A stretch of DNA of 64,000 bases, from NCBI RefSeq assembly GCF_000178995.1, contig NZ_ADVZ01000002.1, positions 1 through 64,000 of the forward strand, read 5' to 3'. Origin of the DNA: Afipia sp. 1NLS2. GTDB taxonomy: Bacteria; Pseudomonadota; Alphaproteobacteria; Rhizobiales; Xanthobacteraceae. The notes beneath the pieces are model-generated. The model was given only the letters and a program-made list of their open reading frames with translations. It was not told the origin of the DNA and searched no databases. This document shows, one piece after another, positions 1 to 64,000 of this stretch; position 1 is the stretch's first letter, and each line of letters starts with the position of its first letter. Position numbers and translations under genes: made by a program.

Positions 1-258
1 TTCCGCAAGGTCGTGCTCGAGAACTTCAACATGTCGCTCGGCGCGGGCCTGACCAAGCTCGCGGGCAAGGTATTCCGCATCGGTCATCTCGGCGAATGCA
101 ACGAGCTGACGCTGCTCGGCGCGCTGTCGGGCGTGGAGCTGGGCCTGTCGGTCGCGGGCGTGCCGCATCGCGCCGGTGGCGTCGCTGCCGCCATGAAGCT
201 CCTCGAAGACCGCACCAACGCCAATCTCGCAAACCATCTCAAGATCATTAAAAACTGA
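1..258 (+). CDS. Serine-glyoxylate-type aminotransferase, C-terminal fragment (cut by window edge)
   Basis: This is the last 85 codons of a PLP-dependent aminotransferase whose 5' end lies outside the window; it reads in frame from base 1 to TGA at 256-258. The visible part is the small C-terminal domain of a class V (alanine/serine-glyoxylate) aminotransferase. It aligns almost residue for residue with the end of the gene at 607-1812: both have RKVVLENF, MSLGAGL, FRIGHLG and the GVE-GL motif. The family transfers an amino group from serine or alanine to glyoxylate, giving glycine and hydroxypyruvate or pyruvate. The catalytic lysine is outside the window. The pairing suggests a tandem duplication. 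Confidence 0.85.
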   Translation, partial: FRKVVLENFNMSLGAGLTKLAGKVFRIGHLGECNELTLLGALSGVELGLSVAGVPHRAGGVAAAMKLLEDRTNANLANHLKIIKN

Positions 259-315
259 CGACCACTAAGACCTGAACCGCGAAGACCGGAATTTGTCAGA
301 CGACGGAGCGGCAAT

Positions 316-453
316 ATGAAGCGGAGACCCTGGATGAGGTGCGATGTCTGTGGCCTTGACGTGTCCCGCAACGGACTTGTGCGCTTCAAGAACGCGATCG
401 TGGCTCTTGTGGACAGGCGGTTGGAGGCGAATCGGAAGAGGGCGACAGCCTGA
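316..453 (+). CDS. Possible 45-aa CxxC micro-protein
   Basis: A short reading frame starts at ATG 316 after a GGAGCGG ribosome-site-like stretch and ends at TGA 451-453. The product is basic, with one CDVC (Cys-x-x-Cys) pair near residue 9 and an Arg/Lys-rich C terminus. It fills the 348-base gap between the two aminotransferase genes, which otherwise shows no recognised feature. A single CxxC could be half of a zinc knuckle. I do not recognise the family, and its coding status is uncertain. Confidence 0.3.
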   Translation: MKRRPWMRCDVCGLDVSRNGLVRFKNAIVALVDRRLEANRKRATA

Positions 454-606
454 AATAGGAGTGGAATTTCATCGTACTAAAGATTGATCCGGATAACGAA
501 ACAGGACGATTTTATGGTTGCGCGGGGGGCTTTTCCCGATACATTCCCGACGGCAAATCGACCTTATAATAAGGTCATTTGCGTCATAAAAATCGAGGAT
601 TTAGAG

Positions 607-1812
607 ATGGTTGGTCATACAGGAAGGCATTTCCTCCAGATTCCGGGCCCGAGCAACGTGCCGGACCGGGTCTTGCGCGCGATGGATATGCCGACGATCG
701 ACCATCGTGGTCCGGAGTTCGCCGAGATGGCGCTCGGCATCATGGAAAGCTGCAAACGGGTTTTCCGTACCAAGAATCCAGTGCTGATCTTCCCCTCATC
801 CGGCACGGGCGCATGGGAAGCCGCCATGGTCAACACGCTGTCGCCGGGCGACAAGGTGCTGATGGCGGAGACCGGACAGTTCTCGGTCCTGTGGCGCAAT
901 CTCGCCGAGCGTTTCCAGGTCGACGTCGAGACGATTCCGAGCGACTGGCGTCGCGGTGCGAAGGCCTCCGAGATCGAAGCGCGTCTCGTCGCTGACAAGC
1001 AGCATTCCATCAAGGCGGTGATGATCGTCCACAACGAGACCTCGACCGGCGTCACCAGCCGTGTCGATGAAGTCCGCAAGGCGATGGATCGCGCGCGGCA
1101 TCCCGCGCTGTTGTTCGTCGATACGATTTCCTCGATGGGTTCGATCCGATACGAGCATGATGCCTGGGGCGTCGATGTCACGGTCTGCGGATCGCAGAAG
1201 GGCTTGATGATGCCGCCGGGCCTGAGCTTCAACGCGGTGTCCGACAAGGCGATTGCCGCTTCCAAGACCAACAAGCTGCCGCGTTCCTACTGGGACTGGA
1301 ACGAAGTGCTGAAGGCCAACCAGCTCGGCTCGTGGCCTTACACCCCTGCGACCAATCTTCTTTACGGCCTGCGTGAATCCATCGCGATGCTGGAGGAGGA
1401 GGGGCTGGAGAACGTCTACGCCCGCCACCAGCGGCATGGCGAAGCGACGCGCGCTGCCGTGCGGGCCTGGGGCCTCGAGACGGTTTGCGTCGATGCAGGT
1501 GAGTATTCCCCGGTCACGACGGCTGTGTTCGTGCCGGAAGGCCACGATGCGGATCGCTTCCGCAAGGTCGTGCTTGAGAATTTCGATATGTCGCTCGGCG
1601 CGGGCCTCGGCCGCCTGCAGGGCCGTGCATTCCGCATCGGTCATCTCGGTCACTTCAACGATCTGATGCTGATGGGCACGCTTTCGGGCGTCGAAATGGG
1701 ACTCGATCTCGCAGGTATTCCGCACAAGAAGGGCGGCGTGCTGGCGGCGATGGATGTTCTGAAATCGAAAGATGAAGGCGTTGTAGAGGTTCCACGAGTT
1801 GCCGTCGCATGA
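607..1812 (+). CDS. Serine--glyoxylate (alanine--glyoxylate) aminotransferase
   Basis: A 401-aa cytosolic class V PLP-dependent aminotransferase of the SgaA/AGT type, acting in the serine cycle or photorespiratory glycine/serine metabolism. The N terminus has the PGPSNVPDRV substrate loop, then SSGTGAWEAA (about residues 64-73) for PLP phosphate binding. VDTISSMGS holds the PLP-contacting Asp, and SQKGLM carries the Schiff-base lysine at K198. The frame is open upstream to 484, but ATG 607 gives the family's normal length and N terminus. The C-terminal third closely resembles the fragment at 1-258. Whether serine, alanine or another amino donor is preferred cannot be read from the sequence. 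Confidence 0.88.
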   Translation: MVGHTGRHFLQIPGPSNVPDRVLRAMDMPTIDHRGPEFAEMALGIMESCKRVFRTKNPVLIFPSSGTGAWEAAMVNTLSPGDKVLMAETGQFSVLWRNLAERFQVDVETIPSDWRRGAKASEIEARLVADKQHSIKAVMIVHNETSTGVTSRVDEVRKAMDRARHPALLFVDTISSMGSIRYEHDAWGVDVTVCGSQKGLMMPPGLSFNAVSDKAIAASKTNKLPRSYWDWNEVLKANQLGSWPYTPATNLLYGLRESIAMLEEEGLENVYARHQRHGEATRAAVRAWGLETVCVDAGEYSPVTTAVFVPEGHDADRFRKVVLENFDMSLGAGLGRLQGRAFRIGHLGHFNDLMLMGTLSGVEMGLDLAGIPHKKGGVLAAMDVLKSKDEGVVEVPRVAVA

Positions 1813-1882
1813 CGGGCAAGGGCGTATAAGCTCGCAAAAAAGAGCAGCGCAGTTTCAAAAGGGCAAACCAGGGAGAGATACG

Positions 1883-2875
1883 ATGCGGAAGGCGATGAAT
1901 ACGGCGGCGGTTGTTGCACTGACGTTGGCTGCGGGTATCACCGGCGCCAGTGCATGGGAGCCGACCAAGACTGTCGAAATCGTGGTCGCGGCGGGCGCGG
2001 GCGGTGCATCGGACCAGATGGCCCGCATGCTGCAATCGGCTATCCAGAAGCACAAGCTGATGAACGTGCCGGTCGTCGTGTCGCTGAAGGGCGGAGCCTC
2101 CGGCGCCGAAGCGCTGATGTACATGAAGGGCAGCCCCAGCGAGGCCGACAAGGTTCTGATCGCCTATTCGCTGATCTATCAACTGCCGTTGTCGGCGAAG
2201 ATTCCGTTCAACTGGCGCGACCTGACGCCGGTCAACATCATGGCGTTCGACGAGTTCATCCTGTGGGATAACGCCGAGACGCCGTACAAGACGGTGAAGG
2301 AATTCATCGACGCGGCGAAGAAGTCCCCGACGCCATTCAAGTTCGGCGGCACCGGCTCCAAGCGCGAAGACCAGATCCTGATGGTCGGCCTCGAGAAGCA
2401 GACCGGCGCGAAATTCTCCTATCTGCCCTACAAGTCGGGCGGCGAGGCGGCGACCCAGCTCGTCGGCAAGCATATCGACGCCAACGTCAACAACCCTTCG
2501 GAAAATCTTGAAGTCTGGCGTGCAGGCCAGGTTCGTGCGCTGTGCGTGTTCGACGACGAACGCATCGCCTACACGACAAAGGTGACGGACAAGCAGTCCT
2601 GGCACGACGTCCCGACCTGCAAGGAGGAGGGCGTCGACGTGCAGTACAAGATGCTGCGCGCGATGTTCCTGCCGGGCAAGGTGACGCCCGATCAGGTGAA
2701 GTTCTACGAGGACATGTTCCGCAAGGTCAGCCAGACTCCCGAATACAAGGAGTACATGGAAAAGCAGGCACTCAAGCCGGTCTACATGACGGGCAAGGAG
2801 ATGATGGATTTCCTTGAAAAGGACGACAAGGCCAATGCCGACCTGATGAAGGCGGCCGGCTTCGTCAAGCAGTAA
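1883..2875 (+). CDS. tctC: Tripartite tricarboxylate transporter substrate-binding protein (TctC/Bug family)
   Basis: A 330-aa periplasmic solute-binding protein and the extracytoplasmic receptor of a TTT transporter. Residues 1-24 form a Sec signal peptide (charged MRK, hydrophobic core, GASA cleavage region). The mature start has the Bug-family beta1 segment and the GAGGASD loop that contacts the ligand carboxylate. ATG 1883 follows a GGGAGAG ribosome site, so I prefer it to the longer open frame. tctB and tctA follow on the same strand. Bug proteins bind many carboxylates; the neighbouring glyoxylate aminotransferases hint at a small C2-C4 hydroxy- or keto-acid, but that is inference. Confidence 0.9.
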   Translation: MRKAMNTAAVVALTLAAGITGASAWEPTKTVEIVVAAGAGGASDQMARMLQSAIQKHKLMNVPVVVSLKGGASGAEALMYMKGSPSEADKVLIAYSLIYQLPLSAKIPFNWRDLTPVNIMAFDEFILWDNAETPYKTVKEFIDAAKKSPTPFKFGGTGSKREDQILMVGLEKQTGAKFSYLPYKSGGEAATQLVGKHIDANVNNPSENLEVWRAGQVRALCVFDDERIAYTTKVTDKQSWHDVPTCKEEGVDVQYKMLRAMFLPGKVTPDQVKFYEDMFRKVSQTPEYKEYMEKQALKPVYMTGKEMMDFLEKDDKANADLMKAAGFVKQ

Positions 2876-2919
2876 CAGACGTCTGACGTAACTTTCTAAG
2901 TAGTCTTCCAAGACTTGGT

Positions 2920-2954
2920 GAGGCGCGCGTTGTCGCCACGATGACGCGCGCCTC
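2920..2954 (+). promoter_or_regulatory. Intercistronic hairpin between tctC and tctB
   Basis: GAGGCGCGCG at 2920-2929 is perfectly complementary to CGCGCGCCTC at 2945-2954, with a 15-base loop and no following T-tract. A stable stem of this kind between a binding-protein gene and its permease genes commonly protects the upstream mRNA from 3' exonucleases and limits read-through. That role is inferred here. Confidence 0.55.
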
Positions 2955-2981
2955 GAAACAGGACCATCTGCGAGCATAATC

Positions 2982-3533
2982 ATGGCAAATAACGAGATCG
3001 AAATCGAAGTGTCCGACCCGACCGCTCCGGCGGAGAATTCCCCGTCGCTCGCCAGGACGCTGACGGTCGATATCTGGGCGATGGTTGTATTGGGCGCCTT
3101 TGCCTTGGTGATGGCCTGGGACAATTACAGAACCGGTATGGGATGGACCGAAGACGGTCCGGAGCCGGGATATTTTCCGTTCTATCTGTCGGTCATTCTG
3201 GTGCTCGCGAGCGTGTATGGCATCGTGAAGTCGCTTTATGAGCGGCGCTCCGCCGGTGGCGATGCGGAGGTCTTCGTCACCCGCGATCAGTTCAAGCGCG
3301 TGCTGCTGGTGTTCGTGCCGACGGTGGCGTTCTGCGTGGCGATGCAGTGGCTCGGCCTTTATGTCGCGAGCTTCCTGCTGACGGCGGGATTCATGATTTT
3401 CGTCGGCAAGCTGTCGGTCTGGAAGTCGTTGCTGACGGCTGCGATCTTCTCGGTCGCCATGTTCTACATCTTTGAAGTCAAGTTTGACGTCATCATGCCG
3501 AAGGGGCCGCTCGAAGCCCTGTTCGGCTACTGA
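2982..3533 (+). CDS. tctB: Tripartite tricarboxylate transporter small membrane subunit TctB
   Basis: A 183-aa inner-membrane protein with about four hydrophobic helices. The first is at about residues 28-45, followed by the GYFPFYLSV segment typical of TctB, and the rest lie between about residues 100 and 165. TctB is the small permease subunit working with the large subunit TctA and the binding protein TctC. It lies 106 bases after tctC, with a stable hairpin between, and 12 bases before tctA. The N-terminal 25 residues are acidic and cytoplasmic-looking. Confidence 0.85.
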   Translation: MANNEIEIEVSDPTAPAENSPSLARTLTVDIWAMVVLGAFALVMAWDNYRTGMGWTEDGPEPGYFPFYLSVILVLASVYGIVKSLYERRSAGGDAEVFVTRDQFKRVLLVFVPTVAFCVAMQWLGLYVASFLLTAGFMIFVGKLSVWKSLLTAAIFSVAMFYIFEVKFDVIMPKGPLEALFGY

Positions 3534-3545
3534 GGAGATATTTCG

Positions 3546-5057
3546 ATGGAGGCTTTTTCGCTTCTGCTCCATGGCTTCTCGGTGCTGCTCACCTGGAAGA
3601 TCCTTGGCCTGATGTTCGTCGGCCTGATCCTCGGCGTGTTTGTCGGCGTGCTGCCGGGCCTCGGTGGCCCCAACGGCGTCGCCATTCTGTTGCCGATCAC
3701 GTTCTCGATGGACCCGACATCGGCCATCGTGATGCTGTCCTGCATCTATTGGGGCGCGCTGTTCGGCGGCGCGATCACCTCGATCCTGTTCAACATTCCG
3801 GGCGAGGCGTGGTCGGTCGCCACGACATTCGACGGCTATCCGATGGCCCAGCAGGGCAAGGCCGCCGAGGCGCTGACGGCTGCGTTCACCTCGTCGTTCA
3901 TCGGCTCGTTCGTCGCGGTGCTGCTGATTACGTTCGTTGCGCCCGGCATCGCGTCGTTCGCGTTGCGGTTCGGCCCGGCGGAATTCTTCTCGGTCTATCT
4001 CCTGACGTTCTGCTCCTTCGTCGGCCTCGGCCGTGAGGACAAGCACAAGACCATCATCTCGATGGCGCTTGGACTTCTGCTCACCGGCATCGGTATGGAC
4101 ACCGTGTCCGGCACGCTGCGCATGACGTTCGGCTCGACCGACCTGCTTCGCGGCGTGAACTTTCTGGTCGCGGTGATCGGTCTGTTCGGCATCAGCGAAA
4201 TCCTGCTCACCATGGAAGAGCAACTCGCGCTGAAGGGCCACGCCGCCGCCATCAGCATCCGCACCGTGTTCAAGGTGTGGAGGGAGATGCCGCGCTATTG
4301 GGTGACGCTGGTGCGCTCATCGGCGATCGGCTGCTGGCTCGGCATCACCCCGGGCGGCGCGATCGCGGCCTCCTTCATGGGCTACAACCTCGCCAAGCGT
4401 TTCTCCAAGGATCCGGAAGGCTTTGGCAAAGGCAAGATCGAGGGCGTGTTTGCCCCCGAGACGGCGGCGCATGCTTCCGGCACCTCGGCGCTGCTGCCGA
4501 TGCTCGCGCTCGGCATTCCGGGATCGGGCACCGCGGCGATCCTGCTCGGTGGGTTGATGGTGTGGGGCCTCAACCCCGGTCCGCTGCTGTTCGTCGAGCA
4601 CAAGGATTTCGTCTGGGGCCTGATCGCCTCGATGTATCTCGGCAACGTCGTCGGTCTGGTCATCGTGCTTGCGACCGTGCCGCTGTTCGCCTCGGTGCTG
4701 CGCGTCCCGTTCGCGGCGATCGCGCCGATGATCGTGGTGTCCTGCGCGATCGGTGCCTTCGCGATCCAGAACGCGATGTTCGACATCTGGCTGATGCTGC
4801 TGTTCGGCGTGATCGGCTACGTCTTCAAGAAGATCGGGATACCGCTAGCGCCATTGACCTTGGCACTGGTGCTGGGCAGCAGGGCGGAGGATGCCTTCCG
4901 GCTCTCGATGATCTCAGGTTCCGGCTCATTCGGCATCTTCTGGTCGAACTGGCTGGTCGGCTCGATCACCACGCTGTCCTTTATCCTTCTGTTCCTGACG
5001 CAGATCGAGAAGGGTATTTCCAGGATCGGCCGCGTCCTGCGGCCAGCCCAAGCCTGA
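3546..5057 (+). CDS. tctA: Tripartite tricarboxylate transporter large permease TctA
   Basis: A 503-aa polytopic inner-membrane protein with roughly 10-12 hydrophobic segments. It shows the TctA signatures GVLPGLGGPNG (about residues 35-45) and, in the second half, the repeat-related ALGIPGSGTAAILLGGL. Both are glycine/proline-rich loops of the family. It uses an ion gradient to move the carboxylate delivered by TctC. It starts 12 bases after tctB with GAGGAGATATTTCG upstream and is followed by a clear intrinsic terminator. Confidence 0.92.
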   Translation: MEAFSLLLHGFSVLLTWKILGLMFVGLILGVFVGVLPGLGGPNGVAILLPITFSMDPTSAIVMLSCIYWGALFGGAITSILFNIPGEAWSVATTFDGYPMAQQGKAAEALTAAFTSSFIGSFVAVLLITFVAPGIASFALRFGPAEFFSVYLLTFCSFVGLGREDKHKTIISMALGLLLTGIGMDTVSGTLRMTFGSTDLLRGVNFLVAVIGLFGISEILLTMEEQLALKGHAAAISIRTVFKVWREMPRYWVTLVRSSAIGCWLGITPGGAIAASFMGYNLAKRFSKDPEGFGKGKIEGVFAPETAAHASGTSALLPMLALGIPGSGTAAILLGGLMVWGLNPGPLLFVEHKDFVWGLIASMYLGNVVGLVIVLATVPLFASVLRVPFAAIAPMIVVSCAIGAFAIQNAMFDIWLMLLFGVIGYVFKKIGIPLAPLTLALVLGSRAEDAFRLSMISGSGSFGIFWSNWLVGSITTLSFILLFLTQIEKGISRIGRVLRPAQA

Positions 5058-5085
5058 CCCTCCAGACAGGCCTGACTCTCCTGAA

Positions 5086-5113
5086 GGGGCGCGGAATTGC
5101 CGCGCCCCTTTTT
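5086..5113 (+). terminator. Rho-independent terminator of the tct operon
   Basis: GGGGCGCGG at 5086-5094 pairs perfectly with CCGCGCCCC at 5100-5108 around a 5-base loop, followed directly by TTTTT. It lies 28 bases after the tctA stop. Confidence 0.9.
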
Positions 5114-5171
5114 CTCTCGGCGGAAGCCCTCAATTCGCCGAAAGACGGTCGTTTTGGACCATAGAAATTAA

Positions 5172-5200
5172 TTGACCGTATCCAAGTAAGTGCTTACTTC
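5172..5200 (+). promoter_or_regulatory. TetR-type operator overlapping a putative promoter
   Basis: AAGTAAG at 5184-5190 and CTTACTT at 5193-5199 form a perfect inverted repeat with a 2-base centre, ending six bases before the regulator's ATG. A TTGACC box (5172-5177) lies at suitable spacing from a weak -10-like TTACTT (5194-5199), so a bound dimer would block the promoter. This is the usual autoregulatory arrangement for TetR repressors next to RND pumps. Confidence 0.65.
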
Positions 5201-5205
5201 GTCCC

Positions 5206-5907
5206 ATGGCATTCAAGCGCATGAGCGGCGATTCGCGCCGGCGGCAGATACTGGACGCAGCGAAGCAATGCTTCGCGCAGTACGGATTCGCCGGCACCAC
5301 GACGAGGAAAGTGGCAACGGCTGCCTGTATCTCGGAAGGGCTGCTGTTCCGTCATTTCGCCACCAAGGCCGCGCTGCACGCCGAAATCCTGTCGGAGGCC
5401 TGCGAGGCCGATCCCGACCTCAAGCGGCTGCGTGAACTTCAGCCCTCGAGCGAAACGCTCATTATTCTTGTCCGGGAGATGGTCGTCCATTTCCTCGCGA
5501 TCCGGACCCTGCCGAACCGCGAGAAGGCGGAACGGCTTCGCCTGACCGCTTCGAGCCATCTCGACGACGGCGAGTTCGCACGGCTGCTGTTCGAAAAGGT
5601 CGGCGACCTGATCGCGCCTTTATTCATTGCCTCGATCGAGAGTGCCGTCGCCGCAGGCGATGCCGTACCGACCGAGACCAAGCCGATCGACCTGTTCTGG
5701 TTCGTACATCACCTGCTTCATTCGCTCGCGCTGACGCGGCTGCCGGAAACGCCTTCGCTCGATTATCCGGCGGACGATACCCTCGCGAACGAATTGAACG
5801 GTTTCATCCTGCGCGCGCTTGGGGTGAAGGCGGATTTCATTGCCGCCCATCTCAAGAACCCCGCGTCATTCCCAACATCGCAGCATCTTATTCCGGAAAG
5901 TGCCTGA
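5206..5907 (+). CDS. TetR/AcrR family transcriptional repressor
   Basis: A 233-aa regulator. Residues about 11-60 form the TetR DNA-binding domain: RRRQILDAA helix 1, then the GFAGTTTRKVATAACISEGLLFRHF helix-turn-helix core ending in the typical F-x-x-K. The rest is a helical ligand-binding/dimerisation domain. The strong palindrome just upstream suggests autoregulation. The stop is one base from the start of the membrane-fusion gene, so it probably represses its own efflux operon in response to a hydrophobic or toxic ligand. ATG 5206 has no good ribosome site; ATG 5221 is an alternative. Confidence 0.87.
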   Translation: MAFKRMSGDSRRRQILDAAKQCFAQYGFAGTTTRKVATAACISEGLLFRHFATKAALHAEILSEACEADPDLKRLRELQPSSETLIILVREMVVHFLAIRTLPNREKAERLRLTASSHLDDGEFARLLFEKVGDLIAPLFIASIESAVAAGDAVPTETKPIDLFWFVHHLLHSLALTRLPETPSLDYPADDTLANELNGFILRALGVKADFIAAHLKNPASFPTSQHLIPESA

Positions 5908-5908
5908 C

Positions 5909-7117
5909 ATGACCGTTCCTGCCGAAGACGATCCGCATTTGCAGCGGCCTGCCGGTGAAACCGAATCCGCTGCCCATGCGCACAAGCCGGTGCGCCTGCG
6001 CAAATGGATGATCATCGTGGGCGGCGGACTCGCCGTGCTGGTGTTCCTGTTCGTGGGATTCAATGCTTTCCGCGAGCACATGATCGCGCAGTTCTTCGCC
6101 AACATGAAGCCGCCGCCGGTCAGCGTGGCCGTGGTGGACGCCAAGAGCGAAGTGCTGCCGAACCTGATCACGACGATCGGCGATCTCGCCGCCGTGCATC
6201 AGGTGGATGTCTCCGCCGATGTCAGCGGCCGCGTGACGCAGATTCTGTTCACGGCGGGCGCGACGGTGAAAAAGGGCGATCCGCTGGTGCAACTGTTCGA
6301 TGCGCCGGATCAGGCCGATCTCGTCAGCTTCAAGGCGCAGACGCTGAACGCGCAGCTCGCGCTCGACCGCGCCAAGGCGCTGCTCGCCAGATCGTTCGGC
6401 CCGCAGGCGACCGTCGATCAGGCGCAGGCCACTTTCGATCAGGCGAGCGCAAGCGTCGCCAGGACCGAAGCGGTGATTTCGCAGAAGCTCGTTCGCGCTC
6501 CGTTTGACGGACAGCTTGGCGTGCGCCGCGTGGAAGTCGGTCAATATCTGAGCGCAGGCACGCTGATCGTGACGCTGACGGATCTGTCGAAGGTCTACGC
6601 CAACATCACCGTGACGGAAAAGGATCGCGCCATCATCGCGGTCGGGCAGGAGGTCCAGATTCTGGTCGATGCCTATCCGGGCCGCACGTTCGAGGGCAAG
6701 ATCACCACCATCGAGCCGCAGATTTCCTCCGATACACGTAACGTGCGCGTGCAGGCGACTCTCGACAATCCCGAGCATCTCCTGAAGCCGGGCATGTTCG
6801 CCACTGTCTCGATCGTGCTGCCGGCGGAGCCCGCACAGGTGACGCTGCCGGAAACGGCGGTCGATTACACGCTGTACGGCGACTCCGTTTTCCTGGTGAA
6901 GGAGAACAAGGATAAGGACGGCAAGACGTCGCTGACCGCGGAGCGTGTGCCTGTCACCACCGGCATCCGTATCCACGGACGGGTGGCGATCAAGAAGGGC
7001 GTCAATCCCGGCGATCGTGTCGTCGCGGTAGGCCAGCTCAAGCTTCAGTCCGGCGCGGCCATCGAAATTTCGTCCGATCAGCCGCCGCCGATTCCGGCAC
7101 AGCCGCCGCGTTACTGA
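5909..7117 (+). CDS. RND efflux membrane-fusion (periplasmic adaptor) protein, HlyD/AcrA-like
   Basis: A 402-aa adaptor linking an inner-membrane RND pump to an outer-membrane channel. A cytoplasmic N-terminal tail of about 30 residues is followed by one transmembrane helix (about 33-54). Next come the split lipoyl domain (VDVSADVSGRV and later KLVRAPFDGQLG), a helical hairpin between them, and the beta-barrel and membrane-proximal domains. ATG 5909 lies just after the repressor stop. The pump gene starts 19 bases downstream. No outer-membrane partner is in this operon; the TolC-like gene at 45666-47063 is a candidate. Confidence 0.9.
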   Translation: MTVPAEDDPHLQRPAGETESAAHAHKPVRLRKWMIIVGGGLAVLVFLFVGFNAFREHMIAQFFANMKPPPVSVAVVDAKSEVLPNLITTIGDLAAVHQVDVSADVSGRVTQILFTAGATVKKGDPLVQLFDAPDQADLVSFKAQTLNAQLALDRAKALLARSFGPQATVDQAQATFDQASASVARTEAVISQKLVRAPFDGQLGVRRVEVGQYLSAGTLIVTLTDLSKVYANITVTEKDRAIIAVGQEVQILVDAYPGRTFEGKITTIEPQISSDTRNVRVQATLDNPEHLLKPGMFATVSIVLPAEPAQVTLPETAVDYTLYGDSVFLVKENKDKDGKTSLTAERVPVTTGIRIHGRVAIKKGVNPGDRVVAVGQLKLQSGAAIEISSDQPPPIPAQPPRY

Positions 7118-7136
7118 TCAGCCGGAGCCAGCTTTC

Positions 7137-10100
7137 ATGGTCTTTACCGATATTTTCATCAAGCGGCCGATCCTGTCGCTGGTCGTGAGCCTGCTGATCC
7201 TGCTGATCGGCTTCAAGGCCGCGACCAGCCTGCCGATCCGGCAATATCCGAAGCTGTCAAACACGGTGGTCACCGTGACGACAAGCTATCCCGGTGCATC
7301 ACCCGAATTGATGCAGGGCTTCATCACGACTCCGATCGAGCAGGCGGTCGCATCGGCCGAAGGCGTCGATTACATCACCTCGACCTCGGTGCAGGGCACC
7401 AGCACCATTCAGGTGTATGTACGCCTCAACTTCGATCCCAACCAGGCGCTGACCGAGGTTCTGGCGAAGGTGAACTCGGTCAAATATCTCATTCCGAAGG
7501 AATCGAACGACCCGGTCATCACTAAATCCACCGGCCAGACCACAGCCGTGATGTATATCGGCTTCGCCAGTGACGAACTGGGCGGCTCGGCCATCTCCGA
7601 CTATCTGACGCGCGTGATCCAGCCGATCCTGTCCACGGTTGACGGCGTGGCGTCCGCCGACATTCTCGGTGGCCAGACCTTTGCGATGCGCCTGTGGCTC
7701 GATCCCGCGCGCATGGCGGGGCGGGGCGTCACCGCGGCGGATGTTGCGGCGGCGATCCAGGCCAACAACTATCAGGCGGCTGCCGGCCAGACCAAAGGCT
7801 ACTTCATCGTTTCCAACGTCACCACCAACTCCGACCTCAGCGATGTGCAGTCGTTCAAGCGCATGGTCGTGAAGTCGAAGAACGGCGGCCTTGTGCGCAT
7901 GGAAGACATCGCGACCGTCGAACTGGCGGCGCAGAGCAACGATTCCAGCGTGGCGATGAACGGCCAGCACGCCATCTTCATCGGCGTTCAGGCGACGCCG
8001 CAAGGCAACCCGTTGACCATCGTCAAGGGTGTGCGGGCATTGTTCCCGGAAATCGAGCGCAGTCTGCCGCCGACGTTGAAAATGAAGGTCGCCTACGATT
8101 CGACCAAGTTCATTCAGTCGTCGATCGATGAAGTTGAAAAAACGCTCGGCGAAGCCGTGATCATCGTGATCGTGGTGATCTTCCTGTTCCTGGCCTCGTT
8201 GCGCTCAGTGATCATTCCGGTCGTGACCATTCCGTTGTCGTTGATCGGCGTCTGTTCGCTGATGTTGCTCGCAGGCTTCAGTATCAACCTGCTGACGCTG
8301 CTGGCGATGGTGCTCGCCATCGGTCTTGTGGTCGACGACGCGATCGTGGTGGTGGAAAATATTCACCGGCATCTGGAGGAGGGGAAGTCTCCCGTTCAGG
8401 CCTCCATGATAGGCGCGCGAGAAATCGTCGGCCCGGTTATTTCGATGACAATCACGCTCGCTGCGGTGTACGCGCCGATCGGATTCCTCGGCGGTGTCAC
8501 CGGCGCGCTGTTCCGTGAGTTCGCCTTCACGTTGGCCGGTTCCGTGATCGTGTCGGGCATTATCGCGCTGACGCTGTCGCCGATGATGTGTTCGATTCTG
8601 CTCACGCATGTCGAGCAGGGATGGTTTGCCCGCAAAGTCGATGCGGTTTTCCGTTCGGTGACGGATTGGTACGGCAACCGTCTCGACCGCTCGCTGGACT
8701 ATCGGCCCATCACAGCGTTGTTCGCGCTGGTGATCCTGTTTCTCGTTGGATTCCTCTATACCCACTCAAAAGCGGAGCTTGCTCCCGAGGAAGATCAGGG
8801 CATTCTGTTCTCGCTGACCAAGGCGCCCAAATATGCCAACATCGACTATGTCAATTATTACGGCGACCAGCTCGGCAAGGTGTTCGGCAGTTTCCCTGAA
8901 ACCGACCTGACCTTCGTGCTGAACGGCACACCCGTCGCTAACCAGGGCATCGCGGGCATGATCCTGAAGCCATGGGATGAGCGCAAGCGTTCCTCCACCG
9001 CGATGAAGCAGGAGGTGCAGGGCGCGGTCAGCAAGATCACCGGCACGCAGGCCTTCGTGTTCAACCTTCCGGCGCTGCCGGGCGGCCCGGGCGGCCTGCC
9101 TGTGCAGATGGTGATCAATTCCACCAGCGACTTCCGGCAGGTCTATCAGGAGATGGAGAAGCTGAAGGCTGCCGCGCGCAAGAGCGGCCTGTTCATCGTC
9201 TCGGACAGCGACCTTGCCTTCGACCAGCCGGTGGTGCGGGTGAACATCGACCGCAACAAGGCGAATGAACTCGGCGTGACGATGCTGAATATCGGCAACA
9301 CGCTGGCGGTCGCGCTCGGCGGCAACTACATCAACCGCTTCAACCTGCAGGGACGTTCCTATCAGGTGATCCCGCAGGTGCCACGTGCCCTTCGTCTGTC
9401 GCCGGAAGCTCTCAACGGCTATTACGTGTCCGCTGCCAATGGAGACCAGATTCCGCTCTCGACTCTGGTGGACATCAAGACCGGCACTGACCCCAACGCG
9501 CTGACCCACTTCAACCAGCTCAATTCCGCGACCTTCCAGGCCGTGCCGATGCCGGGCGTGACCGTGGGCACCGCCGTGGACTTCCTGGAGAAGCAGGCAC
9601 AGCAACTGCCGTCCGGTTTCGGACACGACTATCTGGCGGATGCGCGCCAGTACAAACAGGAAGGCAACCAGCTCGCGGTGGCGTTCGGCTTCGCGTTGAT
9701 CATCATCTTCCTGGTGCTGGCTGCGCAGTTTGAAAGTATCCGCGACCCGCTGGTGATCCTGATCTCGGTGCCGATGGCGATCAGCGGCGCGCTGGTGCCG
9801 CTGTTCTTCGGCGTCGCCACGATCAACATCTACACGCAGGTCGGCCTGCTGACGCTGATCGGCCTGATCAGCAAGCACGGCATTCTGATGGTGGAGTTCG
9901 CCAATGAGCTCCAGTTGAAGGAAGGCCTTGGCAAGCGTGAAGCCATCGAAAAGGCGGCGCGCGTGCGCCTTCGTCCGATCCTGATGACGACGGCGGCGAT
10001 GGTGACTGGCCTCATTCCGCTGCTGACGGCGAGCGGCGCGGGCGCGGCGAGCCGCTTCTCCATCGGTCTTGTCGTCGTCGCGGGCATGACCATCGGCACG

Positions 10101-10220
10101 ATGTTCACGCTGTTCGTGCTGCCTGCGGTGTATGTCGCGATCGCGACCGACCACTCGGCGCATGCGATCTCGAAGCGCACCAAGGACATCGAGGCATTCG
10201 AGGCGAGCGTCGCCTCCTGA
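7137..10220 (+). CDS. RND multidrug efflux permease (HAE1 family, AcrB/MexF-like)
   Basis: A 1027-aa proton-driven inner-membrane pump, full length for the family. It has the N-terminal FIKRPILSLVVSLLILLIG helix, two large periplasmic loops and 12 expected transmembrane helices. The proton-relay pair D400-D401 sits in GLVVDDAIVVVENI of TM4. The LAPEEDQG motif after TM7 is typical of the hydrophobe/amphiphile (HAE1) branch rather than metal pumps. It is the last gene of the tetR-adaptor-pump operon. The substrate is unknown; organic solvents, antibiotics, plant phenolics or detergents are typical for relatives. Confidence 0.93.
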   Translation: MVFTDIFIKRPILSLVVSLLILLIGFKAATSLPIRQYPKLSNTVVTVTTSYPGASPELMQGFITTPIEQAVASAEGVDYITSTSVQGTSTIQVYVRLNFDPNQALTEVLAKVNSVKYLIPKESNDPVITKSTGQTTAVMYIGFASDELGGSAISDYLTRVIQPILSTVDGVASADILGGQTFAMRLWLDPARMAGRGVTAADVAAAIQANNYQAAAGQTKGYFIVSNVTTNSDLSDVQSFKRMVVKSKNGGLVRMEDIATVELAAQSNDSSVAMNGQHAIFIGVQATPQGNPLTIVKGVRALFPEIERSLPPTLKMKVAYDSTKFIQSSIDEVEKTLGEAVIIVIVVIFLFLASLRSVIIPVVTIPLSLIGVCSLMLLAGFSINLLTLLAMVLAIGLVVDDAIVVVENIHRHLEEGKSPVQASMIGAREIVGPVISMTITLAAVYAPIGFLGGVTGALFREFAFTLAGSVIVSGIIALTLSPMMCSILLTHVEQGWFARKVDAVFRSVTDWYGNRLDRSLDYRPITALFALVILFLVGFLYTHSKAELAPEEDQGILFSLTKAPKYANIDYVNYYGDQLGKVFGSFPETDLTFVLNGTPVANQGIAGMILKPWDERKRSSTAMKQEVQGAVSKITGTQAFVFNLPALPGGPGGLPVQMVINSTSDFRQVYQEMEKLKAAARKSGLFIVSDSDLAFDQPVVRVNIDRNKANELGVTMLNIGNTLAVALGGNYINRFNLQGRSYQVIPQVPRALRLSPEALNGYYVSAANGDQIPLSTLVDIKTGTDPNALTHFNQLNSATFQAVPMPGVTVGTAVDFLEKQAQQLPSGFGHDYLADARQYKQEGNQLAVAFGFALIIIFLVLAAQFESIRDPLVILISVPMAISGALVPLFFGVATINIYTQVGLLTLIGLISKHGILMVEFANELQLKEGLGKREAIEKAARVRLRPILMTTAAMVTGLIPLLTASGAGAASRFSIGLVVVAGMTIGTMFTLFVLPAVYVAIATDHSAHAISKRTKDIEAFEASVAS

Positions 10221-10230
10221 TCGGGTTGAC

Positions 10231-10265
10231 GCGGGTCCCCACCGCTTGCGGCGGCGGGGACCCGC
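10231..10265 (+). other. Strong hairpin without T-tract after the RND operon
   Basis: GCGGGTCCCC at 10231-10240 is perfectly complementary to GGGGACCCGC at 10256-10265 with a 15-base loop. There is no poly-T, so it is not a classical intrinsic terminator. It may assist termination, protect the RND mRNA 3' end, or lie in the leader of the next gene, whose ATG is 15 bases further on. Confidence 0.5.
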
Positions 10266-10280
10266 AGTCACAATGGGCGG

Positions 10281-12050
10281 ATGAATTCTCCGCCTCCACC
10301 CTCCTTGCGCGATGAAGTCCGGTTTTTCTGGGTTGGGCCTCCGCTCAGCGCTTACGAAATCCTGTCGCTGAAGAGTTTTCTCAGCGCCGGGGCGCGCGTC
10401 ATTTTGTACGCGTACGACAAAAGCCTCGCGGTGCCGGACGGCGTCGAGTTGCGTGACGCCGCAGAGGTTTTGCCGCTCGATATTTTCAATCGCTACAATT
10501 CCGGGAATGCGAAGGCGTGGGCGCGCCATTCTGACCTATTCCGCTATGTGATGCTGGAGAAGTTCGGAGGTTGGTACGCCGATCTCGATATCGTCTGCCT
10601 CGCTGATGCGCTTCCGCAGGGCGAGGTGTATTTCGGCCGTGCCAACGAGGCACGCATCTTTGCGGGGCTTCTGAAATTTCCGAAGGGTGCGGCGGTTCTG
10701 AAGGAGCTTGTCGCGGAAGCGGAGCGGTTACTCCCTCAAGCGGACACGATGACGGAAGATAAAGCCCGCGCCATGATCGGCACGCCGCTGCTCAGCCGGA
10801 TGTTGCAACAGCATGGGCTGGATCGATTGGCGGCTCCGACGCGGGACGCTTACGCGATTCCGTTCAATGAGGCGCTGGCATTTTTCGATCCCGAACAATG
10901 CGAGGCGCTTCTCGCGCGGCTCGAAGGCTGCACCTTCACCCATCTGTGGAATGGCGCGTGGGCCGCGCTGCGCATTCCTAAAAATTACGGGCCGCCGCGC
11001 GGCAGCCTTCTCGACGTGCTGTTCGCGCGCTTCGGCATCGCCGTGCCGGAGCAGGGCAGGCTCAATTACGAGTCCATCGCGTCATGGGCGATGGAGGACT
11101 GCATTCTGGAGGAATACAAGCGGCGGGCCGGTGAGCCGGATTTCTCCGCGAGTGCGGTGGGCGACTTCATGCAGGCGCTGCGGCGCGACGGCTGGCAGCC
11201 ACGCGACCGGCTCTATCGTCCGCAACAGCCGCAGCATCTGCCGTTCGAGACGCAAAGCGCGCATCCGCAGACGGTGCGCACGTTCTGGCATGGCGCTGTG
11301 ATGCCGCTGTATCAGCAGGCGTGTTTTGCGAGTTTCGCCCGTCGTGGCCATCGTGTCGAAGTGTTCACCTATTCCGACGGTGCGCGCTTCGCGGACGGAC
11401 TTCATGTTCGCGATGCGCGGGAGATCTTGCCGGAGGAACGTGTGCTGCGTCCGCTTGCGGGTGGCAAAGTAGGCATCCGTGCGAACCTGTTTCGTTACGC
11501 GCTGTTGGAACAGCTTGGCGGCTGGTGGATCGATCCCGACGTGATGCTGATGCAACCGGATTTGCCGGACGGGGACGTTTATATCGCGCCGCCAGACGTG
11601 TTTCGCCGCACGCCGGTCGCGGTGTTGAAATTCCCGGTCCATCATCCGCTGATGGTCGAGGCGCGCGCGAAAGCGGATGCACTCGATGACAGTCCCGAGG
11701 CGTGGGAGCGCGCGGGAGCGGCATTGTTGAGTGAGCTGGTATTGGGTCGCGATATTCTGTCGCAGTCAAAAGATGGGCTCGGCCCGATTTCCTGGCTCAA
11801 CGTCCCAGATCTGTTCGATCCGGGAAAGCGGGATGAATTGTATCGCACCGCTGCCGATGCGCGGTTTCTGCATCTGCAGGATGAGGTCTGGCGGCGGGCG
11901 GGAATCCCGTCCCAGCTTGCGCCGCCGGAAGGCTCGTATCTTGCTGAATTGCTTGAGCGTTATGGCGCAACCGCGGATTTTCCGGCGCGGATGACGTTCG
12001 ATCAGGTCAACCGCTGGGTGCGGCATATGTATCGCGCGGCTGGGCTGTAG
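10281..12050 (+). CDS. Double-domain glycosyltransferase, GT32-like (sugar-binding DxD family)
   Basis: A 589-aa protein made of two similar halves. Each half opens with a beta-strand (RFFWVGPPLSAYE; RTFWHGAVMPLYQ), continues through an LFRY-LE-GGW helix and reaches a DxD-type metal/nucleotide-sugar motif. The motifs are D101-L-D103 in WYADLDIV and D418-P-D420 in WWIDPDVM. This matches the Gly_transf_sug (GT32-like) fold, duplicated in tandem. No signal peptide or membrane helix is seen, so it is probably cytosolic and acts on a surface polysaccharide or protein. It stands outside any recognisable polysaccharide cluster. The acceptor and sugar are unknown, and one half may be non-catalytic. 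Confidence 0.7.
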   Translation: MNSPPPPSLRDEVRFFWVGPPLSAYEILSLKSFLSAGARVILYAYDKSLAVPDGVELRDAAEVLPLDIFNRYNSGNAKAWARHSDLFRYVMLEKFGGWYADLDIVCLADALPQGEVYFGRANEARIFAGLLKFPKGAAVLKELVAEAERLLPQADTMTEDKARAMIGTPLLSRMLQQHGLDRLAAPTRDAYAIPFNEALAFFDPEQCEALLARLEGCTFTHLWNGAWAALRIPKNYGPPRGSLLDVLFARFGIAVPEQGRLNYESIASWAMEDCILEEYKRRAGEPDFSASAVGDFMQALRRDGWQPRDRLYRPQQPQHLPFETQSAHPQTVRTFWHGAVMPLYQQACFASFARRGHRVEVFTYSDGARFADGLHVRDAREILPEERVLRPLAGGKVGIRANLFRYALLEQLGGWWIDPDVMLMQPDLPDGDVYIAPPDVFRRTPVAVLKFPVHHPLMVEARAKADALDDSPEAWERAGAALLSELVLGRDILSQSKDGLGPISWLNVPDLFDPGKRDELYRTAADARFLHLQDEVWRRAGIPSQLAPPEGSYLAELLERYGATADFPARMTFDQVNRWVRHMYRAAGL

Positions 12051-12189
12051 CGCTGACCGGATACGATAGAATCTGAGGCTTTTCGGTGACTCCGGGGTGG
12101 AATCCAGTTTCCCGCCGGGCACCCCCCGTTTGATTCCGGAAATTTTTGTGGTTGTTGAACCTGTCGTTGGGCTGAGGGGACCAACAGGC

Positions 12190-13554
12190 ATGGGTTTTTG
12201 GGCTGATCTTGAATCCTGGGCCAAGGCGAATGCCGTGCCGCGAGCGGGCGGACTGCTTGCCATGGCTATTATCGCAGGGCTGGGGAGTGTCGCTTCCGCC
12301 GTTGCGCAGGACGCGTCCGAGCAAAATCGCCTTTACCAGCAGATGGTTCGCAACCCGACGAACCATGAGATCACCTTTGAATATGCCCGCGTCGCCACCG
12401 CCAATACCGATTATGAGGCGGCGATCGGCGCGCTGGAGCGGCTTCTGTTCTACAACCCGAAGTTGACGCGGGTTAAGTATGAGCTGGGTGCACTGTATTT
12501 CCGGCTCGGCTCCTACGAGATGGCGAAACGCTATTTCAAGGAAGCGCTGGCCAGCCCCGATCTCGATCCGGTGACGCGCGCACGCGTCGAGGCCTATCTG
12601 CCGGACGCCAACAAGCAATTGCAGCCGAGCCGCTTCTCCGGCTTCTTCCAGACCGGCGTGCGCTATCAGTCGAATGCGAACTACGCGCCTGCGACCGGCT
12701 CGTTGCTGTCGGGCGGCACGCTGTTCGCGCTGCCGCTGTCGTCGCAGAAGAAAAGCGACGTCAACTGGTTCGGTCTTGCGGGCCTGAGTCATGACTACGA
12801 TCTGAATTCGCGCGGCGACGTGCTGGAAACGCGCTTCGCCGGCTATCTCACCGCGCAGGACCGTTTCTCCGATCTCAATGTCGGTCTGTTCGACATCTCG
12901 GTCGGCCCACGAATCGCGCTGGCGCCTGAGCTGCTGCCGGGTGCCACGATCAAGCCTTACATCGTCGGCGGTAACACCTGGGTCGGCGGCTCGTCCTATA
13001 TGTCGACCGGCGGCGCGGGCGTCGCGCTGAACTTCCCGACCGGCACCCGCTTTGCGTGGGGACCAAGCTTCGAATGGCGTCATGCCGATTTCACCAGCAG
13101 CCCGTTGCAGACGTTCTCCGGCTACGGCTCGGGCAACTGGTACACCGGCGCTGTCGGTGGCTCATGGCAGATCAGCCAGACCGTGCGGCTGGAGGGGCGG
13201 GGCCTGTATCGCCGGGGTGATGCCTACTTCGTCTATCAGGCGTTCGACTCCTGGGGGCTGGAAGCGGCGCTGACATGGGAGTTCGCGCCACCTTTCGTCA
13301 GCATTCCGCGCAACTGGAGCATCTCGCCGTACTTCAAATACGCCAACACGCGGTTTGATGCGGCCAACCCGAACATCGATCCGGCTACCGTGCGCCACGA
13401 CAACCAGTGGAGCGCCGGTGCAATCTTCAACACGCCGATCACCAAAGCGATCGGCTTCACCACCACGCTGCAATACGACCGCAACAATTCGAACTTGCCG
13501 AACTACCGGCTGAACAATTTCTCGGTCATCGCCGGGCCGACATTCCGGTTCTGA
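12190..13554 (+). CDS. Exported TPR-plus-beta-barrel outer-membrane protein (Slam/DUF560-like)
   Basis: A 454-aa protein with a long signal peptide (hydrophobic core about residues 20-38, AVAQ-D cleavage region). TPR-like helices follow at about 60-145. From about residue 150 the sequence alternates aromatic and polar residues like a beta-barrel, starting with SGFFQTGVRYQSNANYAP and ending in the terminal-Phe motif GPTFRF. TPR followed by a C-terminal barrel is the layout of the Slam (DUF560) exporters, which move lipoproteins or soluble proteins across the outer membrane. ATG 12190 follows GAGGGGA; a GTG at 12097 is less likely. The next gene starts 11 bases after its stop and encodes an exported FecR-domain protein. 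Confidence 0.68.
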   Translation: MGFWADLESWAKANAVPRAGGLLAMAIIAGLGSVASAVAQDASEQNRLYQQMVRNPTNHEITFEYARVATANTDYEAAIGALERLLFYNPKLTRVKYELGALYFRLGSYEMAKRYFKEALASPDLDPVTRARVEAYLPDANKQLQPSRFSGFFQTGVRYQSNANYAPATGSLLSGGTLFALPLSSQKKSDVNWFGLAGLSHDYDLNSRGDVLETRFAGYLTAQDRFSDLNVGLFDISVGPRIALAPELLPGATIKPYIVGGNTWVGGSSYMSTGGAGVALNFPTGTRFAWGPSFEWRHADFTSSPLQTFSGYGSGNWYTGAVGGSWQISQTVRLEGRGLYRRGDAYFVYQAFDSWGLEAALTWEFAPPFVSIPRNWSISPYFKYANTRFDAANPNIDPATVRHDNQWSAGAIFNTPITKAIGFTTTLQYDRNNSNLPNYRLNNFSVIAGPTFRF

Positions 13555-13565
13555 GGATGTTTGCG

Positions 13566-14492
13566 ATGGACACGCGCGTACGATCCCGCCTGACCCCGTT
13601 TCTCACGGTGCTTCTCTCCAGCGTCTCGACGCTCGTTGCTGTCGCGCCTGGCGAAGCACAGAATGTCGGCCGTGTCGGCGCGGTCAATCAGGATGCGACA
13701 GGTACGCCGCCGGGCAACGCCTCGCGCATGCTGGCGATCGGCACCAATGTCATTCACAAGGAGCGCATCCAGACTTCGCCGTCCGGCTCGACGCAGATCC
13801 TTTTTCCCGATAGCTCGACGCTCAATGTCGGCCGCAACAGCAACATCGTGATCGACGAATATGTTTACGATCCGAATGCGGGCACCGGAAAAATGGTCGC
13901 CTCGGTCGGCAAGGGCGTGCTGCGTTTCGTCGGCGGCCAGATCAGCCACACCGCAGGCGTCACCATCAAGACGCCGGTCGCGACGCTTGGCATTCGTGGC
14001 GGCGTCGCCACCATCGTCTATCCGATCACGGCGGGCTATGCCGCAGCTGATCCGAATGTCGCCAACTGCAAGGGCGAACTGATCGTCGGCCATGTTGGCT
14101 CCTCGACCATCAAGAACTCAACCGGCTCGGCTACGGTGAGGCCTGGTTTTGCGACCTGTGTGACCGGCCCGAACGATCCAATTCCGGAGCCGTTCCGGGT
14201 GTCCGATGCGCTGCTCGCGCAGATCATGACCAACCTGACCAGCAAGCCGGGACAAAGCGGCGGCGCGATCGACCTGCCGACCGATCAGATGGCGAGCCGT
14301 CAGGGGCTGGGCGCAAGCACGCTGCCGGATCCGAGCCACCCGCCGGGGACCGACCCGCTCGGCTATGTCTCGATTTTCGATGGCGGCAACGAACTCGCCA
14401 AGAACAAGGCGCAGGCCGGGCAGACCCAGCAACAGCCGACTACGGGCGGTCCTCCTCCCTGTTATCCCTGCTGTTCTTACAGCTCGCATTAA
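13566..14492 (+). CDS. Exported FecR-domain protein with Cys-rich tail
   Basis: A 308-aa protein with a Sec signal peptide (residues 1-31, GEAQ cleavage region). A FecR-type beta-helical domain covers about 58-150, with the signatures LFPDSSTLNVG and TPVATLGIRGG. A less ordered C-terminal region ends in the tail PPPCYPCCSYSSH. Classical FecR proteins are membrane anti-sigma regulators, but here there is no transmembrane helix and no adjacent sigma gene. The domain therefore probably acts as a secreted or periplasmic module. ATG 13566 is chosen because GAGGA overlapping the previous stop is well spaced for it; ATG 13557 is an alternative. It is translated together with the upstream barrel protein and may be its cargo. 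Confidence 0.7.
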   Translation: MDTRVRSRLTPFLTVLLSSVSTLVAVAPGEAQNVGRVGAVNQDATGTPPGNASRMLAIGTNVIHKERIQTSPSGSTQILFPDSSTLNVGRNSNIVIDEYVYDPNAGTGKMVASVGKGVLRFVGGQISHTAGVTIKTPVATLGIRGGVATIVYPITAGYAAADPNVANCKGELIVGHVGSSTIKNSTGSATVRPGFATCVTGPNDPIPEPFRVSDALLAQIMTNLTSKPGQSGGAIDLPTDQMASRQGLGASTLPDPSHPPGTDPLGYVSIFDGGNELAKNKAQAGQTQQQPTTGGPPPCYPCCSYSSH

Positions 14493-14523
14493 TTCCAAAT
14501 TCATTGGCGCTGCCGCTATGATC

Positions 14524-14547
14524 GGCGAGCGAGCCGGTTTGCTCGCC
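14524..14547 (+). other. Short inverted repeat upstream of glpD
   Basis: GGCGAGC (14524-14530) pairs with GCTCGCC (14541-14547) across a 10-base loop, about 20 bases before the glpD start. There is no T-tract. It could be an operator or mRNA leader stem, or part of the end of the preceding transcript. Confidence 0.3.
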
Positions 14548-14567
14548 ATCGGTGAGCAGGGGCGGTC

Positions 14568-16088
14568 TTGGAGCAGATTTACGATCTCGCGGTGATCGGC
14601 GGCGGCGTCAACGGCTGTGGTATCGCGCGCGATGCGGCAGGGCGCGGCTACTCGGTCTACCTGTGCGAGATGAATGATCTGGCGAGCGGCACTTCGTCAT
14701 GGTCGAGCAAGCTCATTCATGGCGGCCTGCGCTATCTCGAGTTCTATGAATTCCGTCTGGTGCGCGAGGCGCTGATCGAGCGCGAGGTGCTGTGGGGCAT
14801 TGCGCCTCATATCATTGCGCCGGAGCGCTTCGTGCTGCCGCACCATGACGGGCTGCGGCCTGCGTGGCTGCTGCGGCTCGGGCTTTTCATTTACGATCAT
14901 CTCGGAGGTCGTCGCCGTCTGCCGGCCACGCGAACGCTGAACCTGCGCCGCGACATCGCGGGAAAACCCCTCAAGCCAATTTTTAAAACCGGGTTCGAAT
15001 ATTCCGACTGCACGGTGGACGATGCCCGTCTCGTCGTGCTCAACGCGCTGGATGCCGTCGAGCGCGGCGCGATGGTGGCCACGCGAACGCAAGCCGTGCA
15101 GGCGAAGCGGGGAGAGGATGGCGTCTGGGAGCTTGTGGTGGAGGACACGGCCACAAAAACGCGCAGCACCATCAAGGCGCGAATCCTTGTGAACGCGGGT
15201 GGTCCCTGGGTGCAGGAGATCCTGACGGAGCGCGCGGGCGTCGAGGCCAAGGCGCATGTCCGCCTCGTGCAGGGCTCACACATCGTCGTGCCACGCCTTT
15301 ATGCGCATGATCATGCCTATACGTTCCAGCACGGCGATGGCCGGGTGATCTTCGTCATTCCCTATCAGGACGATTTCACCCTGATCGGAACGACGGATCG
15401 CGACTATGAGGGCGATCCATCCAAGGTACGCGCGACGCAGGAGGAGATCGACTATCTGTGCGCCTCGGCGAGCGAATATCTGGCGACGCCGGTGCAGCCC
15501 TCCGATGTAGTGTGGAGCTATTCGGGCGTGCGGCCGCTCTATGACGATCACGCCAGCGAGGCGCGGACCGCGACGCGCGATTATGTGTTCGAGCTCGACG
15601 TGCCGGACGGGTTGCCGATTCTGTCGGTGTTTGGCGGCAAGATCACGACCTATCGCAAGCTCGCCGAGCATGCGCTGGAGAAATTGTCGCCATACTTGCG
15701 CAGCGGCGGCGCACCGTGGACCGGAGGTACGCCGCTGCCCGGGGGCGATTTCGCGGTCGGCGGTGTCGATGCGCTCACGGATCTCCTGCTACAGGATTAT
15801 CCGTTCCTGCCGCGCCGCCATGCGCGGCGGCTGGTCCGCGCCTATGGAAGCCATGCGAAGCGCCTTCTCGGCCGGGCAGCGGGTATTGCCGACCTTGGCC
15901 GCGATTTCGGCCACACGCTGACGGAACGGGAGGTACGCTATCTGATGGCGCATGAATTCGCGCAGACGGCGGAAGATGTGGTTTGGCGGCGCTCGAAGCT
16001 CGGGCTGTGGCTCACGCAACAGGAAGTCGCCACGCTCGATGCGTGGATGGCGACACAGCGGAAGCCTGTCGCGCCGGATCCGTATTGA
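14568..16088 (+). CDS. glpD: Glycerol-3-phosphate dehydrogenase (FAD-dependent, aerobic)
   Basis: A 506-aa membrane-associated flavoenzyme that oxidises sn-glycerol-3-phosphate to dihydroxyacetone phosphate and passes electrons to quinone. The N terminus has the dinucleotide-binding AVIGGGVNGCGIARDAA motif, then the GlpD signatures GTSSWSSKLIHGGLRYLE and FVIPYQDDFTLIGTTD. The C-terminal helical DAO_C domain follows. Start is TTG 14568 after GAGCAGGGGCGG; no in-frame ATG fits the family N terminus better. It links glycerol and phospholipid breakdown to central metabolism. No glpK or glpF is in the window. Confidence 0.93.
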   Translation: MEQIYDLAVIGGGVNGCGIARDAAGRGYSVYLCEMNDLASGTSSWSSKLIHGGLRYLEFYEFRLVREALIEREVLWGIAPHIIAPERFVLPHHDGLRPAWLLRLGLFIYDHLGGRRRLPATRTLNLRRDIAGKPLKPIFKTGFEYSDCTVDDARLVVLNALDAVERGAMVATRTQAVQAKRGEDGVWELVVEDTATKTRSTIKARILVNAGGPWVQEILTERAGVEAKAHVRLVQGSHIVVPRLYAHDHAYTFQHGDGRVIFVIPYQDDFTLIGTTDRDYEGDPSKVRATQEEIDYLCASASEYLATPVQPSDVVWSYSGVRPLYDDHASEARTATRDYVFELDVPDGLPILSVFGGKITTYRKLAEHALEKLSPYLRSGGAPWTGGTPLPGGDFAVGGVDALTDLLLQDYPFLPRRHARRLVRAYGSHAKRLLGRAAGIADLGRDFGHTLTEREVRYLMAHEFAQTAEDVVWRRSKLGLWLTQQEVATLDAWMATQRKPVAPDPY

Positions 16089-16163
16089 GCGTCTAAGGGC
16101 GCGCTTCCACCTTTTGCAACGAGATGAGATGCGCTAAGCGGTACCGGAACGAGCCGGGAGCCG

Positions 16164-17021
16164 ATGATGACGAATAATACAATGCAGACGAAGGTGTGGG
16201 GGGCCACCGGAACGCAGGTTTCGGTGATCGGGCAGGGTACCTGGTACATCGACCACGGCAATCATGCGGCTGCGGTGGGGGCCTTGCAGAAGGGCCTCGA
16301 CCTCGGCATGACCCATATCGACACCGCCGAGATGTATGACGACGCCGAGCTTGTGGTGGCCGATGCCATCAAAGGCCGGCGCGATGAAGTATTTCTGGTG
16401 TCGAAAGTGCTGCCGAACAACGCCTCGCGTGCGGGCACCATCAAGGCCGCCGAGCGCTCGCTGGCGCGGATGCGCACCGACCGGATGGATTGCTATCTCT
16501 TGCACTGGCGCGGCGGCTACGCGCTGGAAGACACCGTCAGCGCCTTCGAACAACTCAAGAAGGACGGCAAGATCCTGTCATGGGGAGTGAGCAACTTCGA
16601 TGCTGACGACTTGCAGGAAATCTACGAGGTCGCAGGCAAGGGCAAGATCGCCTGCAATCAGGTGCTCTATCATCTCAAGGAGCGCGCGATTGAGCATTCG
16701 GTGATCCCGTGGTGCGAGGCGCACGGCGTCACGGTGACAGCCTATTCGCCTTTCGGGCACAGCGACTTTCCGGCGCCGAAATCCGAAGGTGGGCAAGTGC
16801 TGCAACAGATCGCGGCGGCACATGGCGCGAGCCCGCGTCAGGTCGCGCTGGCGTTTCTCACCCGCGCGCCTGCCGTGGTGACGATCCCGAAGGCGTCGTC
16901 GGCAGCTCATGCAGCGGAGAACGCCGGAGCCGGAGGCCTGAAACTGAGCGCCGCCGAGATCGCGCAGATCGACAAGGCTTTCCCGCGCGGGCGCGAGCCG
17001 AGCCATTTGCCGATGCTTTGA
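16164..17021 (+). CDS. Aldo/keto reductase
   Basis: A 285-aa cytosolic NADPH-dependent oxidoreductase with a TIM-barrel fold. The catalytic tetrad is visible: Asp and Tyr in HIDTAEMYDD, Lys in VFLVSKVLP and His in CYLLHWRGG. A nucleotide-binding segment near the C terminus reads TIPKASS. ATG 16164 follows GGGAG; ATG 16167 and 16179 are possible. Sequence does not define the substrate; small aldehydes such as methylglyoxal are common for this subgroup. It is convergent with slyX, 12 bases apart. Confidence 0.88.
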   Translation: MMTNNTMQTKVWGATGTQVSVIGQGTWYIDHGNHAAAVGALQKGLDLGMTHIDTAEMYDDAELVVADAIKGRRDEVFLVSKVLPNNASRAGTIKAAERSLARMRTDRMDCYLLHWRGGYALEDTVSAFEQLKKDGKILSWGVSNFDADDLQEIYEVAGKGKIACNQVLYHLKERAIEHSVIPWCEAHGVTVTAYSPFGHSDFPAPKSEGGQVLQQIAAAHGASPRQVALAFLTRAPAVVTIPKASSAAHAAENAGAGGLKLSAAEIAQIDKAFPRGREPSHLPML

Positions 17022-17033
17022 GGTGCAGAACTT

Positions 17034-17264
17034 TCAGTAGTGGGGCGGTGGCGGCTCATTACCCGGCGTCGATGGGATGCTTTGCTCGGCGGCGGCGATG
17101 CGGTCGGTCAACCGCGCCATCTGCCGCGTAAGAATATCGATCTGCTTCCACTGCGAGGTGATGACCTGATTGAGGGCCTCGACGGTCGCATCCTGATGCG
17201 CGATCTGGATTTCCAGCGCCTCGATCCGGCTTGCCAGTTCGGCTGCGTTACTCATCGTCGTCAC
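17034..17264 (-). CDS. slyX: SlyX family protein
   Basis: A 76-aa (or 73-aa, from the ATG at 17255) cytosolic protein that is nearly all coiled coil, with heptad-like RIEALEIQIAHQDATVEALN. It ends in the conserved SlyX tail PPPHY. The biochemical role is unknown; SlyX was named from its position near slyD in E. coli. It overlaps the end of the upstream trhO gene: ATGAGTAA contains both the ATG at 17255 and the trhO stop, indicating translational coupling. Confidence 0.85.
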   Translation of the reverse strand: MTTMSNAAELASRIEALEIQIAHQDATVEALNQVITSQWKQIDILTRQMARLTDRIAAAEQSIPSTPGNEPPPPHY

Positions 17265-18006
17265 CTTGCAATTGGGCCGCGCGTTCGGTCAGGCCGTGAC
17301 CGAGCGCGATGCGCTGGTCGAACACGAAGCAGTCGCCCTTCCAGCGGCTTTCGCCCTCGGGAATGGTCTCGAGATATTTCAGAATGCCGCCCCTGAGATG
17401 GAAGACGTTCTTGAAGCCACGCGACAAAAGATAGGAACTGGCTTTCTCGCAGCGGATGCCACCGGTGCAGAACATCGCGATCTCGGTGTCGCGCGCAGGG
17501 TCCAGCGTATGGTCGGCGAATTCCTTGAACTCGCTGAAGCTCTTGATGTGCGGATCGACCGCGCCCTCGAAGGTGCCCATCTCAACCTCGAAGTCGTTAC
17601 GGGTATCGAGCAGCACCATGCCGGGGCGGGCGATCAGTTCGTTCCAGTCCTGCGCGTCGACATAGGTGCCGACTTGCCTCGTGGGATCGGTGCCATCGTC
17701 CTTGAGCGTGACGATCTCCTTCTTCAGCCGGACCTTCATCCGGTTGAATGGCATGTCTGATGCGGTGGAGAATTTCAGTTCGAGGTTATTGGTCCGCCCG
17801 CCGAACAGCGCGCCTTGCTGGATCTGCTTCATCAGCGCGTCGATGTTGACGGCGTTGCCCGCGACCGTGCCGTTGATGCCCTCGGCGGCAAGCAAAATGA
17901 TGCCCTTGATGTCGAGTGCTGCGCACATGTTGCGCAACGGCTCGCGCAGACTCTCGAAGTCCGGCAGCGGGGTGAACTGATAGAACGCGGCGACTTTGTA
18001 CGACAT
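17248..18006 (-). CDS. trhO: tRNA uridine(34) hydroxylase TrhO (rhodanese-related)
   Basis: A 252-aa protein of the YceA/TrhO family, which hydroxylates U34 in tRNA using O2 as part of cmo5U/mo5U formation. An N-terminal acylphosphatase-like domain carries KGIILLAAEGINGTVAG. The rhodanese domain shows VLLDTRNDFE and the active-site loop FCTGGIRCEKA with the catalytic cysteine. The C-terminal extension is shorter than in some relatives. It is translationally coupled to slyX. Confidence 0.9.
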   Translation of the reverse strand: MSYKVAAFYQFTPLPDFESLREPLRNMCAALDIKGIILLAAEGINGTVAGNAVNIDALMKQIQQGALFGGRTNNLELKFSTASDMPFNRMKVRLKKEIVTLKDDGTDPTRQVGTYVDAQDWNELIARPGMVLLDTRNDFEVEMGTFEGAVDPHIKSFSEFKEFADHTLDPARDTEIAMFCTGGIRCEKASSYLLSRGFKNVFHLRGGILKYLETIPEGESRWKGDCFVFDQRIALGHGLTERAAQLQGDDDE

Positions 18007-18062
18007 CGCGGTCTTATAATGGCAAGGCGGGCAGGGGAAAAGGCGGCGTCAGGCGACGTGCT

Positions 18063-18881
18063 TCAGGCGACATGGATCGCTTCGTTCGCCGCGACCCTGT
18101 GCGGGTGCGTGAAGATTTCGAAGCCGTCGGACCGCGCGATGGCGCAGAGCGTGATCCCGGCGCGTTCCGCCATGCGGATCGCAAGCGCGGTCGGCGCCGA
18201 CACCGAGACAATCAGCGATGCGCCGATGGAGGCGGTCTTCTGCACCATCTCGACCGAGACGCGGCTCGTCAGCAGCACAGCGCCACGGTTGGCGTCGATC
18301 TTTTTGCGCGCGAGCGCGCCGCCGAGCTTGTCGAGGGCGTTGTGGCGGCCGACATCCTCGCGAATATCAAGAATGCCGCGATCCGGCTCCCAGAACGCGG
18401 CGGCATGAACCGCGCGGGTCAGCGTGTTGAGCTTCTGCAAGGGATAGAGCGCCTGCATCGCGGCCATGATCTGCGCGGGCGTCACGGTGATGCCTTTGCC
18501 GACAATGGCGACGGGCTTCATGGCTTCAGAGATGGAATCGATGCCGCACAGACCGCAGCCGGTCGGGCCCGCGATGTGGCGGCGGCGTTCGCCGAGCCGG
18601 GCGGCGCTCTCCGGCTTCAGCCACATCCGCAGTTCGATGCCTTCGTCCTGCGGAACAACCTCGAGCGAATCGATGCCGTCGGCCGAGTCGATGATGCCCT
18701 CCGTCAGGCTGAAGCCGATCGCGAAGTCCTCCAGATCCTGCGGGGTGCCCATCATCACCGCATGGGTGCCCGCATTGTAGGACATCGCCAGCGCCGTTTC
18801 CTCCGGCACGGTACGATCGCCCTCGGTGAGGCCGCTTTCGCGCCAGATCTGGCGGTGGGCTGAAACTGTCGGCTCGGTCAT
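18063..18881 (-). CDS. fdhD: Formate dehydrogenase accessory sulfurtransferase FdhD
   Basis: A 272-aa cytosolic protein that transfers sulfur from a cysteine desulfurase to the Mo-bisMGD cofactor of formate dehydrogenase. Family marks visible are EETALAMSYN, the GFSLTEGII segment and the CGLCG cysteine pair (CxxC) that carries the persulfide. The ending VFTH/ITL-like region reads GITLCAIARSDGFEIFTHP. The open frame runs about 70 codons further upstream, but ATG 18881 gives the normal family N terminus. No formate dehydrogenase genes are in the window. It is divergent from hpnP, 188 bases away. Confidence 0.9.
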   Translation of the reverse strand: MTEPTVSAHRQIWRESGLTEGDRTVPEETALAMSYNAGTHAVMMGTPQDLEDFAIGFSLTEGIIDSADGIDSLEVVPQDEGIELRMWLKPESAARLGERRRHIAGPTGCGLCGIDSISEAMKPVAIVGKGITVTPAQIMAAMQALYPLQKLNTLTRAVHAAAFWEPDRGILDIREDVGRHNALDKLGGALARKKIDANRGAVLLTSRVSVEMVQKTASIGASLIVSVSAPTALAIRMAERAGITLCAIARSDGFEIFTHPHRVAANEAIHVA

Positions 18882-19069
18882 GCGTTGTATCCTGTCCCGG
18901 CAACTCCGTCGGTGCACATCATATAGGACATCATGCACGTCAGGGTAAGCGGCTGGGGCCGTCTCGCAAGGGCAAAATGGACGCTGCGGGCGGCTGACAT
19001 GCGTCGCCCCATTGTCACCGAAAAGCTGTGGCGAGCTTGGCAAGTGAATCGGGGAGGCAGACAGCGCGC

Positions 19070-20659
19070 ATGAAAAAGACAACCGGGCTCGCACCGCGCC
19101 GTATTCTTTGTGTTTTCCCGAAATACTCGCCGTCGTTCGGCACGTTCGAATATGCCTATCCGCTGACGGACGGCGTGAAGGCTTTCATGCCGCCGCAGGG
19201 GCTGTTGCTGATCGCGGCGGCGTTGCCCGAAGGCTGGAGTGTCCGCTTCATCGACGAGAACATTCGCGCTGCCACGGATGAGGATTTCGAATGGGCCGAG
19301 GCCGTGTTCGTCTCCGGCATGCACATCCAGCGCAAACAGATCAACGACATCTGCCGCCGCGCGCATGAACATGACCTGCCAACCGCATTGGGCGGCCCTT
19401 CTGTCAGTGCGTGCCCCGACTATTATCCCGAGTTCGACTATCTGCACATTGGCGAGATGGGCGATGCGACGGATGATCTGTTCGCGCGCCTCAGCGCCGA
19501 TCCAACACGTCCGAAGCGGCAGGTGATGCTGGAGACGCATGAGCGTCTCGCCATGACGGAATTTCCGCTGCCAGCTTACGAACTCATTCCGCTGCGCAAA
19601 TATTTTCTTGGCAGCATCCAGTTCTCCAGCGGCTGTCCGTATCAATGCGAGTTCTGCGACATTCCGGGCCTGTACGGGCGCAACCCGCGCCTGAAATCGC
19701 CGCAGCAGGTGATCGCCGAGCTCGACAAGATGGTCGAGAACGGACTGTCGGGCGCGGTCTATTTCGTTGATGACAATTTCATCGGCAACCGCCGCGCGGT
19801 GCTCGAATTGTTGCCGCATCTGGTCGAATGGCAGAAGCGCAATGGCTATGCGGTGCAGTTCGCCTGCGAGGCGACGCTGAACATCGCCAAACGGCCGGAA
19901 ATCCTGCAACTGATGCACGACGCCTTCTTCCTCACGGTGTTCTGCGGCATCGAGACGCCGGACCCGAACGCTCTGAAGGCGATGTCAAAAGAGCATAACA
20001 TGATGGTGCCGATCCTGGAGGGCGTGCAGACGCTCAACAGCTACGGCCTCGAAGTGGTGTCGGGCATCATCCTCGGCCTCGACACCGATACCGAAGAGTC
20101 AGGCGAGGGGATTCTCGATTTCATCGAACAGTCGCAGATTCCGCTGCTCACCATCAATCTGTTGCAGGCGCTCCCCAAGACGCCGCTATGGGATCGCCTG
20201 CAACGTGCCGGCCGCCTGATTGAAAACACGGACCGCGATTCCAATGTCGATTTCCTGCTGCCCTACGATCAAGTGGTCGCGATGTGGCGCGAATGCATGG
20301 GCCGCGCCTACACGCCGGAGAAGATGTTCGCGCGCTTCCAGCATCAGATCGAGCATACCTATCCGAACCGCATCCATCCGCCGCCGACAAAACAGCGGCT
20401 GACAGCGGCGAACATCAGGCGCGGCCTCACCATGGTGGCGAAGATCATCTGGCATGCGGGCGTGCGTGGCGATTACCGCCGCGAATTCTGGAAGTTCGCA
20501 TGGCCGCGCCTGAAGGCGGGCGATGTTGAACGCTTCATCAGTTGCAGCCTCGTCGCGCATCATCTGATTACGTTCGCGCGTGGTGCTTCCAGTGGCCGCC
20601 AGACCGCGTCATATTATTCCGACAAACCTGCCGCAGTGTTGCCGCAGGCGGCGGAATAG
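19070..20659 (+). CDS. hpnP: Hopanoid C-2 methylase HpnP (B12-binding radical SAM)
   Basis: A 529-aa enzyme that methylates hopanoids at C-2, yielding 2-methylhopanoids. The N-terminal part is a cobalamin-binding Rossmann-like domain (about 10-150, with SGMHIQRKQ and LGGPSVSACPDYYP). The radical-SAM core has C189-x3-C193-x2-C196 in SSGCPYQCEFCD for the 4Fe-4S cluster, then GLYGRNPRLKS. The B12-binding radical-SAM architecture plus the position directly before hpnC match hpnP as I recall it from Rhodopseudomonas palustris. ATG 19070 follows GGGGAGG at a slightly long spacing. A terminator-like hairpin separates it from hpnC, so it probably has its own transcript. Confidence 0.88.
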   Translation: MKKTTGLAPRRILCVFPKYSPSFGTFEYAYPLTDGVKAFMPPQGLLLIAAALPEGWSVRFIDENIRAATDEDFEWAEAVFVSGMHIQRKQINDICRRAHEHDLPTALGGPSVSACPDYYPEFDYLHIGEMGDATDDLFARLSADPTRPKRQVMLETHERLAMTEFPLPAYELIPLRKYFLGSIQFSSGCPYQCEFCDIPGLYGRNPRLKSPQQVIAELDKMVENGLSGAVYFVDDNFIGNRRAVLELLPHLVEWQKRNGYAVQFACEATLNIAKRPEILQLMHDAFFLTVFCGIETPDPNALKAMSKEHNMMVPILEGVQTLNSYGLEVVSGIILGLDTDTEESGEGILDFIEQSQIPLLTINLLQALPKTPLWDRLQRAGRLIENTDRDSNVDFLLPYDQVVAMWRECMGRAYTPEKMFARFQHQIEHTYPNRIHPPPTKQRLTAANIRRGLTMVAKIIWHAGVRGDYRREFWKFAWPRLKAGDVERFISCSLVAHHLITFARGASSGRQTASYYSDKPAAVLPQAAE

Positions 20660-20725
20660 GCCGCATTTTCAGCTCCTTAGGCCCTCTCGCATTCCCCGCG
20701 TGGGTAGGGTAATATGGCCTCTCTC

Positions 20726-20748
20726 AGCGGCGATGCCGCTTTTTATTT
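20726..20748 (+). terminator. Likely intrinsic terminator after hpnP
   Basis: AGCGGC (20726-20731) and GCCGCT (20735-20740) form a short perfect stem with a GAT loop, followed by TTTTATTT. It lies 67 bases after the hpnP stop and about 100 bases before hpnC. This suggests hpnC-G has a separate promoter in the AT-rich stretch at 20740-20770. Confidence 0.6.
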
Positions 20749-20847
20749 AATAAAAACAGTATCTTAGGTCGCCGTGACGAACTCGTTCGCCCAGTCTTGG
20801 TCTATTTCTGCATGCCATTTGGCGATGCTGCGAAAAGGGCGTCAGTC

Positions 20848-21726
20848 ATGACGGCTGCCGGCGAATTGCGCTCGGGCAAGGGACACAAGGACGAAAACTT
20901 TCCCGTCGCCTCGAAGCTGATCCATCCGCGTCATCGCGCGCTGATTTTCGCGTTCTACAATTTCGTGCGCACGGCGGATGACATCGCCGATCACATCAGT
21001 CTGCCGCCGCAAGAAAAGCTCGACCAGCTCGACCGGCTCGAAGCGGAATTGCTGGGGAAGGGCGAGACGCAGGCGGAAGCGGTAGCGTTGCGCCGTGCAT
21101 TCGCTGAACGCGGGATGCCGCCGCGCCATGCGCAGGATCTGTTGACCGCGTTTCGCATGGACGTCACCAAGCTGCGCTACGACAACTGGGACGATCTCAT
21201 TCACTATTGCAGCTATTCGGCGATGCCGGTCGGCCGCTTCATGCTCGATGTGCATGGCGAGGATCGCGCAACCTGGGCTGCGAACGATGCGCTGTGCGCC
21301 GCGCTGCAGATCAACAATCATTTGCAAGATTGCGGCAAGGATTATCGCGACATCAACCGCGTCTACGTGCCGCTCGATGCGCTGCAAGCGGCAGGTGCGT
21401 CGGTCGAGGAACTGGGGCAGGCGAAGGCATCGCCTGCGTTGCGGGCCTGCTTGAAGTCGCTGGCCGAACGCAACGAGGCGCTGTTGATGCAGAGCGCGTC
21501 GTTCTCCTCGCAGGTGAAGGACGCACGGCTCGGCATGGAGATTGCCGTGATCGACACCTTTGCGCGGAAGATCGTCAATCTGTTGAAGACGCGCGATCCG
21601 CTCAGCGAGAACGTGCATCTGTCGAAGCCCGCGATGCTGATGCTGGCCGCTATGGCATCGGGGTTCGAAATCGGACGCCGTGCGGCCGGCGTGAAATCAA
21701 TGCCGCGGCTATCCACGGGCGCATGA
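20848..21726 (+). CDS. hpnC: Squalene synthase HpnC (hydroxysqualene synthase)
   Basis: A 292-aa cytosolic trans-isoprenyl diphosphate synthase-like enzyme. In the three-step bacterial route HpnD joins two farnesyl diphosphates to presqualene diphosphate, HpnC converts that to hydroxysqualene, and HpnE reduces it to squalene. The first Asp-rich motif is RTADDIADH; the second is degenerate, LQDCGKDYRDINRVYVP, as usual in HpnC. ATG 20848 after AAAAGGG is preferred; GTG 20797 and ATG 20812 are possible upstream starts. It is the first gene of the hpnCDE-shc-hpnG operon. Confidence 0.92.
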   Translation: MTAAGELRSGKGHKDENFPVASKLIHPRHRALIFAFYNFVRTADDIADHISLPPQEKLDQLDRLEAELLGKGETQAEAVALRRAFAERGMPPRHAQDLLTAFRMDVTKLRYDNWDDLIHYCSYSAMPVGRFMLDVHGEDRATWAANDALCAALQINNHLQDCGKDYRDINRVYVPLDALQAAGASVEELGQAKASPALRACLKSLAERNEALLMQSASFSSQVKDARLGMEIAVIDTFARKIVNLLKTRDPLSENVHLSKPAMLMLAAMASGFEIGRRAAGVKSMPRLSTGA

Positions 21727-21733
21727 TCCTGCC

Positions 21734-22561
21734 ATGACCGACGTCGATACTTCACCGGCTCAGACGGCTTCCGGCAGTTCGTTCTACGCGGCGATGCGCA
21801 TCCTGCCGCGCGAGCAGCGCGAGGCGATGTTCTACATCTACAGCTTCTGCCGCAAGGTGGACGACATCGCGGATTCCGATGGTCCGCGTGCCGAGCGTCT
21901 TGAAGCATTGGCGCAATGGCGGCGCGATATCGATGCGCTCTATACCGGAAATCCGCCGCCGCGCGTGGCACCTTATTTGCCTGCGGTGAAACGGTTTGGC
22001 CTCAAGCGCGAGGACTTCATTGCCATCATCGATGGCATGGAGATGGACGTACCTGCCGAAATCCGTGCGCCGGATGAAGCGACGCTCGATCTTTACTGTG
22101 ACCGTGTCGCGAGCGCGGTGGGCCGCCTTTCGGTGCGCGTATTCGGCCTGTCGGAGGCGGACGGCATTGCGTTGTCGCATAACCTCGGCCGCGCGCTGCA
22201 ACTCACCAACATCCTGCGCGACATCGATGAGGACGCCGGCATCGGCCGTCTCTATCTGCCGCGCGAATTGCTGGACGCCGCAGGCATCGTGTCGAGCGAT
22301 CCGCAAGTGGTCGCCGCCGATCCGAATGTGCCGAAGGTCTGCGCGCCGATCGTCGAGCGGGTGAAGGTGTATTTCGCCAAGGCGGACGAAATCATGGCGC
22401 GATATCCGCGCAGCAACGTGCGCGCGCCGCGCATCATGTCGAAATATTATCAGGAAATCCTCAAACGGCTTCTTGCGCGCGGCTTCGCGCCGCCGCGGCA
22501 GTCTGTGAAACTGAGTAAAGCTGCGAAAATGTCGATCCTCTTGCGCTACGCGGTGTTCTGA
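21734..22561 (+). CDS. hpnD: Presqualene diphosphate synthase HpnD
   Basis: A 275-aa squalene/phytoene-synthase family enzyme. Both Mg-diphosphate binding motifs are intact: RKVDDIADSDG near residue 38 and NILRDIDEDAGIGRLYLP in the second half. It condenses two farnesyl diphosphates to presqualene diphosphate. It starts 7 bases after hpnC, and its stop overlaps the hpnE start by one base, so the three squalene genes are tightly coupled. Confidence 0.93.
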   Translation: MTDVDTSPAQTASGSSFYAAMRILPREQREAMFYIYSFCRKVDDIADSDGPRAERLEALAQWRRDIDALYTGNPPPRVAPYLPAVKRFGLKREDFIAIIDGMEMDVPAEIRAPDEATLDLYCDRVASAVGRLSVRVFGLSEADGIALSHNLGRALQLTNILRDIDEDAGIGRLYLPRELLDAAGIVSSDPQVVAADPNVPKVCAPIVERVKVYFAKADEIMARYPRSNVRAPRIMSKYYQEILKRLLARGFAPPRQSVKLSKAAKMSILLRYAVF

Positions 22562-23826
22562 TGACGAAGACCGCTCACATCATCGGTGCCGGGCTCTCGG
22601 GCCTGAGCGCAGGCGTGCGTCTGGCGAAGGAGGGATTCGAAGTCCACGTTCATGAGGCCACGCAATACACCGGCGGCCGCTGCCGCTCGTATTACGACGG
22701 CGCCACTGACATGGTGATCGACAACGGTAATCATCTGATGCTGTCGGGCAATCATCATGTGCGTCTCTACGCCAAGGCGCTGAATACCTACGACAAGCTC
22801 GTTGGTCCGGTGCGCGCGCAATTCCCGTTCATGGATGTTGCGAGCGGCAAGCGCTGGCTGCTCGATCTCGGCGCGGGCCGTTTTCCGGGCTGGCTGTTCG
22901 ATCCCAAGCGCCGCGTGCCGGATACGTATGTCCGCGATTATCTGGCGCTGCTGCCGCTGGCCTGGGCGCAGCCCGAGGCGCTAGTCGAGGACACCATTCC
23001 CTGCGAGGGCGTGCTGTATCAGCGTCTGGTCCAACCGCTGCTGATTGCCGCGCTCAACGTCGAGCCACCGCAGGGGTCTGCCGGTTTGGCCGGGGCCATT
23101 GTCCGCGAGACGTTGCTTGCGGGCGGGGCGGCTTGCCGGCCGCTGATCGCGCGTGACGGCCTTTCACCGGTGCTGATTGATCCCGCAATCGAGCTGATCA
23201 AGAAGAAGGGCGGTTCGCTGGCGCTCGGACATGAACTGCGCAAGATCGAGCGTTCGCCGCTGCGCGCCACGGGTCTCAATTTCGGCACCGAGACAATCCC
23301 GCTCGGCCCGGGCGATGTCGTGGTGCTGGCGGTGCCCGCGCGCGCGGCATCGGGATTGATGCCCGGCATCAAGGCGCCCACCAAATTCCGCGCCATTCTC
23401 AACGCGCATTTCCGCTTTACGCCGCCGGCCAATGTTCCGCCGCTGACGGGCGTGGTCGGCGGGCTGATCGAATGGCTGTTCGCGTTCCCGGACCGGCTCT
23501 CGATCACCATCAGCGCCGCCGAACGCCTCCTCAATCTGCCGCGCGAGGACCTTGCGCGCGACATCTGGCGGGATATCTGCAAGGTGGCCGGTCTTGCGAC
23601 CGATATCGCCGAGGGGCCGTTGCCGCCGTGGCAGATCGTGCGCGAGCGGCGGGCGACCTTCGAGGCGACACCTGAGCAGAACGCGCTGCGCTCCGGTGCG
23701 GCGACGGAGTTGAAGAACCTGTTCCTGGCCGGCGACTGGACCAATACCGGTCTGCCCTCGACGATCGAAGGTTCGATCCGCTCGGGCGATCATGCCGCCG
23801 ACCTAATCCTGCAAATGCAAGAGTGA
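22561..23826 (+). CDS. hpnE: Hydroxysqualene dehydroxylase HpnE (FAD-dependent)
   Basis: A 421-aa flavoprotein of the amine-oxidase/phytoene-desaturase-like family that reduces hydroxysqualene to squalene. The N-terminal FAD-binding motif IIGAGLSGLSAGVRLA is followed by the acidic end of beta-2 and GGRCRSY, the typical GGR segment. The C terminus has LFLAGDWTNTGLPSTIEGSI, which closes the FAD site. ATG overlaps the hpnD stop (TGATG). Confidence 0.93.
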   Translation: MTKTAHIIGAGLSGLSAGVRLAKEGFEVHVHEATQYTGGRCRSYYDGATDMVIDNGNHLMLSGNHHVRLYAKALNTYDKLVGPVRAQFPFMDVASGKRWLLDLGAGRFPGWLFDPKRRVPDTYVRDYLALLPLAWAQPEALVEDTIPCEGVLYQRLVQPLLIAALNVEPPQGSAGLAGAIVRETLLAGGAACRPLIARDGLSPVLIDPAIELIKKKGGSLALGHELRKIERSPLRATGLNFGTETIPLGPGDVVVLAVPARAASGLMPGIKAPTKFRAILNAHFRFTPPANVPPLTGVVGGLIEWLFAFPDRLSITISAAERLLNLPREDLARDIWRDICKVAGLATDIAEGPLPPWQIVRERRATFEATPEQNALRSGAATELKNLFLAGDWTNTGLPSTIEGSIRSGDHAADLILQMQE

Positions 23827-23836
23827 CGAAACGACC

Positions 23837-25798
23837 ATGACTGACATCGCCACCATGGTTGCGCCCGAAAGGCAGCGCCTCGACGACGGCATCGCGTCCG
23901 CGAGCCGCGCGCTGCTCGATGTCCAGAAGCCGGATCGCCATTGGGTATTTGAGCTTGAGGCCGACGTCACCATTCCGGCCGAATACATTCTGATGCGGCA
24001 CTATTTCGCCGAACCGGTCGACACCGTGCTTGAAGGCAAGATCGCCAAATATCTGCGCCGCATGCAGAACGACAATGGAGGCTGGTCGCTGTTCTACGGC
24101 CACGAGTTCGACATGAGTGCCAGCGTGAAGGCGTATTACGCGCTGAAGATGGCCGGAGACTCGCCGGACGCCCCGCACATGAAGAAAGCGCGCGAGACGA
24201 TGCTGGCGCGGGGCGGGGCGGTCAAGGCCAACGTCTTCACGCGCATCATGCTGGCGCTGTTTGGCCAGCTCGAATGGAAGGCTGTGCCGGTGATGCCGGT
24301 GGAAATCATGCTGCTGCCGCGCTGGTTTCCGTTTCATCTCACCAAGATTTCCTACTGGGCGCGCACTGTCATCGTGCCGCTCCTGGTGCTGATGACGCTG
24401 AAGCCGCGCGCGCGGAATCCGCTGGGGATCGGCGTACGCGAATTGTTCATCGAGGACCCGAAGACCATCGGCCCGACGCCGAAGGCGGCGCACCAGAGTC
24501 AGGTGTGGTTCACGAGCTTCGACATCATCGACCGCGTGCTGCGTCTTGCCGATCCGTTCTTTCCCAAGGCGATGCGTCAACGCGCGATCAGGAAGGCGGA
24601 GGAATTCGTTACCGAACGCCTCAACGGCGTCGATGGTTTGGGCGCGATCTTCCCGGCGATGGTCAACAGCGTCATGATGTACGACGTGCTCGGCTATACT
24701 CCGGACGATCCGAACCGTGCGCTCGCGCGTGAATCGGTCGAGCGGCTCTTGGTCATCAAGGACGACGAAGCTTACTGTCAGCCCTGCGTCTCGCCGGTGT
24801 GGGACACCGCGCTTGCGGCGCATGCGATGATCGAAAGCGGGCAGGCCGCCGATCTGGAAGCGGCGAAGGCCTCGCTCGACTGGCTCTTGCCGCGTCAGGT
24901 GCTCGACGTGAAGGGCGACTGGGCGGACAAGCGGCCGGACGTGCGGCCCGGCGGCTGGGCCTTCCAGTACAACAACGCGCATTATCCCGACCTCGATGAC
25001 ACCGCCGTTGTCGTGATGGCGATGGACCGCGTGCGCCGGATGGACGGCACTACGAAATACGACGACGCAATCGCGCGGGCCAAGGAATGGATCCTCGGGC
25101 TGCAGAGCGTGGACGGCGGCTGGGCGGCGTTCGATGCCGACAACCTCGAATACTATCTCAACAACATTCCGTTCGCGGACCATGGCGCGTTGCTCGATCC
25201 GCCGACCGATGACGTCACCGCGCGCTGCCTGTCGATGCTGGCGCAACTCGGCGATACGCTGGAGACCAGCGAGCCGATGCGCCGCGCGGTCGCGTATCTG
25301 CGCAAGACGCAACTGGCCGACGGCTCCTGGTTCGGCCGCTGGGGCATCAATTACATCTACGGAACATGGTCGGCGCTCTGTGCCCTGAATGCCGCGGGCG
25401 TGCCCCACGACGACCCGATGATCGCCAAGGCGGCCGACTGGCTGGAGGCGATCCAGAACGCCGATGGCGGCTGGGGCGAGGACGGCAACAGCTACCGGCT
25501 GGATTACAAAGGATACGAACGGTATGCGACCACGGCGTCACAGACCGCCTGGGCGACGCTAGCCCTGATGGCGGCAGGACGGGTTGATCGTCCTGCTACC
25601 AAGAATGGTATTGATAATCTTATGCAATCTCAGGGGGTGGACGGATTCTGGCAGGAGCCAGATTACACCGGCGGTGGGTTCCCCCGTGTGTTCTATTTGC
25701 GATACCACGGATATTCTAAGTTCTTCCCCTTGTGGGCGATGGCCAGATATAGGAATTTGCGCAGCAGCAACAGCCGGTTCGTAGGGGCTGGAATGTGA
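23837..25798 (+). CDS. shc: Squalene-hopene cyclase
   Basis: A 653-aa monotopic membrane enzyme (also called HpnF) that cyclises squalene to hopene and hopanol. The protonating DxDD motif is visible as D385-L-D-D388 in YPDLDDTAVVV. Several QW-type repeats are present, for example NDNGGWSLF, DGGWAAFD, DGSWFGRW, DGGWGEDG and DGFWQEPD. A substrate-pocket aromatic stretch is visible near the C terminus (GGGFPRVFYLRYHGY). Length is normal. It starts 10 bases after hpnE, and its stop overlaps the hpnG GTG start by four bases. Confidence 0.96.
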   Translation: MTDIATMVAPERQRLDDGIASASRALLDVQKPDRHWVFELEADVTIPAEYILMRHYFAEPVDTVLEGKIAKYLRRMQNDNGGWSLFYGHEFDMSASVKAYYALKMAGDSPDAPHMKKARETMLARGGAVKANVFTRIMLALFGQLEWKAVPVMPVEIMLLPRWFPFHLTKISYWARTVIVPLLVLMTLKPRARNPLGIGVRELFIEDPKTIGPTPKAAHQSQVWFTSFDIIDRVLRLADPFFPKAMRQRAIRKAEEFVTERLNGVDGLGAIFPAMVNSVMMYDVLGYTPDDPNRALARESVERLLVIKDDEAYCQPCVSPVWDTALAAHAMIESGQAADLEAAKASLDWLLPRQVLDVKGDWADKRPDVRPGGWAFQYNNAHYPDLDDTAVVVMAMDRVRRMDGTTKYDDAIARAKEWILGLQSVDGGWAAFDADNLEYYLNNIPFADHGALLDPPTDDVTARCLSMLAQLGDTLETSEPMRRAVAYLRKTQLADGSWFGRWGINYIYGTWSALCALNAAGVPHDDPMIAKAADWLEAIQNADGGWGEDGNSYRLDYKGYERYATTASQTAWATLALMAAGRVDRPATKNGIDNLMQSQGVDGFWQEPDYTGGGFPRVFYLRYHGYSKFFPLWAMARYRNLRSSNSRFVGAGM

Positions 25799-26523
25799 GC
25801 GAGATGGCCGTCGAAGACGCCGCACAGCAGACCGAGAAACCGGTTCTCATCGTCACCGGATTGAAGCAGGAGGCCCGCATTGCCGCGGGCCCCGGCCTGA
25901 CGGTGATCTGTAGCTCCAGCAATCCGGTCCAGCTCCGCGAGATGATGATGTCGTTTGACCCCGCGAGCATCAGCGGGATCGTCTCCTTCGGTGTGGCTGG
26001 CGGGTTGAGCCCGAAGTTGCGTTCGGGTGACATTGTCATCGCCTCCGAGATCGTCGCGTCCAAAGGCCGCTGGCTCGCCGCCGAGGGTTTGAGCCAGGCT
26101 TTGTACGGCCTGCCGGAAGGCGAACATCGTATCGTGCGCGGCATTCTCGCCGGCGTGGAGGAGGTCGTGCTCGGCAGCAAGGCCAAGGCCGCGTTGCGTG
26201 CGACGACCGGCGCCGATGCCGTCGACATGGAAAGCCATATCGCGGCCCGTTATGCCGAACAGCATAGCCTGCCGTTCGCAGCCTTGCGCGTCATCAGCGA
26301 CCCGGCGCACCGCGCGCTGCCCGAGATCGCGGCGGCCGCGCTGAAGGCCAATGGCGATGTCGATGTCTGGAAGGTGATGCGCGGCATCGCGCGGCGGCCG
26401 TCGCAGATCCGTGCGCTGGTGCATTCGGGACGCGACTTCAATCGCGCGTTGCGGGGCCTGCGCAGCTATCGCAGCCGGCTCGATGGAGCGTCCAGCTTCC
26501 GCGTTGCCGAGGCGGCGGAGTAG
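25795..26523 (+). CDS. hpnG: Adenosylhopane nucleosidase HpnG (phosphorylase family)
   Basis: A 242-aa enzyme of the PNP/UDP (nucleoside phosphorylase/MTAN) superfamily that releases adenine from adenosylhopane to give ribosylhopane. Signatures are SFGVAGGLSPKLRSGDIVIA and the ribose-contacting VDMESHIAARYAE, with RVISDPA beyond. GTG 25795 sits inside the shc stop (GTGA); ATG 25804 is an alternative. It is the last gene of the hpnC operon; a T-rich hairpin follows. Confidence 0.92.
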   Translation: MSEMAVEDAAQQTEKPVLIVTGLKQEARIAAGPGLTVICSSSNPVQLREMMMSFDPASISGIVSFGVAGGLSPKLRSGDIVIASEIVASKGRWLAAEGLSQALYGLPEGEHRIVRGILAGVEEVVLGSKAKAALRATTGADAVDMESHIAARYAEQHSLPFAALRVISDPAHRALPEIAAAALKANGDVDVWKVMRGIARRPSQIRALVHSGRDFNRALRGLRSYRSRLDGASSFRVAEAAE

Positions 26524-26571
26524 GCGAGCCTCGCAGGGGTTGAATCTCCCTGCTATCGCCTTGAGGCGGCT

Positions 26572-26600
26572 CTATCGTGCGACGATAGATATTTTATTTT
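26572..26600 (+). terminator. Possible terminator of the hpnC-G operon
   Basis: CTATCGT (26572-26578) pairs with ACGATAG (26582-26588) around a 3-base loop, followed by the T-rich run ATATTTTATTTT. The stem is AT-rich and fairly weak, but it sits 48 bases after hpnG and separates the operon from the methyltransferase-like gene. Confidence 0.5.
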
Positions 26601-26641
26601 CCCTTTCGAATAAGCCTGAATCCCGCTAGACGGTGCTCGTC

Positions 26642-27451
26642 ATGATCACGAGCACTTTCAATTATTACGTTTCACATATCGATGATATCGATGGATGGCT
26701 TGATAAAACCACGGCCATCATTTCCAACGCATTGATGCAGCATCAGAGCGCTGTCGGGCTGTCGGGTCCGATCTGCGAAATCGGCGTCCATCGCGGCAAG
26801 TATTTCATCGCGCTCGCCTGCGGGCTGTGCCCGAACGAAAAGGCCATCGCGATCGACCTGTTTGAAAATAGGCAAAAGAACATCGACCATTGCGGTCTCG
26901 GCGAGCGTGGCGTGTTCGATCGGAACGTCGAACACTTCCTCTATCCGCCGTCCATCACCGTCATTTCGGCGAACTCCACAAAACTGGATGTTCACGACAT
27001 TTCCAGACACGGTGCCATTCGCTTTTTCTCCGTCGATGGTGGGAATACCGAAGCGACCACCGCGAGCGATCTTCATCTGGCGGAACAGTCGATCGCGACA
27101 GGCGGCATCGTCGCGCTGGACGACATCCTGAATCAGGACGGGACCGGCGTGATCAGCGGGTATGTGCGCTATCGGCAGGAGGGCGGCAGTCTGCGTGCTT
27201 TCGCGCTGGTGCCCAACAAGCTGCTGCTGACGGATGAAGGCTCGGCTGCGTCCTACAAGAATTTCATGCGAACGAAGTTCGCCTGCTTTGCCGGCCGGCG
27301 GGACATGGAATTCATCGGCGACATCGTCGATCTCTACGTGACGCTTCCGTCATCGAATTCCGGATGGCTGTCGTGGATAAAGGCGAAGATCCATGGGAAA
27401 ATCAGGCAATCGTCTTACCTTGACGGCGCGCCAGGCTTTCGTTTGACGTGA
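26642..27451 (+). CDS. Class I SAM-dependent methyltransferase-like protein inside the hopanoid locus
   Basis: A 269-aa protein with a Rossmann-type SAM-binding start: GPICEIGVHRGKYF (about 42-55) matches motif I. It is followed by an acidic beta-2 end (IAIDLFENRQKN) and later FFSVDGGNTE and GIVALDDIL, resembling the Methyltransf_24/cephalosporin-hydroxylase-like group often linked to surface glycans. No signal or membrane segment is seen. The flanking DNA and first codons are clearly less GC-rich than the neighbours, suggesting acquisition. It lies between hpnG and the convergent hpnH and shares a bidirectional terminator with hpnH. ATG 26642 is chosen over GTG 26633. A role in hopanoid head-group modification is only a guess. 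Confidence 0.6.
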   Translation: MITSTFNYYVSHIDDIDGWLDKTTAIISNALMQHQSAVGLSGPICEIGVHRGKYFIALACGLCPNEKAIAIDLFENRQKNIDHCGLGERGVFDRNVEHFLYPPSITVISANSTKLDVHDISRHGAIRFFSVDGGNTEATTASDLHLAEQSIATGGIVALDDILNQDGTGVISGYVRYRQEGGSLRAFALVPNKLLLTDEGSAASYKNFMRTKFACFAGRRDMEFIGDIVDLYVTLPSSNSGWLSWIKAKIHGKIRQSSYLDGAPGFRLT

Positions 27452-27490
27452 AGCCGCGGAGCAGGTGATCGTCGTCAGCCGGCAGAACAA

Positions 27491-27523
27491 TAAAAAAGCC
27501 CCGGATCGCTCCGGGGCTTTTTC
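27491..27523. terminator. Bidirectional terminator between the methyltransferase-like gene and hpnH
   Basis: AGCCCCGGA (27497-27505) and TCCGGGGCT (27510-27518) form a perfect 9-bp stem with a 4-base loop. It is flanked by an A-run on the left (27492-27497) and a T-run on the right (27518-27522), so it should stop transcription from both convergent genes. Confidence 0.92.
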
Positions 27524-27542
27524 ACATTCGTATGTCCGTGAA

Positions 27543-28733
<1,191 letters not shown>

Positions 28734-28751
28734 GAAGAAGCGTCTTTCCGA

Positions 28752-29726
28752 TTAGAGCTGTGCTCCGGCTCTGACCGATGTCAGCTCCGGCGGCAGCTTG
28801 AACTCGATGTTTTCCTCGCGTCCTGGCACCACATCCACCGTCACGGGGGCGATGCGGCGAAGGGCGTCGATCACGTCATCGACAAGGACTTCCGGAGCGG
28901 ATGCCCCGGCGGTGATTCCGACCGTTTTGACGCCGCGGAGCCACTCCGGATTGAGTTGGCTGCCGTCGGCGATCAGATAGCTCGGGACACCGACTTCGGT
29001 GCCGATTTCGCGCAAACGGTTGGAGTTGGAACTGTTGGTCGCGCCGACAACAAGGATCAGGTCGACGAGCTTGCTGAGGTCGCGAACCGAGGACTGTCGA
29101 TTCTGCGTAGCATAGCAGATATCGCGGGTGTCGGGTCCCTCAAGATCGGGAAACCGCTCTGCGAGAGCCGCAATGATGTCCTTGGTGTCGTCGACGCTGA
29201 GCGTGGTCTGGGTGATGTAGGCGACCGGCGCATCGCTCGGAATGTCGAGCCGCGCGACGTCTTCCACGCTCTGCACCAGCGTCACCGGGCCGGGGACCTG
29301 ACCCATGGTGCCGACCACCTCCGGGTGGCCCTCATGGCCGATCAGCACCAGTTGCCGGCCCTTGCCGACATAGCGCTTGCCCTGATTGTGGACCTTGGAG
29401 ACGAGCGGGCAGGTGGCGTCCAGCACCGGAAGGTTACGCGAAGCAGCTTCGGCTTCTACGCTCTTGGCGACGCCATGCGCGCTGAACACGGTGATGGCGT
29501 TGTCCGGCACTTCATGGACGTCTTCCACGAACACCGCGCCCTTCGCCTTGAGGCTCTCGACCACGTACTTGTTGTGGACGATCTCGTGGCGGACATAGAC
29601 CGGCGGGCCATACTTCTCCAGCGCGCGTTCGACGATTTCGATCGCACGCACCACGCCCGCGCAGAAGCCGCGCGGCTGGGCCAGCAGGACCTGAAGTGTG
29701 GTCGGAGTAGGGATCTTGTTAAGCAA
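28752..29726 (-). CDS. ispH: 4-hydroxy-3-methylbut-2-enyl diphosphate reductase
   Basis: A 324-aa iron-sulfur enzyme of the MEP pathway that reduces HMBPP to IPP and DMAPP. The three conserved cluster cysteines are visible in RGFCAGV, DATCPLV and DICYATQ. The HEIVHN, SAHGV and GHEGHPEV substrate motifs and TQTTLS are also visible. I place the start at TTG 29726, overlapping the dxs stop by 8 bases, because the conserved domain starts about 10 residues later. There is no nearby ATG, so the exact start is uncertain. It may be an additional copy, as in many hopanoid clusters. Confidence 0.92.
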
Positions 29727-31635
29727 GCTGCACCGCGTTGATTTCGTTTTCACGGCCGAGCGCCTCGAACACGCGCTTAACGATGCCCTTGGCATCGAGA
29801 CCGGCCTTTGCGTACATCGCAGCGGGGCTGTCCTGGTCGATGAAGACGTCCGGCAGCACCATCGAGCGAACCTTCAGGCCCTTGTCGAGAGCGCCCGCCT
29901 CGGCGAGCGTGTGGAGCACCTGCGCGCCGAAGCCGCCGATTGCACCTTCCTCGATGGTGATGAGAACATCGTGGTCGCGCGCAAGTTGCAGCACCAGATC
30001 GGTATCGATCGGTTTTGCGAAGCGCGCATCGGCGACCGTTGTGGTCAGCCCGTGCGATTTCAGAATGTCGGCAGCCTTCAGCGATTCATTGAGCCGTGTG
30101 CCGAGCGACAGGATCGCCACCGACGAGCCTTCGCGCACGATGCGGCCCTTGCCGATTTCGAGCGGAACGCCTTCGGAAGGGAGATCGACGCCGACACCGT
30201 CGCCGCGCGGGAAGCGGAAGGCGGAGGGGCGGTCGTTGATGCCGGCGGCGGTCGCGACCATGTGCACGAGTTCGGCTTCGTCCGACGCGGCCATGATGAC
30301 CATGTCGGGCAGGCAGCCGAGATAAGCGAGGTCGAACGAGCCTGCATGCGTCGGGCCATCGGCGCCGACGAGACCGGCGCGGTCGATCACGAAGCGCACC
30401 GGCAGTTTCTGAATCGCGACGTCATGCACCACCTGATCGTAGGCGCGTTGCAGGAAGGTCGAGTAGATCGCGACGAACGGCTTCATGCCTTCGGTGGCAA
30501 GGCCCGCAGCGAACGTCACTGCATGCTGTTCGGCGATGCCGACGTCGAACGTACGCTCGGGATAGACCTTCTGGAAAATATCGATGCCGGTACCTGACGG
30601 CATCGCGGCGGTGATGCCGATGATCTTCTCGTCCTTCTCGGCGAGCTTGACCAGCGCATTGCCGAACACGCTCGTGTAGGAGGGCGCGTTGGCCTTTGCC
30701 TTGTTCTGCTTGCCGGTGGCGACATCGAATTTAACGACGCCGTGGTACTTATCCTTGGCCGTCTCGGCGTGGCTGTAGCCCTTGCCCTTCTGCGTCACGA
30801 CATGGATCAGCGTCGGGCCGACCTTGGAGTCGCGGACGTTCTTCAGCACCGGGAGCAGATGGTCGAGGTTGTGGCCGTCGATCGGGCCGACATAGTAGAA
30901 GCCAAGCTCCTCGAACAGCGTGCCGCCCGAGAGCATGCCGCGGGCGTATTCCTCGGCGCGCTGCGCGCCCTTTTCGACGAATTTCGGCAGCCGCTTGGCA
31001 ACCTGCTTGCCGATCTCGCGCAGCGACCGATAGGTGTTGCTGGAGGTCAGCCGCGACAGGTAGGACGACATCGCGCCGACCGGCGGGGCGATCGACATTT
31101 CGTTGTCGTTGAGGATGACGATCAGTCGCGAATCCATCGCGCCTGCATTGTTCATCGCCTCATAGGCCATGCCGGCGGACATCGCGCCGTCGCCGATCAC
31201 GGCGATCACGTTGTTGTTGGCGCCCGACAGGTCGCGGGCCACCGCCATGCCCAGACCGGCGGAGATCGAGGTGGAGGAGTGCGCGGTGCCGAAGCAGTCG
31301 TATTCACTCTCGGCGCGCTTGGTGAAGCCGGACAAGCCGCCACCTTGCCGAAGCGTACGAATCCGGTCACGTCGGCTGGTCAGAATCTTGTGAGGATAAG
31401 CTTGATGGCCGACATCCCAGATGATGCGGTCCTCGGGCGTATTAAAAACATGATGTAACGCGACAGTGAGTTCCACCACGCCAAGGCCTGAGCCGAGATG
31501 GCCGCCCGTTACCGCAACCGTATTGATGGTTTCCGCGCGCAGCTCCTGTGCCACCTGTGCCAGCTCGCTTTCTTTGAGCTTGCGCAAATCGGAGGGACAG
31601 TTGATCTGGTCGAGCAACGGTGTGGATGAGGTCAT
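29719..31635 (-). CDS. dxs: 1-deoxy-D-xylulose-5-phosphate synthase
   Basis: A 638-aa thiamine-diphosphate enzyme that condenses pyruvate and glyceraldehyde-3-phosphate, the entry and flux-controlling step of the MEP isoprenoid route. The TPP motif [18 protein letters not shown] is present, with [12 protein letters not shown] near the N terminus. The pyrimidine-binding domain shows [15 protein letters not shown], and a transketolase C-terminal domain follows. It heads the dxs-ispH-hpnH operon and is divergent from hpnN, 212 bases apart. Its presence ties precursor supply to hopanoid production. Confidence 0.96.
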
Positions 31636-31847
31636 TGGGGGAGATCCGAACTGTACAAGAACAAGACGTGAACGGCGAGGAAGTGTATCATTAAGGCAGC
31701 TATGACGCAGTAGTTCCCGGCAATTTTCCGCCTTATGCCATGATTATGTGTCCAATGGGCACCTATCCAGCAGGTCAGAGTTAATCCGCTGGCCTACCTA
31801 AAACGCGCAATCCCTCAACCTGATCGCTTCAAATAGAAAGAAAACCT

Positions 31848-34454
31848 GTGCTGACAAGGATAATTGTCTCTTTGGTCAAGACTTGTACGCGCCATGCATG
31901 GCTTACCGTACTTCTTGGCGTTATTTTGGCAGTCATAGCCGGTATATATGCATCGCACAATTTTGCGATTTCGACCGACGTCAACAAGCTGATCTCCGAA
32001 AACCTGCCCTGGCGGCAGCGTGAACTGGCCTATGAAAAGGCATTTCCGGGCCGAAACGAGCTGATTATCGCGGTTGTTGAGGCTGCAACCCCGGAATTGG
32101 CCGCCCAGGCGAGCGCGGCGTTGGAGCAAAAACTCGCACCGCAGACCGATAAATTCACCTCGGTGGTCCGCCCGGCGGATACCCCGTTTTTCCAGAATAA
32201 CGGACTTTTGTTCTTGTCCACGGCCGAGGTCGGCAAGATCACCGGCCAGTATACGGCGGCCCAGCCGTTTTTTGACATCCTGCATGACGATCCGAGCATC
32301 CGAGGTCTGACCGGCGTGCTCCAGACCGCGCTGCAAGGCGTGGAGCGCGGCAAGCTGCCGCGCGAGGGGCTGGCGCGGCCGCTCAATCTCGTCTCCGAGA
32401 GTCTCGAGCAGATCCTCATGACCGGCAGCGGCACCTTTTCCTGGCGGCAACTCACCAGCAACGAGCCGTTGACGCCCTCCGACCTGCGTTCGCTTATCCT
32501 GATCCAGCCGATCCTCGACTATCAGGCGCTCGAGCCCGGCAAGGTCGCAACCGACGCGATCCGGCAGGCGGCGAGAGATCTGTCGTTCGACAAGAATTTT
32601 CACGCTCGCGTGCGCCTGACCGGCCCGGTGCCGATCGCCAACGAGGAATTCGGCACGGTACAGGATGGCGCGCTGGAAAACGGCATTGCGACGATCCTGA
32701 TCGTGATCTTCATCCTGTGGCTTGCGCTGCATTCGCCGCGGATCATTCTGGCGGTGCTGATCACACTCGCCATCGGCTTGTCGGTGACGACGGCGGTGGC
32801 ATTGCTGATCGCGCAGTCGTTCAATCTGATATCGATCGCGTTCTTCGTGCTATTCGTCGGTCTCGGCGTCGATTTCGGAATTCAGTACAGCGTCCGCTAC
32901 AGATCGGATCGTTACGACGTCCCCGATCTGCAGGAGGCGCTGGAGGCGGCAGCCAAACATGCCGCGGTGCCGCTGACGCTCGCCGCCGTGGCGACCGCCG
33001 CAGGCTTCCTGTCGTTCCTGCCGACGCATTACAAAGGCGTGTCCGAACTCGGCAAGATCGCCGGTGCAGGCATGCTGATCGCGTTCTTCATGGCGGTGAC
33101 GGTGCTGCCCGCGCTGTTGAAGCTGTTCAACCCGCCGGGCGAAAAGGAGCCTGTCGGCTACGCCTTCCTCGCGCCGGTCGACAAGTTTCTGGAAGACCAC
33201 CGCATTGGCATCGTCGCGACCACGCTCGGCGTGGCGACGCTCGGCCTGCCGCTATTGTACTTCCTGCATTTCGACTTCAACCCGATGAACCTGCGCAGCC
33301 CGAAGGTGGAGTCGATCGCGACCTATCTCGACCTGCGCCGCGATCCGACCACCGCGACCAATGCTGTAGAGGTATTGGCGCCGTCACTTGCGGCGGCGAA
33401 GGAGGCCGAACAGCGGCTGGCGAAACTGCCGGAAGTGTCCCGCACTACGACGTTGGACAGTTTCGTGCCGGAGGATCAGCAGGCCAAGCTCGGCTTGATC
33501 CGCCGTGCCGCGGGCGCGCTCGATCCAATCTTCAGATCGCAGCCCGGTGCTGCGGCGGAGGATTTCGACAACGTTGCGGCGCTGACGGACGCCGCCGCAG
33601 CCCTCAAGCGCACGGCCGGAAAGTCTTCGCCCGAAGTCGCGGCCGCCGCCAACCGGCTTGCGGGCGATCTGACCCGGCTCGCGCAATCCGACAAATCGGT
33701 GCGCGACAAGACCGCGGAGATATTCCTGTCGCCGTATCACACCCTGGTGGAGCAGGTTCGCAATTCGCTGAAGGCCCAGCCGATCACGCTGAAAAACCTG
33801 CCGCCTGAACTCGTCGCGGACTGGATGACGCCGGATGGGCGCGCGCGCGTCGAGGCGCAGCCGAAGGGTGATCCGAACGACAATGAGACGCTGCGCAAGT
33901 TTGCGGCGGCGGTTCAGAAGGTCGAGCCGACTGCGGTCGGCGGACCGATCTCGATTCTGGAATCGGGCCACACCATCGTCATGGCGTTCATTCAGGCAGG
34001 CTGCTGGGCGCTCCTGTCGATCGGTGTCCTTTTGTACATCGTTCTGCGGCGGTTCACTGACGTGCTGTTGACGCTGGTGCCGCTCATTCTCGCGGGCGTT
34101 GTGACGCTGGAGATCTGCGTCATCATCGGAATGCCGCTGAATTTTGCCAACATCATCGCGCTGCCGTTGCTGCTCGGTGTCGGCGTCGCGTTCAAGATCT
34201 ATTACGTGACGGCGTGGCGGGCAGGGCACGTCAAGCTGCTGCAATCGAGCCTGACGCGCGCGATCTTCTTCAGTGCGATGACGACCGCGACGGCATTCGG
34301 CAGCCTGTGGCTGTCGAGCCATCCCGGCACGTCGAGCATGGGCAAGCTGATGGCGCTGTCGCTGGTGACGACGCTCGCGGCGGCGGTGCTGTTTCAGCCG
34401 GCCCTAATGGGCCGCCCCCGCGATGTCGGGGAGAAGACAGATGTCGGAGACTGA
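31848..34454 (+). CDS. hpnN: Hopanoid transporter HpnN (RND superfamily)
   Basis: An 868-aa inner-membrane protein of the HpnN/MmpL-like RND group that moves hopanoids from the inner to the outer membrane. An N-terminal transmembrane helix (about 18-35) is followed by a large periplasmic domain starting STDVNKLISENLPW. A five-helix bundle (about 275-425) carries FVLFVGLGVDFGIQYSVRYR. A second periplasmic domain and a second bundle follow near the C terminus. Start is GTG 31848 after AGAAAGAAAACCT. Its last 51 bases overlap the oppositely oriented DUF2147 gene. Confidence 0.92.
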   Translation: MLTRIIVSLVKTCTRHAWLTVLLGVILAVIAGIYASHNFAISTDVNKLISENLPWRQRELAYEKAFPGRNELIIAVVEAATPELAAQASAALEQKLAPQTDKFTSVVRPADTPFFQNNGLLFLSTAEVGKITGQYTAAQPFFDILHDDPSIRGLTGVLQTALQGVERGKLPREGLARPLNLVSESLEQILMTGSGTFSWRQLTSNEPLTPSDLRSLILIQPILDYQALEPGKVATDAIRQAARDLSFDKNFHARVRLTGPVPIANEEFGTVQDGALENGIATILIVIFILWLALHSPRIILAVLITLAIGLSVTTAVALLIAQSFNLISIAFFVLFVGLGVDFGIQYSVRYRSDRYDVPDLQEALEAAAKHAAVPLTLAAVATAAGFLSFLPTHYKGVSELGKIAGAGMLIAFFMAVTVLPALLKLFNPPGEKEPVGYAFLAPVDKFLEDHRIGIVATTLGVATLGLPLLYFLHFDFNPMNLRSPKVESIATYLDLRRDPTTATNAVEVLAPSLAAAKEAEQRLAKLPEVSRTTTLDSFVPEDQQAKLGLIRRAAGALDPIFRSQPGAAAEDFDNVAALTDAAAALKRTAGKSSPEVAAAANRLAGDLTRLAQSDKSVRDKTAEIFLSPYHTLVEQVRNSLKAQPITLKNLPPELVADWMTPDGRARVEAQPKGDPNDNETLRKFAAAVQKVEPTAVGGPISILESGHTIVMAFIQAGCWALLSIGVLLYIVLRRFTDVLLTLVPLILAGVVTLEICVIIGMPLNFANIIALPLLLGVGVAFKIYYVTAWRAGHVKLLQSSLTRAIFFSAMTTATAFGSLWLSSHPGTSSMGKLMALSLVTTLAAAVLFQPALMGRPRDVGEKTDVGD

Positions 34455-35030
34455 ACCGGGAGCCGGGGGCGTCGTTGCTGCCGCTCCCGGCATCGGGGCG
34501 GGAGCCTTCTGACCGATGGTCCGCGGAACGCTGCCGGTCGCTTTCGTGCCGGTATGTGGTGTCCCGGCGTGCGGCGTGGCTGGATTGGCGGCCATCGGCG
34601 TGACCGGCTCGAGCACGCGCGTCCACGTCTCGCCGCCGCACAGGAAGCCGAGCACGCAGCCCTCGACCTTCAACTGGTTCGGTGACGACAACTTGATCGA
34701 GGACTCGTAGGTTTTGCCGTCCTTGGCGTTATAGATGTGGCCGTTCCACTTGCCCTTCTCGTCCTCGTCCTTCTGCATGTCGAGAAGAACCGGCATGCCG
34801 AGGGTGGGGCGACTGCGCTTGGTTTTGTCCGGGTTCTTGCTGTCCACACCGCCCGGCGTCTTTTCCGTGGCGACGACGCCCCAGAGGTGACCGTTGCAGT
34901 CGGCGATGCGGATGGTGGCCACGCCTTCCTTAACCAGCCATTCGCCGGGGATTTCGGCGGCATGGGCAATACCCGCGACTGAACCCATGGCACCGAATAA
35001 GACTATCGCCGAACAAGCTAATTTTCGCAT
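34404..35030 (-). CDS. Exported DUF2147-like protein
   Basis: A 208-aa exported protein with a Sec signal peptide (MRKLACSAIVLFG core, AHAAE cleavage region). A DUF2147-type lipocalin-like domain follows (EIPGEWLVKEGVATIRIADC, then WNGHIYNAKDGKTYESSIKL and CVLGFLCGGETWTR). The last 70 residues are a Pro/Thr/Ala/Gly-rich tail that does not look folded. The reading frame is open 21 bases upstream, but the ATG at 35030 gives a clean signal peptide. Function is unknown. The tail overlaps the end of hpnN by 51 bases on the other strand. Confidence 0.78.
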   Translation of the reverse strand: MRKLACSAIVLFGAMGSVAGIAHAAEIPGEWLVKEGVATIRIADCNGHLWGVVATEKTPGGVDSKNPDKTKRSRPTLGMPVLLDMQKDEDEKGKWNGHIYNAKDGKTYESSIKLSSPNQLKVEGCVLGFLCGGETWTRVLEPVTPMAANPATPHAGTPHTGTKATGSVPRTIGQKAPAPMPGAAATTPPAPGSVSDICLLPDIAGAAH

Positions 35031-35144
35031 GAATCCTCGCGCAGGCTGCAAACGAAAGTAAACCGTAATTTCACGGGGCGTTCCATCCGGCCGCCGTGGG
35101 CCGCGACGCTTTTTTCGGTTGACGAGCGACCCATCAAACGACGT

Positions 35145-36545
<1,401 letters not shown>

Positions 36546-36566
36546 TACGTTTCTCAGTTTAGGATT

Positions 36567-36682
36567 GTCATTCCGGGATGGGCCCTGCAGGGGACCGGAC
36601 CCGGAATCTCTCTCGGTATCGATGCGGACTCGCCGCACCGGATTCTGGGTCGCTCGCGAAGCTGCTCGCGCCCCGACATGAC
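36567..36682. repeat. Intergenic imperfect inverted-repeat element
   Basis: The 149-base gap between hpnO and the SDR begins GTCATTCCGGGATG and ends CGCCCCGACATGAC, which are imperfect inverted copies of each other. Between them lie GGACCCGGAATCTC and CCGGATTCTGGGT-like segments, also mutually related. This pattern resembles the dispersed intergenic repeat common in Bradyrhizobiaceae genomes, which folds into a long stem. The family assignment is from memory. Confidence 0.55.
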
Positions 36683-36694
36683 CGCGCGTGTTGC

Positions 36695-37447
36695 TTACTT
36701 ACCGCCGGTGACGTCGAGGAACGTGCCGGTGATGAAGGACGCCTCGCTACTGGCCAGCCACAGGATCGCCTTCGCCACCTCTTCAGGCTGACCGCCTCGC
36801 CCAAGAGGGATCGTGTCCTTGACGCGATCCACGCGGTTCGGCTCGCCGCCGCTGGCATGCATCTCGGTGTAAATGTGGCCGGGGCGAATGCAGTTGACGC
36901 GGATGCCCTCGCGCGCGACTTCCTTGGCGAAGCCCGTCGTGAATGTCTCGAGGGCGCCCTTTGATGCGGCGTAGTCGATATATTCGTTGGGACTGCCGAG
37001 CCGCGCCGCTGCCGACGAGATGTTGACGATCACGCCGCCGCGCCCGTTGTGTCGGTGTGACATACGCTTCGCTGCCTGCTGTGCGCAGAGAATCGGGCCG
37101 ATTGCGTTGACTGCGAAAATACGCTGCATCCGCTCGAATTCGAGGTCCTCCAGCCGGGACTGCTTTGCAATGATCGCCGCATTGTTCACCAGCACGTCGA
37201 GCCGCCCGAATTTCTGGTCAATTGCGGCGAAGAGCTGAGCGATTTGCTTCGGGTCTGCGCTGTCTGCGCGCACGGCCAATGCGCGGCGTCCGACGGCTTC
37301 CACATCGTGCACCACTGCAAGAGCGGCAGACTCATTGGAGATAAAGCTGATCGCGACATCGTATCCCTGTGCCGCAGCAAGCCGTGCCGTTGCCGCGCCG
37401 ACACCGCGACCGCCACCGGTTATCAAAATAAGCTGCGCTTGTTCCAT
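36695..37447 (-). CDS. Short-chain dehydrogenase/reductase
   Basis: A 250-aa cytosolic NAD(P)-dependent oxidoreductase of the classical SDR family. The cofactor motif is TGGGRGVG (about 10-17), the structural motif is VNNAA, and the catalytic set is NISS plus the Tyr/Lys pair in YAASKGALE. The C terminus reads ITGTFLDVTGGK as in FabG-type enzymes, where the terminal GG closes the fold. Substrate is unknown; it could be a 3-oxoacyl or sugar/alcohol oxidoreductase. It stands alone, with the strong terminator at 37532-37566 upstream. Confidence 0.88.
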   Translation of the reverse strand: MEQAQLILITGGGRGVGAATARLAAAQGYDVAISFISNESAALAVVHDVEAVGRRALAVRADSADPKQIAQLFAAIDQKFGRLDVLVNNAAIIAKQSRLEDLEFERMQRIFAVNAIGPILCAQQAAKRMSHRHNGRGGVIVNISSAAARLGSPNEYIDYAASKGALETFTTGFAKEVAREGIRVNCIRPGHIYTEMHASGGEPNRVDRVKDTIPLGRGGQPEEVAKAILWLASSEASFITGTFLDVTGGK

Positions 37448-37531
37448 CTCGCGGACCTTTCATGGTGGGTGGGCTTGAATCGGGGGATGTGCGGATCAAG
37501 TCCTGTTTAACGTAGAAGGGCCGGGGACAGC

Positions 37532-37566
37532 AAAAAGCCGCCGCATCGATGATGCGGCGGCTTTTT
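37532..37566. terminator. Very strong bidirectional-type terminator
   Basis: AAAAAGCCGCCGCATC and GATGCGGCGGCTTTTT form a perfect 16-bp inverted repeat with a 3-base loop. Read leftward it terminates the small Cys-rich gene at 37592-37828, which ends 26 bases away, and insulates the SDR gene. Confidence 0.92.
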
Positions 37567-37591
37567 GTTTGTCCGGATATCGCAGGCGATC

Positions 37592-37828
37592 TTACTGACC
37601 GTGGCTGATCAGAACGCCATCACACGTCTTGCTGATCTTGGGACGATGCTGCTGCAAACAGGAGAGGATCACGAGGTCCGACTGATCCATCACGGAGCGG
37701 CAATAACGCGAAACGTCCTTCGCGCAAGCCTTCTGCTCCTCGGGCGTGCCGCTGCGGGCCTGTCCCTGTGCCATGACCGCAGCCGTCGAGGACGCAAGCA
37801 ATGCGGCAACGAGAAGTGTTCTGATCAT
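37592..37828 (-). CDS. Small exported cysteine-rich protein
   Basis: A 78-aa protein with a signal peptide (MIRTLLVAALLASSTAAVMAQ). The mature part has four cysteines: ACAKDVSRYC, SCLQQH and KTC. The spacing resembles the GLG1-type cysteine-rich repeat common in rhizobial small periplasmic proteins. ATG 37828 follows AAAGGAC. Function is unknown; the paired cysteines probably form disulfides in the periplasm. A strong terminator follows. Confidence 0.75.
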   Translation of the reverse strand: MIRTLLVAALLASSTAAVMAQGQARSGTPEEQKACAKDVSRYCRSVMDQSDLVILSCLQQHRPKISKTCDGVLISHGQ

Positions 37829-37985
37829 TTTCGTCCTTTGTCTGATGGCGGTGCGATTCGCACTATAGAGGCCATGGAGATGAATACCAAACGCAACCGG
37901 CAAGCACCGTCTTCGCTCGCCGGTTTTACGCGCGTTGTGCAGATCAAATGTGGCAGCAATCGTAGTGCTGTATTCGACGATTTTC

Positions 37986-39635
37986 CTAGCGGTTGTCCGC
38001 AAGGATGAATGAGGAACCTTTCTCGGCGATCATGGCGGTGGGCGTGTTGGTGTTCCCGGAGGTGATGGTCGGCATCACCGAGGCGTCGATCACGCGCAGC
38101 CGCTCGATTCCGAAGAATCGCAGACGTTCATCGACCACCGCGAGCGGATCGCTCGGCAGTCCCATTTTCGCGGTTCCCACTGGATGGAAGATGGTGGTGC
38201 CGATATCGCCGGCGGCCTTTGCGAGCGAAGCATCGTCGTCGCCGACGGAAGGGCCGGGGAGGTATTCCTCAGGATTGTAGGCCGCCATCGCGGGTTGTTT
38301 CATCATCTTGCGTGTCACGCGAATCGCATCGGCAGCGACCTTGCGGTCCGCGTCGGTCGACAGATAGTGCGGTGCGATGATCGGCTTTTCGTCCGGCGCT
38401 GCGGATCGCAACCTGATCTCGCCACGCGAGGTCGGACGCAGATTGCACGCGCTGAGTGTGATGGCGGGAAAATCGTGCAGCGGATCGCCGAACTTGTCGA
38501 GCGACAGCGGTTGTGCGTGAAACTGGATGTTGGCGCGTTCGTGCTCTGGGCTCGACCGCGTGAAGATTCCGAGCTGCGAGGGTGCCATTGTCAGCGGCCC
38601 GCGTCGCCGCAGCGCATAATCGATGCCCATCCATGCGCGCTGGACCAGCGAAGCGTAAACCTCGTTGAGGGTCTTGATGCCCTGGACCTTGTAAATCGCG
38701 CGCTGTTGCAGGTGGTCTTGTAGATTGCGCCCGACGCCCTGACGGTCGAGAACGGTTTCGATGCCGAGTGGCTCCAGCCATTCGCGCGGTCCGATGCCGG
38801 AGCGATGCAGGATCTGCACCGAGCCGATTGATCCCGACGTGAGGATGACTTCGCCCTTGGCACGGGCCTCGAATGTCTTGCCGTCGCGGCTGTAGCGGAC
38901 GCCGACCGCGCGGCCGTTCTCGATGATAAGCTTATCGACCAGCACATTGGTCTCCAGCCGCAGGTTCGGGCGGTTCAGTGCGGGCTTGAGAAAGCCGCGC
39001 GCCGACGACCAGCGCCGTCCGCGCTTCTGGTTGACCTGAAAATAGCTGGAGCCTTCATTGTCGCCGGTGTTGAAATCGGGAATCTTGCGGATACCCATCT
39101 GTTCGGCGGCGTTTGCGATGGCGTCGAGCACGTCCCATGAAATACGCGGCGGCTCGATCCGCCATCCGCCGCCCGCGCCGTGATATTCGGTCGCACCGAG
39201 GTAATGATCCTCAAGCGACTTGAACGATTTCAGCACGTCATCCCAGCCCCAGCCATTGAGGCCGAGCTGACGCCAGTGATCGTAGTCCGCAGCCTGGCCG
39301 CGCATCGACACCATCGCGTTGATCGCGGAGCAGCCGCCGATCACCTTGCCGCGCGGATAATGCAGCGAGCGGCCGTTAAGGCCGGGCTCCGGTTCGGTGC
39401 GAAACATCCAGTCGGAGCGCGGATTGCCGATGGCGAACAGATAGCCGACCGGAATGTGAAACCAGATCCAGTTATCGCGCCCCCCGGCCTCCAGTGTCAG
39501 CACCCGGTTTTTCGGGTCGGCGGACAATCGGTTGGAGACAATGCAGCCGGCAGTGCCGGCGCCTACGACAATATAGTCATAGTCACCTTCGAGAAGATCG
39601 GTCATGGGGGAGCCTTCGGCATTTTCAAACGTCAT
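37986..39635 (-). CDS. GMC family FAD-dependent oxidoreductase (choline dehydrogenase-like)
   Basis: A 549-aa flavoenzyme of the glucose-methanol-choline family. The N-terminal dinucleotide motif is DYIVVGAGTAGCIVSNRLS, followed by the GMC signature region GGCSAINAMVSMRGQ. The second signature is GSIGSVQILHRSGIGP. The C-terminal catalytic His and Asn lie in IFHPVGTAKMG and TSGNTNTPTAMIAEK. The start could be 39635 or the ATG at 39605, which removes 10 residues and brings the domain close to the N terminus. It oxidises an alcohol, but the substrate is unknown. It is divergent from the amidohydrolase. Confidence 0.88.
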   Translation of the reverse strand: MTFENAEGSPMTDLLEGDYDYIVVGAGTAGCIVSNRLSADPKNRVLTLEAGGRDNWIWFHIPVGYLFAIGNPRSDWMFRTEPEPGLNGRSLHYPRGKVIGGCSAINAMVSMRGQAADYDHWRQLGLNGWGWDDVLKSFKSLEDHYLGATEYHGAGGGWRIEPPRISWDVLDAIANAAEQMGIRKIPDFNTGDNEGSSYFQVNQKRGRRWSSARGFLKPALNRPNLRLETNVLVDKLIIENGRAVGVRYSRDGKTFEARAKGEVILTSGSIGSVQILHRSGIGPREWLEPLGIETVLDRQGVGRNLQDHLQQRAIYKVQGIKTLNEVYASLVQRAWMGIDYALRRRGPLTMAPSQLGIFTRSSPEHERANIQFHAQPLSLDKFGDPLHDFPAITLSACNLRPTSRGEIRLRSAAPDEKPIIAPHYLSTDADRKVAADAIRVTRKMMKQPAMAAYNPEEYLPGPSVGDDDASLAKAAGDIGTTIFHPVGTAKMGLPSDPLAVVDERLRFFGIERLRVIDASVMPTITSGNTNTPTAMIAEKGSSFILADNR

Positions 39636-39733
39636 GTGGTCTTAACGCGCAGATTCGCGGCACGCCATTGCACTTTGAGCCAGAGGCACGGGCATGTTAC
39701 CTTTGTGCGTCGCACTCTTTTCAGGTTCGCCGA

Positions 39734-40909
39734 ATGCCGATCGTCAATCGCATCTCCGAATTCCAGCCCGAGATCACCGCGTGGCGGCGTGAACTGCATG
39801 CGCACCCCGAGCTGATGTACGAGGTGCACCGGACGGCGGAGTTCGTCGCCGCGAAATTGCGCGAATTCGGCTGCGACGATGTGGCGACCGGGATCGGACG
39901 CACCGGCGTGGTCGGGCGCATCAAGGGCCGCAAGCCCGCGCAAGGTGACGGCATCAAGGTGGTCGCCCTGCGTGCCGACATGGACGCGCTGCCGATCGAG
40001 GAAGAAACCGGCGCGCCGTATCGCTCGACCGTGCCGGGCCGGATGCATGCTTGCGGCCATGATGGCCACACCGCGATGCTGCTCGGTGCTGCGCGTTATC
40101 TCACCGAGACGCGCAATTTTGCGGGCGAAGCGGTGGTGGTGTTTCAACCCGCCGAAGAAGGCGGTGCGGGTGCTGCTGCGATGCTCGACGACGGTCTGGT
40201 GGAAAAATACGGCATCGATGAAATCTATGGGATGCACAATTCTCCCGGCATGGCGGTGGGGACGTTCGCGTTGCGCGCCGGCCCGGCTATGGCCTCGACC
40301 GATCATGTCGACATCGAGATCGAAGGTGCCGGCGGTCATGCTGCTGCACCGCACAAGGCGATCGATCCAGTGCTGGCCGGTTCGCAACTGATCGTTGCGT
40401 TGCAGTCCATCGTCTCGCGGGCCGCCGATCCTCTGGAGGCGGCGGTGATCTCGATCTGCCAGTTCAAGGCGGGCGATGCACGTAACGTCATCCCGCAGAC
40501 CGCGACGCTGATCGGCACGGTGCGCACGCTTACGCCGCAGATGCGCGACATGGTCGAGAAGCGGGTGCGGGAGATTGCAGCCGGCATTGCGACGCAGAGC
40601 GGGGCGAAGATCGCCGTGGATTATCGGCGCGGCTATCCGGTGCTGGCGAATCATGCCGGACAAACCGATATCGCGGCGCAGGTGGCGGGCGAGGTCGCCG
40701 GGCAGGGGCGGGTCAGCCTCGGTATTCCGCCTTTGATGGCGGCGGAGGATTTCGCCTACATGCTGCAGGCGCGTCCGGGGGCATTCATCTTTCTCGGCAA
40801 CGGCGACAGCGCCGGCTGGCACCACCCGGCGTTCGATTTCAACGACGACGCCATCGTTTTCGGGACGTCCTACTGGGTCCGGCTGGTGGAAACCCGGCTT
40901 CCTGCCTGA
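39734..40909 (+). CDS. M20D family amidohydrolase (hippurate hydrolase-like)
   Basis: A 391-aa metal-dependent hydrolase. RRELHAHPELMYEVHRTAEFV is the typical start. Metal and catalytic residues lie in ALRADMDALPIEEETG, HACGHDGHTAMLLGAA and PAEEGGAGA. A dimerisation lid domain (AGGHAAAPH) and the C-terminal MAAEDFAYML follow. The family cleaves N-acyl amino acids such as hippurate or N-acetyl/indole-acetyl conjugates. ATG 39734 gives the normal length; the frame is open far upstream but would overlap the divergent gene. Confidence 0.9.
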   Translation: MPIVNRISEFQPEITAWRRELHAHPELMYEVHRTAEFVAAKLREFGCDDVATGIGRTGVVGRIKGRKPAQGDGIKVVALRADMDALPIEEETGAPYRSTVPGRMHACGHDGHTAMLLGAARYLTETRNFAGEAVVVFQPAEEGGAGAAAMLDDGLVEKYGIDEIYGMHNSPGMAVGTFALRAGPAMASTDHVDIEIEGAGGHAAAPHKAIDPVLAGSQLIVALQSIVSRAADPLEAAVISICQFKAGDARNVIPQTATLIGTVRTLTPQMRDMVEKRVREIAAGIATQSGAKIAVDYRRGYPVLANHAGQTDIAAQVAGEVAGQGRVSLGIPPLMAAEDFAYMLQARPGAFIFLGNGDSAGWHHPAFDFNDDAIVFGTSYWVRLVETRLPA

Positions 40910-41148
40910 ATCGGCCGAGAATCGTGATTTTTCGGATGTTTTGAAGGTTTTCGCCGGGCCGCCGGGCAGCGGAATTAACACATAATCGAAGAAGTGATCG
41001 GAATTCCTCCCGCCCACGATGTTTTGGATTGTCGAAAAGCCAAAACCGGCCCTATAGACGGCCGGGTTGACGGGATACCGTCACACTTGGGTTGCGACCG
41101 TCGGGCCATAATCATGGCAGTCTTTTCTTCTTTCACGGGATCGTTCGC

Positions 41149-42402
41149 GTGCTGGATCACCGCCCTTCCTTGAAGGATATCATTGCCCGGATCGGGCCCA
41201 AGCGGGCCGTGTTCGGTCTTTGCGCCGTGCTGGGCGCTGGTGCTGTGATTTACGGCGGCGTCCATCTTCTGTCTCCGGACCCGCAACTGTCCGACATTTC
41301 CAGCAAGGCGGCCCGCGATCCGACCCGCTACAAGCCGACGGCGGTGGAATGGGCGAGCCTGACGGTGATGCCTGCCACGCAAAAGGTGTTCCGCGCCGAG
41401 CACATCACCGAAGGCAAGATTTCCATCGACGAGGATCGCTCCACCCAGGTGTTCTCGCCCTACACCGGGCGTGTGACGAAACTCTTGGTGCGCGCGGGCG
41501 ATCATGTCGAGCAGGGGCAGCCTCTGTTCGTGCTCGAGGCCACCGACACCGTGCAGGCCCAGAACGAGTTTATCGCGGCGCTGACCGCGACCAACAAGGC
41601 GCGGTCAGCGCTCGATCTCGCGCAGACGCAGGGCAAGCGCGCCAAGGAATTGTTCGACGGCAAGGCCGTTCCGCTGAAGGACTACCAGTCCGCTCAGGCG
41701 ACGGAGGTGCAGGCGGAAAACGACATGCGTTCGGCGCAGACGGCGCTTGAAGCGTCACGCAACCGCCTGAAGATTCTCGGCCTGAGCGATGCCGCCATCG
41801 CCTCCTTCCAGGACAAGGGCAGCATCAATCCGGAGTTGACCGTCGTGTCGCCGATCGCGGGCACCGTGGTCCAGCGCAAGGTCGGGCCGGGGCAATACAT
41901 CAACGCGGGCGCGACTGATCCTGTTTTCGTGATCGGCGATCTGTCGACCGTGTGGCTGACCGGCTATGTCCGCGAGGTGGACGCCGACGATGTCGCGGTA
42001 GGACAGGACGTCTCCTTCACCGTTTTGTCGTCGCCGGGGCGTACGCGCACCGCGCGGATCAATTATGTCGCGACCGCGATCGATCCGGTGACACGGCGGC
42101 TGACCATCCGCGCCACCATCGACAATTCCGACGGCAGCCTGAAGCCGGAAATGTTCGCCAACGTCACGATCTTTTCGCCGGGCGACCATCCTGCGGTGGC
42201 GGTGCCGAAGCAGGCCCTGATCTACGAGGCGGAGAATGTCCGGCTTTGGGTCGCGCATGACAACAAGACCATCGAATTGCGCCCGGTGAAGGTCGGCCTG
42301 TCGAGCGGCAATCTTGTCGAGGTGACGGAAAACCTCCGTCCCGGCGAGCAGGTCGTCGTCAAGGGCGGGCTGTTCATCGATCGTGCCGCGTCCGGCAGCT
42401 AA
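41149..42402 (+). CDS. RND efflux membrane-fusion protein (CzcB/CusB-like)
   Basis: A 417-aa adaptor paired with the metal-type pump downstream. An N-terminal membrane anchor (FGLCAVLGAGAVIYGGVHLL, about 23-42) is followed by a beta-barrel/lipoyl arrangement: STQVFSPYTGRVTKLLVRAGD, a coiled-coil hairpin rich in Ala/Gln/Lys, and LTVVSPIAGTVVQRKVGPGQY. The C-terminal domains end with GEQVVVKGGLF. No His-rich metal-binding tail is seen, so metal cargo is not certain. GTG 41149 follows ACGGGA; an upstream in-frame start at 41092 would add 19 residues. Confidence 0.87.
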   Translation: MLDHRPSLKDIIARIGPKRAVFGLCAVLGAGAVIYGGVHLLSPDPQLSDISSKAARDPTRYKPTAVEWASLTVMPATQKVFRAEHITEGKISIDEDRSTQVFSPYTGRVTKLLVRAGDHVEQGQPLFVLEATDTVQAQNEFIAALTATNKARSALDLAQTQGKRAKELFDGKAVPLKDYQSAQATEVQAENDMRSAQTALEASRNRLKILGLSDAAIASFQDKGSINPELTVVSPIAGTVVQRKVGPGQYINAGATDPVFVIGDLSTVWLTGYVREVDADDVAVGQDVSFTVLSSPGRTRTARINYVATAIDPVTRRLTIRATIDNSDGSLKPEMFANVTIFSPGDHPAVAVPKQALIYEAENVRLWVAHDNKTIELRPVKVGLSSGNLVEVTENLRPGEQVVVKGGLFIDRAASGS

Positions 42403-42520
42403 TAATGGCTCAATCCATCCGCCGATGCCGCAGTGTGCGGCCAAATCAGAGCGTCTGCGGCAGGCATGAAGCCACCGGCGCAGACGGCCTGCGACAGGCC
42501 TCCTATCGAGGGGCGCTGGA

Positions 42521-45500
42521 TTGATCGACCGTCTCGTCTCGCTGGCTGTTCATCGCCGCTTCCTCATTCTCGGCATTTTTGCCGCGGTGGTGATCGGCGG
42601 CCTGATCGCGTTCGAGAAGCTCAACATCGAGGCCTATCCCGATCCGACCGCGCCGATGGTGGACGTCGTCACGCAAAGCGCGGGCATGTCGGCCGAGGAG
42701 ATTGAGCGCTACATTACGATCCCGATCGAAACCCAAGTGGCGGGCATCAAGAACCTGCGTGTCATCCGCACGATCTCGCTCTACGGGTTATCCGACGTCA
42801 AACTGCAGTTCTCGTTCGATTATACCTATGAAGAGGCTTTGCAGCAGGTTCTGAACCGGCTGGGGCAATTGTCGCCATTGCCCGGGGGAGCCCAGCCTGG
42901 GATTTCGCCACTGAGTGCGGTCGGCGAAATCTACCGCTATCGTCTGGTTGGGCCGCCAAATTACAGCGTGCTCGATCTCAAGACCTTGCAGGATTGGGTG
43001 TTGCAGCGCCGTTTCCGTGCGGTGCCGGGCGTAATCGACGTCACCGGTTGGGGCGGCAAGACCAAGACCTACGAGTTGCAGGTCGATTTCAACAAGCTCG
43101 CGGCGGCGGGCCTGTCGTTGCCGCAATTGCTGCAGGCGGTCAGTAATGCCAACATCAATGTTGGCGGCAGCACCGTCAATATCGGCACACAGTCGGCGGT
43201 GGTGCGCGGTGTCGGCCTGATCCGCTCGGTGGACGATCTCGCCAACACCATGATCTCGCAGAGCGCCGGCAACCCGATCCTGGTGAAGGATGTCGCCAAG
43301 GTCGAGATCGGTTACAAGCCACGGCTCGGCATCGCCGGAATGAACGATGCCGACGACATCGTGCAGGGCATCGTGCTGATGCGTCGTGGCGAGAAAAGCT
43401 CGCCGACCATCGCGCGCGTCACCCAGATGGTCGACACAATCAACAAGTCCAATATCCTGCCGCCCGGCGTGCGCATCGAGCGCATCTACGATCGTCAGGA
43501 CCTGATCGATACCACGACGGCAACGGTGCTGCACAACATGGTCGTCGGCATCATCCTGATCGTATTGTTGCAATGGCTGTTCCTGGGCGATCTGCGCAGC
43601 GCGCTGATCGTCGGCGCGACGATTCCGTTCGCGCTGTTTTTCGCTGTCATCATTCTCGTGCTGCGGGGCGAATCCGCGAATCTGCTGTCGGTCGGCGCTA
43701 TCGACTTCGGCCTGATCGTGGACGGTACCGTCATCATGGTGGAGGCGATCTTCCGGCGGCTGTCGCACGGCACCGAACTGTCCCCGACCGAGGAAGAGGC
43801 GATTTCGCCCGAGACAATGATGGGGATGAAGAGTCACGGGATTTTCAGCGCGGCCGCCGACGTGTCGCGTTCGATCTTCTTTGCCGCGGCGATCATCATT
43901 GCAGCCTTCCTGCCGCTGTTCACGCTGAGCGGTGTCGAGGGCAATATCTTCGGCCCGATGGCGCGAACCTATGCCTACGCGCTGGTCGGCGGCTTGCTTG
44001 CAACTTTCACCGTGACGCCGGCGCTCAGCGCCATCATCCTGCCCGCGCATGTTCACGAGGTCGAAACGCGAGTGGTGCGCTGGTTGCATGCGCGCTACGG
44101 GCCGTTGCTGAATTGGGTAGTGGCGCACACCAGATACGTGATCACCGCAGCAGGTGTGCTGCTGGTTTTCACTTTCATCGCGATCCGGATGCTCGGGCTG
44201 GAATTCCTGCCGAAGCTCGAGGAGGGCAACCTGTGGATTCGCGCCACGCTGCCATCCACCATCTCGCTCGAAGCAGGCAACACCTACGTCAACGAGATGC
44301 GGCGCCTGATTGCTGAGCGGCCGGAAGTGCAGTCAGTGGTGTCGCAGCATGGCCGCCCGGATGACGGCACCGATGCCGCAGGCTTCTTCAATGCGGAATT
44401 CTTTGCGCCGCTGAAGCCCGTGAGCCAGTGGCCCGGGACGCACGACAAGGACGAGGTGACGTCTGAACTACTGGCGCAGTTGCAGGCGAAGTTCCCGGGC
44501 GTCGAATTCAACTTCTCGCAATATCTGCAGGACAACGTCGCGGAAGCGGTGTCGGGCGTGAAGGGCGAGAATTCGATCAAGCTGTTCGGCAACGATCTCG
44601 TCGAACTCACGGAGACGGCCAACAAGATCAAGTCGGTGCTGGCGACGGTACGGGGCATCGCCGACCTGTCGGTGTTCACCTCGCTCGGGCAGCCGACGAT
44701 CCAGATCGATGTCGACCGCGTCCGCGCGGCGCGCTACGGGCTGTCCCCGGGCGACATCAACGCCACCATCCGCGTCGCCATCGGCGGCGACAGCGCAGGT
44801 GACCTGTATGAGCCGGGCAGCGACCGTCATTTCCCGATTGTCGTTCGCCTCGCGCCGGAATATCGCAAGAGTGCCGAAAGCATCCGCAACCTGCGGATTG
44901 CGGCGCAGGGGCCGAACGGCATCACGCAGATTCCGTTGAGCGAGGTTGCGACGATCAAGCTCGTTTCCGGCGCGGCCTACATCTACCGGGAACAGCAGGA
45001 ACGCTATCTGCCGATCAAGTTCTCGGTGCGCGAGCGCGACCTTGGCAGCACCATCCGCGAAGCGCAGGAGAAGGTGGCCGCCGAGGTGAAGCTGCCTCCG
45101 GGCACGCATCTCGAGTGGGTCGGCGAGTTCAGCAATTTGCAGGATGCGATCAAGCGGCTGTCGATCGTGGTGCCGATCAGCCTCGCATTGATTGGCGTTC
45201 TGCTGTGGTTCAATTTCGGCTCGATGGTTGACACCATGCTCGCGATGAGCGTGATCCCGATGGCGGTGCTTGGCGGCGTGCTCGGCCTCTTGTTCAGCGG
45301 TGTGCCATTCAGCGTGTCGGCGGCGATCGGCTTCATCGCGTTGTTCGGCATCGCGGTGATGGACGGCATCATCATGCTGTCGCAATACAATCAGCTCATC
45401 GATGAGGGTGTGGATCGCGTCAAGGCGGTGATCCGCACCGGCGAATTGCAGATGCGGCCCGTGCTGATGACCTGCGCCGTCGCGGGCATTGGCTTGCTGC

Positions 45501-45652
45501 CTGCAGCCTTGTCGACGGGCATCGGCTCGCAGGTGCAGAAGCCGCTGGCGCTGGTGGTGGTGTCCGGCATGGCGCTCGCGCCGATCGTGATCCTCGTCAC
45601 GCTGCCGGTGCTGATCCTGCTTTTCTCGCGGCGCGGGCGCGAGCAAGCTTAA
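42521..45652 (+). CDS. Heavy-metal-type RND efflux permease (CzcA/CusA family)
   Basis: A 1043-aa inner-membrane proton/cation antiporter. AYPDPTAPMVDV and the early KLNIEAYPD segment are typical of the HME-RND branch. The TM4 proton-relay trio is exactly spaced, D395, D401 and E408 in IDFGLIVDGTVIMVE, matching CzcA D402/D408/E415. Twelve transmembrane helices and two periplasmic loops are expected. Start is TTG 42521 after GAGGGGCG. The adaptor lies 118 bases upstream and the TolC-like gene is convergent 13 bases downstream. Likely substrates are divalent metals (Co, Zn, Cd) or Cu/Ag, but the ion cannot be told from this sequence. Confidence 0.92.
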   Translation: MIDRLVSLAVHRRFLILGIFAAVVIGGLIAFEKLNIEAYPDPTAPMVDVVTQSAGMSAEEIERYITIPIETQVAGIKNLRVIRTISLYGLSDVKLQFSFDYTYEEALQQVLNRLGQLSPLPGGAQPGISPLSAVGEIYRYRLVGPPNYSVLDLKTLQDWVLQRRFRAVPGVIDVTGWGGKTKTYELQVDFNKLAAAGLSLPQLLQAVSNANINVGGSTVNIGTQSAVVRGVGLIRSVDDLANTMISQSAGNPILVKDVAKVEIGYKPRLGIAGMNDADDIVQGIVLMRRGEKSSPTIARVTQMVDTINKSNILPPGVRIERIYDRQDLIDTTTATVLHNMVVGIILIVLLQWLFLGDLRSALIVGATIPFALFFAVIILVLRGESANLLSVGAIDFGLIVDGTVIMVEAIFRRLSHGTELSPTEEEAISPETMMGMKSHGIFSAAADVSRSIFFAAAIIIAAFLPLFTLSGVEGNIFGPMARTYAYALVGGLLATFTVTPALSAIILPAHVHEVETRVVRWLHARYGPLLNWVVAHTRYVITAAGVLLVFTFIAIRMLGLEFLPKLEEGNLWIRATLPSTISLEAGNTYVNEMRRLIAERPEVQSVVSQHGRPDDGTDAAGFFNAEFFAPLKPVSQWPGTHDKDEVTSELLAQLQAKFPGVEFNFSQYLQDNVAEAVSGVKGENSIKLFGNDLVELTETANKIKSVLATVRGIADLSVFTSLGQPTIQIDVDRVRAARYGLSPGDINATIRVAIGGDSAGDLYEPGSDRHFPIVVRLAPEYRKSAESIRNLRIAAQGPNGITQIPLSEVATIKLVSGAAYIYREQQERYLPIKFSVRERDLGSTIREAQEKVAAEVKLPPGTHLEWVGEFSNLQDAIKRLSIVVPISLALIGVLLWFNFGSMVDTMLAMSVIPMAVLGGVLGLLFSGVPFSVSAAIGFIALFGIAVMDGIIMLSQYNQLIDEGVDRVKAVIRTGELQMRPVLMTCAVAGIGLLPAALSTGIGSQVQKPLALVVVSGMALAPIVILVTLPVLILLFSRRGREQA

Positions 45653-45665
45653 GTTACAACCTGAG

Positions 45666-47063
45666 TTATTGCCCTGACGGGGTGCGCAGGCCGTGCCAGG
45701 CGTCGCGTACCTGATGGTAGTGCACCTCGGGCAGGTAATCCGGCGTGTTGAGGCCCAATGTGCGGACGTCGAGCTTGCCGATGGCGCTGAGCAGCGTGTA
45801 GGAGGCGATCACCCGGTCGCGCTGGCTGAGGATCTGGCGGCTGCGCGCGGCGGTGAGATCGGCCTGTGCGTTCAGCACGTCGAGCGTGGTGCGCTGGCCG
45901 GCTTGAGCCTCGCGCCGGACGCCCGCAAGCGCGACCGTTGCGGCTTTCACTTCGCTTTCGGCGGCAGAGAGGGCGACCTTGGCACCTTCATTGGTGATGA
46001 AGGCGCTGAGGGCAGCCGTCCGCGCCTGATTGCGGACTTGCTCCAGCACCTGACGGCTCTGCATCGCCAGCTCCTTCGACTGGCGGGTCTGCGACGCGGC
46101 GAGGCCGCCGTCATAGATCGGCATGGTGAGCTGGCCGACCACCGTGGCCTGATCGGCGCGCTTCACGCTGAGATAGGGGTCGCCGTCCGATTGGCGCAGC
46201 ACGTTGCCCTGCACGGTCACCTGCGGCATCAGACTCGATTCCGCGACGCTGATCGTCGTGGTCGCGACGTCGACATCGTAGGTCGCCGCGATCACCGCCG
46301 GATTCTGCTTGATGGCCAGATCGATCGATGCCTGCTGGGTATGAGGGATGAAGCGATCGACCGTGGGGGCGGCGGCCAGATGGCCGGGCCGCTCACCGAT
46401 CACCTGAGCATAGGTGGCCTCGCTGACCTGAAGCGCGACCTGCGCCGCGTTCAGGTCGGCCAGCCCGCGACTGAGCCGCGCCTCGGCCTGCGCGGTGTCG
46501 GTGGGCGTGACATCGCCTGCCGCAAGACGGGTGCGGGCGACACCCAGCGTTTCGCGCAGGAATTGCACATTGAGCTTCTGGGTCTCGACCAGCGCCTGAT
46601 TGGCGATCACATTCATGTAAGCGGTCACGGCGTCGAGTAGCACGCCCTGGCCGGTATTGCGCAGCGCCTCGCGCCCTGACAGCACCTGGAATTCTGCGAC
46701 CCGCACGCTGGACGAGGTCTTGAAGCCGTTGAACAGCGTCTGCGTGACGGTGACGCCGATCTGCCAGGGTTTCTGTCCCTGGGTCTGGATCGAATTATCA
46801 GGCAGGGTATTGCGGACGGTCTGCAGGCCGGCGGACAGGCTGGCGATGATCTGCGGCCGGTAACCTGACAGCGCTTGCGGCACGTTTTCATCGGTGGCGC
46901 GCTGCTGGGCGCGGGAGGCGTTCAATTGCGGGCTGGACTGATAGGCCTTCACCAGTGCGTCCTGCAGCGTTTCGGCGAATGCAGGGCGCGAGCCCGAAGC
47001 TGCGCCTAGCAGCAACAGGGCCATCACCGCTCCGTAACTCTGCTGTGAATGCCAACGAATCAT
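45666..47063 (-). CDS. tolC: TolC family outer-membrane efflux channel
   Basis: A 465-aa outer-membrane protein with a signal peptide (MALLLLGAASG core, PAFAE cleavage site). Two OEP repeats follow. Helical segments LQDALVKAYQSSPQLNASRAQ and LAAGDVTPTDTAQAEARL open the first half, and the equivalent AGQRTTLDVLNAQADLTAARS appears in the second. TolC-type channels serve RND pumps and type I secretion. Although convergent with the metal pump, it is close enough to be its partner, or that of the pump at 7137-10220. It ends 13 bases from the pump stop. Confidence 0.9.
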   Translation of the reverse strand: MIRWHSQQSYGAVMALLLLGAASGSRPAFAETLQDALVKAYQSSPQLNASRAQQRATDENVPQALSGYRPQIIASLSAGLQTVRNTLPDNSIQTQGQKPWQIGVTVTQTLFNGFKTSSSVRVAEFQVLSGREALRNTGQGVLLDAVTAYMNVIANQALVETQKLNVQFLRETLGVARTRLAAGDVTPTDTAQAEARLSRGLADLNAAQVALQVSEATYAQVIGERPGHLAAAPTVDRFIPHTQQASIDLAIKQNPAVIAATYDVDVATTTISVAESSLMPQVTVQGNVLRQSDGDPYLSVKRADQATVVGQLTMPIYDGGLAASQTRQSKELAMQSRQVLEQVRNQARTAALSAFITNEGAKVALSAAESEVKAATVALAGVRREAQAGQRTTLDVLNAQADLTAARSRQILSQRDRVIASYTLLSAIGKLDVRTLGLNTPDYLPEVHYHQVRDAWHGLRTPSGQ

Positions 47064-47294
47064 GACGCCCGATCACAAAGGTCCCCGCGACAGCGGATAC
47101 CTCAACTTTGGGGGCAGTCATACTGGCCGGGCGGGGCTTGAGCAAACCTTGGGCAAACTGTCCCGTGAAAATGTTGGCGGCTGTGGCAATCCGACCGCGA
47201 TGAACGCGGAAGATGCCTAATTTGCTTGACCTTGCCGCACGGGTGATGACAGTCGGCCCGGCTCCGGCAGTGCGAAACGGTGGGTCGAAACAGC

Positions 47295-49133
47295 ATGTCC
47301 AGGATTTATGCCGACGCCCATACGCTTGTGGACGCGGTCCTGCGCGAGTGCGGCCCCAGACTGGTGGTCGGCCTGCCGCTCGGGCTCGGCAAGGCCAACC
47401 ATATCGCCAATGCTTTATGTGAGCGGGCGGCGGCGGATTCTGCGATCCACCTGACGATCTTCACAGCACTGACGCTGGAAAAGCCCACCCCGAAATCCGA
47501 TCTGGAGCGACGCTTCATCGGCCCGGTGATCGAGCGATTGTTTGGCGGCTATCCGGACCTCGATTACGCCAAATGGCTGCATGCGGGCATCCTGCCAGAG
47601 AACATCGAGATCACGGAATTCTTCTTCCTCGCGGGCAAGTGGCTGCACAACGGTTACGCCCAGCAGCATTACATCGCGGCGAACTACACCCATGCCGTCG
47701 CGGGGATGCTGACGCGCGGCCTCAACGTCGTGCTGCAACTCGTCGCCAAGCGTGTCGTGAACGGCGAAGTGCGCTACAGCCTGAGTTGCAACACCGACAC
47801 CACGCTCGACCTTCTCAAGGCGCGCGCGGAGGGCAAGATCGATTTCAAGCTGATCGGGCAGGTGAATTCCGAACTGCCGTTTATGCCGGGGCCGGGCGAT
47901 CTGCCGGCGTCCGAATTCCACGCCATTCTCGATAGCGCGGAGACGGACTTCCCACTGTTCGCGCCGCCGTCCGAACCGGTCGGCGATGCGAAATATGCCA
48001 TTGGCCTTCACGCAGCGACGCTGATCGAGGATGGCGGCACATTGCAGATCGGAATCGGGCAGGTGGGTGATGCGCTGGCGCAATGCCTCATTGTCCGTGA
48101 TCGCAACAACGTAGATTTTTGCACGGCAGTAAGCAGTTTTTCGCCGGGCGAACCCGCCCGCGTGCTTGCGCCGTTCAAAGAAGGGTTGAACGGCCTCAGC
48201 GAAATGTTCTTCGAGGCATTCCTTGGTCTGATCGAGGCGGGCATCGTGCGCCGCGAAGTCGATGGTGCATGGTTGCACGCGGCGTTCTTCCTTGGGCCGA
48301 AATCGTTCTACCGCGCGCTGCGCGAGATGCCGCAGGACAGGCTTAATCGCATCCAGATGATGCCGGTGTCCTTCACCAACGAGCTTTACGGTGACGAGGA
48401 CGCGAAGCGCATCGGGCGGCCAAAGGCGCGCTTCGTCAACAATGCGATGATGGTGACGCTGCTTGGCGATGCTATCTCCGATGGTCTCAGCAACGGTCAG
48501 ATGGTGAGCGGTGTCGGCGGGCAGTATAATTTCGTCGCGCAATCCTTCGCATTGGACGGTGCGCGTTCGATCCTGACGCTTGAAGCCACGCGCCACAACG
48601 GCAAGCGGCTGGAATCGAACATCCGCTGGTCGTACGACCACACCACCATTCCGCGGCACCTCCGCGACATCGTGGTGACGGAATACGGCATCGCCGATCT
48701 GCGCGGAAAATCCGACGCCGAGGTGATCGCGGCGATGCTGTGCGTTTCGGATTCGCGCTTTCAGGATGAACTGATGCGGCAGGCCAAGGCAGCGGGCAAG
48801 CTGCCGCTGGGTTACGAGATTCCGTCTGCCTATCGTACCAACACGCCCGAACGCATTGCGCGCGCGCTTGCGCCGTTGCGGGAGAAGGGACTGCTGCCGG
48901 AGTTTCCGTTCGGAACGGATTTCACCGCCACCGAGCAGCGTTTGATTCCGGCCTTACAGAGCTTGCAGCAAGCCTCATCAAGTCCCGCTGCGCTGTTGTC
49001 GCTCCTATGGCGCGGCTTGTCGGCAAGCAGCACGGAGGATGCCGATTGTCTCGCGCGCATGGGGCTGGACGCGCCCGCGACGATGCGCGAGCATCTCTAT
49101 TGCTGGTTGTTGCGCGGCGCCCTCAGGCGATAA
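47295..49133 (+). CDS. Acetyl-CoA hydrolase/transferase family protein
   Basis: A 612-aa protein of the acetyl-CoA hydrolase/CoA-transferase family, which moves or hydrolyses CoA from short acyl-CoAs. The N-terminal domain begins VDAVLRECGPRLVVGLPLGLGKAN. The C-terminal CoA-transferase domain has GTLQIGIGQVGDALAQ and the conserved MVSGVGGQYNFVAQSFAL and WSYDHTTIPRHLRDIVVTEYGIADLRG. It is longer than typical 500-aa members, with a C-terminal extension of about 60 residues. GTG 47280 would add five residues. Its end overlaps the convergent hypothetical gene by 11 bases. Confidence 0.85.
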   Translation: MSRIYADAHTLVDAVLRECGPRLVVGLPLGLGKANHIANALCERAAADSAIHLTIFTALTLEKPTPKSDLERRFIGPVIERLFGGYPDLDYAKWLHAGILPENIEITEFFFLAGKWLHNGYAQQHYIAANYTHAVAGMLTRGLNVVLQLVAKRVVNGEVRYSLSCNTDTTLDLLKARAEGKIDFKLIGQVNSELPFMPGPGDLPASEFHAILDSAETDFPLFAPPSEPVGDAKYAIGLHAATLIEDGGTLQIGIGQVGDALAQCLIVRDRNNVDFCTAVSSFSPGEPARVLAPFKEGLNGLSEMFFEAFLGLIEAGIVRREVDGAWLHAAFFLGPKSFYRALREMPQDRLNRIQMMPVSFTNELYGDEDAKRIGRPKARFVNNAMMVTLLGDAISDGLSNGQMVSGVGGQYNFVAQSFALDGARSILTLEATRHNGKRLESNIRWSYDHTTIPRHLRDIVVTEYGIADLRGKSDAEVIAAMLCVSDSRFQDELMRQAKAAGKLPLGYEIPSAYRTNTPERIARALAPLREKGLLPEFPFGTDFTATEQRLIPALQSLQQASSSPAALLSLLWRGLSASSTEDADCLARMGLDAPATMREHLYCWLLRGALRR

Positions 49134-49782
49134 TTATCCGCGCAGCGGAGGCGAGTGTCAGCATCACGCCGAAGGCGATGAAGATTTTCCCGATCAGCGA
49201 AGCGCTGCGCCATGCGGATTCATCGCCTGTCGAAGCGACGGCGGGCTGGGCAACCTGCGCCAGCGCGACGGGGGTGGGCTCAGGCGTTGCTGCCGGGGCG
49301 GCCGTGGCCTCGCGGTCCATGTCGTTCAACTGATCGGACGTGGTGACCTGAACGCCGTTCGGCACCGGCTCAGCCGTGGCGGCCTTGTCGGTGTCCGTCA
49401 GGGTGGAGGAATCGGGCAGCATGTTCTGTGCGAACATCGGCTGCTCCAGAGGAGGGCTGGTCAGTTCGGCATGGGCATTGGCGACGGAGGGTGACAGGGC
49501 TGCATCTGCCTCGGCCCCGTTGGCGGTTTGGGCTCCGTCGTCTTTGCCGGTCTTGGAAGAAACCTTTGAGGAATCCTTGGCGCTGGCGTGATGCTTCTTT
49601 GAAGAACGATGATGGCGGACGTGCTTCTTGCGGAGCTTAGTGAACTTACCGAGCGCGAGCGGCTTTGCGCTGGAGGCTGCCGCCTCGGTTTGCGGCGCGG
49701 CCTGCACTGGCTCGGCGTTTCCGGCGGCCCAGGCGAAGGCCATGGCGGCCATGATCAGCGCATAACGGATTCTCCGTCGCAT
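49123..49782 (-). CDS. Hypothetical exported protein with C-terminal membrane anchor
   Basis: A 219-aa protein I do not recognise. It has a signal peptide (YALIMAAMAFAWAAG core, QAAP cleavage region) and a very basic His/Lys/Ser-rich stretch at about 48-80. A disordered Ala/Pro/Thr middle is followed by one hydrophobic C-terminal helix (IGKIFIAFGVMLTLASAARIII). The layout suggests an inner-membrane anchored periplasmic linker, perhaps binding peptidoglycan or acidic polymers through the basic part. It overlaps the preceding gene's end by 11 bases. Confidence 0.65.
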   Translation of the reverse strand: MRRRIRYALIMAAMAFAWAAGNAEPVQAAPQTEAAASSAKPLALGKFTKLRKKHVRHHRSSKKHHASAKDSSKVSSKTGKDDGAQTANGAEADAALSPSVANAHAELTSPPLEQPMFAQNMLPDSSTLTDTDKAATAEPVPNGVQVTTSDQLNDMDREATAAPAATPEPTPVALAQVAQPAVASTGDESAWRSASLIGKIFIAFGVMLTLASAARIIIA

Positions 49783-49960
49783 GATCTCGTCTCCGTTGTT
49801 TCTCTATTTTGCCCAGCGCCCGCGCCCAGAATGGCCTGCCGGAGGTGGCCACATCGCGGCAAAAGCTGGGAATCTTTGGTTCAAACCGGCCTGGAGGGGC
49901 GGGACGACGGACCGGCCTCCGGGGTGCAGGTGGGAACCTGAGGATTTGCCACGGGCTGCT

Positions 49961-49984
49961 GTAACATTCTAGAAAACAGCCCGT
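49961..49984 (+). promoter_or_regulatory. Putative autoregulatory ECF promoter
   Basis: GTAAC (49961-49965), a 16-base spacer, then CGT (49982-49984) lies 20 bases before the sigma gene. This resembles the GTAAC-type -35 and CG-type -10 described for SigF-type ECF factors paired with NrsF. Promoter use is inferred from spacing and position. Confidence 0.45.
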
Positions 49985-50003
49985 ACCATCTAGAGGGAAC
50001 GCG

Positions 50004-50555
50004 GTGCGCGGCCAGGAACATGAATGGACCGACCTGATGCGGTCGGCCAATGCGGGTGACACCGCCGCCTACCATCGTCTCCTGTCGGCCATCACGCCGG
50101 TCTTGAGGGCGGCGGCGCGGCGCGGTCTGTTGCGTGCCGGGCAATCGCCCGATCAGTCCGAGGATATCGTGCAGGATACTTTGCTCGCCGTGCATCTGAA
50201 GCGACACACATGGGACGCCAAGGCGCCGTTCGCGCCGTGGCTGTTCACCATCGCGCGCAACAAGCTGATCGACGCGCTGCGCCGCCGCGGCCGCCGGGTG
50301 TTCTTGGATATCGACGATTTCACCGACGTGCTTCCCGGCGAGGAAGCGCCGGAAGTGACGAACGGCGTGGACATCGAGGCGCATCTGAAGACGCTGCCGC
50401 AGCGCCAGCGCGACGTGCTGCAATCGATTTCGGTTGACGGGCTGTCGATTACCGAGACGGCGAAGAAGTTCGAGATGAAGGAAGGTGCGGTGCGGGTGGC
50501 GCTTCACCGCGGACTTTCGACCCTCGCGGCGCGTGCACGGAAAGACCTGATATGA
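50004..50555 (+). CDS. ECF RNA polymerase sigma factor (SigF type, with NrsF-like partner)
   Basis: A 183-aa sigma factor. Region 2 (about 20-90) has DQSEDIVQDTLLAVHLKRHTWD and FAPWLFTIARNKLIDALRRR, the -10 recognition and core-binding part. Region 4 (about 125-175) has LPQRQRDVLQ and the helix-turn-helix SITETAKKFEMKEGAVRVALHRGLS. Start is GTG 50004 after GAGGGA. Its stop overlaps the start of the DUF1109/NrsF gene by four bases. In Caulobacter the equivalent pair responds to metals and oxidative stress. Confidence 0.9.
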   Translation: MRGQEHEWTDLMRSANAGDTAAYHRLLSAITPVLRAAARRGLLRAGQSPDQSEDIVQDTLLAVHLKRHTWDAKAPFAPWLFTIARNKLIDALRRRGRRVFLDIDDFTDVLPGEEAPEVTNGVDIEAHLKTLPQRQRDVLQSISVDGLSITETAKKFEMKEGAVRVALHRGLSTLAARARKDLI

Positions 50556-51190
50556 AAACCGACGATCTCATCGCAAGCCTTGTCGCCGATCACCCTTCGC
50601 GGATGCAGCCGGTCTGGCTCTGGCTGCTGGCGGGCATTTGCGCGGCGTTGCCGCTGTCGGCGGTGCTGTTCATGGTGAGCCTCGGCCCGCGGCCGGATAT
50701 CGCGACGGCGATCTACAATCCGTTCTTCGATCTGAAATTCCTGGTCACGCTGGCGCTGGCATCGAGCGCCGCGGCGTTGAGCCTGCATCTGTCGCGTCCG
50801 AATGCCTCGCTGCATGGCTGGATGTGGCTGCTCGCGCTGCCCGTAGGCCTGCTCGGCATCGGCATCGTCGCGGACTTCGCCGTGCCTCAGCGCGTGAACT
50901 GGGAGGGCCGGCTGGTCGGGTCTAACTCGATGGCCTGCATGTCGTCGATTCCGCTGTTCTCGGCACCGTTCCTGATCGCCACGCTGTTGATGCTGCGCAA
51001 GGGAGCGACTTCGCACCCGATGCTGCTGGGTGCGCTGGCGGGATTGATGTCGGCGGGGCTGGGCGCGACGCTCTATGCCTCGCATTGCGCAGACGATTCG
51101 CCCTTGTTCGTGGCGACCTGGTACACGCTGGCGGCGGCTTTCGTGACGCTCATCGGGGCGATGGCCGGGCGCCGGGTCTTGCGGTTCTAG
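50552..51190 (+). CDS. nrsF: NrsF-type anti-sigma factor (DUF1109)
   Basis: A 212-aa polytopic inner-membrane protein with about six hydrophobic helices (roughly 22-43, 62-78, 87-107, 124-145, 150-168 and 184-204). The length and topology match DUF1109/NrsF anti-sigma factors, which hold the sigma factor at the membrane. Two cysteine-bearing segments, SNSMACMSSIPLFS and ASHCADDSP, correspond to the conserved Cys positions important for sensing in NrsF. The ATG overlaps the sigma stop (ATGA). Its stop lies in a 21-base tandem duplication shared with the convergent gene. Confidence 0.87.
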   Translation: MKTDDLIASLVADHPSRMQPVWLWLLAGICAALPLSAVLFMVSLGPRPDIATAIYNPFFDLKFLVTLALASSAAALSLHLSRPNASLHGWMWLLALPVGLLGIGIVADFAVPQRVNWEGRLVGSNSMACMSSIPLFSAPFLIATLLMLRKGATSHPMLLGALAGLMSAGLGATLYASHCADDSPLFVATWYTLAAAFVTLIGAMAGRRVLRF

Positions 51191-51214
51191 GAACGGGTCT
51201 TGCGGTTCTAGGAA
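51173..51214. repeat. Perfect 21-base tandem duplication at a gene junction
   Basis: The 21 bases at 51173-51193 (starting CGGGTCTTGC, ending TTCTAGGAA) are repeated exactly at 51194-51214. Copy 1 holds the nrsF stop TAG, and copy 2 holds the stop of the convergent DUF2336 gene. In a single copy the two stops would overlap on opposite strands (CTAG), so the duplication separates the genes. Confidence 0.95.
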
Positions 51215-52314
51215 GCCGCCGCAGGGATCGTGCCGGCCTCGCGCATCCGGTAGAAGCGCAGCACCTGCTGGGCGGTGGCGGGCCGCAGCAGGTTGAAGTG
51301 GTCGTGATATTCGGCAAGGCTTGTCGAGACTCCAACGTCGCCGACCGCATGGCGCGCCTTCAGGATCTTTTCGACCGTCGCCCAGCTGAGGCCCGCGACC
51401 TTCGCCAGCACCAGCAGCCCTTCCGCGCGTGGCTCGATCATCATGTTCTCGACGGTGAGGATCGGCACGTCGGTCATCAGCGCAATGGCGGTGGAGACTT
51501 CCTCGACGCGGCCGTGTTCGGCGAAGGCCGCCACCTGCGCCTCGTTCAGGCGGCCGTCGCTGTGCAGCAGCTTGACGAGCGTCTGCGCGCGGATGGTGTC
51601 TTCGGTTTTCGCGGCGCTGGCCTGGATCGCGACATCCTTCACCACGGCGGCGACTTCGGCGGCGTAATGCGGGTTGGCCTCATTAAGTCTGGTGCGAACC
51701 GCGTGGGAGGCCTTGGCTACCAGTTGCAGATAAAAATGCCGCGGAATGGGGCGCAGGCCAAGGCAGGTCGCGATGCCGTCGTGCCCCTCGGCGCGCATGA
51801 TCAGGCGCGAGTATCCATTGTCGGAGAATTCCGCGCCGGGATTGTTGATCGTGCTCTCAACCACATCGTCATTACCGCGCTCGACCAGCACATCGGTGAC
51901 GGCGTGGGTCAGGACCTTGCGCTTCGAAATCGCCAGCAGATGACCCTGGCTCTTTTTTCGCGCGTTCTCGACCAGCGCTGCTTCGTTGAGCTTTTCGGAA
52001 TGGGACAGGACAGGGGCCGCAATTTCGATCATGTCGTCGAACGCGAGCGTACGGATCACACCGGCCGGGGCTTCCGCCACCTGTGCGAGACGCTCGGCCA
52101 GCAGTTGCTTCGCCGATTGCTCCATCTTGAGCAGGAGGCACTGGAATACATCGTCGAACAGCGCGATCTGTTCATCCGAATAGGCGGCAGGCGCGTACAG
52201 AAACAGATCGGTGACGCGGCGGAGGGTTTCGACGCGGCGTGCTACCGTTCCATGGGTCAGTGCGGCTTGAAGATCTGCCAACAGACTGGTGGCGTTGGCG
52301 GCGTGTGCACTCAT
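51208..52314 (-). CDS. DUF2336 domain protein
   Basis: A 368-aa soluble, mainly helical protein of a family common in Rhizobiales. Helical repeats at about 10-120 (ADLQAALTHGTVARRVETLRR; QIALFDDVFQCLLLKMEQSAK) are followed by NARKKSQGHLLAISKRKVL and VDVLVERGNDDVVESTINNPGA-like text typical of DUF2336. The second half is a repeat-like helical region. The start at ATG 52314 is chosen over longer frames, which would run into the upstream diguanylate cyclase gene. No enzymatic motif is seen; DUF2336 proteins often accompany signalling genes, here a GGDEF protein 55 bases upstream. Confidence 0.8.
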   Translation of the reverse strand: MSAHAANATSLLADLQAALTHGTVARRVETLRRVTDLFLYAPAAYSDEQIALFDDVFQCLLLKMEQSAKQLLAERLAQVAEAPAGVIRTLAFDDMIEIAAPVLSHSEKLNEAALVENARKKSQGHLLAISKRKVLTHAVTDVLVERGNDDVVESTINNPGAEFSDNGYSRLIMRAEGHDGIATCLGLRPIPRHFYLQLVAKASHAVRTRLNEANPHYAAEVAAVVKDVAIQASAAKTEDTIRAQTLVKLLHSDGRLNEAQVAAFAEHGRVEEVSTAIALMTDVPILTVENMMIEPRAEGLLVLAKVAGLSWATVEKILKARHAVGDVGVSTSLAEYHDHFNLLRPATAQQVLRFYRMREAGTIPAAAS

Positions 52315-52369
52315 GACTTCTGTCCCAAACGGCAACCCGCCGACATTCTCGCGGAGGGAAAACAACATT

Positions 52370-53509
52370 CTAAGCGTGCTCGATTCTGTTTCGTCCACGG
52401 TCCTTGGCACGATACAGCGCCATGTCGGCCCGCAGTAGAAGGTTCTCCGGTGCCTCGTCGTGGCGCAGCGTGGCCACGCCTGCCGACATCGTCACGGCGA
52501 TGCCGGGCGAAATCGAATTCCAGTCGATGTCCGCGATGATCATGCGCAGGCGATCCGCCACCTTCTCGGCGGTGTCCTCGGCCGTCTCCGGCATGATCAG
52601 CAGAAATTCCTCGCCGCCATAGCGGCCGAATTTATCGATCGCCCGCACGTTGGCGAACATGGTGATAGCGAAGGTGCGCAGCACTTCGTCGCCCACGGGA
52701 TGGCCATAAAGATCGTTGATCTTCTTGAAGAAGTCGAGGTCGATCAGTGCGATGGAGCAGGGGCTTTTGGTGCGGATCGCGCGTTCGCTCTCCTCGACCA
52801 GCGCATGCATGATGCTGCGTCGATTATGTGCGCCGGTCAGTTCGTCGAATTCGGCGAGTTCCTCGATGCGCCGATAGGCTTCCTTCAGCGCCAGTCCCTG
52901 CGTGTAGAAGGATTCTCTGAGCGCGCTGGAGAACATGCCGACCATCATGCAGCGGCCGATGGTGACCACGAACAGGAACAGGGTGGCGAAGCGCTCGGCG
53001 AAGGTGCCGTGCGGCATGCTGATCGGAATGGTGGTGAGCAGGAACAGCCACGCAAGACCTGCCGTGAGCACGCCCCATGCAATGCCGATCTGCAGCATGG
53101 TCGAGCGCAGCGAGCCGAGCGCCACGATCACGAACAGCGAGCAGAGAAACACGCATCCGACTTCCGGCACGATATACATGAACGAGAGCATCAGCAGGAA
53201 GCTAACGCCCATCTGCTGGAGGACGAGATAATGATCCTTGAAGCGGTCGTTGAAATGCGCGTCGGAGAGAAGGACGAAGCAAGTGACGCTGAGCAGCGCG
53301 CAGACGAGGAACACCGGCGGAGTGGTGAGGCTGGTGGTGCCGGCAAGGGCGTAGAGCGCCAGCACCGCGGTATCGGTCAGGTAGCTGAGCGCCATGATGG
53401 TCTGGATCTGGCGGCGCTGGACGGCGCGGCGCGGCAGCACGTCCGATGCGGGCGCATCGGCTGAACTCAGTTGATCCATCAGTTTGAGTGGAAAGACGGC
53501 TCCCCACAT
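52370..53509 (-). CDS. Membrane-bound diguanylate cyclase (GGDEF)
   Basis: A 379-aa protein that makes the second messenger c-di-GMP from two GTP. The first 210 residues contain about six transmembrane helices (MASE-like sensor region). A GGDEF domain follows (ELAEFDELTGAHNRRSIM start) with the active site GGEEF. An inhibitory RxxD site (RAID) lies five residues before it, so feedback control by c-di-GMP is likely. An alternative ATG at 53479 would remove 10 residues; neither start has a clear ribosome site. The upstream gap to the next sigma gene contains a long inverted repeat. Confidence 0.92.
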   Translation of the reverse strand: MWGAVFPLKLMDQLSSADAPASDVLPRRAVQRRQIQTIMALSYLTDTAVLALYALAGTTSLTTPPVFLVCALLSVTCFVLLSDAHFNDRFKDHYLVLQQMGVSFLLMLSFMYIVPEVGCVFLCSLFVIVALGSLRSTMLQIGIAWGVLTAGLAWLFLLTTIPISMPHGTFAERFATLFLFVVTIGRCMMVGMFSSALRESFYTQGLALKEAYRRIEELAEFDELTGAHNRRSIMHALVEESERAIRTKSPCSIALIDLDFFKKINDLYGHPVGDEVLRTFAITMFANVRAIDKFGRYGGEEFLLIMPETAEDTAEKVADRLRMIIADIDWNSISPGIAVTMSAGVATLRHDEAPENLLLRADMALYRAKDRGRNRIEHA

Positions 53510-53825
53510 ATCGTAAAACCCCGCAGCTCTTGAGTAAATTAGTCAGCAAAGCGTTTAGGTTTGGTATCATTTGGCGGTACCGGCCGGTCTTTGCGAGAAA
53601 CGCCGGTACCGCTCGAAATCTAAAAATATATAATTATATCAATGTCTTACATTTGAGCTTTGTGTTTTCGGCCCGAGGTGCGGCCGTAAAATGCGAGCAG
53701 GATCGGCGCGGCTTGCCCAACTCCTGCTTCGAGGGCATTTTCGCTGCCTTCCGGGCAGCGATGCCGAAAGACGTTTTTATCGAACCCGATCACGTCCCCG
53801 TGCGACCAACCTTGCGAGATAGCCA
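53510..53825. other. Intergenic region between diguanylate cyclase and ECF sigma gene
   Basis: A 316-base non-coding gap. It contains a perfect 11-bp inverted repeat, GCGGTACCGGC (53574-53584) and GCCGGTACCGC (53602-53612), with a 17-base loop. An AT-rich block lies around 53620-53640 (AAAATATATAATTATATC), lower in GC than its surroundings, as in a promoter. The repeat could be an operator for a dimeric regulator or a stem in the leader. No protein-coding frame was convincing. Confidence 0.55.
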
Positions 53826-54395
53826 TTGAGTGCAACACAGGCCGCTTCGGACGAATCCCTGATCGGCCGCATTGCCCAAGGCGATCGTCTCGCCATGCAG
53901 GTTCTCTACGGACGGCACCATGTCCGGGTCTATCGGTTCGCGTTGCGTCTGGTGCGGAAGGAACAGATCGCCGAAGATCTCATCAGCGAGGTGTTTCTGG
54001 ACGTATGGCGTCAGGCCGGGAAGTTCGAAGGGCGCTCCGCCGTTTCGACCTGGCTCTTGGCGATCACGAGGTTCAAGGCGTTGTCGGCGCTGCGCAAGAA
54101 GAAGGACGCGGAACTCGACGACGAAACAGCAGCGGCGATCGAGGACACGTCCGACAATCCGGAGGTGACGGTCGCCAAGAAGGATACCGGGAATGTGCTG
54201 CGCAACTGTCTGGCAAAGCTGTCGCAGGACCACCGGGAGATCGTCGATCTGGTCTACTACCACGAGAAGTCCGTGGAGGAGGTCGCCGAGATCGTCGGCA
54301 TCCCGGAGAACACGGTGAAGACGCGCCTGTTCTATGCGCGCAAGAAACTCGCCGAGCTTCTGAAGGAAGCCGGCGTGGAGCGAGGCTGGCCATGA
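53826..54395 (+). CDS. ECF RNA polymerase sigma factor (RpoE type)
   Basis: A 189-aa sigma factor. Region 2 spans about 20-85 (VYRFALRLVRKEQIAEDLISEVFLDVWRQA and STWLLAITRFKALSALRKKK). Region 4 spans about 125-180, with LSQDHREIVDLVYYHEKSVEEVAEIVGIPENTVKTRLFYARKKL, a complete helix-turn-helix. Start is TTG 53826; GTG and ATG options are out of frame or later. Its stop overlaps the anti-sigma ATG (ATGA), so the two are translationally coupled. Confidence 0.9.
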   Translation: MSATQAASDESLIGRIAQGDRLAMQVLYGRHHVRVYRFALRLVRKEQIAEDLISEVFLDVWRQAGKFEGRSAVSTWLLAITRFKALSALRKKKDAELDDETAAAIEDTSDNPEVTVAKKDTGNVLRNCLAKLSQDHREIVDLVYYHEKSVEEVAEIVGIPENTVKTRLFYARKKLAELLKEAGVERGWP

Positions 54396-55054
54396 CGACG
54401 AGAGACAAGGAATTGGCCGAGCCCGGCAAGATCGAGGCGCTGCTGCCCTGGCGGGCGGCGGGCACCCTGAGCGCCGAAGAGACGCGGCTGGTTGATGCCG
54501 CGCTCGCGAAGGATTCCGCGCTCGCCAAGCAATACGAGATCATCAAGGACGAACTGGCCGAAACCGTGCTTCTGAACGAAGACCTCGGCGCGCCGTCCAC
54601 CCGCGCGCTGGAAAAATTGTTCGCGGCGATCGAGGCGGAGCCTGCGCGTGGCGCGTCGACGTCATCGGGATTGATGGCGCGCCTGGGGACGTTCTTCAAC
54701 GGATGGTCGCCACGCACGCTCGGCTGGGCGGCGGCTGCGGCAATGCTCGCGCTGGTGCTGCAGGCCGGCATCATCACCACGGCGGTGATGAAGCAGGGCG
54801 GCGGATATCAGACGGCGTCGTCCGAGGCTTCCACGGCGGGCACGCGTCTTCTGGTTGGCTTCAAGTCCGACGCCACGTTCGATCAGATCACCGCCTTTCT
54901 CGTGGCCTATCACGCCTCCGTCGTGGCGGGGCCGCAGGCGGGCATGTTCACGGTGAAATTCGGCGACACGACGCTCGCAGCCAAGGACGCGGAGCAGCTC
55001 ATCGCCAAGGTCAAGGCGGACAAGACCGTGGCATTTGCCGCTGCGACACAGTGA
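54392..55054 (+). CDS. Transmembrane anti-sigma factor with propeptide-like periplasmic domain
   Basis: A 220-aa membrane protein. The cytoplasmic part (about 1-105) begins with an anti-sigma-like helical segment (IEALLPWRAAGTLSAEETRLVDAALA). It lacks the Cys/His of zinc-binding ZAS domains, apart from position-equivalent residues I could not find. One transmembrane helix (about 109-133) follows. The periplasmic domain (about 151-218) has the beta-alpha-beta pattern RLLVGFKSDATFDQITAFLVAYHASVVAGP-FTVKF-LIAKVKADK-VAFA, resembling subtilisin propeptides (I9 family). The downstream protease has a similar segment, so this protein may be a target or inhibitor of that protease. Confidence 0.72.
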   Translation: MTTRDKELAEPGKIEALLPWRAAGTLSAEETRLVDAALAKDSALAKQYEIIKDELAETVLLNEDLGAPSTRALEKLFAAIEAEPARGASTSSGLMARLGTFFNGWSPRTLGWAAAAAMLALVLQAGIITTAVMKQGGGYQTASSEASTAGTRLLVGFKSDATFDQITAFLVAYHASVVAGPQAGMFTVKFGDTTLAAKDAEQLIAKVKADKTVAFAAATQ

Positions 55055-55090
55055 TTTCTCGCATTTCCTTCATACGGAACGGGTGAAGGC

Positions 55091-56515
55091 ATGACGAAGC
55101 GACACGATCCATTCAACGGCCCGAAGATCTGGCTGCTTGCGGCGGCCATCGGATTGGCGTCCCCAGCCATCACACCGGCGCGGGCGCAGATGCGCAATCT
55201 CAGTGTCGGTGGCCCCAGCATCCATATCGGCCCCCGGATTCCGGTCAATCCGAGCGTGCGCTATTCGCCGAACCTGCATTACGGCCCGGTGATCGAGGAC
55301 CGCATCGATGGCGGTCCGCCGCGTTCGCGCAAGCCGCCGCCGGAGCGTGGGTCGAAGAAGCCTTCGCGCACCACCGTCGCGGCCGATCCGACCTACGTGC
55401 CGAACGAAGTGCTGATCGAGATCGCGGGTCAGCCGACCGACGCGCAGGTGCGGGACATCGCGAAGCGTTACAAGCTGCGGCAGGTGCAGTCGCAGCACAT
55501 CGCACTGCTCGATACCACGTTCTATCGCTGGCGGATTCCGGACGGGCGCTCGGTCGACACCGTGGTGAAGCAGTTGAGCGCGGATCGCGGCATCACATCG
55601 GTGCACCGCAATTCGATCTTCCGTTTGCAGGATGAGCAGGGCGGCAAAGCGCCGTTCCAGTATGCGCTGGCGAAATTGCGGCTGCCGGAAGCGCAGGCGA
55701 TCTCGACCGGTGAGAAAGTCAGAGTTGCGGTGATCGATTCCGGCATCGACACCGACCATCCCGAGCTTGCGGGCTCGATCGCGGCCACGTTCGACGCGCT
55801 CGACAGCAAGGAGACCGCGCATGCGCACGGCACCAGCATCGCGGGCATCATCGCTGCGCACGCGACCCTCAAGGGCGCGGCTCCGGCCGCGAAGCTGCTG
55901 GCGATCCGCGCGTTCGGGGAAGCCAAGTCGGGTGCGTCGAGCACCACCTTTGTTGTGCTGAAAGGCCTCGATTATGCCGCTTCAAACGGCGCGCAGATCA
56001 TCAACATGAGTTTCGCTGGCCCCCGCGACAAGGTGGTCGAACGTGGGCTTGCGGCAGCGGCGGCGAAGAACATCGTGCTGGTGGCGGCGGTCGGCAATGC
56101 CGGGCCGAAATCCGCGCCGCTGTTTCCGGGCGCCGATCCGCACGTCATCGGTGTCACCGCGACCGATGCTTCCGATGCGATTTTCGCGAAAGCCAATCAG
56201 GGCGCCTATGTCGCGGTGGCAGCACCCGGCGTCGACATTCTCGCGCCGCTGCCCGGCGGCAAATACGGCGTCTCGTCCGGCACGTCGTTGTCGGCGGCCT
56301 ATGTCAGCGGGCTCGCGGCCTTGATGCTGGCGCGCAATCCCGCGCTCACCGCCGACGAAGTGCGGCAGGCGCTGGTACAATCCGCCCGCGACCTTGGCCC
56401 GGCCGGGCGCGACGACCGGTTCGGGGCGGGGGAGGCCGATGCCTTTGCCGCCGTCTCGGCGGTGGCGGCGCCTGTTGCCACCGCGTCGGAGCCGCTCAAG
56501 CCCGCGCCGCGTTAA
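55091..56515 (+). CDS. Exported S8 subtilase-family serine protease
   Basis: A 474-aa exported protease. It has a Sec signal peptide (IWLLAAAIGLAS core, ARAQ cleavage region) and a Pro-rich linker (about 40-100). A propeptide-like domain spans about 103-178 (VPNEVLIEIAGQPTDAQVRDIAKRY). The peptidase domain carries the complete triad D216 (VIDSGID), H246 (AHGTSIAGIIA) and S399 (GTSLSAAYVSG), plus the oxyanion Asn N336 in VGNAGP. It is therefore probably active in the periplasm or outside the cell. It lies 36 bases after the anti-sigma gene, in an apparent sigma-anti-sigma-protease operon. Confidence 0.9.
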   Translation: MTKRHDPFNGPKIWLLAAAIGLASPAITPARAQMRNLSVGGPSIHIGPRIPVNPSVRYSPNLHYGPVIEDRIDGGPPRSRKPPPERGSKKPSRTTVAADPTYVPNEVLIEIAGQPTDAQVRDIAKRYKLRQVQSQHIALLDTTFYRWRIPDGRSVDTVVKQLSADRGITSVHRNSIFRLQDEQGGKAPFQYALAKLRLPEAQAISTGEKVRVAVIDSGIDTDHPELAGSIAATFDALDSKETAHAHGTSIAGIIAAHATLKGAAPAAKLLAIRAFGEAKSGASSTTFVVLKGLDYAASNGAQIINMSFAGPRDKVVERGLAAAAAKNIVLVAAVGNAGPKSAPLFPGADPHVIGVTATDASDAIFAKANQGAYVAVAAPGVDILAPLPGGKYGVSSGTSLSAAYVSGLAALMLARNPALTADEVRQALVQSARDLGPAGRDDRFGAGEADAFAAVSAVAAPVATASEPLKPAPR

Positions 56516-56752
56516 CTCTGCCCGCGAGATTGGAAGGCTTCTGTACGCAAATACCTTGACCCGAACTCGCGTCATGAAGACGATGGGTCATTCCAGCGGC
56601 GATTCTATTGCTTCGCCGCACCGGGCAGATGGCCCGCCGCGCGTTTTTGCGTCCTGCTTCGCGTCCCCAAGTTGCTTTGTGTCACCATCGTTTCGTACCG
56701 GCCGAGTAAGGCTGGCGTCATTTCTGCAACGTGTTTGTTATGGAAACAGGCG

Positions 56753-57094
56753 ATGTCTGAAGCTTTTCCGAAACCGGTTCAGGCGGCGGGCCGCAGCGTG
56801 GTGGCGCGCTGGCGCATCCTGGCGCAGCAGCGGCTCGATCATCTCACCGAGCTTTATGAGAGCGGGCGCTGGAAGCTCTATCACACCGAAAGCGATTTCC
56901 TCGCGATGGTGCACGAGGCGCGCACGGTGCTGAAGGTCTGGCAGGATCTGGCGCCGCCCGATGCCGCGCTCGACAAGCCGATCGAGGTTGCGATTGCGCA
57001 GACCGATGCAACCGGGGAGAGTCTTCCCGGAAGCCTCGCCAAGCCGGGCCTACTGGACCGTGTTGAGACCCAGTACGATTTTCGGAAATCCTGA
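56753..57094 (+). CDS. TIGR03809-like conserved protein
   Basis: A 113-aa soluble protein: a basic N terminus (RSVVARWRILAQQRLDHLTELYESGRWKLYH) then a helical region with FLAMVHEARTVLKVW. It resembles a small family, TIGR03809 as I recall it, found in Bradyrhizobiaceae next to a TAT-exported parallel-beta-helix protein, as here. No enzymatic motif is visible. ATG 56753 is chosen because upstream extension lacks family similarity. Its end overlaps the convergent TIGR03808-like gene by 45 bases. Confidence 0.7.
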   Translation: MSEAFPKPVQAAGRSVVARWRILAQQRLDHLTELYESGRWKLYHTESDFLAMVHEARTVLKVWQDLAPPDAALDKPIEVAIAQTDATGESLPGSLAKPGLLDRVETQYDFRKS

Positions 57095-58414
57095 CGCGCC
57101 GACCACCGCGAGATCGCCAGTGATCGGCTTGTCGTGATCGAAGCCGACAATCGCGCCGCGCGGCGCGTTCGAGATCAGGTTGCCGCTGATGAGCGTCTTG
57201 CCGGTGCCGTCCACCGCCGAGACGCCGATGCCGACGAAGGCGTCGCGGATGATGTTGTTGGCGATGTTGATGTCGCGCAGATATTTGCCCCAGCCCGCGC
57301 TGATGCCGCAGACCGGAGCGTTCTCGATCACGTTGCCGGTCACGTTGCTGTCGGCCTCGACGTAAATCCCGACGCCGCCATGATCGGTATTCGATCCCGG
57401 ATAGCGCCGCGTTTTGGTGTTGCGGATAATGTTGCCCTGCACGATGGCGAGGCGGCCGCCCTCGTTAAAATTCGCCACTGACACGCCCGTGGAGCAGCCA
57501 TCGACCACGTTGTTGGCGATGATCGCGCCTTCAAAGGCGAATTCCGAATAGAGCGCGACCTCGCGCGCGTCGGTGACGGTGTTGCCGACGATCTGGATGT
57601 TGGAGGCGGAGTTGCCGCGCACGCCGGAATAGTCGCAATCGCGGATGCGGTTGCCGCGCACGATCACGTTGTTGGCGCGAAAGGCGTTGATGGCGTTGCC
57701 GTACTGCCCTGTTCCGCCGGGGCCTGCCTTGATATTCTCGATGCGGTTGTCGACGACGATGGTGCCATCATCGCCCGCAGCCGAGCGGACGATTTCGATG
57801 CCGTTCTCGGAAGCGCCCTGGATGGTGTTCTGCGCGATCAGCAGGCCCAGCGCATCGACGCTGACGATGGCGGTGGCGGAGGTCTGGCGGATGGTGGTGT
57901 TGCGGATATCGCCCGAGCAGGTTTCGAGCCGGATGGCGTTGCGGCCGCTGCCGGCAATGTCGCAATCGCCGATGTGGAAGTCGCGGCAGGCCTGCAGGCT
58001 GACGAGCCCGCGCCGTTCGGGCAGGTCATGGCCGCCGCCGTCGAGCACAAGGCCCTTCAGGTTGAGGCCGTCCGCGCCCTTGGCGGTGAGAAGCGATGTG
58101 CCGCTGCCGGTGAATTCCAGCCGCGTGGCCCCGCGCGCGCCGACAATCTGCGCGCCGCTCGGCAGTTCGAGTTCGCCGGTGCGATAGATTCCCGGCCGGA
58201 GCACTAGCGGCATGCGCGCGGCGGCGGTGGCGTAGATCGCGCGCTGCAACGGAATGGTCTGGTCGTCCGGGCTGTTGTGCTTGACGCCGAGTTGGCCCGC
58301 ATCGCGGCCGAGCGACGACATCGCGGGCGCGGCTTTGGCGATGCCGCGCTCGAGCAGCAGCGCGGCGGCTGACACGCTGAACAAACCCATGATGCGGCGG
58401 CGGGTGAAATCCAT
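57050..58414 (-). CDS. TAT-exported parallel beta-helix repeat protein (TIGR03808-like)
   Basis: A 454-aa protein with a twin-arginine signal (FTRRRIMGLFSVSAAALLL). A pectate-lyase-like right-handed beta-helix follows: dozens of Asn-rich rungs such as NNVIVRGNRIRDCDYSGV, IQIVGNTVTDAREVAL and IIANNVVDGCSTGVSV. N-terminal PLQRAIYATAAARMPLVLRPGIYRTGEL is typical of the helix cap of this group. It has no recognisable catalytic set. TAT export suggests folding or cofactor loading before export. The partner gene at 56753-57094 overlaps its end by 45 bases. Confidence 0.82.
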   Translation of the reverse strand: MDFTRRRIMGLFSVSAAALLLERGIAKAAPAMSSLGRDAGQLGVKHNSPDDQTIPLQRAIYATAAARMPLVLRPGIYRTGELELPSGAQIVGARGATRLEFTGSGTSLLTAKGADGLNLKGLVLDGGGHDLPERRGLVSLQACRDFHIGDCDIAGSGRNAIRLETCSGDIRNTTIRQTSATAIVSVDALGLLIAQNTIQGASENGIEIVRSAAGDDGTIVVDNRIENIKAGPGGTGQYGNAINAFRANNVIVRGNRIRDCDYSGVRGNSASNIQIVGNTVTDAREVALYSEFAFEGAIIANNVVDGCSTGVSVANFNEGGRLAIVQGNIIRNTKTRRYPGSNTDHGGVGIYVEADSNVTGNVIENAPVCGISAGWGKYLRDINIANNIIRDAFVGIGVSAVDGTGKTLISGNLISNAPRGAIVGFDHDKPITGDLAVVGASGFPKIVLGLNTVQ

Positions 58415-58570
58415 GAGGCGGCTCCTGTCGCCGGTTTATGGCACAACCTTGGGCCGAAGGAGAGGGTGCGGCAAAGTTATGGCCTGCTGCTGGTTAAATT
58501 TGCGCAAGAGCGCGCCGCCCGCGCGCTCGATTGTGAATTCGGGCTCTGCAATTCGTGTTATTCTAGAAAT

Positions 58571-58768
58571 ATGAAGTTCCGGGATATTCCAGCGGATATT
58601 AAGATTAGCAGTTATTTTTTTGCTGCCCTTTTGCTGTCCTTTATTCCCGGGTTGGGTATTTTGTTAGTGTTCGCTGTGCCAGATTTGCTGTTGGCTAAAA
58701 TTTTCAGCACCAAGAGCGATGGTCGCTCCGATCCAGACAAGAGCGCGCCGCCCGCGCGCGCTGAATGA
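58571..58768 (+). CDS. Small hydrophobic protein
   Basis: A 65-aa protein with a short polar N terminus (MKFRDIPADIKIS). A hydrophobic stretch of about 34 residues (YFFAALLLSFIPGLGILLVFAVPDLLLAKIF) with a Pro-Gly turn suggests two short membrane helices, and the tail is polar. The DNA is markedly less GC-rich than its surroundings. A longer frame starts at 58466. It overlaps the 3' end of the opposite-strand peptidase gene by 65 bases. Function is unknown; the hydrophobic hairpin is toxin-like or regulator-like in size, but that is not evidence of function. Confidence 0.45.
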   Translation: MKFRDIPADIKISSYFFAALLLSFIPGLGILLVFAVPDLLLAKIFSTKSDGRSDPDKSAPPARAE

Positions 58769-59387
58769 GTGTGGCGAGCATCACTTCTCCGGCATCGACA
58801 AGCTGCTCAAAACTGACGGCCTCGGGCTTCCCCGAATGAGCGTCGCGCGGCACCTTTGGCACATGGATGAAGGCCGCAAGCGGCAATGCGTGGGGGTGCC
58901 GCTCTGCGGCCTCGATCGCGCGCCAGCTCAGATAGTTGCAGAGATATGCTCCGGCATTGATCGAAGGGCGGACATCGATGCCGGTCGCCTTCGCGGCGTG
59001 CAACAGATGTCGCGTATGGCCGCCGAACCGCCGCGTCGCGGGGGCGGTGGGATCGATGGTGAGGCTCAGGATGGCCGCATGATCCGCGTCCGGCCAAAGC
59101 TGGGTGATGGTGTTGCGCGCCCGCGTCTCGATCCGGACATAGGGCGTCCGGGTCGCGAGGCCGAACATCAAAAGCACGTCCGGCTCGTGCTGCGCGAGCA
59201 AGGCGGGCAACTGCGCATCGACGGCCTGATAGCTGACCGGAAAGACGTGGCCGATCCGTTCGACATCGGAAAATGCCGGGCGGGGCAGGCGCGCCAGCCG
59301 CTCCACCAGCTTTCCGGTTGGGTTGTACGGCGCGCCGGGAAACGGGCCGAAGCCGGTGATGAGGACGCGGATCCTGCCTGCCGTCAT
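58704..59387 (-). CDS. Pyroglutamyl-peptidase I-like cysteine peptidase (C15)
   Basis: A 227-aa cytosolic peptidase-like protein. The start ITGFGPFPGAPYNPTGKLVERL is the Pcp signature. The catalytic triad residues are visible as Glu in VRIETRARN, Cys in AYLCNYLSW and His in FIHVPKVP. The family removes N-terminal pyroglutamate. Divergent residues around the Glu motif (GLATRTPYVRIE) mean substrate specificity may differ from classical Pcp. ATG overlaps the stop of the upstream DUF3298-like gene by four bases. Confidence 0.8.
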   Translation of the reverse strand: MTAGRIRVLITGFGPFPGAPYNPTGKLVERLARLPRPAFSDVERIGHVFPVSYQAVDAQLPALLAQHEPDVLLMFGLATRTPYVRIETRARNTITQLWPDADHAAILSLTIDPTAPATRRFGGHTRHLLHAAKATGIDVRPSINAGAYLCNYLSWRAIEAAERHPHALPLAAFIHVPKVPRDAHSGKPEAVSFEQLVDAGEVMLATLIQRARAARSCLDRSDHRSWC

Positions 59388-60178
59388 TGCCGGTTGATGT
59401 TGTCTTCCTGCGGCTGCGCGCCGCCGAAGATCGCTGTGCCTTCCGCCGACAGGTACGGCTTTAGCTCCTGCCACGGCACGGTTACGTCGAAGCGGCCTTC
59501 GGCGTAGGGGCCAACCGCATAGGGCGCGTAGTGAAAAGCAAGTCCCGCGCTTTTGCCGGGCTCGGTCGAGGGCGCGAGTGTCACCGGGCCGATCTTGAGC
59601 AGGCTCGTCCCGATATCCTTGTACCAGTCGATAGGGGACTCGTCGTCCGCGATGCCGCGCGCCTTCTTCTCGGCTTTCAGCGCGGCAAGGACGGCGTTCC
59701 GCATCGCGGTCAGTGTCGGGCCGTCATCAGCGGTTTCCTTGAAAAACGGCCGGATGCTGATGCGCTTCTTTGCGGTGTCGTCCCACAGGAGCGTATCGAC
59801 ATAAGTGTTGGGGTGCGCGCCGTGGGTGTCGGCGTAATCCTCCCGGAGAATGCTGATGTAGCGGCCGCCGACAACCGAAGCGGTGACGTATTCGCGTTCG
59901 AACGTGTACCCGCCTTTCGGGAAGTATTTTGGATCGCTGCGCTTGGTCTGGGTGGCTTCCTTGCGCTGCTTCTCGGCATAGCGTTTGCCTTCCGCGAGAC
60001 AATCGGCTGCAAGGGCGGGGTGAGATTTGATCGTGTCATCGAGGGTGACGCTGACATCGACAGCGTCGGTCTTGATGGCGATGTCCGGTTTGGGCTCGGC
60101 GGCGAAGCAGGCGCCGGTCAGCCAGATGCCAGCAACAGCGACACGGGCAATATTGCGGATCGGTGCGAACGGGGCCAT
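59384..60178 (-). CDS. Exported DUF3298-like (RsiV-like) protein
   Basis: A 264-aa protein with a signal peptide (VAVAGIWLTGACFAAE). A DUF4163/DUF3298-like domain has YISILREDYADTHGAHPNTYVDTLLWD, where the Gly-Ala-His segment is typical. A C-terminal FHYAPYAVGPYAEGRFDVTVPWQELKPYL follows, also characteristic of DUF3298. In other bacteria this domain binds lysozyme in RsiV, but this protein has no transmembrane anti-sigma part. ATG 60178 follows AGAAGG; a TTG 18 bases upstream is also possible. It is translationally coupled to the Pcp-like gene. Confidence 0.72.
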   Translation of the reverse strand: MAPFAPIRNIARVAVAGIWLTGACFAAEPKPDIAIKTDAVDVSVTLDDTIKSHPALAADCLAEGKRYAEKQRKEATQTKRSDPKYFPKGGYTFEREYVTASVVGGRYISILREDYADTHGAHPNTYVDTLLWDDTAKKRISIRPFFKETADDGPTLTAMRNAVLAALKAEKKARGIADDESPIDWYKDIGTSLLKIGPVTLAPSTEPGKSAGLAFHYAPYAVGPYAEGRFDVTVPWQELKPYLSAEGTAIFGGAQPQEDNINRQ

Positions 60179-60223
60179 CTGCCTTCTATACAGCAATTAT
60201 CGGCGGGGGCCGATAAGCAGCAT

Positions 60224-60715
60224 TCAAGCGAGGTCGTCCAGCCGCTCGATGCCTTGCGTGGGAACACCCGCCAGTGCCTGATGCGGCGTGCGCCCGCCGA
60301 TATCACGGTTGGGCGCGATCTCGGCCAAAGGCACCAGTACGAAGGCACGCTCGAACAGGCGCGGATGCGGCAGCGTCAGTTCCGGCGTGTGGATCGTGCC
60401 GTTGTCGTAGGCGAGAATGTCGAGGTCGAGCGTACGCGGACCCCATCTTTTCTCGTTGGCGCGGTCGCGGCCGAATTTCTTCTCGATCCGGTGCAGCGTG
60501 AACAATAGCGCCATCGGGTCGAGCGAGGTTTCGATCTCGATGCAGGCGTTGATGAAGGGCGGCTGGTCTTCCTCGCCCCAAGGCGGCGTGCGGTAATCGG
60601 ACGAACGTGCGACGAGAACCGCCTGCGTCGCCCCGCAGATATGGGAAATGGCGGATTTGAAGGTTGCGCGGACGTCGCCGACATTGCCACCGAGCGCGAT
60701 CAGCACGCTTGCCAT
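60224..60715 (-). CDS. folK: 2-amino-4-hydroxy-6-hydroxymethyldihydropteridine pyrophosphokinase
   Basis: A 163-aa cytosolic enzyme that transfers pyrophosphate from ATP to 6-hydroxymethyl-7,8-dihydropterin in folate synthesis. Signatures are ALGGNVGD at the start, PPWGEEDQPPFINACIEIET and the ATP/Mg-binding RWGPRTLDLDILAYD with the paired aspartates. It lies three bases after folB. Confidence 0.95.
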   Translation of the reverse strand: MASVLIALGGNVGDVRATFKSAISHICGATQAVLVARSSDYRTPPWGEEDQPPFINACIEIETSLDPMALLFTLHRIEKKFGRDRANEKRWGPRTLDLDILAYDNGTIHTPELTLPHPRLFERAFVLVPLAEIAPNRDIGGRTPHQALAGVPTQGIERLDDLA

Positions 60716-60718
60716 GGG

Positions 60719-61084
60719 TTAGGTACGCTTGCGCAGAATGATGACGCCGACATCATCGAAGATTGCCGCGATTGGCGCGTGCGGCTTGTGGATCGTGACC
60801 TTCACGGCCTCGACCTTGGTGAAATCGCGCAGTACGGCGTCCGCCACCGCGCCCGCCGCCCGTTCCAGCAGATAGTAATTCTGGCCCTTGAAGGCCTGGC
60901 TCGCGCTGGTGACGACATCGGAATAGGACACGGTGTCGGCGAGTTTGTCGGTGCGTGAAGAATCCGCGAGGTCGATGGACAATTCCAGATCGATGACGAA
61001 CCGTTGTCCGACTTCGGCTTCATGCTCCATGACGCCGTGACGGGCGTGCATCAGCAGGCCCTTGATGAAGATGGTATCGCTCAC
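60719..61084 (-). CDS. folB: Dihydroneopterin aldolase
   Basis: A 121-aa enzyme that cleaves dihydroneopterin to 6-hydroxymethyl-dihydropterin and glycolaldehyde. IFIKGLLMHARHGVMEHE contains the conserved active-site Glu region. YLLERAAGAVADAVL contains the second conserved Glu, and VKVTIHKPHAPI the Lys. It overlaps the folP stop by four bases. Confidence 0.94.
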   Translation of the reverse strand: MSDTIFIKGLLMHARHGVMEHEAEVGQRFVIDLELSIDLADSSRTDKLADTVSYSDVVTSASQAFKGQNYYLLERAAGAVADAVLRDFTKVEAVKVTIHKPHAPIAAIFDDVGVIILRKRT

Positions 61085-61935
61085 CGTTTGTCCCCGATTG
61101 CGGCCGTCACGCGCAGCGCCTGAACGGTCTCGAAAACGTCGTGCGCGCGAATGATCCGCGCGCCATTTTGAACTGCCAGCAGATGCGCCGCAAGGGAGCC
61201 GCCGATACGCTGGCGCGGCTCGGAGGGCGAGACGCTGGCGATGAAGCGCTTGCGCGAGGCCCCCACCAGAATGGGCCGCCCGAATTGGGACAATTCGCCA
61301 AGCCGCGCCAGCGCGATCATGCTCTGCTCGGGCGTCTTGCCGAAGCCGATGCCGGGATCGAGCACGATGCTGTCGCGAGAGAGGCCGGCCGTGTCGGCGA
61401 TGGCAAGCGAGCGCTCGAAGAACACGGCGATGTCCTTCATGATGTCGATGGCGGGGTCGGCTTCATCGCGGTTATGCATCACGACGATGGGCGCGCCGCG
61501 CCCGGCGGCGAGTTTTGCCATCGCGGGGTCGCGGTGCAGGCCCCAGACGTCGTTGAGAACGGCGGCACCCTGATCCAGCGCCCACGCCGCGACATCCGCC
61601 TTCATCGTGTCTATCGAAATTGGCACGCCGAGCCGGACAATGGCGGGCAGGATGGGCGCAAGCCGTGCCATTTCCTCGTTGGCCGATATGGGTTTTGCAC
61701 CGTAGGGCCGGGTGGATTCCGCGCCGATGTCGAGAATGTCGGCGCCATCGGCGACAAGCCGTTCGGCTTGCACCAGTGCGGCGGCAGGATCGAGAAATTC
61801 GCCGCCGTCTGAGAAGGAGTCCGGGGTGATGTTGAGCACGCCCATCACCAGCACATGCGGCTTGGCCAGCAACGCGGGCAAGATGTCGTGCCGGGCGTCT
61901 CGCATGGGGCCAAGTGTTAAAGAACGGGCGCTCAT
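61081..61935 (-). CDS. folP: Dihydropteroate synthase
   Basis: A 284-aa TIM-barrel enzyme that joins pterin pyrophosphate to p-aminobenzoate and is the target of sulfonamides. Motifs: VMGVLNITPDSFSDGG (loop 1), DIGAESTRPYG (loop 2), DPGIGFGKTPEQS and LVGASRKRFIAS. ATG 61935 is preferred; upstream in-frame codons lack similarity. It heads the folP-folB-folK operon and overlaps folB by four bases. Confidence 0.95.
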   Translation of the reverse strand: MSARSLTLGPMRDARHDILPALLAKPHVLVMGVLNITPDSFSDGGEFLDPAAALVQAERLVADGADILDIGAESTRPYGAKPISANEEMARLAPILPAIVRLGVPISIDTMKADVAAWALDQGAAVLNDVWGLHRDPAMAKLAAGRGAPIVVMHNRDEADPAIDIMKDIAVFFERSLAIADTAGLSRDSIVLDPGIGFGKTPEQSMIALARLGELSQFGRPILVGASRKRFIASVSPSEPRQRIGGSLAAHLLAVQNGARIIRAHDVFETVQALRVTAAIGDKR

Positions 61936-62008
61936 GGCGCGGCTTTGCGCGGTCCCGAAACACGAGTCAAGCGGCAAGCGGGTGGGAAGGTGCCCTAAAC
62001 TCGTAGGC

Positions 62009-62416
62009 TTAGTAGCTGATCTTGAGCGGCAGCTTCTTGGCGCGCTCGATCAGCTGGCCGACCGACCGCTCCGAGGGGAGTACGCGCACCAGTTTGCGCT
62101 TGGTGTTGGCCTCGGCCATCGCCTGCGCCAGCCGTCCGGGGTTTCGCAGCGCAAATTCCCGCACCGTGGTGACGCCCGCGGCGCGGATCAACTCGGCCTT
62201 GGCCTTGCCCATGCCCTTGATGCGCATGCAGTCGGCGATGTTGGCCCACCCGAGGATTTGCTTTTCGCAAAGGCCGGTGGCCTCCGCCAATTCCTTGCGG
62301 CCCTTGTAGGTGCCAGCCTTCTCCAGCAGCGCCGCAGTCGTGCGAATGCCCTGGGATTTCAACTTCGAGGCCGCGAGAGGGCCCAGTCCGTCGATCTGTG
62401 TCAGAGGATATGTCAT
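62009..62416 (-). CDS. Helix-hairpin-helix DUF4332 protein
   Basis: A 135-aa small cytosolic protein with two helix-hairpin-helix units. The first is TQIDGLGPLAASKLKSQGI (residues 6-24), and the second includes NIADCMRIKGMGKAKAELIRAAGV. HhH units bind DNA or RNA backbone without sequence preference; DUF4332 members have no assigned enzymatic activity. A basic C-terminal tail (KRKLVRVLPSERSVGQLIERAKKLPLK) may help binding. Confidence 0.8.
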   Translation of the reverse strand: MTYPLTQIDGLGPLAASKLKSQGIRTTAALLEKAGTYKGRKELAEATGLCEKQILGWANIADCMRIKGMGKAKAELIRAAGVTTVREFALRNPGRLAQAMAEANTKRKLVRVLPSERSVGQLIERAKKLPLKISY

Positions 62417-62979
62417 TGCAAATGGAAGAATTTACGCGTTCCAGAAAATCGAGGGTGCCGGTTGCAGCGAACCATCGCGATGACAAGCGTGGCGCACAAA
62501 AAATCCTGAGGTGCAGACGGAATGGCGAAGGTTTGAATGATCGGAAAGGTCGGAATGCTTCGAGCGTTTTTCTGTTTTGATGCTGATGCGTCCCGACATG
62601 GCCCCACGCAATGCAATCCGGCAGTCCATAGTTTCTTATCCTTCCGGTTTATTCCGGCTCTTAACGCTTATGTTTTTATCTTGATCGGATGAGACGCGAA
62701 TTACAAGAGACGAACGCGCTTGCAGTTCAGATTCTCTCTCGATGCGCGTCCGGTGTTGCTGTGATGCAAGAGTGAGCATCTCCATTTCGGTGACGCGAGG
62801 CGAAAATCGCGTGTCACACTGGCCGCGCGCGACGAATTACCTCCTTCTTCTATCGTCGGGATTTGATTTGTTTCGTCTCTATCTATGGCCAGATGGTTCC
62901 ATTGCCATTGAAGAAGCGGGAAAGATGCTTCAATAAATATAGTCAGATAGCGGTACGGCATCCGAAGCGAGGAACGACG
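62417..62979. other. 563-base intergenic region with no convincing gene
   Basis: This gap is less GC-rich than the surrounding coding DNA. Open frames of 60-86 codons exist on both strands, but none has a recognised domain or a good ribosome site. The one at 62742-62936 ends [17 protein letters not shown] and could be an eroded gene. No tRNA or obvious terminator was seen. Confidence 0.5.
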
Positions 62980-64000
62980 ATGGCGAAGGCGACGAAACAG
63001 GCATCCGCGTCAACAAGTCCGACGACGGCCAGCGCGCCGCAGCCGGCGGTGGGGGATACCGACACTGCACTCTTTATCGGCAAGGGCGATCAGTCGGCTT
63101 TTCTGACCTTGTCGCTCGCCAACCGCCACGGCCTCGTGACAGGCGCGACCGGAACGGGAAAAACCGTGACGTTGCAGGTGATGGCGGAGGGTTTTGCCCG
63201 CGCGGGCGTCCCGGTTTTCGCCGCCGACATCAAGGGCGACCTCTCCGGCATCTCGGAAGTGGGCAAGGCGAACGATTTTATCCTGAACCGCGCCAAGGGC
63301 ATGGGGCTGACGTTCCAGCCGGACCAGTTCTCGACGGTGTTCTGGGACGTTTTCGGTGAGCAGGGACATCCGGTGCGTGCCACCGTGCTGGAAATGGGCC
63401 CGCTTTTGTTGTCGCGGATGCTCGATCTCAATGACGTGCAGGAGGGCGTGCTCAATGTCGCGTTCCGCCTCGCTGACGAGAACCATCTGCCGCTGCTGGA
63501 TATGAAGGATCTGCGCGCGCTGCTGGACGCGATGATCCCTGTCCCGGCCAAAGCGGGCGAGGATGACCCGCTGGCAGCCCTGCGTACCGCCGCGCAGGCG
63601 TTCGGCAACGTCACCAAGGCGACCGTCGGCACCATCCAGCGCCAGTTGCTAGTGCTGGAGAACCAGGGCGCCGATAAATTCTTCGGCGAGCCCGCGCTGG
63701 AACTGAAGGATTTCATGCGCACCGACTCCGACGGGCGCGGCATGGTCAATATCCTCGTCGCCGACAAGCTGATGCAGAGCCCGAAGCTCTACGCGACCTT
63801 CCTGTTGTGGATGCTGTCCGAACTGTTCGAGGAATTGCCGGAGGTCGGCGACCTGCCGAAGCCGAAACTCGTGTTCTTCTTCGACGAGGCGCACCTGTTG
63901 TTCAACGATGCGCCGAAATCGCTGATGGACAAGATCGAGCAGGTGGTGCGCCTGATCCGCTCGAAGGGCGTCGGCGTCTATTTCGTCACGCAAAATCCGA
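62980..64000 (+). CDS. HerA-like ATPase (DUF853/YjgR type), N-terminal part
   Basis: The first 340 codons of a large ATPase that continues beyond the window. A short Ala/Ser/Thr-rich head is followed by [22 protein letters not shown], with Walker A GATGTGKT at residues 55-62. [10 protein letters not shown] segment follows, and a Walker [12 protein letters not shown] has the catalytic pair D302-E303. YjgR-type HerA-like proteins are found singly in many proteobacteria, with no confirmed role. ATG 62980 follows GAGGAACGACG. Confidence 0.9.

Follow-up and report, generated by a model that had tools for sequence, protein, structure and literature searches.

Gene order, promoter and spread of the locus

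The window, the whole stretch of 64,000 nucleotides of Afipia sp. 1NLS2 DNA that was analysed, carries at 53826-56515 the genes of a sigma factor, an anti-sigma factor and a subtilase, in the order and at the coordinates that the initial annotation had correctly given. The features of the locus, all on the forward strand (+), are as follows.

53781..53806 (+): ECF-type promoter CGAACC-N16-CGAC, 19 nt 5' of the sigma TTG start
53826..54395 (+): ECF sigma factor, TTG start (Pfam Sigma70_r2, E 2e-17; Sigma70_r4_2, E 7e-15)
54392..55054 (+): anti-sigma factor, 220 aa; its start overlaps the sigma stop codon
54734..54790 (+): transmembrane segment of the anti-sigma factor (residues 115-133 by hydropathy window; AF2 helix 107-133)
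54806..54820 (+): conserved motif YQTAS next to the membrane, candidate cleavage site, residues 139-143 in a linker predicted to be disordered
54836..55051 (+): subtilase-prodomain-like periplasmic domain, residues 149-220, without active-site tail
55091..56515 (+): S8 (subtilisin-like) peptidase, predicted to be exported, 474 aa (Peptidase_S8, E 4e-41)
55394..55627 (+): the protease's own prodomain, residues 102-179, β-α-β-β-α-β (AF2); PF22148 at residues 90-171, E 3.3e-6
55619..55630 (+): prodomain tail FRLQ, residues 177-180; family pattern [YF]-x-L-[QSN]
55709..56431 (+): S8 catalytic domain with D216, H246 and S399 (Pfam and alignment)

The sigma factor scores 345 bits against NCBIfam PRK12515, over the cut-off of 236, and the anti-sigma factor matches the NCBIfam antisigma family weakly (E 2.8e-6, under the cut-off). 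The AF2 model of the anti-sigma factor comprises a helical N-domain, a transmembrane helix and a separate β-α-β-β-α-β domain, and the protein has no cysteine, hence no zinc-finger cysteines. A helical cytoplasmic domain, one transmembrane segment and a periplasmic domain (CTD), encoded right after the sigma factor, are predicted features that would make it a membrane-bound ECF anti-sigma factor.

In the protease, Peptidase_S8 covers residues 207-447. The catalytic triad is complete, as had been claimed, with D216, H246 and S399 invariant in all 74 aligned proteases. A signal peptide recognized by eye at the N-terminus agrees with the earlier prediction that the enzyme is exported. The protease model matches pro-Tk-subtilisin with a Z score of 46 over 339 residues, and from residue 104 onward it overlays unprocessed pro-subtilisins. 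Fold, triad, secretion signal and prodomain are thus those of an S8 peptidase, the activity of which is predicted. It is the sole PF00082 (S8) match in its own genome, which also contains one M50 (RseP-type) match.

Homologues of the anti-sigma factor were found in 86 of the 297 genomes of the order, that of the window included; a first genome-contig scan with the query P0001 gave no match. The locus set leaves out six of the 85 other matching genomes (G048, G075, G096, G169, G192 and G234), as well as the weaker second sites of G014 and G273; the class genomes G303, G593 and G611 and the phylum genomes G915, G964 and G1007 are likewise outside the locus sets. L105 and L111 are not in the anti-sigma alignment, nor are L058, L105 and L106 in the protease alignment. 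An S8 gene is present at 76 of the 80 loci of the order, the remaining four being cut by contig ends, and at 76 of 80 loci of named relatives, where the four lacking it (L212, L221, L222 and L245, covered over about 2-3 kb) all belong to Bradyrhizobium. Other orders have S8 at 14 of 15 CTD-bearing loci, compared with one of five related anti-sigmas without the CTD, and at the phylum level it accompanies 11 of 15 CTD-bearing loci. Outside the class, a caspase-like C14 peptidase takes the place of S8 near four loci, so the CTD is not linked exclusively to S8; at L149 neither peptidase occurs. The phylum-level matches L301, L302 and L304-L306 were rejected as false positives, being glycine hydroxymethyltransferase-like by eye.

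The pattern GAACC-N15..18-CG[AT]C is present in 71 of the 79 regions upstream of sigma at loci of the order (L069 and L072, without a sigma start, are outside the count), with the consensus TGAACC-N16-CGAC. The dyad GAACC-N17-GAC occurs in 64/79 of these regions, and the best dyad in three shuffles in at most 7. A looser pattern lies near sigma at 56 of the 80 loci of named relatives, below the 71/79 of the order. The promoter 5' of sigma is probably autoregulatory. The same motif precedes ORFs for exported proteins near many loci, among them a cluster of 12 large ORFs. Nine small ORFs are preceded by it as well, and the one checked is BA14K-like. A scan of the window's own genome gave 33 matches to the promoter pattern and 22 to the backward pattern, and the regulon therefore cannot be read from it.

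Relation of the periplasmic domain to subtilase prodomains

The likeness of the anti-sigma periplasmic domain to a subtilase propeptide, proposed in the initial annotation, is real, as profiles matching in register and a common predicted fold indicate. The window CTD alone scores 15.2 bits (E 0.029) against PF22148 (Fervidolysin_NPro-like), under the curated cut-off of 21 bits, and as a lone sequence in hhalign it reaches a score of only 17.1. In BLASTP the CTD found no true match in the protease, and phmmer of P0001 against PDB sequences gave only a chance match to GMP reductase. The two segments were compared by hhalign as profiles of 79 CTDs and of the prodomains of 74 proteases, with the window in both, and aligned in register over 63 columns (Prob 89.6, E 1.9e-6, score 34.1). 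Controls scored 16.9 (best of 200 column shuffles), 13.1 (reversed) and 13.4 (catalytic domain). When CTDs and prodomains were taken from disjoint halves of the loci, four splits scored 32.9-35.7, and distant CTDs scored 39.2, with shuffles at or below 16.5.

At E <=1, PF22148 matches 26 of 70 CTDs (best 5.2e-5) and 11 of 28 CTDs, the window among them (best 1.5e-6), and is the most frequent family among the matches listed for both sets. Inhibitor I9 (PF05922) is absent among the matches listed for the CTDs (for the 70-CTD set, the best 25 of 28 families). CTD set A3 leaves out nine of the 79 CTDs and set A5 the near copies L140, L152 and L294. AF2 predicts the β-α-β-β-α-β fold for residues 151-218 of the anti-sigma factor, like that of prodomain residues 102-179, with a pLDDT of 90-96 over CTD residues 151-220 and of at least 90 in the prodomain. 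The best solved match to the CTD model is the PC1/3 prodomain (Z 9.1, rmsd 2.4, 69 residues), and Foldseek retrieved subtilisin prosegments with probability 1.00 at E 0.015.

Convergence on a common ferredoxin-like fold (SPOR, ACT, RAM and others), with the CTD a generic sensor unrelated to prodomains, would fit several of the observations. Many ferredoxin-like folds reach Z 6.5-7.7, level with some prodomains, and Foldseek with the CTD model found nothing at E <0.001. SPOR is matched by 12 of 70 CTDs at E <=1 (best 9e-5), and when 182 CTDs were run singly in phmmer against 179 N-terminal regions of S8 proteins, the outcome was 16 weak rows, none pairing a CTD with its own locus. Yet the SPOR profile match (SPOR set without the partial L178) covers only 27 columns, out of register, and scores 20.7, compared with the 34.1 of the prodomains over 63 columns in register, and the frequency of PF22148, the lead of prodomains among structural matches and the score of the distant CTDs all argue against convergence, which was already disfavoured and is very unlikely. 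An identity of the domain with SPOR was rejected on the same out-of-register match, and the window CTD itself has no SPOR match. That the prodomain was recently duplicated within the locus was also rejected, because none of the 182 CTDs finds the prodomain of its own locus by phmmer. Very probably, the anti-sigma CTD (residues about 150-218) is a remote homologue of a fervidolysin-type subtilase prodomain.

Subtilase prodomains (PF22148; subtilisin and PC1/3) have the same fold as the CTD and match its profile in register. They sit in cis before the catalytic domain, whereas the CTD is part of a membrane anti-sigma factor and mostly lacks the tail.

The missing tail and the linker motif

Among the 74 proteases, the prodomain tail has Y or F in 73, L in 51 and Q in 43. 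By comparison, in 54 of the 79 CTDs the last residue is no more than two positions from the column aligned with the P of the prodomain QPN, and the window CTD terminates two residues past column 218. In 70 of 79 the chain is too short for an equivalent of the last residue of the prodomain tail (column +7), and no CTD (0/79) has an aromatic residue beyond the QPN-P column. At the N of QPN, which prodomains conserve, the CTD shows no conservation. A prodomain-like end, LAEP[IL], was seen at five of 15 CTD-bearing loci sampled at the phylum level, three outside the class and two inside. The role of tight inhibitor envisaged for this domain has so far found no support, as most CTDs stop before the active-site tail and none has its aromatic residue; the remote homology, the shared fold and the exported, catalytically complete operon protease of the same proposal stood. 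A CTD without the tail is more naturally a docking module than an inhibitor. As far as it is described, 3a3o is a solved complex of subtilisin with a propeptide minus its five C-terminal residues.

The linker between membrane and CTD is predicted to be disordered (pLDDT <50 at residues 136-145), and its motif scores 1165, compared with 663 for the best of 20 shuffled-linker sets. The motif columns hold F or Y in 75, T in 58, A in 73 and S in 55 of 79 sequences, and A142 is conserved at 90% or more. The pattern [FY]-x-T-A-S resembles the prodomain tail, with its aromatic residue, any residue, T or L, and A or Q. Subtilisins prefer an aromatic P4 together with a hydrophobic P1. Outside the class, the linker reads YRTL, YQTL, YRTF or YRVL in five of seven S8-linked loci, and the motif is missing in three of the four loci with a caspase-like partner.

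Evolutionary distances of the CTD show a weak partial correlation with those of the catalytic domain (r 0.27, species tree not removed). With the species tree likewise not removed, partial r is 0.15 with the anti-sigma N-domain, 0.07 with sigma and -0.06 with the prodomain, and between sigma and the catalytic domain it is 0.53.

A candidate mechanism and its alternatives

The best explanation is that the genes of sigma, anti-sigma and subtilase form a single autoregulated signalling module, in which the subtilase is a dedicated site-1 protease recruited by the CTD (dock-and-cut); jointly, we give this somewhat less than an even chance. The CTD would be a captured prodomain that still docks on subtilase and no longer plugs the active site. 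It would recruit the operon's own protease, which would cut in or close to the linker motif [FY]-x-T-A|S, and the cell's M50/RseP-type protease would then complete the degradation of the anti-sigma factor. The freed sigma factor would transcribe its own operon and genes for exported or surface proteins. The signal might be the protease becoming free or occupied, for example through exported clients or its own released prodomain. As a point against the model, a protease inside the operon would bring positive feedback, so that a brake is needed.

Several observations count against dock-and-cut. The four Bradyrhizobium loci lacking S8 retain sigma, anti-sigma and CTD, and both the four loci with a caspase-like partner and the unconserved N of QPN in the CTD weigh on the same side. 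In other orders, five of 14 S8-linked loci have a linker form without the aromatic residue, such as LVAASG, and among the named relatives [FY]xTA[ST] is missing in 15 of 80, 13 of which have TAA. Loop conservation in the CTD is highest in the GP..GG hairpin, which we take to lie opposite the termini, remote from the active-site face of a docked prodomain. Cleavage in cis would also need the chain to double back, as the linker heads toward the domain and the prodomain tail away from it.

A comparable arrangement has been published for S. meliloti RpoE6 (ECF26), where synteny of sigma and serine protease is described and SMa0142, the serine protease gene beside rpoE6, is reported as an RpoE6 target (PMC6180224, in the passages considered). 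RpoE6-EcfR6/SMa0142 resembles the window trio in that a serine protease gene adjoins those of an ECF sigma factor and of an anti-sigma factor with one TM segment. With the three S. meliloti ORFs assigned by gene order, the protease matches the window-family S8 profile at E 4.8e-70 and the sigma factor is remotely similar to the window family (E 3.7e-16). Unlike in the window operon, the protease gene is divergent, and EcfR6 has another periplasmic domain, with no match to the CTD profile at E <=10 and a C-terminal part that differs by eye. The promoter described for RpoE6 is GGAATA/GT, compared with TGAACC/CGAC here, and the activation mechanism of the S. meliloti ECF26 sigmas is termed hypothetical in the same passages.

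That case would fit a reading in which the protease is mainly a regulon output that processes exported surface proteins, general envelope proteases cut the anti-sigma factor, and the CTD is a prodomain-derived sensor of something else, perhaps of peptides, of prodomain after its release, or of an envelope ligand binding at the GP..GG hairpin. In S. meliloti the protease gene is a target while EcfR6 carries another domain; the promoter motif here is shared with exported-protein genes near many loci, and loci with a caspase-like partner or without a protease exist. We consider this reading unlikely, as it explains neither the linker motif nor why a sensor resembling a prodomain stands beside a subtilase at all 76 uncut loci of the order.

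Prodomains are the classic inhibitors of their own proteases. The homology of the CTD to a prodomain and the single S8 match in the genome would suit a titration model, in which the CTD inhibits the protease, the linker is not cut by the subtilase, and occupancy or activity controls sigma through anti-sigma conformation or protection. Stand-alone inhibitors of the POIA1 type retain the tail, and this counts against the model, as do the 70 of 79 CTDs that stop short of the active-site end and the tail aromatic found in none; the conserved linker motif is left without a role. POIA1 (1itp and 1v5i are among the structure matches) shows the prodomain-like fold acting in trans, as a soluble inhibitor and not in an anti-sigma factor. 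We judge inhibition improbable, and dock-and-cut is favoured over it.

The RseA/DegS/RseP system likewise has a one-TM anti-sigma factor with a periplasmic domain, and an M50 (RseP-type) match is present in the genome here; the proposed site-1 protease differs in being an operon subtilase recruited by a prodomain-like domain. ECF54 has carboxypeptidase, subtilase and caspase-like CHAT neighbours, subtilases and caspase-like proteins being common to both, and in contrast to the window module is described as acting without an anti-sigma factor (PMC8999054, in the passages considered). The passages covered of PMC6180224, PMC8999054, PMC7406223 and PMC8103513 hold no description of a prodomain-like anti-sigma domain, though one may be in print, the main ECF reclassification paper lying outside this scope; PMC3420878 has no mention of proteases under the terms searched.

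The prodomain-like CTD beside the protease suggests direct communication between protease and lock. More tentatively, an anti-sigma factor with a captured, tail-stripped prodomain might be a receptor that brings a tethered cleavage motif within reach of a dedicated subtilase. The protease would then act on its own operon as both sensor and trigger, and in some Proteobacteria the partner would have been swapped for a caspase-like peptidase. For most membrane anti-sigma factors, in our judgement, the protease responsible for the first cut and its way of locating the substrate are still largely open questions. A widespread module, found in 86 of 297 genomes, supplies candidates for the protease, for a receptor domain of prodomain ancestry and for the cleavage motif, and since it carries all three candidates itself, the site-1 question is testable with few point mutants. 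If dock-and-cut is true, the uses of subtilase prodomains would widen from chaperones and inhibitors to signalling receptors.

Operon architecture and genomic setting

The ECF sigma factor, its anti-sigma factor and an exported S8 subtilase form one operon, listed here with its neighbouring genes:

50004-50555, second ECF sigma factor, just upstream of the module
50552-51190, NrsF-type anti-sigma factor of this second ECF system (PF06532, E 5e-51)
51208-52410, DUF2336 protein
52370-53509, minus strand, diguanylate cyclase (GGDEF, E 9e-41) between both ECF systems
53826-54395, plus strand, ECF sigma factor, matching NCBIfam PRK12515 well over its cut-off
54392-55054, plus strand, anti-sigma factor, operon gene 2, its start overlapping the sigma stop
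55091-56515, plus strand, exported S8 subtilase, operon gene 3, 36 bp after the anti-sigma gene
57050-58414, minus strand, right-handed beta-helix protein (E 1e-25), downstream of the operon, with a Tat-like N terminus by eye

The anti-sigma factor matches anti-sigma models weakly, and its AlphaFold2 model comprises a helical N-terminal part, a transmembrane helix and a separate C-terminal domain (CTD). In the protease, Pfam detects the prodomain PF22148 (E 3.3e-6) and the catalytic domain (E 4e-41), and the predicted structure can be overlaid on pro-Tk-subtilisin and pro-subtilisin E in their unprocessed state, with both the prodomain and the catalytic domain aligned (Z 46, 334-339 residues). 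The initial annotation described this protease as exported with a complete D-H-S triad, in agreement with the invariance of Asp216, His246 and Ser399 among 74 aligned proteases and a secretion signal judged by eye. The operon protease is the single PF00082 match in the genome (99.9% complete, 10 contigs), which also has one M50 match.

The CTD and the subtilase prodomain

The resemblance of the CTD to the adjacent prodomain, noticed earlier from the sequence, is not visible to pairwise BLASTP but is borne out by family profiles. Of the 85 other genomes in the order with an anti-sigma match, 79 supplied a total of 80 loci; the alignments, window included, hold 79 CTDs and 74 prodomains. The proposed profile-profile comparison, run with hhalign, aligned 63 columns with a score of 34.1 (Prob 89.6, E 1.9e-6 for a single comparison), compared with at most 16.9 in 200 column shuffles, 13.1 for a reversed profile and 13.4 for the catalytic domain. 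Disjoint halves of the loci gave 32.9-35.7 across four splits; the prodomain profile against the window CTD as a single sequence scored only 17.1. SPOR, a ferredoxin-like control (29 domains from the same bacterial family), aligned 27 columns that were not in register and scored 20.7. When single CTDs were scanned at E up to 1, PF22148 was matched by 26 of 70 and SPOR by 12 of 70, and 11 of 28 in a distant set that includes the window matched PF22148. Built without the window, the distant CTD profile reached 39.2 with the prodomains of the order, where shuffles stayed at or below 16.5. It scored 25.9 with prodomains from the distant loci and 17.3 with SPOR, and the CTDs of the order scored 20.1 with the distant prodomains.

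The predicted CTD runs β151-157, α163-172, β175-182, β185-190, α197-209, β213-218, and the predicted prodomain β102-111, α117-126, β130-137, β142-148, α155-163, β168-179. A Foldseek search with the CTD ranked the subtilisin BPN' prosegment (1spb_P) second (probability 1.00, E 0.015), behind a NikR, with no match under E 0.001. The top three VIA-align entries were PC1/3 prodomains (Z 9.1, 8.4 and 7.8), of which only the first is clearly separate because other ferredoxin-like folds begin at Z 7.7 and continue lower. Fold likeness by itself is insufficient to make homology very likely; on profiles and predicted fold together, the CTD is very likely a remote homologue of the subtilase prodomain.

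Distribution of the module and related systems

Anti-sigma homologues occur in 86 of 297 sampled genomes of the order and 24 of 385 from other orders of the class, the own genome counted in both. An S8 gene of the same family lies near sigma and anti-sigma in 76 of the order's 80 loci (downstream in 70, upstream in 6); the four exceptions (L052, L068, L087, L091) are all truncated by contig ends. Twenty loci fetched from other orders include 15 with the CTD, 14 of these with an S8 gene and 13 with a detected sigma factor, and five related anti-sigma factors without CTD, of which only that of L153 has an S8 gene. Among the best 80 of 268 named relatives (Afipia, Bradyrhizobium, Tardiphaga, Nitrobacter and others), all carry sigma factor and CTD and 76 the protease. 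In the remaining four, the Bradyrhizobium loci L212, L221, L222 and L245, the CTD is intact though the DNA examined around the locus lacks S8, save a 34-residue relic in L222. L149 (5008-5772) encodes a CTD-bearing anti-sigma factor; the 10.8 kb examined there contain no S8 gene, and phmmer found no sigma factor. A second CTD copy in that genome, L148, has S8.

Across the phylum, the CTD profile alone matched 40 of 398 genomes. Twenty places were fetched and 15 kept, five being false positives by eye. All four inside the class and 7 of the 11 outside it have an S8 gene, 11 in total; the remaining four, which lie outside, carry a caspase-like peptidase in place of a subtilase:

L307 4153-5007, adjoining the anti-sigma gene (C14, E 2e-39)
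L297 ~4888-7242, adjoining (by eye)
L295 379-2025, C14 peptidase at 2.5 kb
L298 1253-3001, C14 peptidase at 1.9 kb

A serine protease neighbourhood of ECF26 sigma factors is in print; the same paper also reports activation of SMa0142 by RpoE6 and likens the C-terminal domains of EcfR proteins to the one in B. subtilis RsiW (PMC6180224). With ORFs of the unannotated pSymA record assigned by gene order, SMa0142 is an S8 enzyme matching the module's S8 profile. The S. meliloti RpoE6-EcfR6 system shares the S8 protease, but no CTD was found in EcfR6, unlike the window anti-sigma factor. A sister layout of ECF sigma, S8 protease and anti-sigma occurs at L189 22426-25287 (S. meliloti pSymA) and L153 2946-5979, where the protease N terminus is Gly/Asp-rich and the anti-sigma periplasmic domain is unrelated, with a common 'CREF' stretch (by eye). 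PMC8999054 mentions carboxypeptidase, subtilase and CHAT as ECF54 neighbours; the subtilase recalls the module, whereas ECF54 is described there without an anti-sigma factor. A prodomain-like anti-sigma domain was not reported in the open-access matches listed, which do not cover the main ECF reclassification.

Tail, linker and promoter: a proposed model for sigma release

In subtilases, the tail after the last prodomain strand leads into the active site. In the proteases this strand continues into the sequence QPN-x-x-[YF]-x-L-[QSN], whose [YF] position is aromatic in 73 of 74. Anti-sigma residue 218 aligns with the P of QPN, and the protein ends within two residues of this column in 54 of 79 cases and within six in 70, placing the last tail residue (+7) out of reach in those 70; the other nine extend seven or eight residues. 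None of the 79 CTDs has an aromatic residue past the P column.

The short linker between transmembrane helix and CTD has a single conserved element, [FY]-[EQ]-T-A-S, with G as the next residue in 38 of 79. Its first position holds 75 of the 102 aromatics in the 79 linkers (1995 residues), and the motif scores 1165 compared with at most 663 in 20 shuffled-linker sets. Ala142 of the motif is among eight near-invariant anti-sigma residues; three further residues are fully invariant. [FY]xTA[ST] occurs in 65 of the 80 named relatives and TAA in 13 of the remaining 15. The F/Y form is present at 9 of 14 S8-linked loci in other orders, 9 of 11 outside the class (spelled YRTL, YQTL, YRTF or YRVL there) and one of four caspase-linked loci; S8-linked loci without it read LVAASG, VTASG, QLAG, LLSG or WQLQSG. 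L153, with its different periplasmic domain and S8 neighbour, reads LEVASGG at this place, a single case.

The profile similarity, the co-occurrence of the genes and the promoter and linker motifs are observed; from these, in the favoured dock-and-cut model, we infer docking, cutting and a signal: the tail-less prodomain on the anti-sigma factor, the lock, would dock the operon's own subtilase, which would then cut the tethered linker motif (YQTAS in the window). Several observations count against it: some loci lack the protease, some have a caspase-like partner and some have no aromatic linker motif; the Asn of QPN is not conserved in the CTD; the conserved CTD hairpin lies at a distance from where the interface would be expected; and the linker chain runs in the reverse direction. 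Alternatively, the protease may be a regulon output only. The initial proposal, in which the CTD docks the protease as an inhibitor, shares the docking step and is less likely because the CTD tail is missing.

At 71 of 79 loci, an ECF-type promoter with a sharply conserved sequence, TGAACC-N16-CG[AT]C, precedes sigma by 19-52 nt; in the window its first part reads CGAACC. The 80 loci contain 133 copies of TGAACC-N14..18-CG[AT]C, versus 7 in the reversed sequences. Further copies precede recurrent exported proteins, namely a cluster of 12 large ORFs (two tested: DUF7929 in one, no family in the other), nine small ORFs (one tested: BA14K-like, E 7e-13) and others; the ORFs were chosen mechanically, so that the 72 rows include some wrong frames and some sites belonging to sigma itself. 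At L075, L078, L083, L091, L093, L098, L103, L108 and L109, large exported ORFs of one cluster lie near the module with TGAACC-N16-CGAC upstream, and these are candidate surface proteins of the sigma regulon. Under the dock-and-cut model, the released sigma factor would drive its own operon together with surface proteins.
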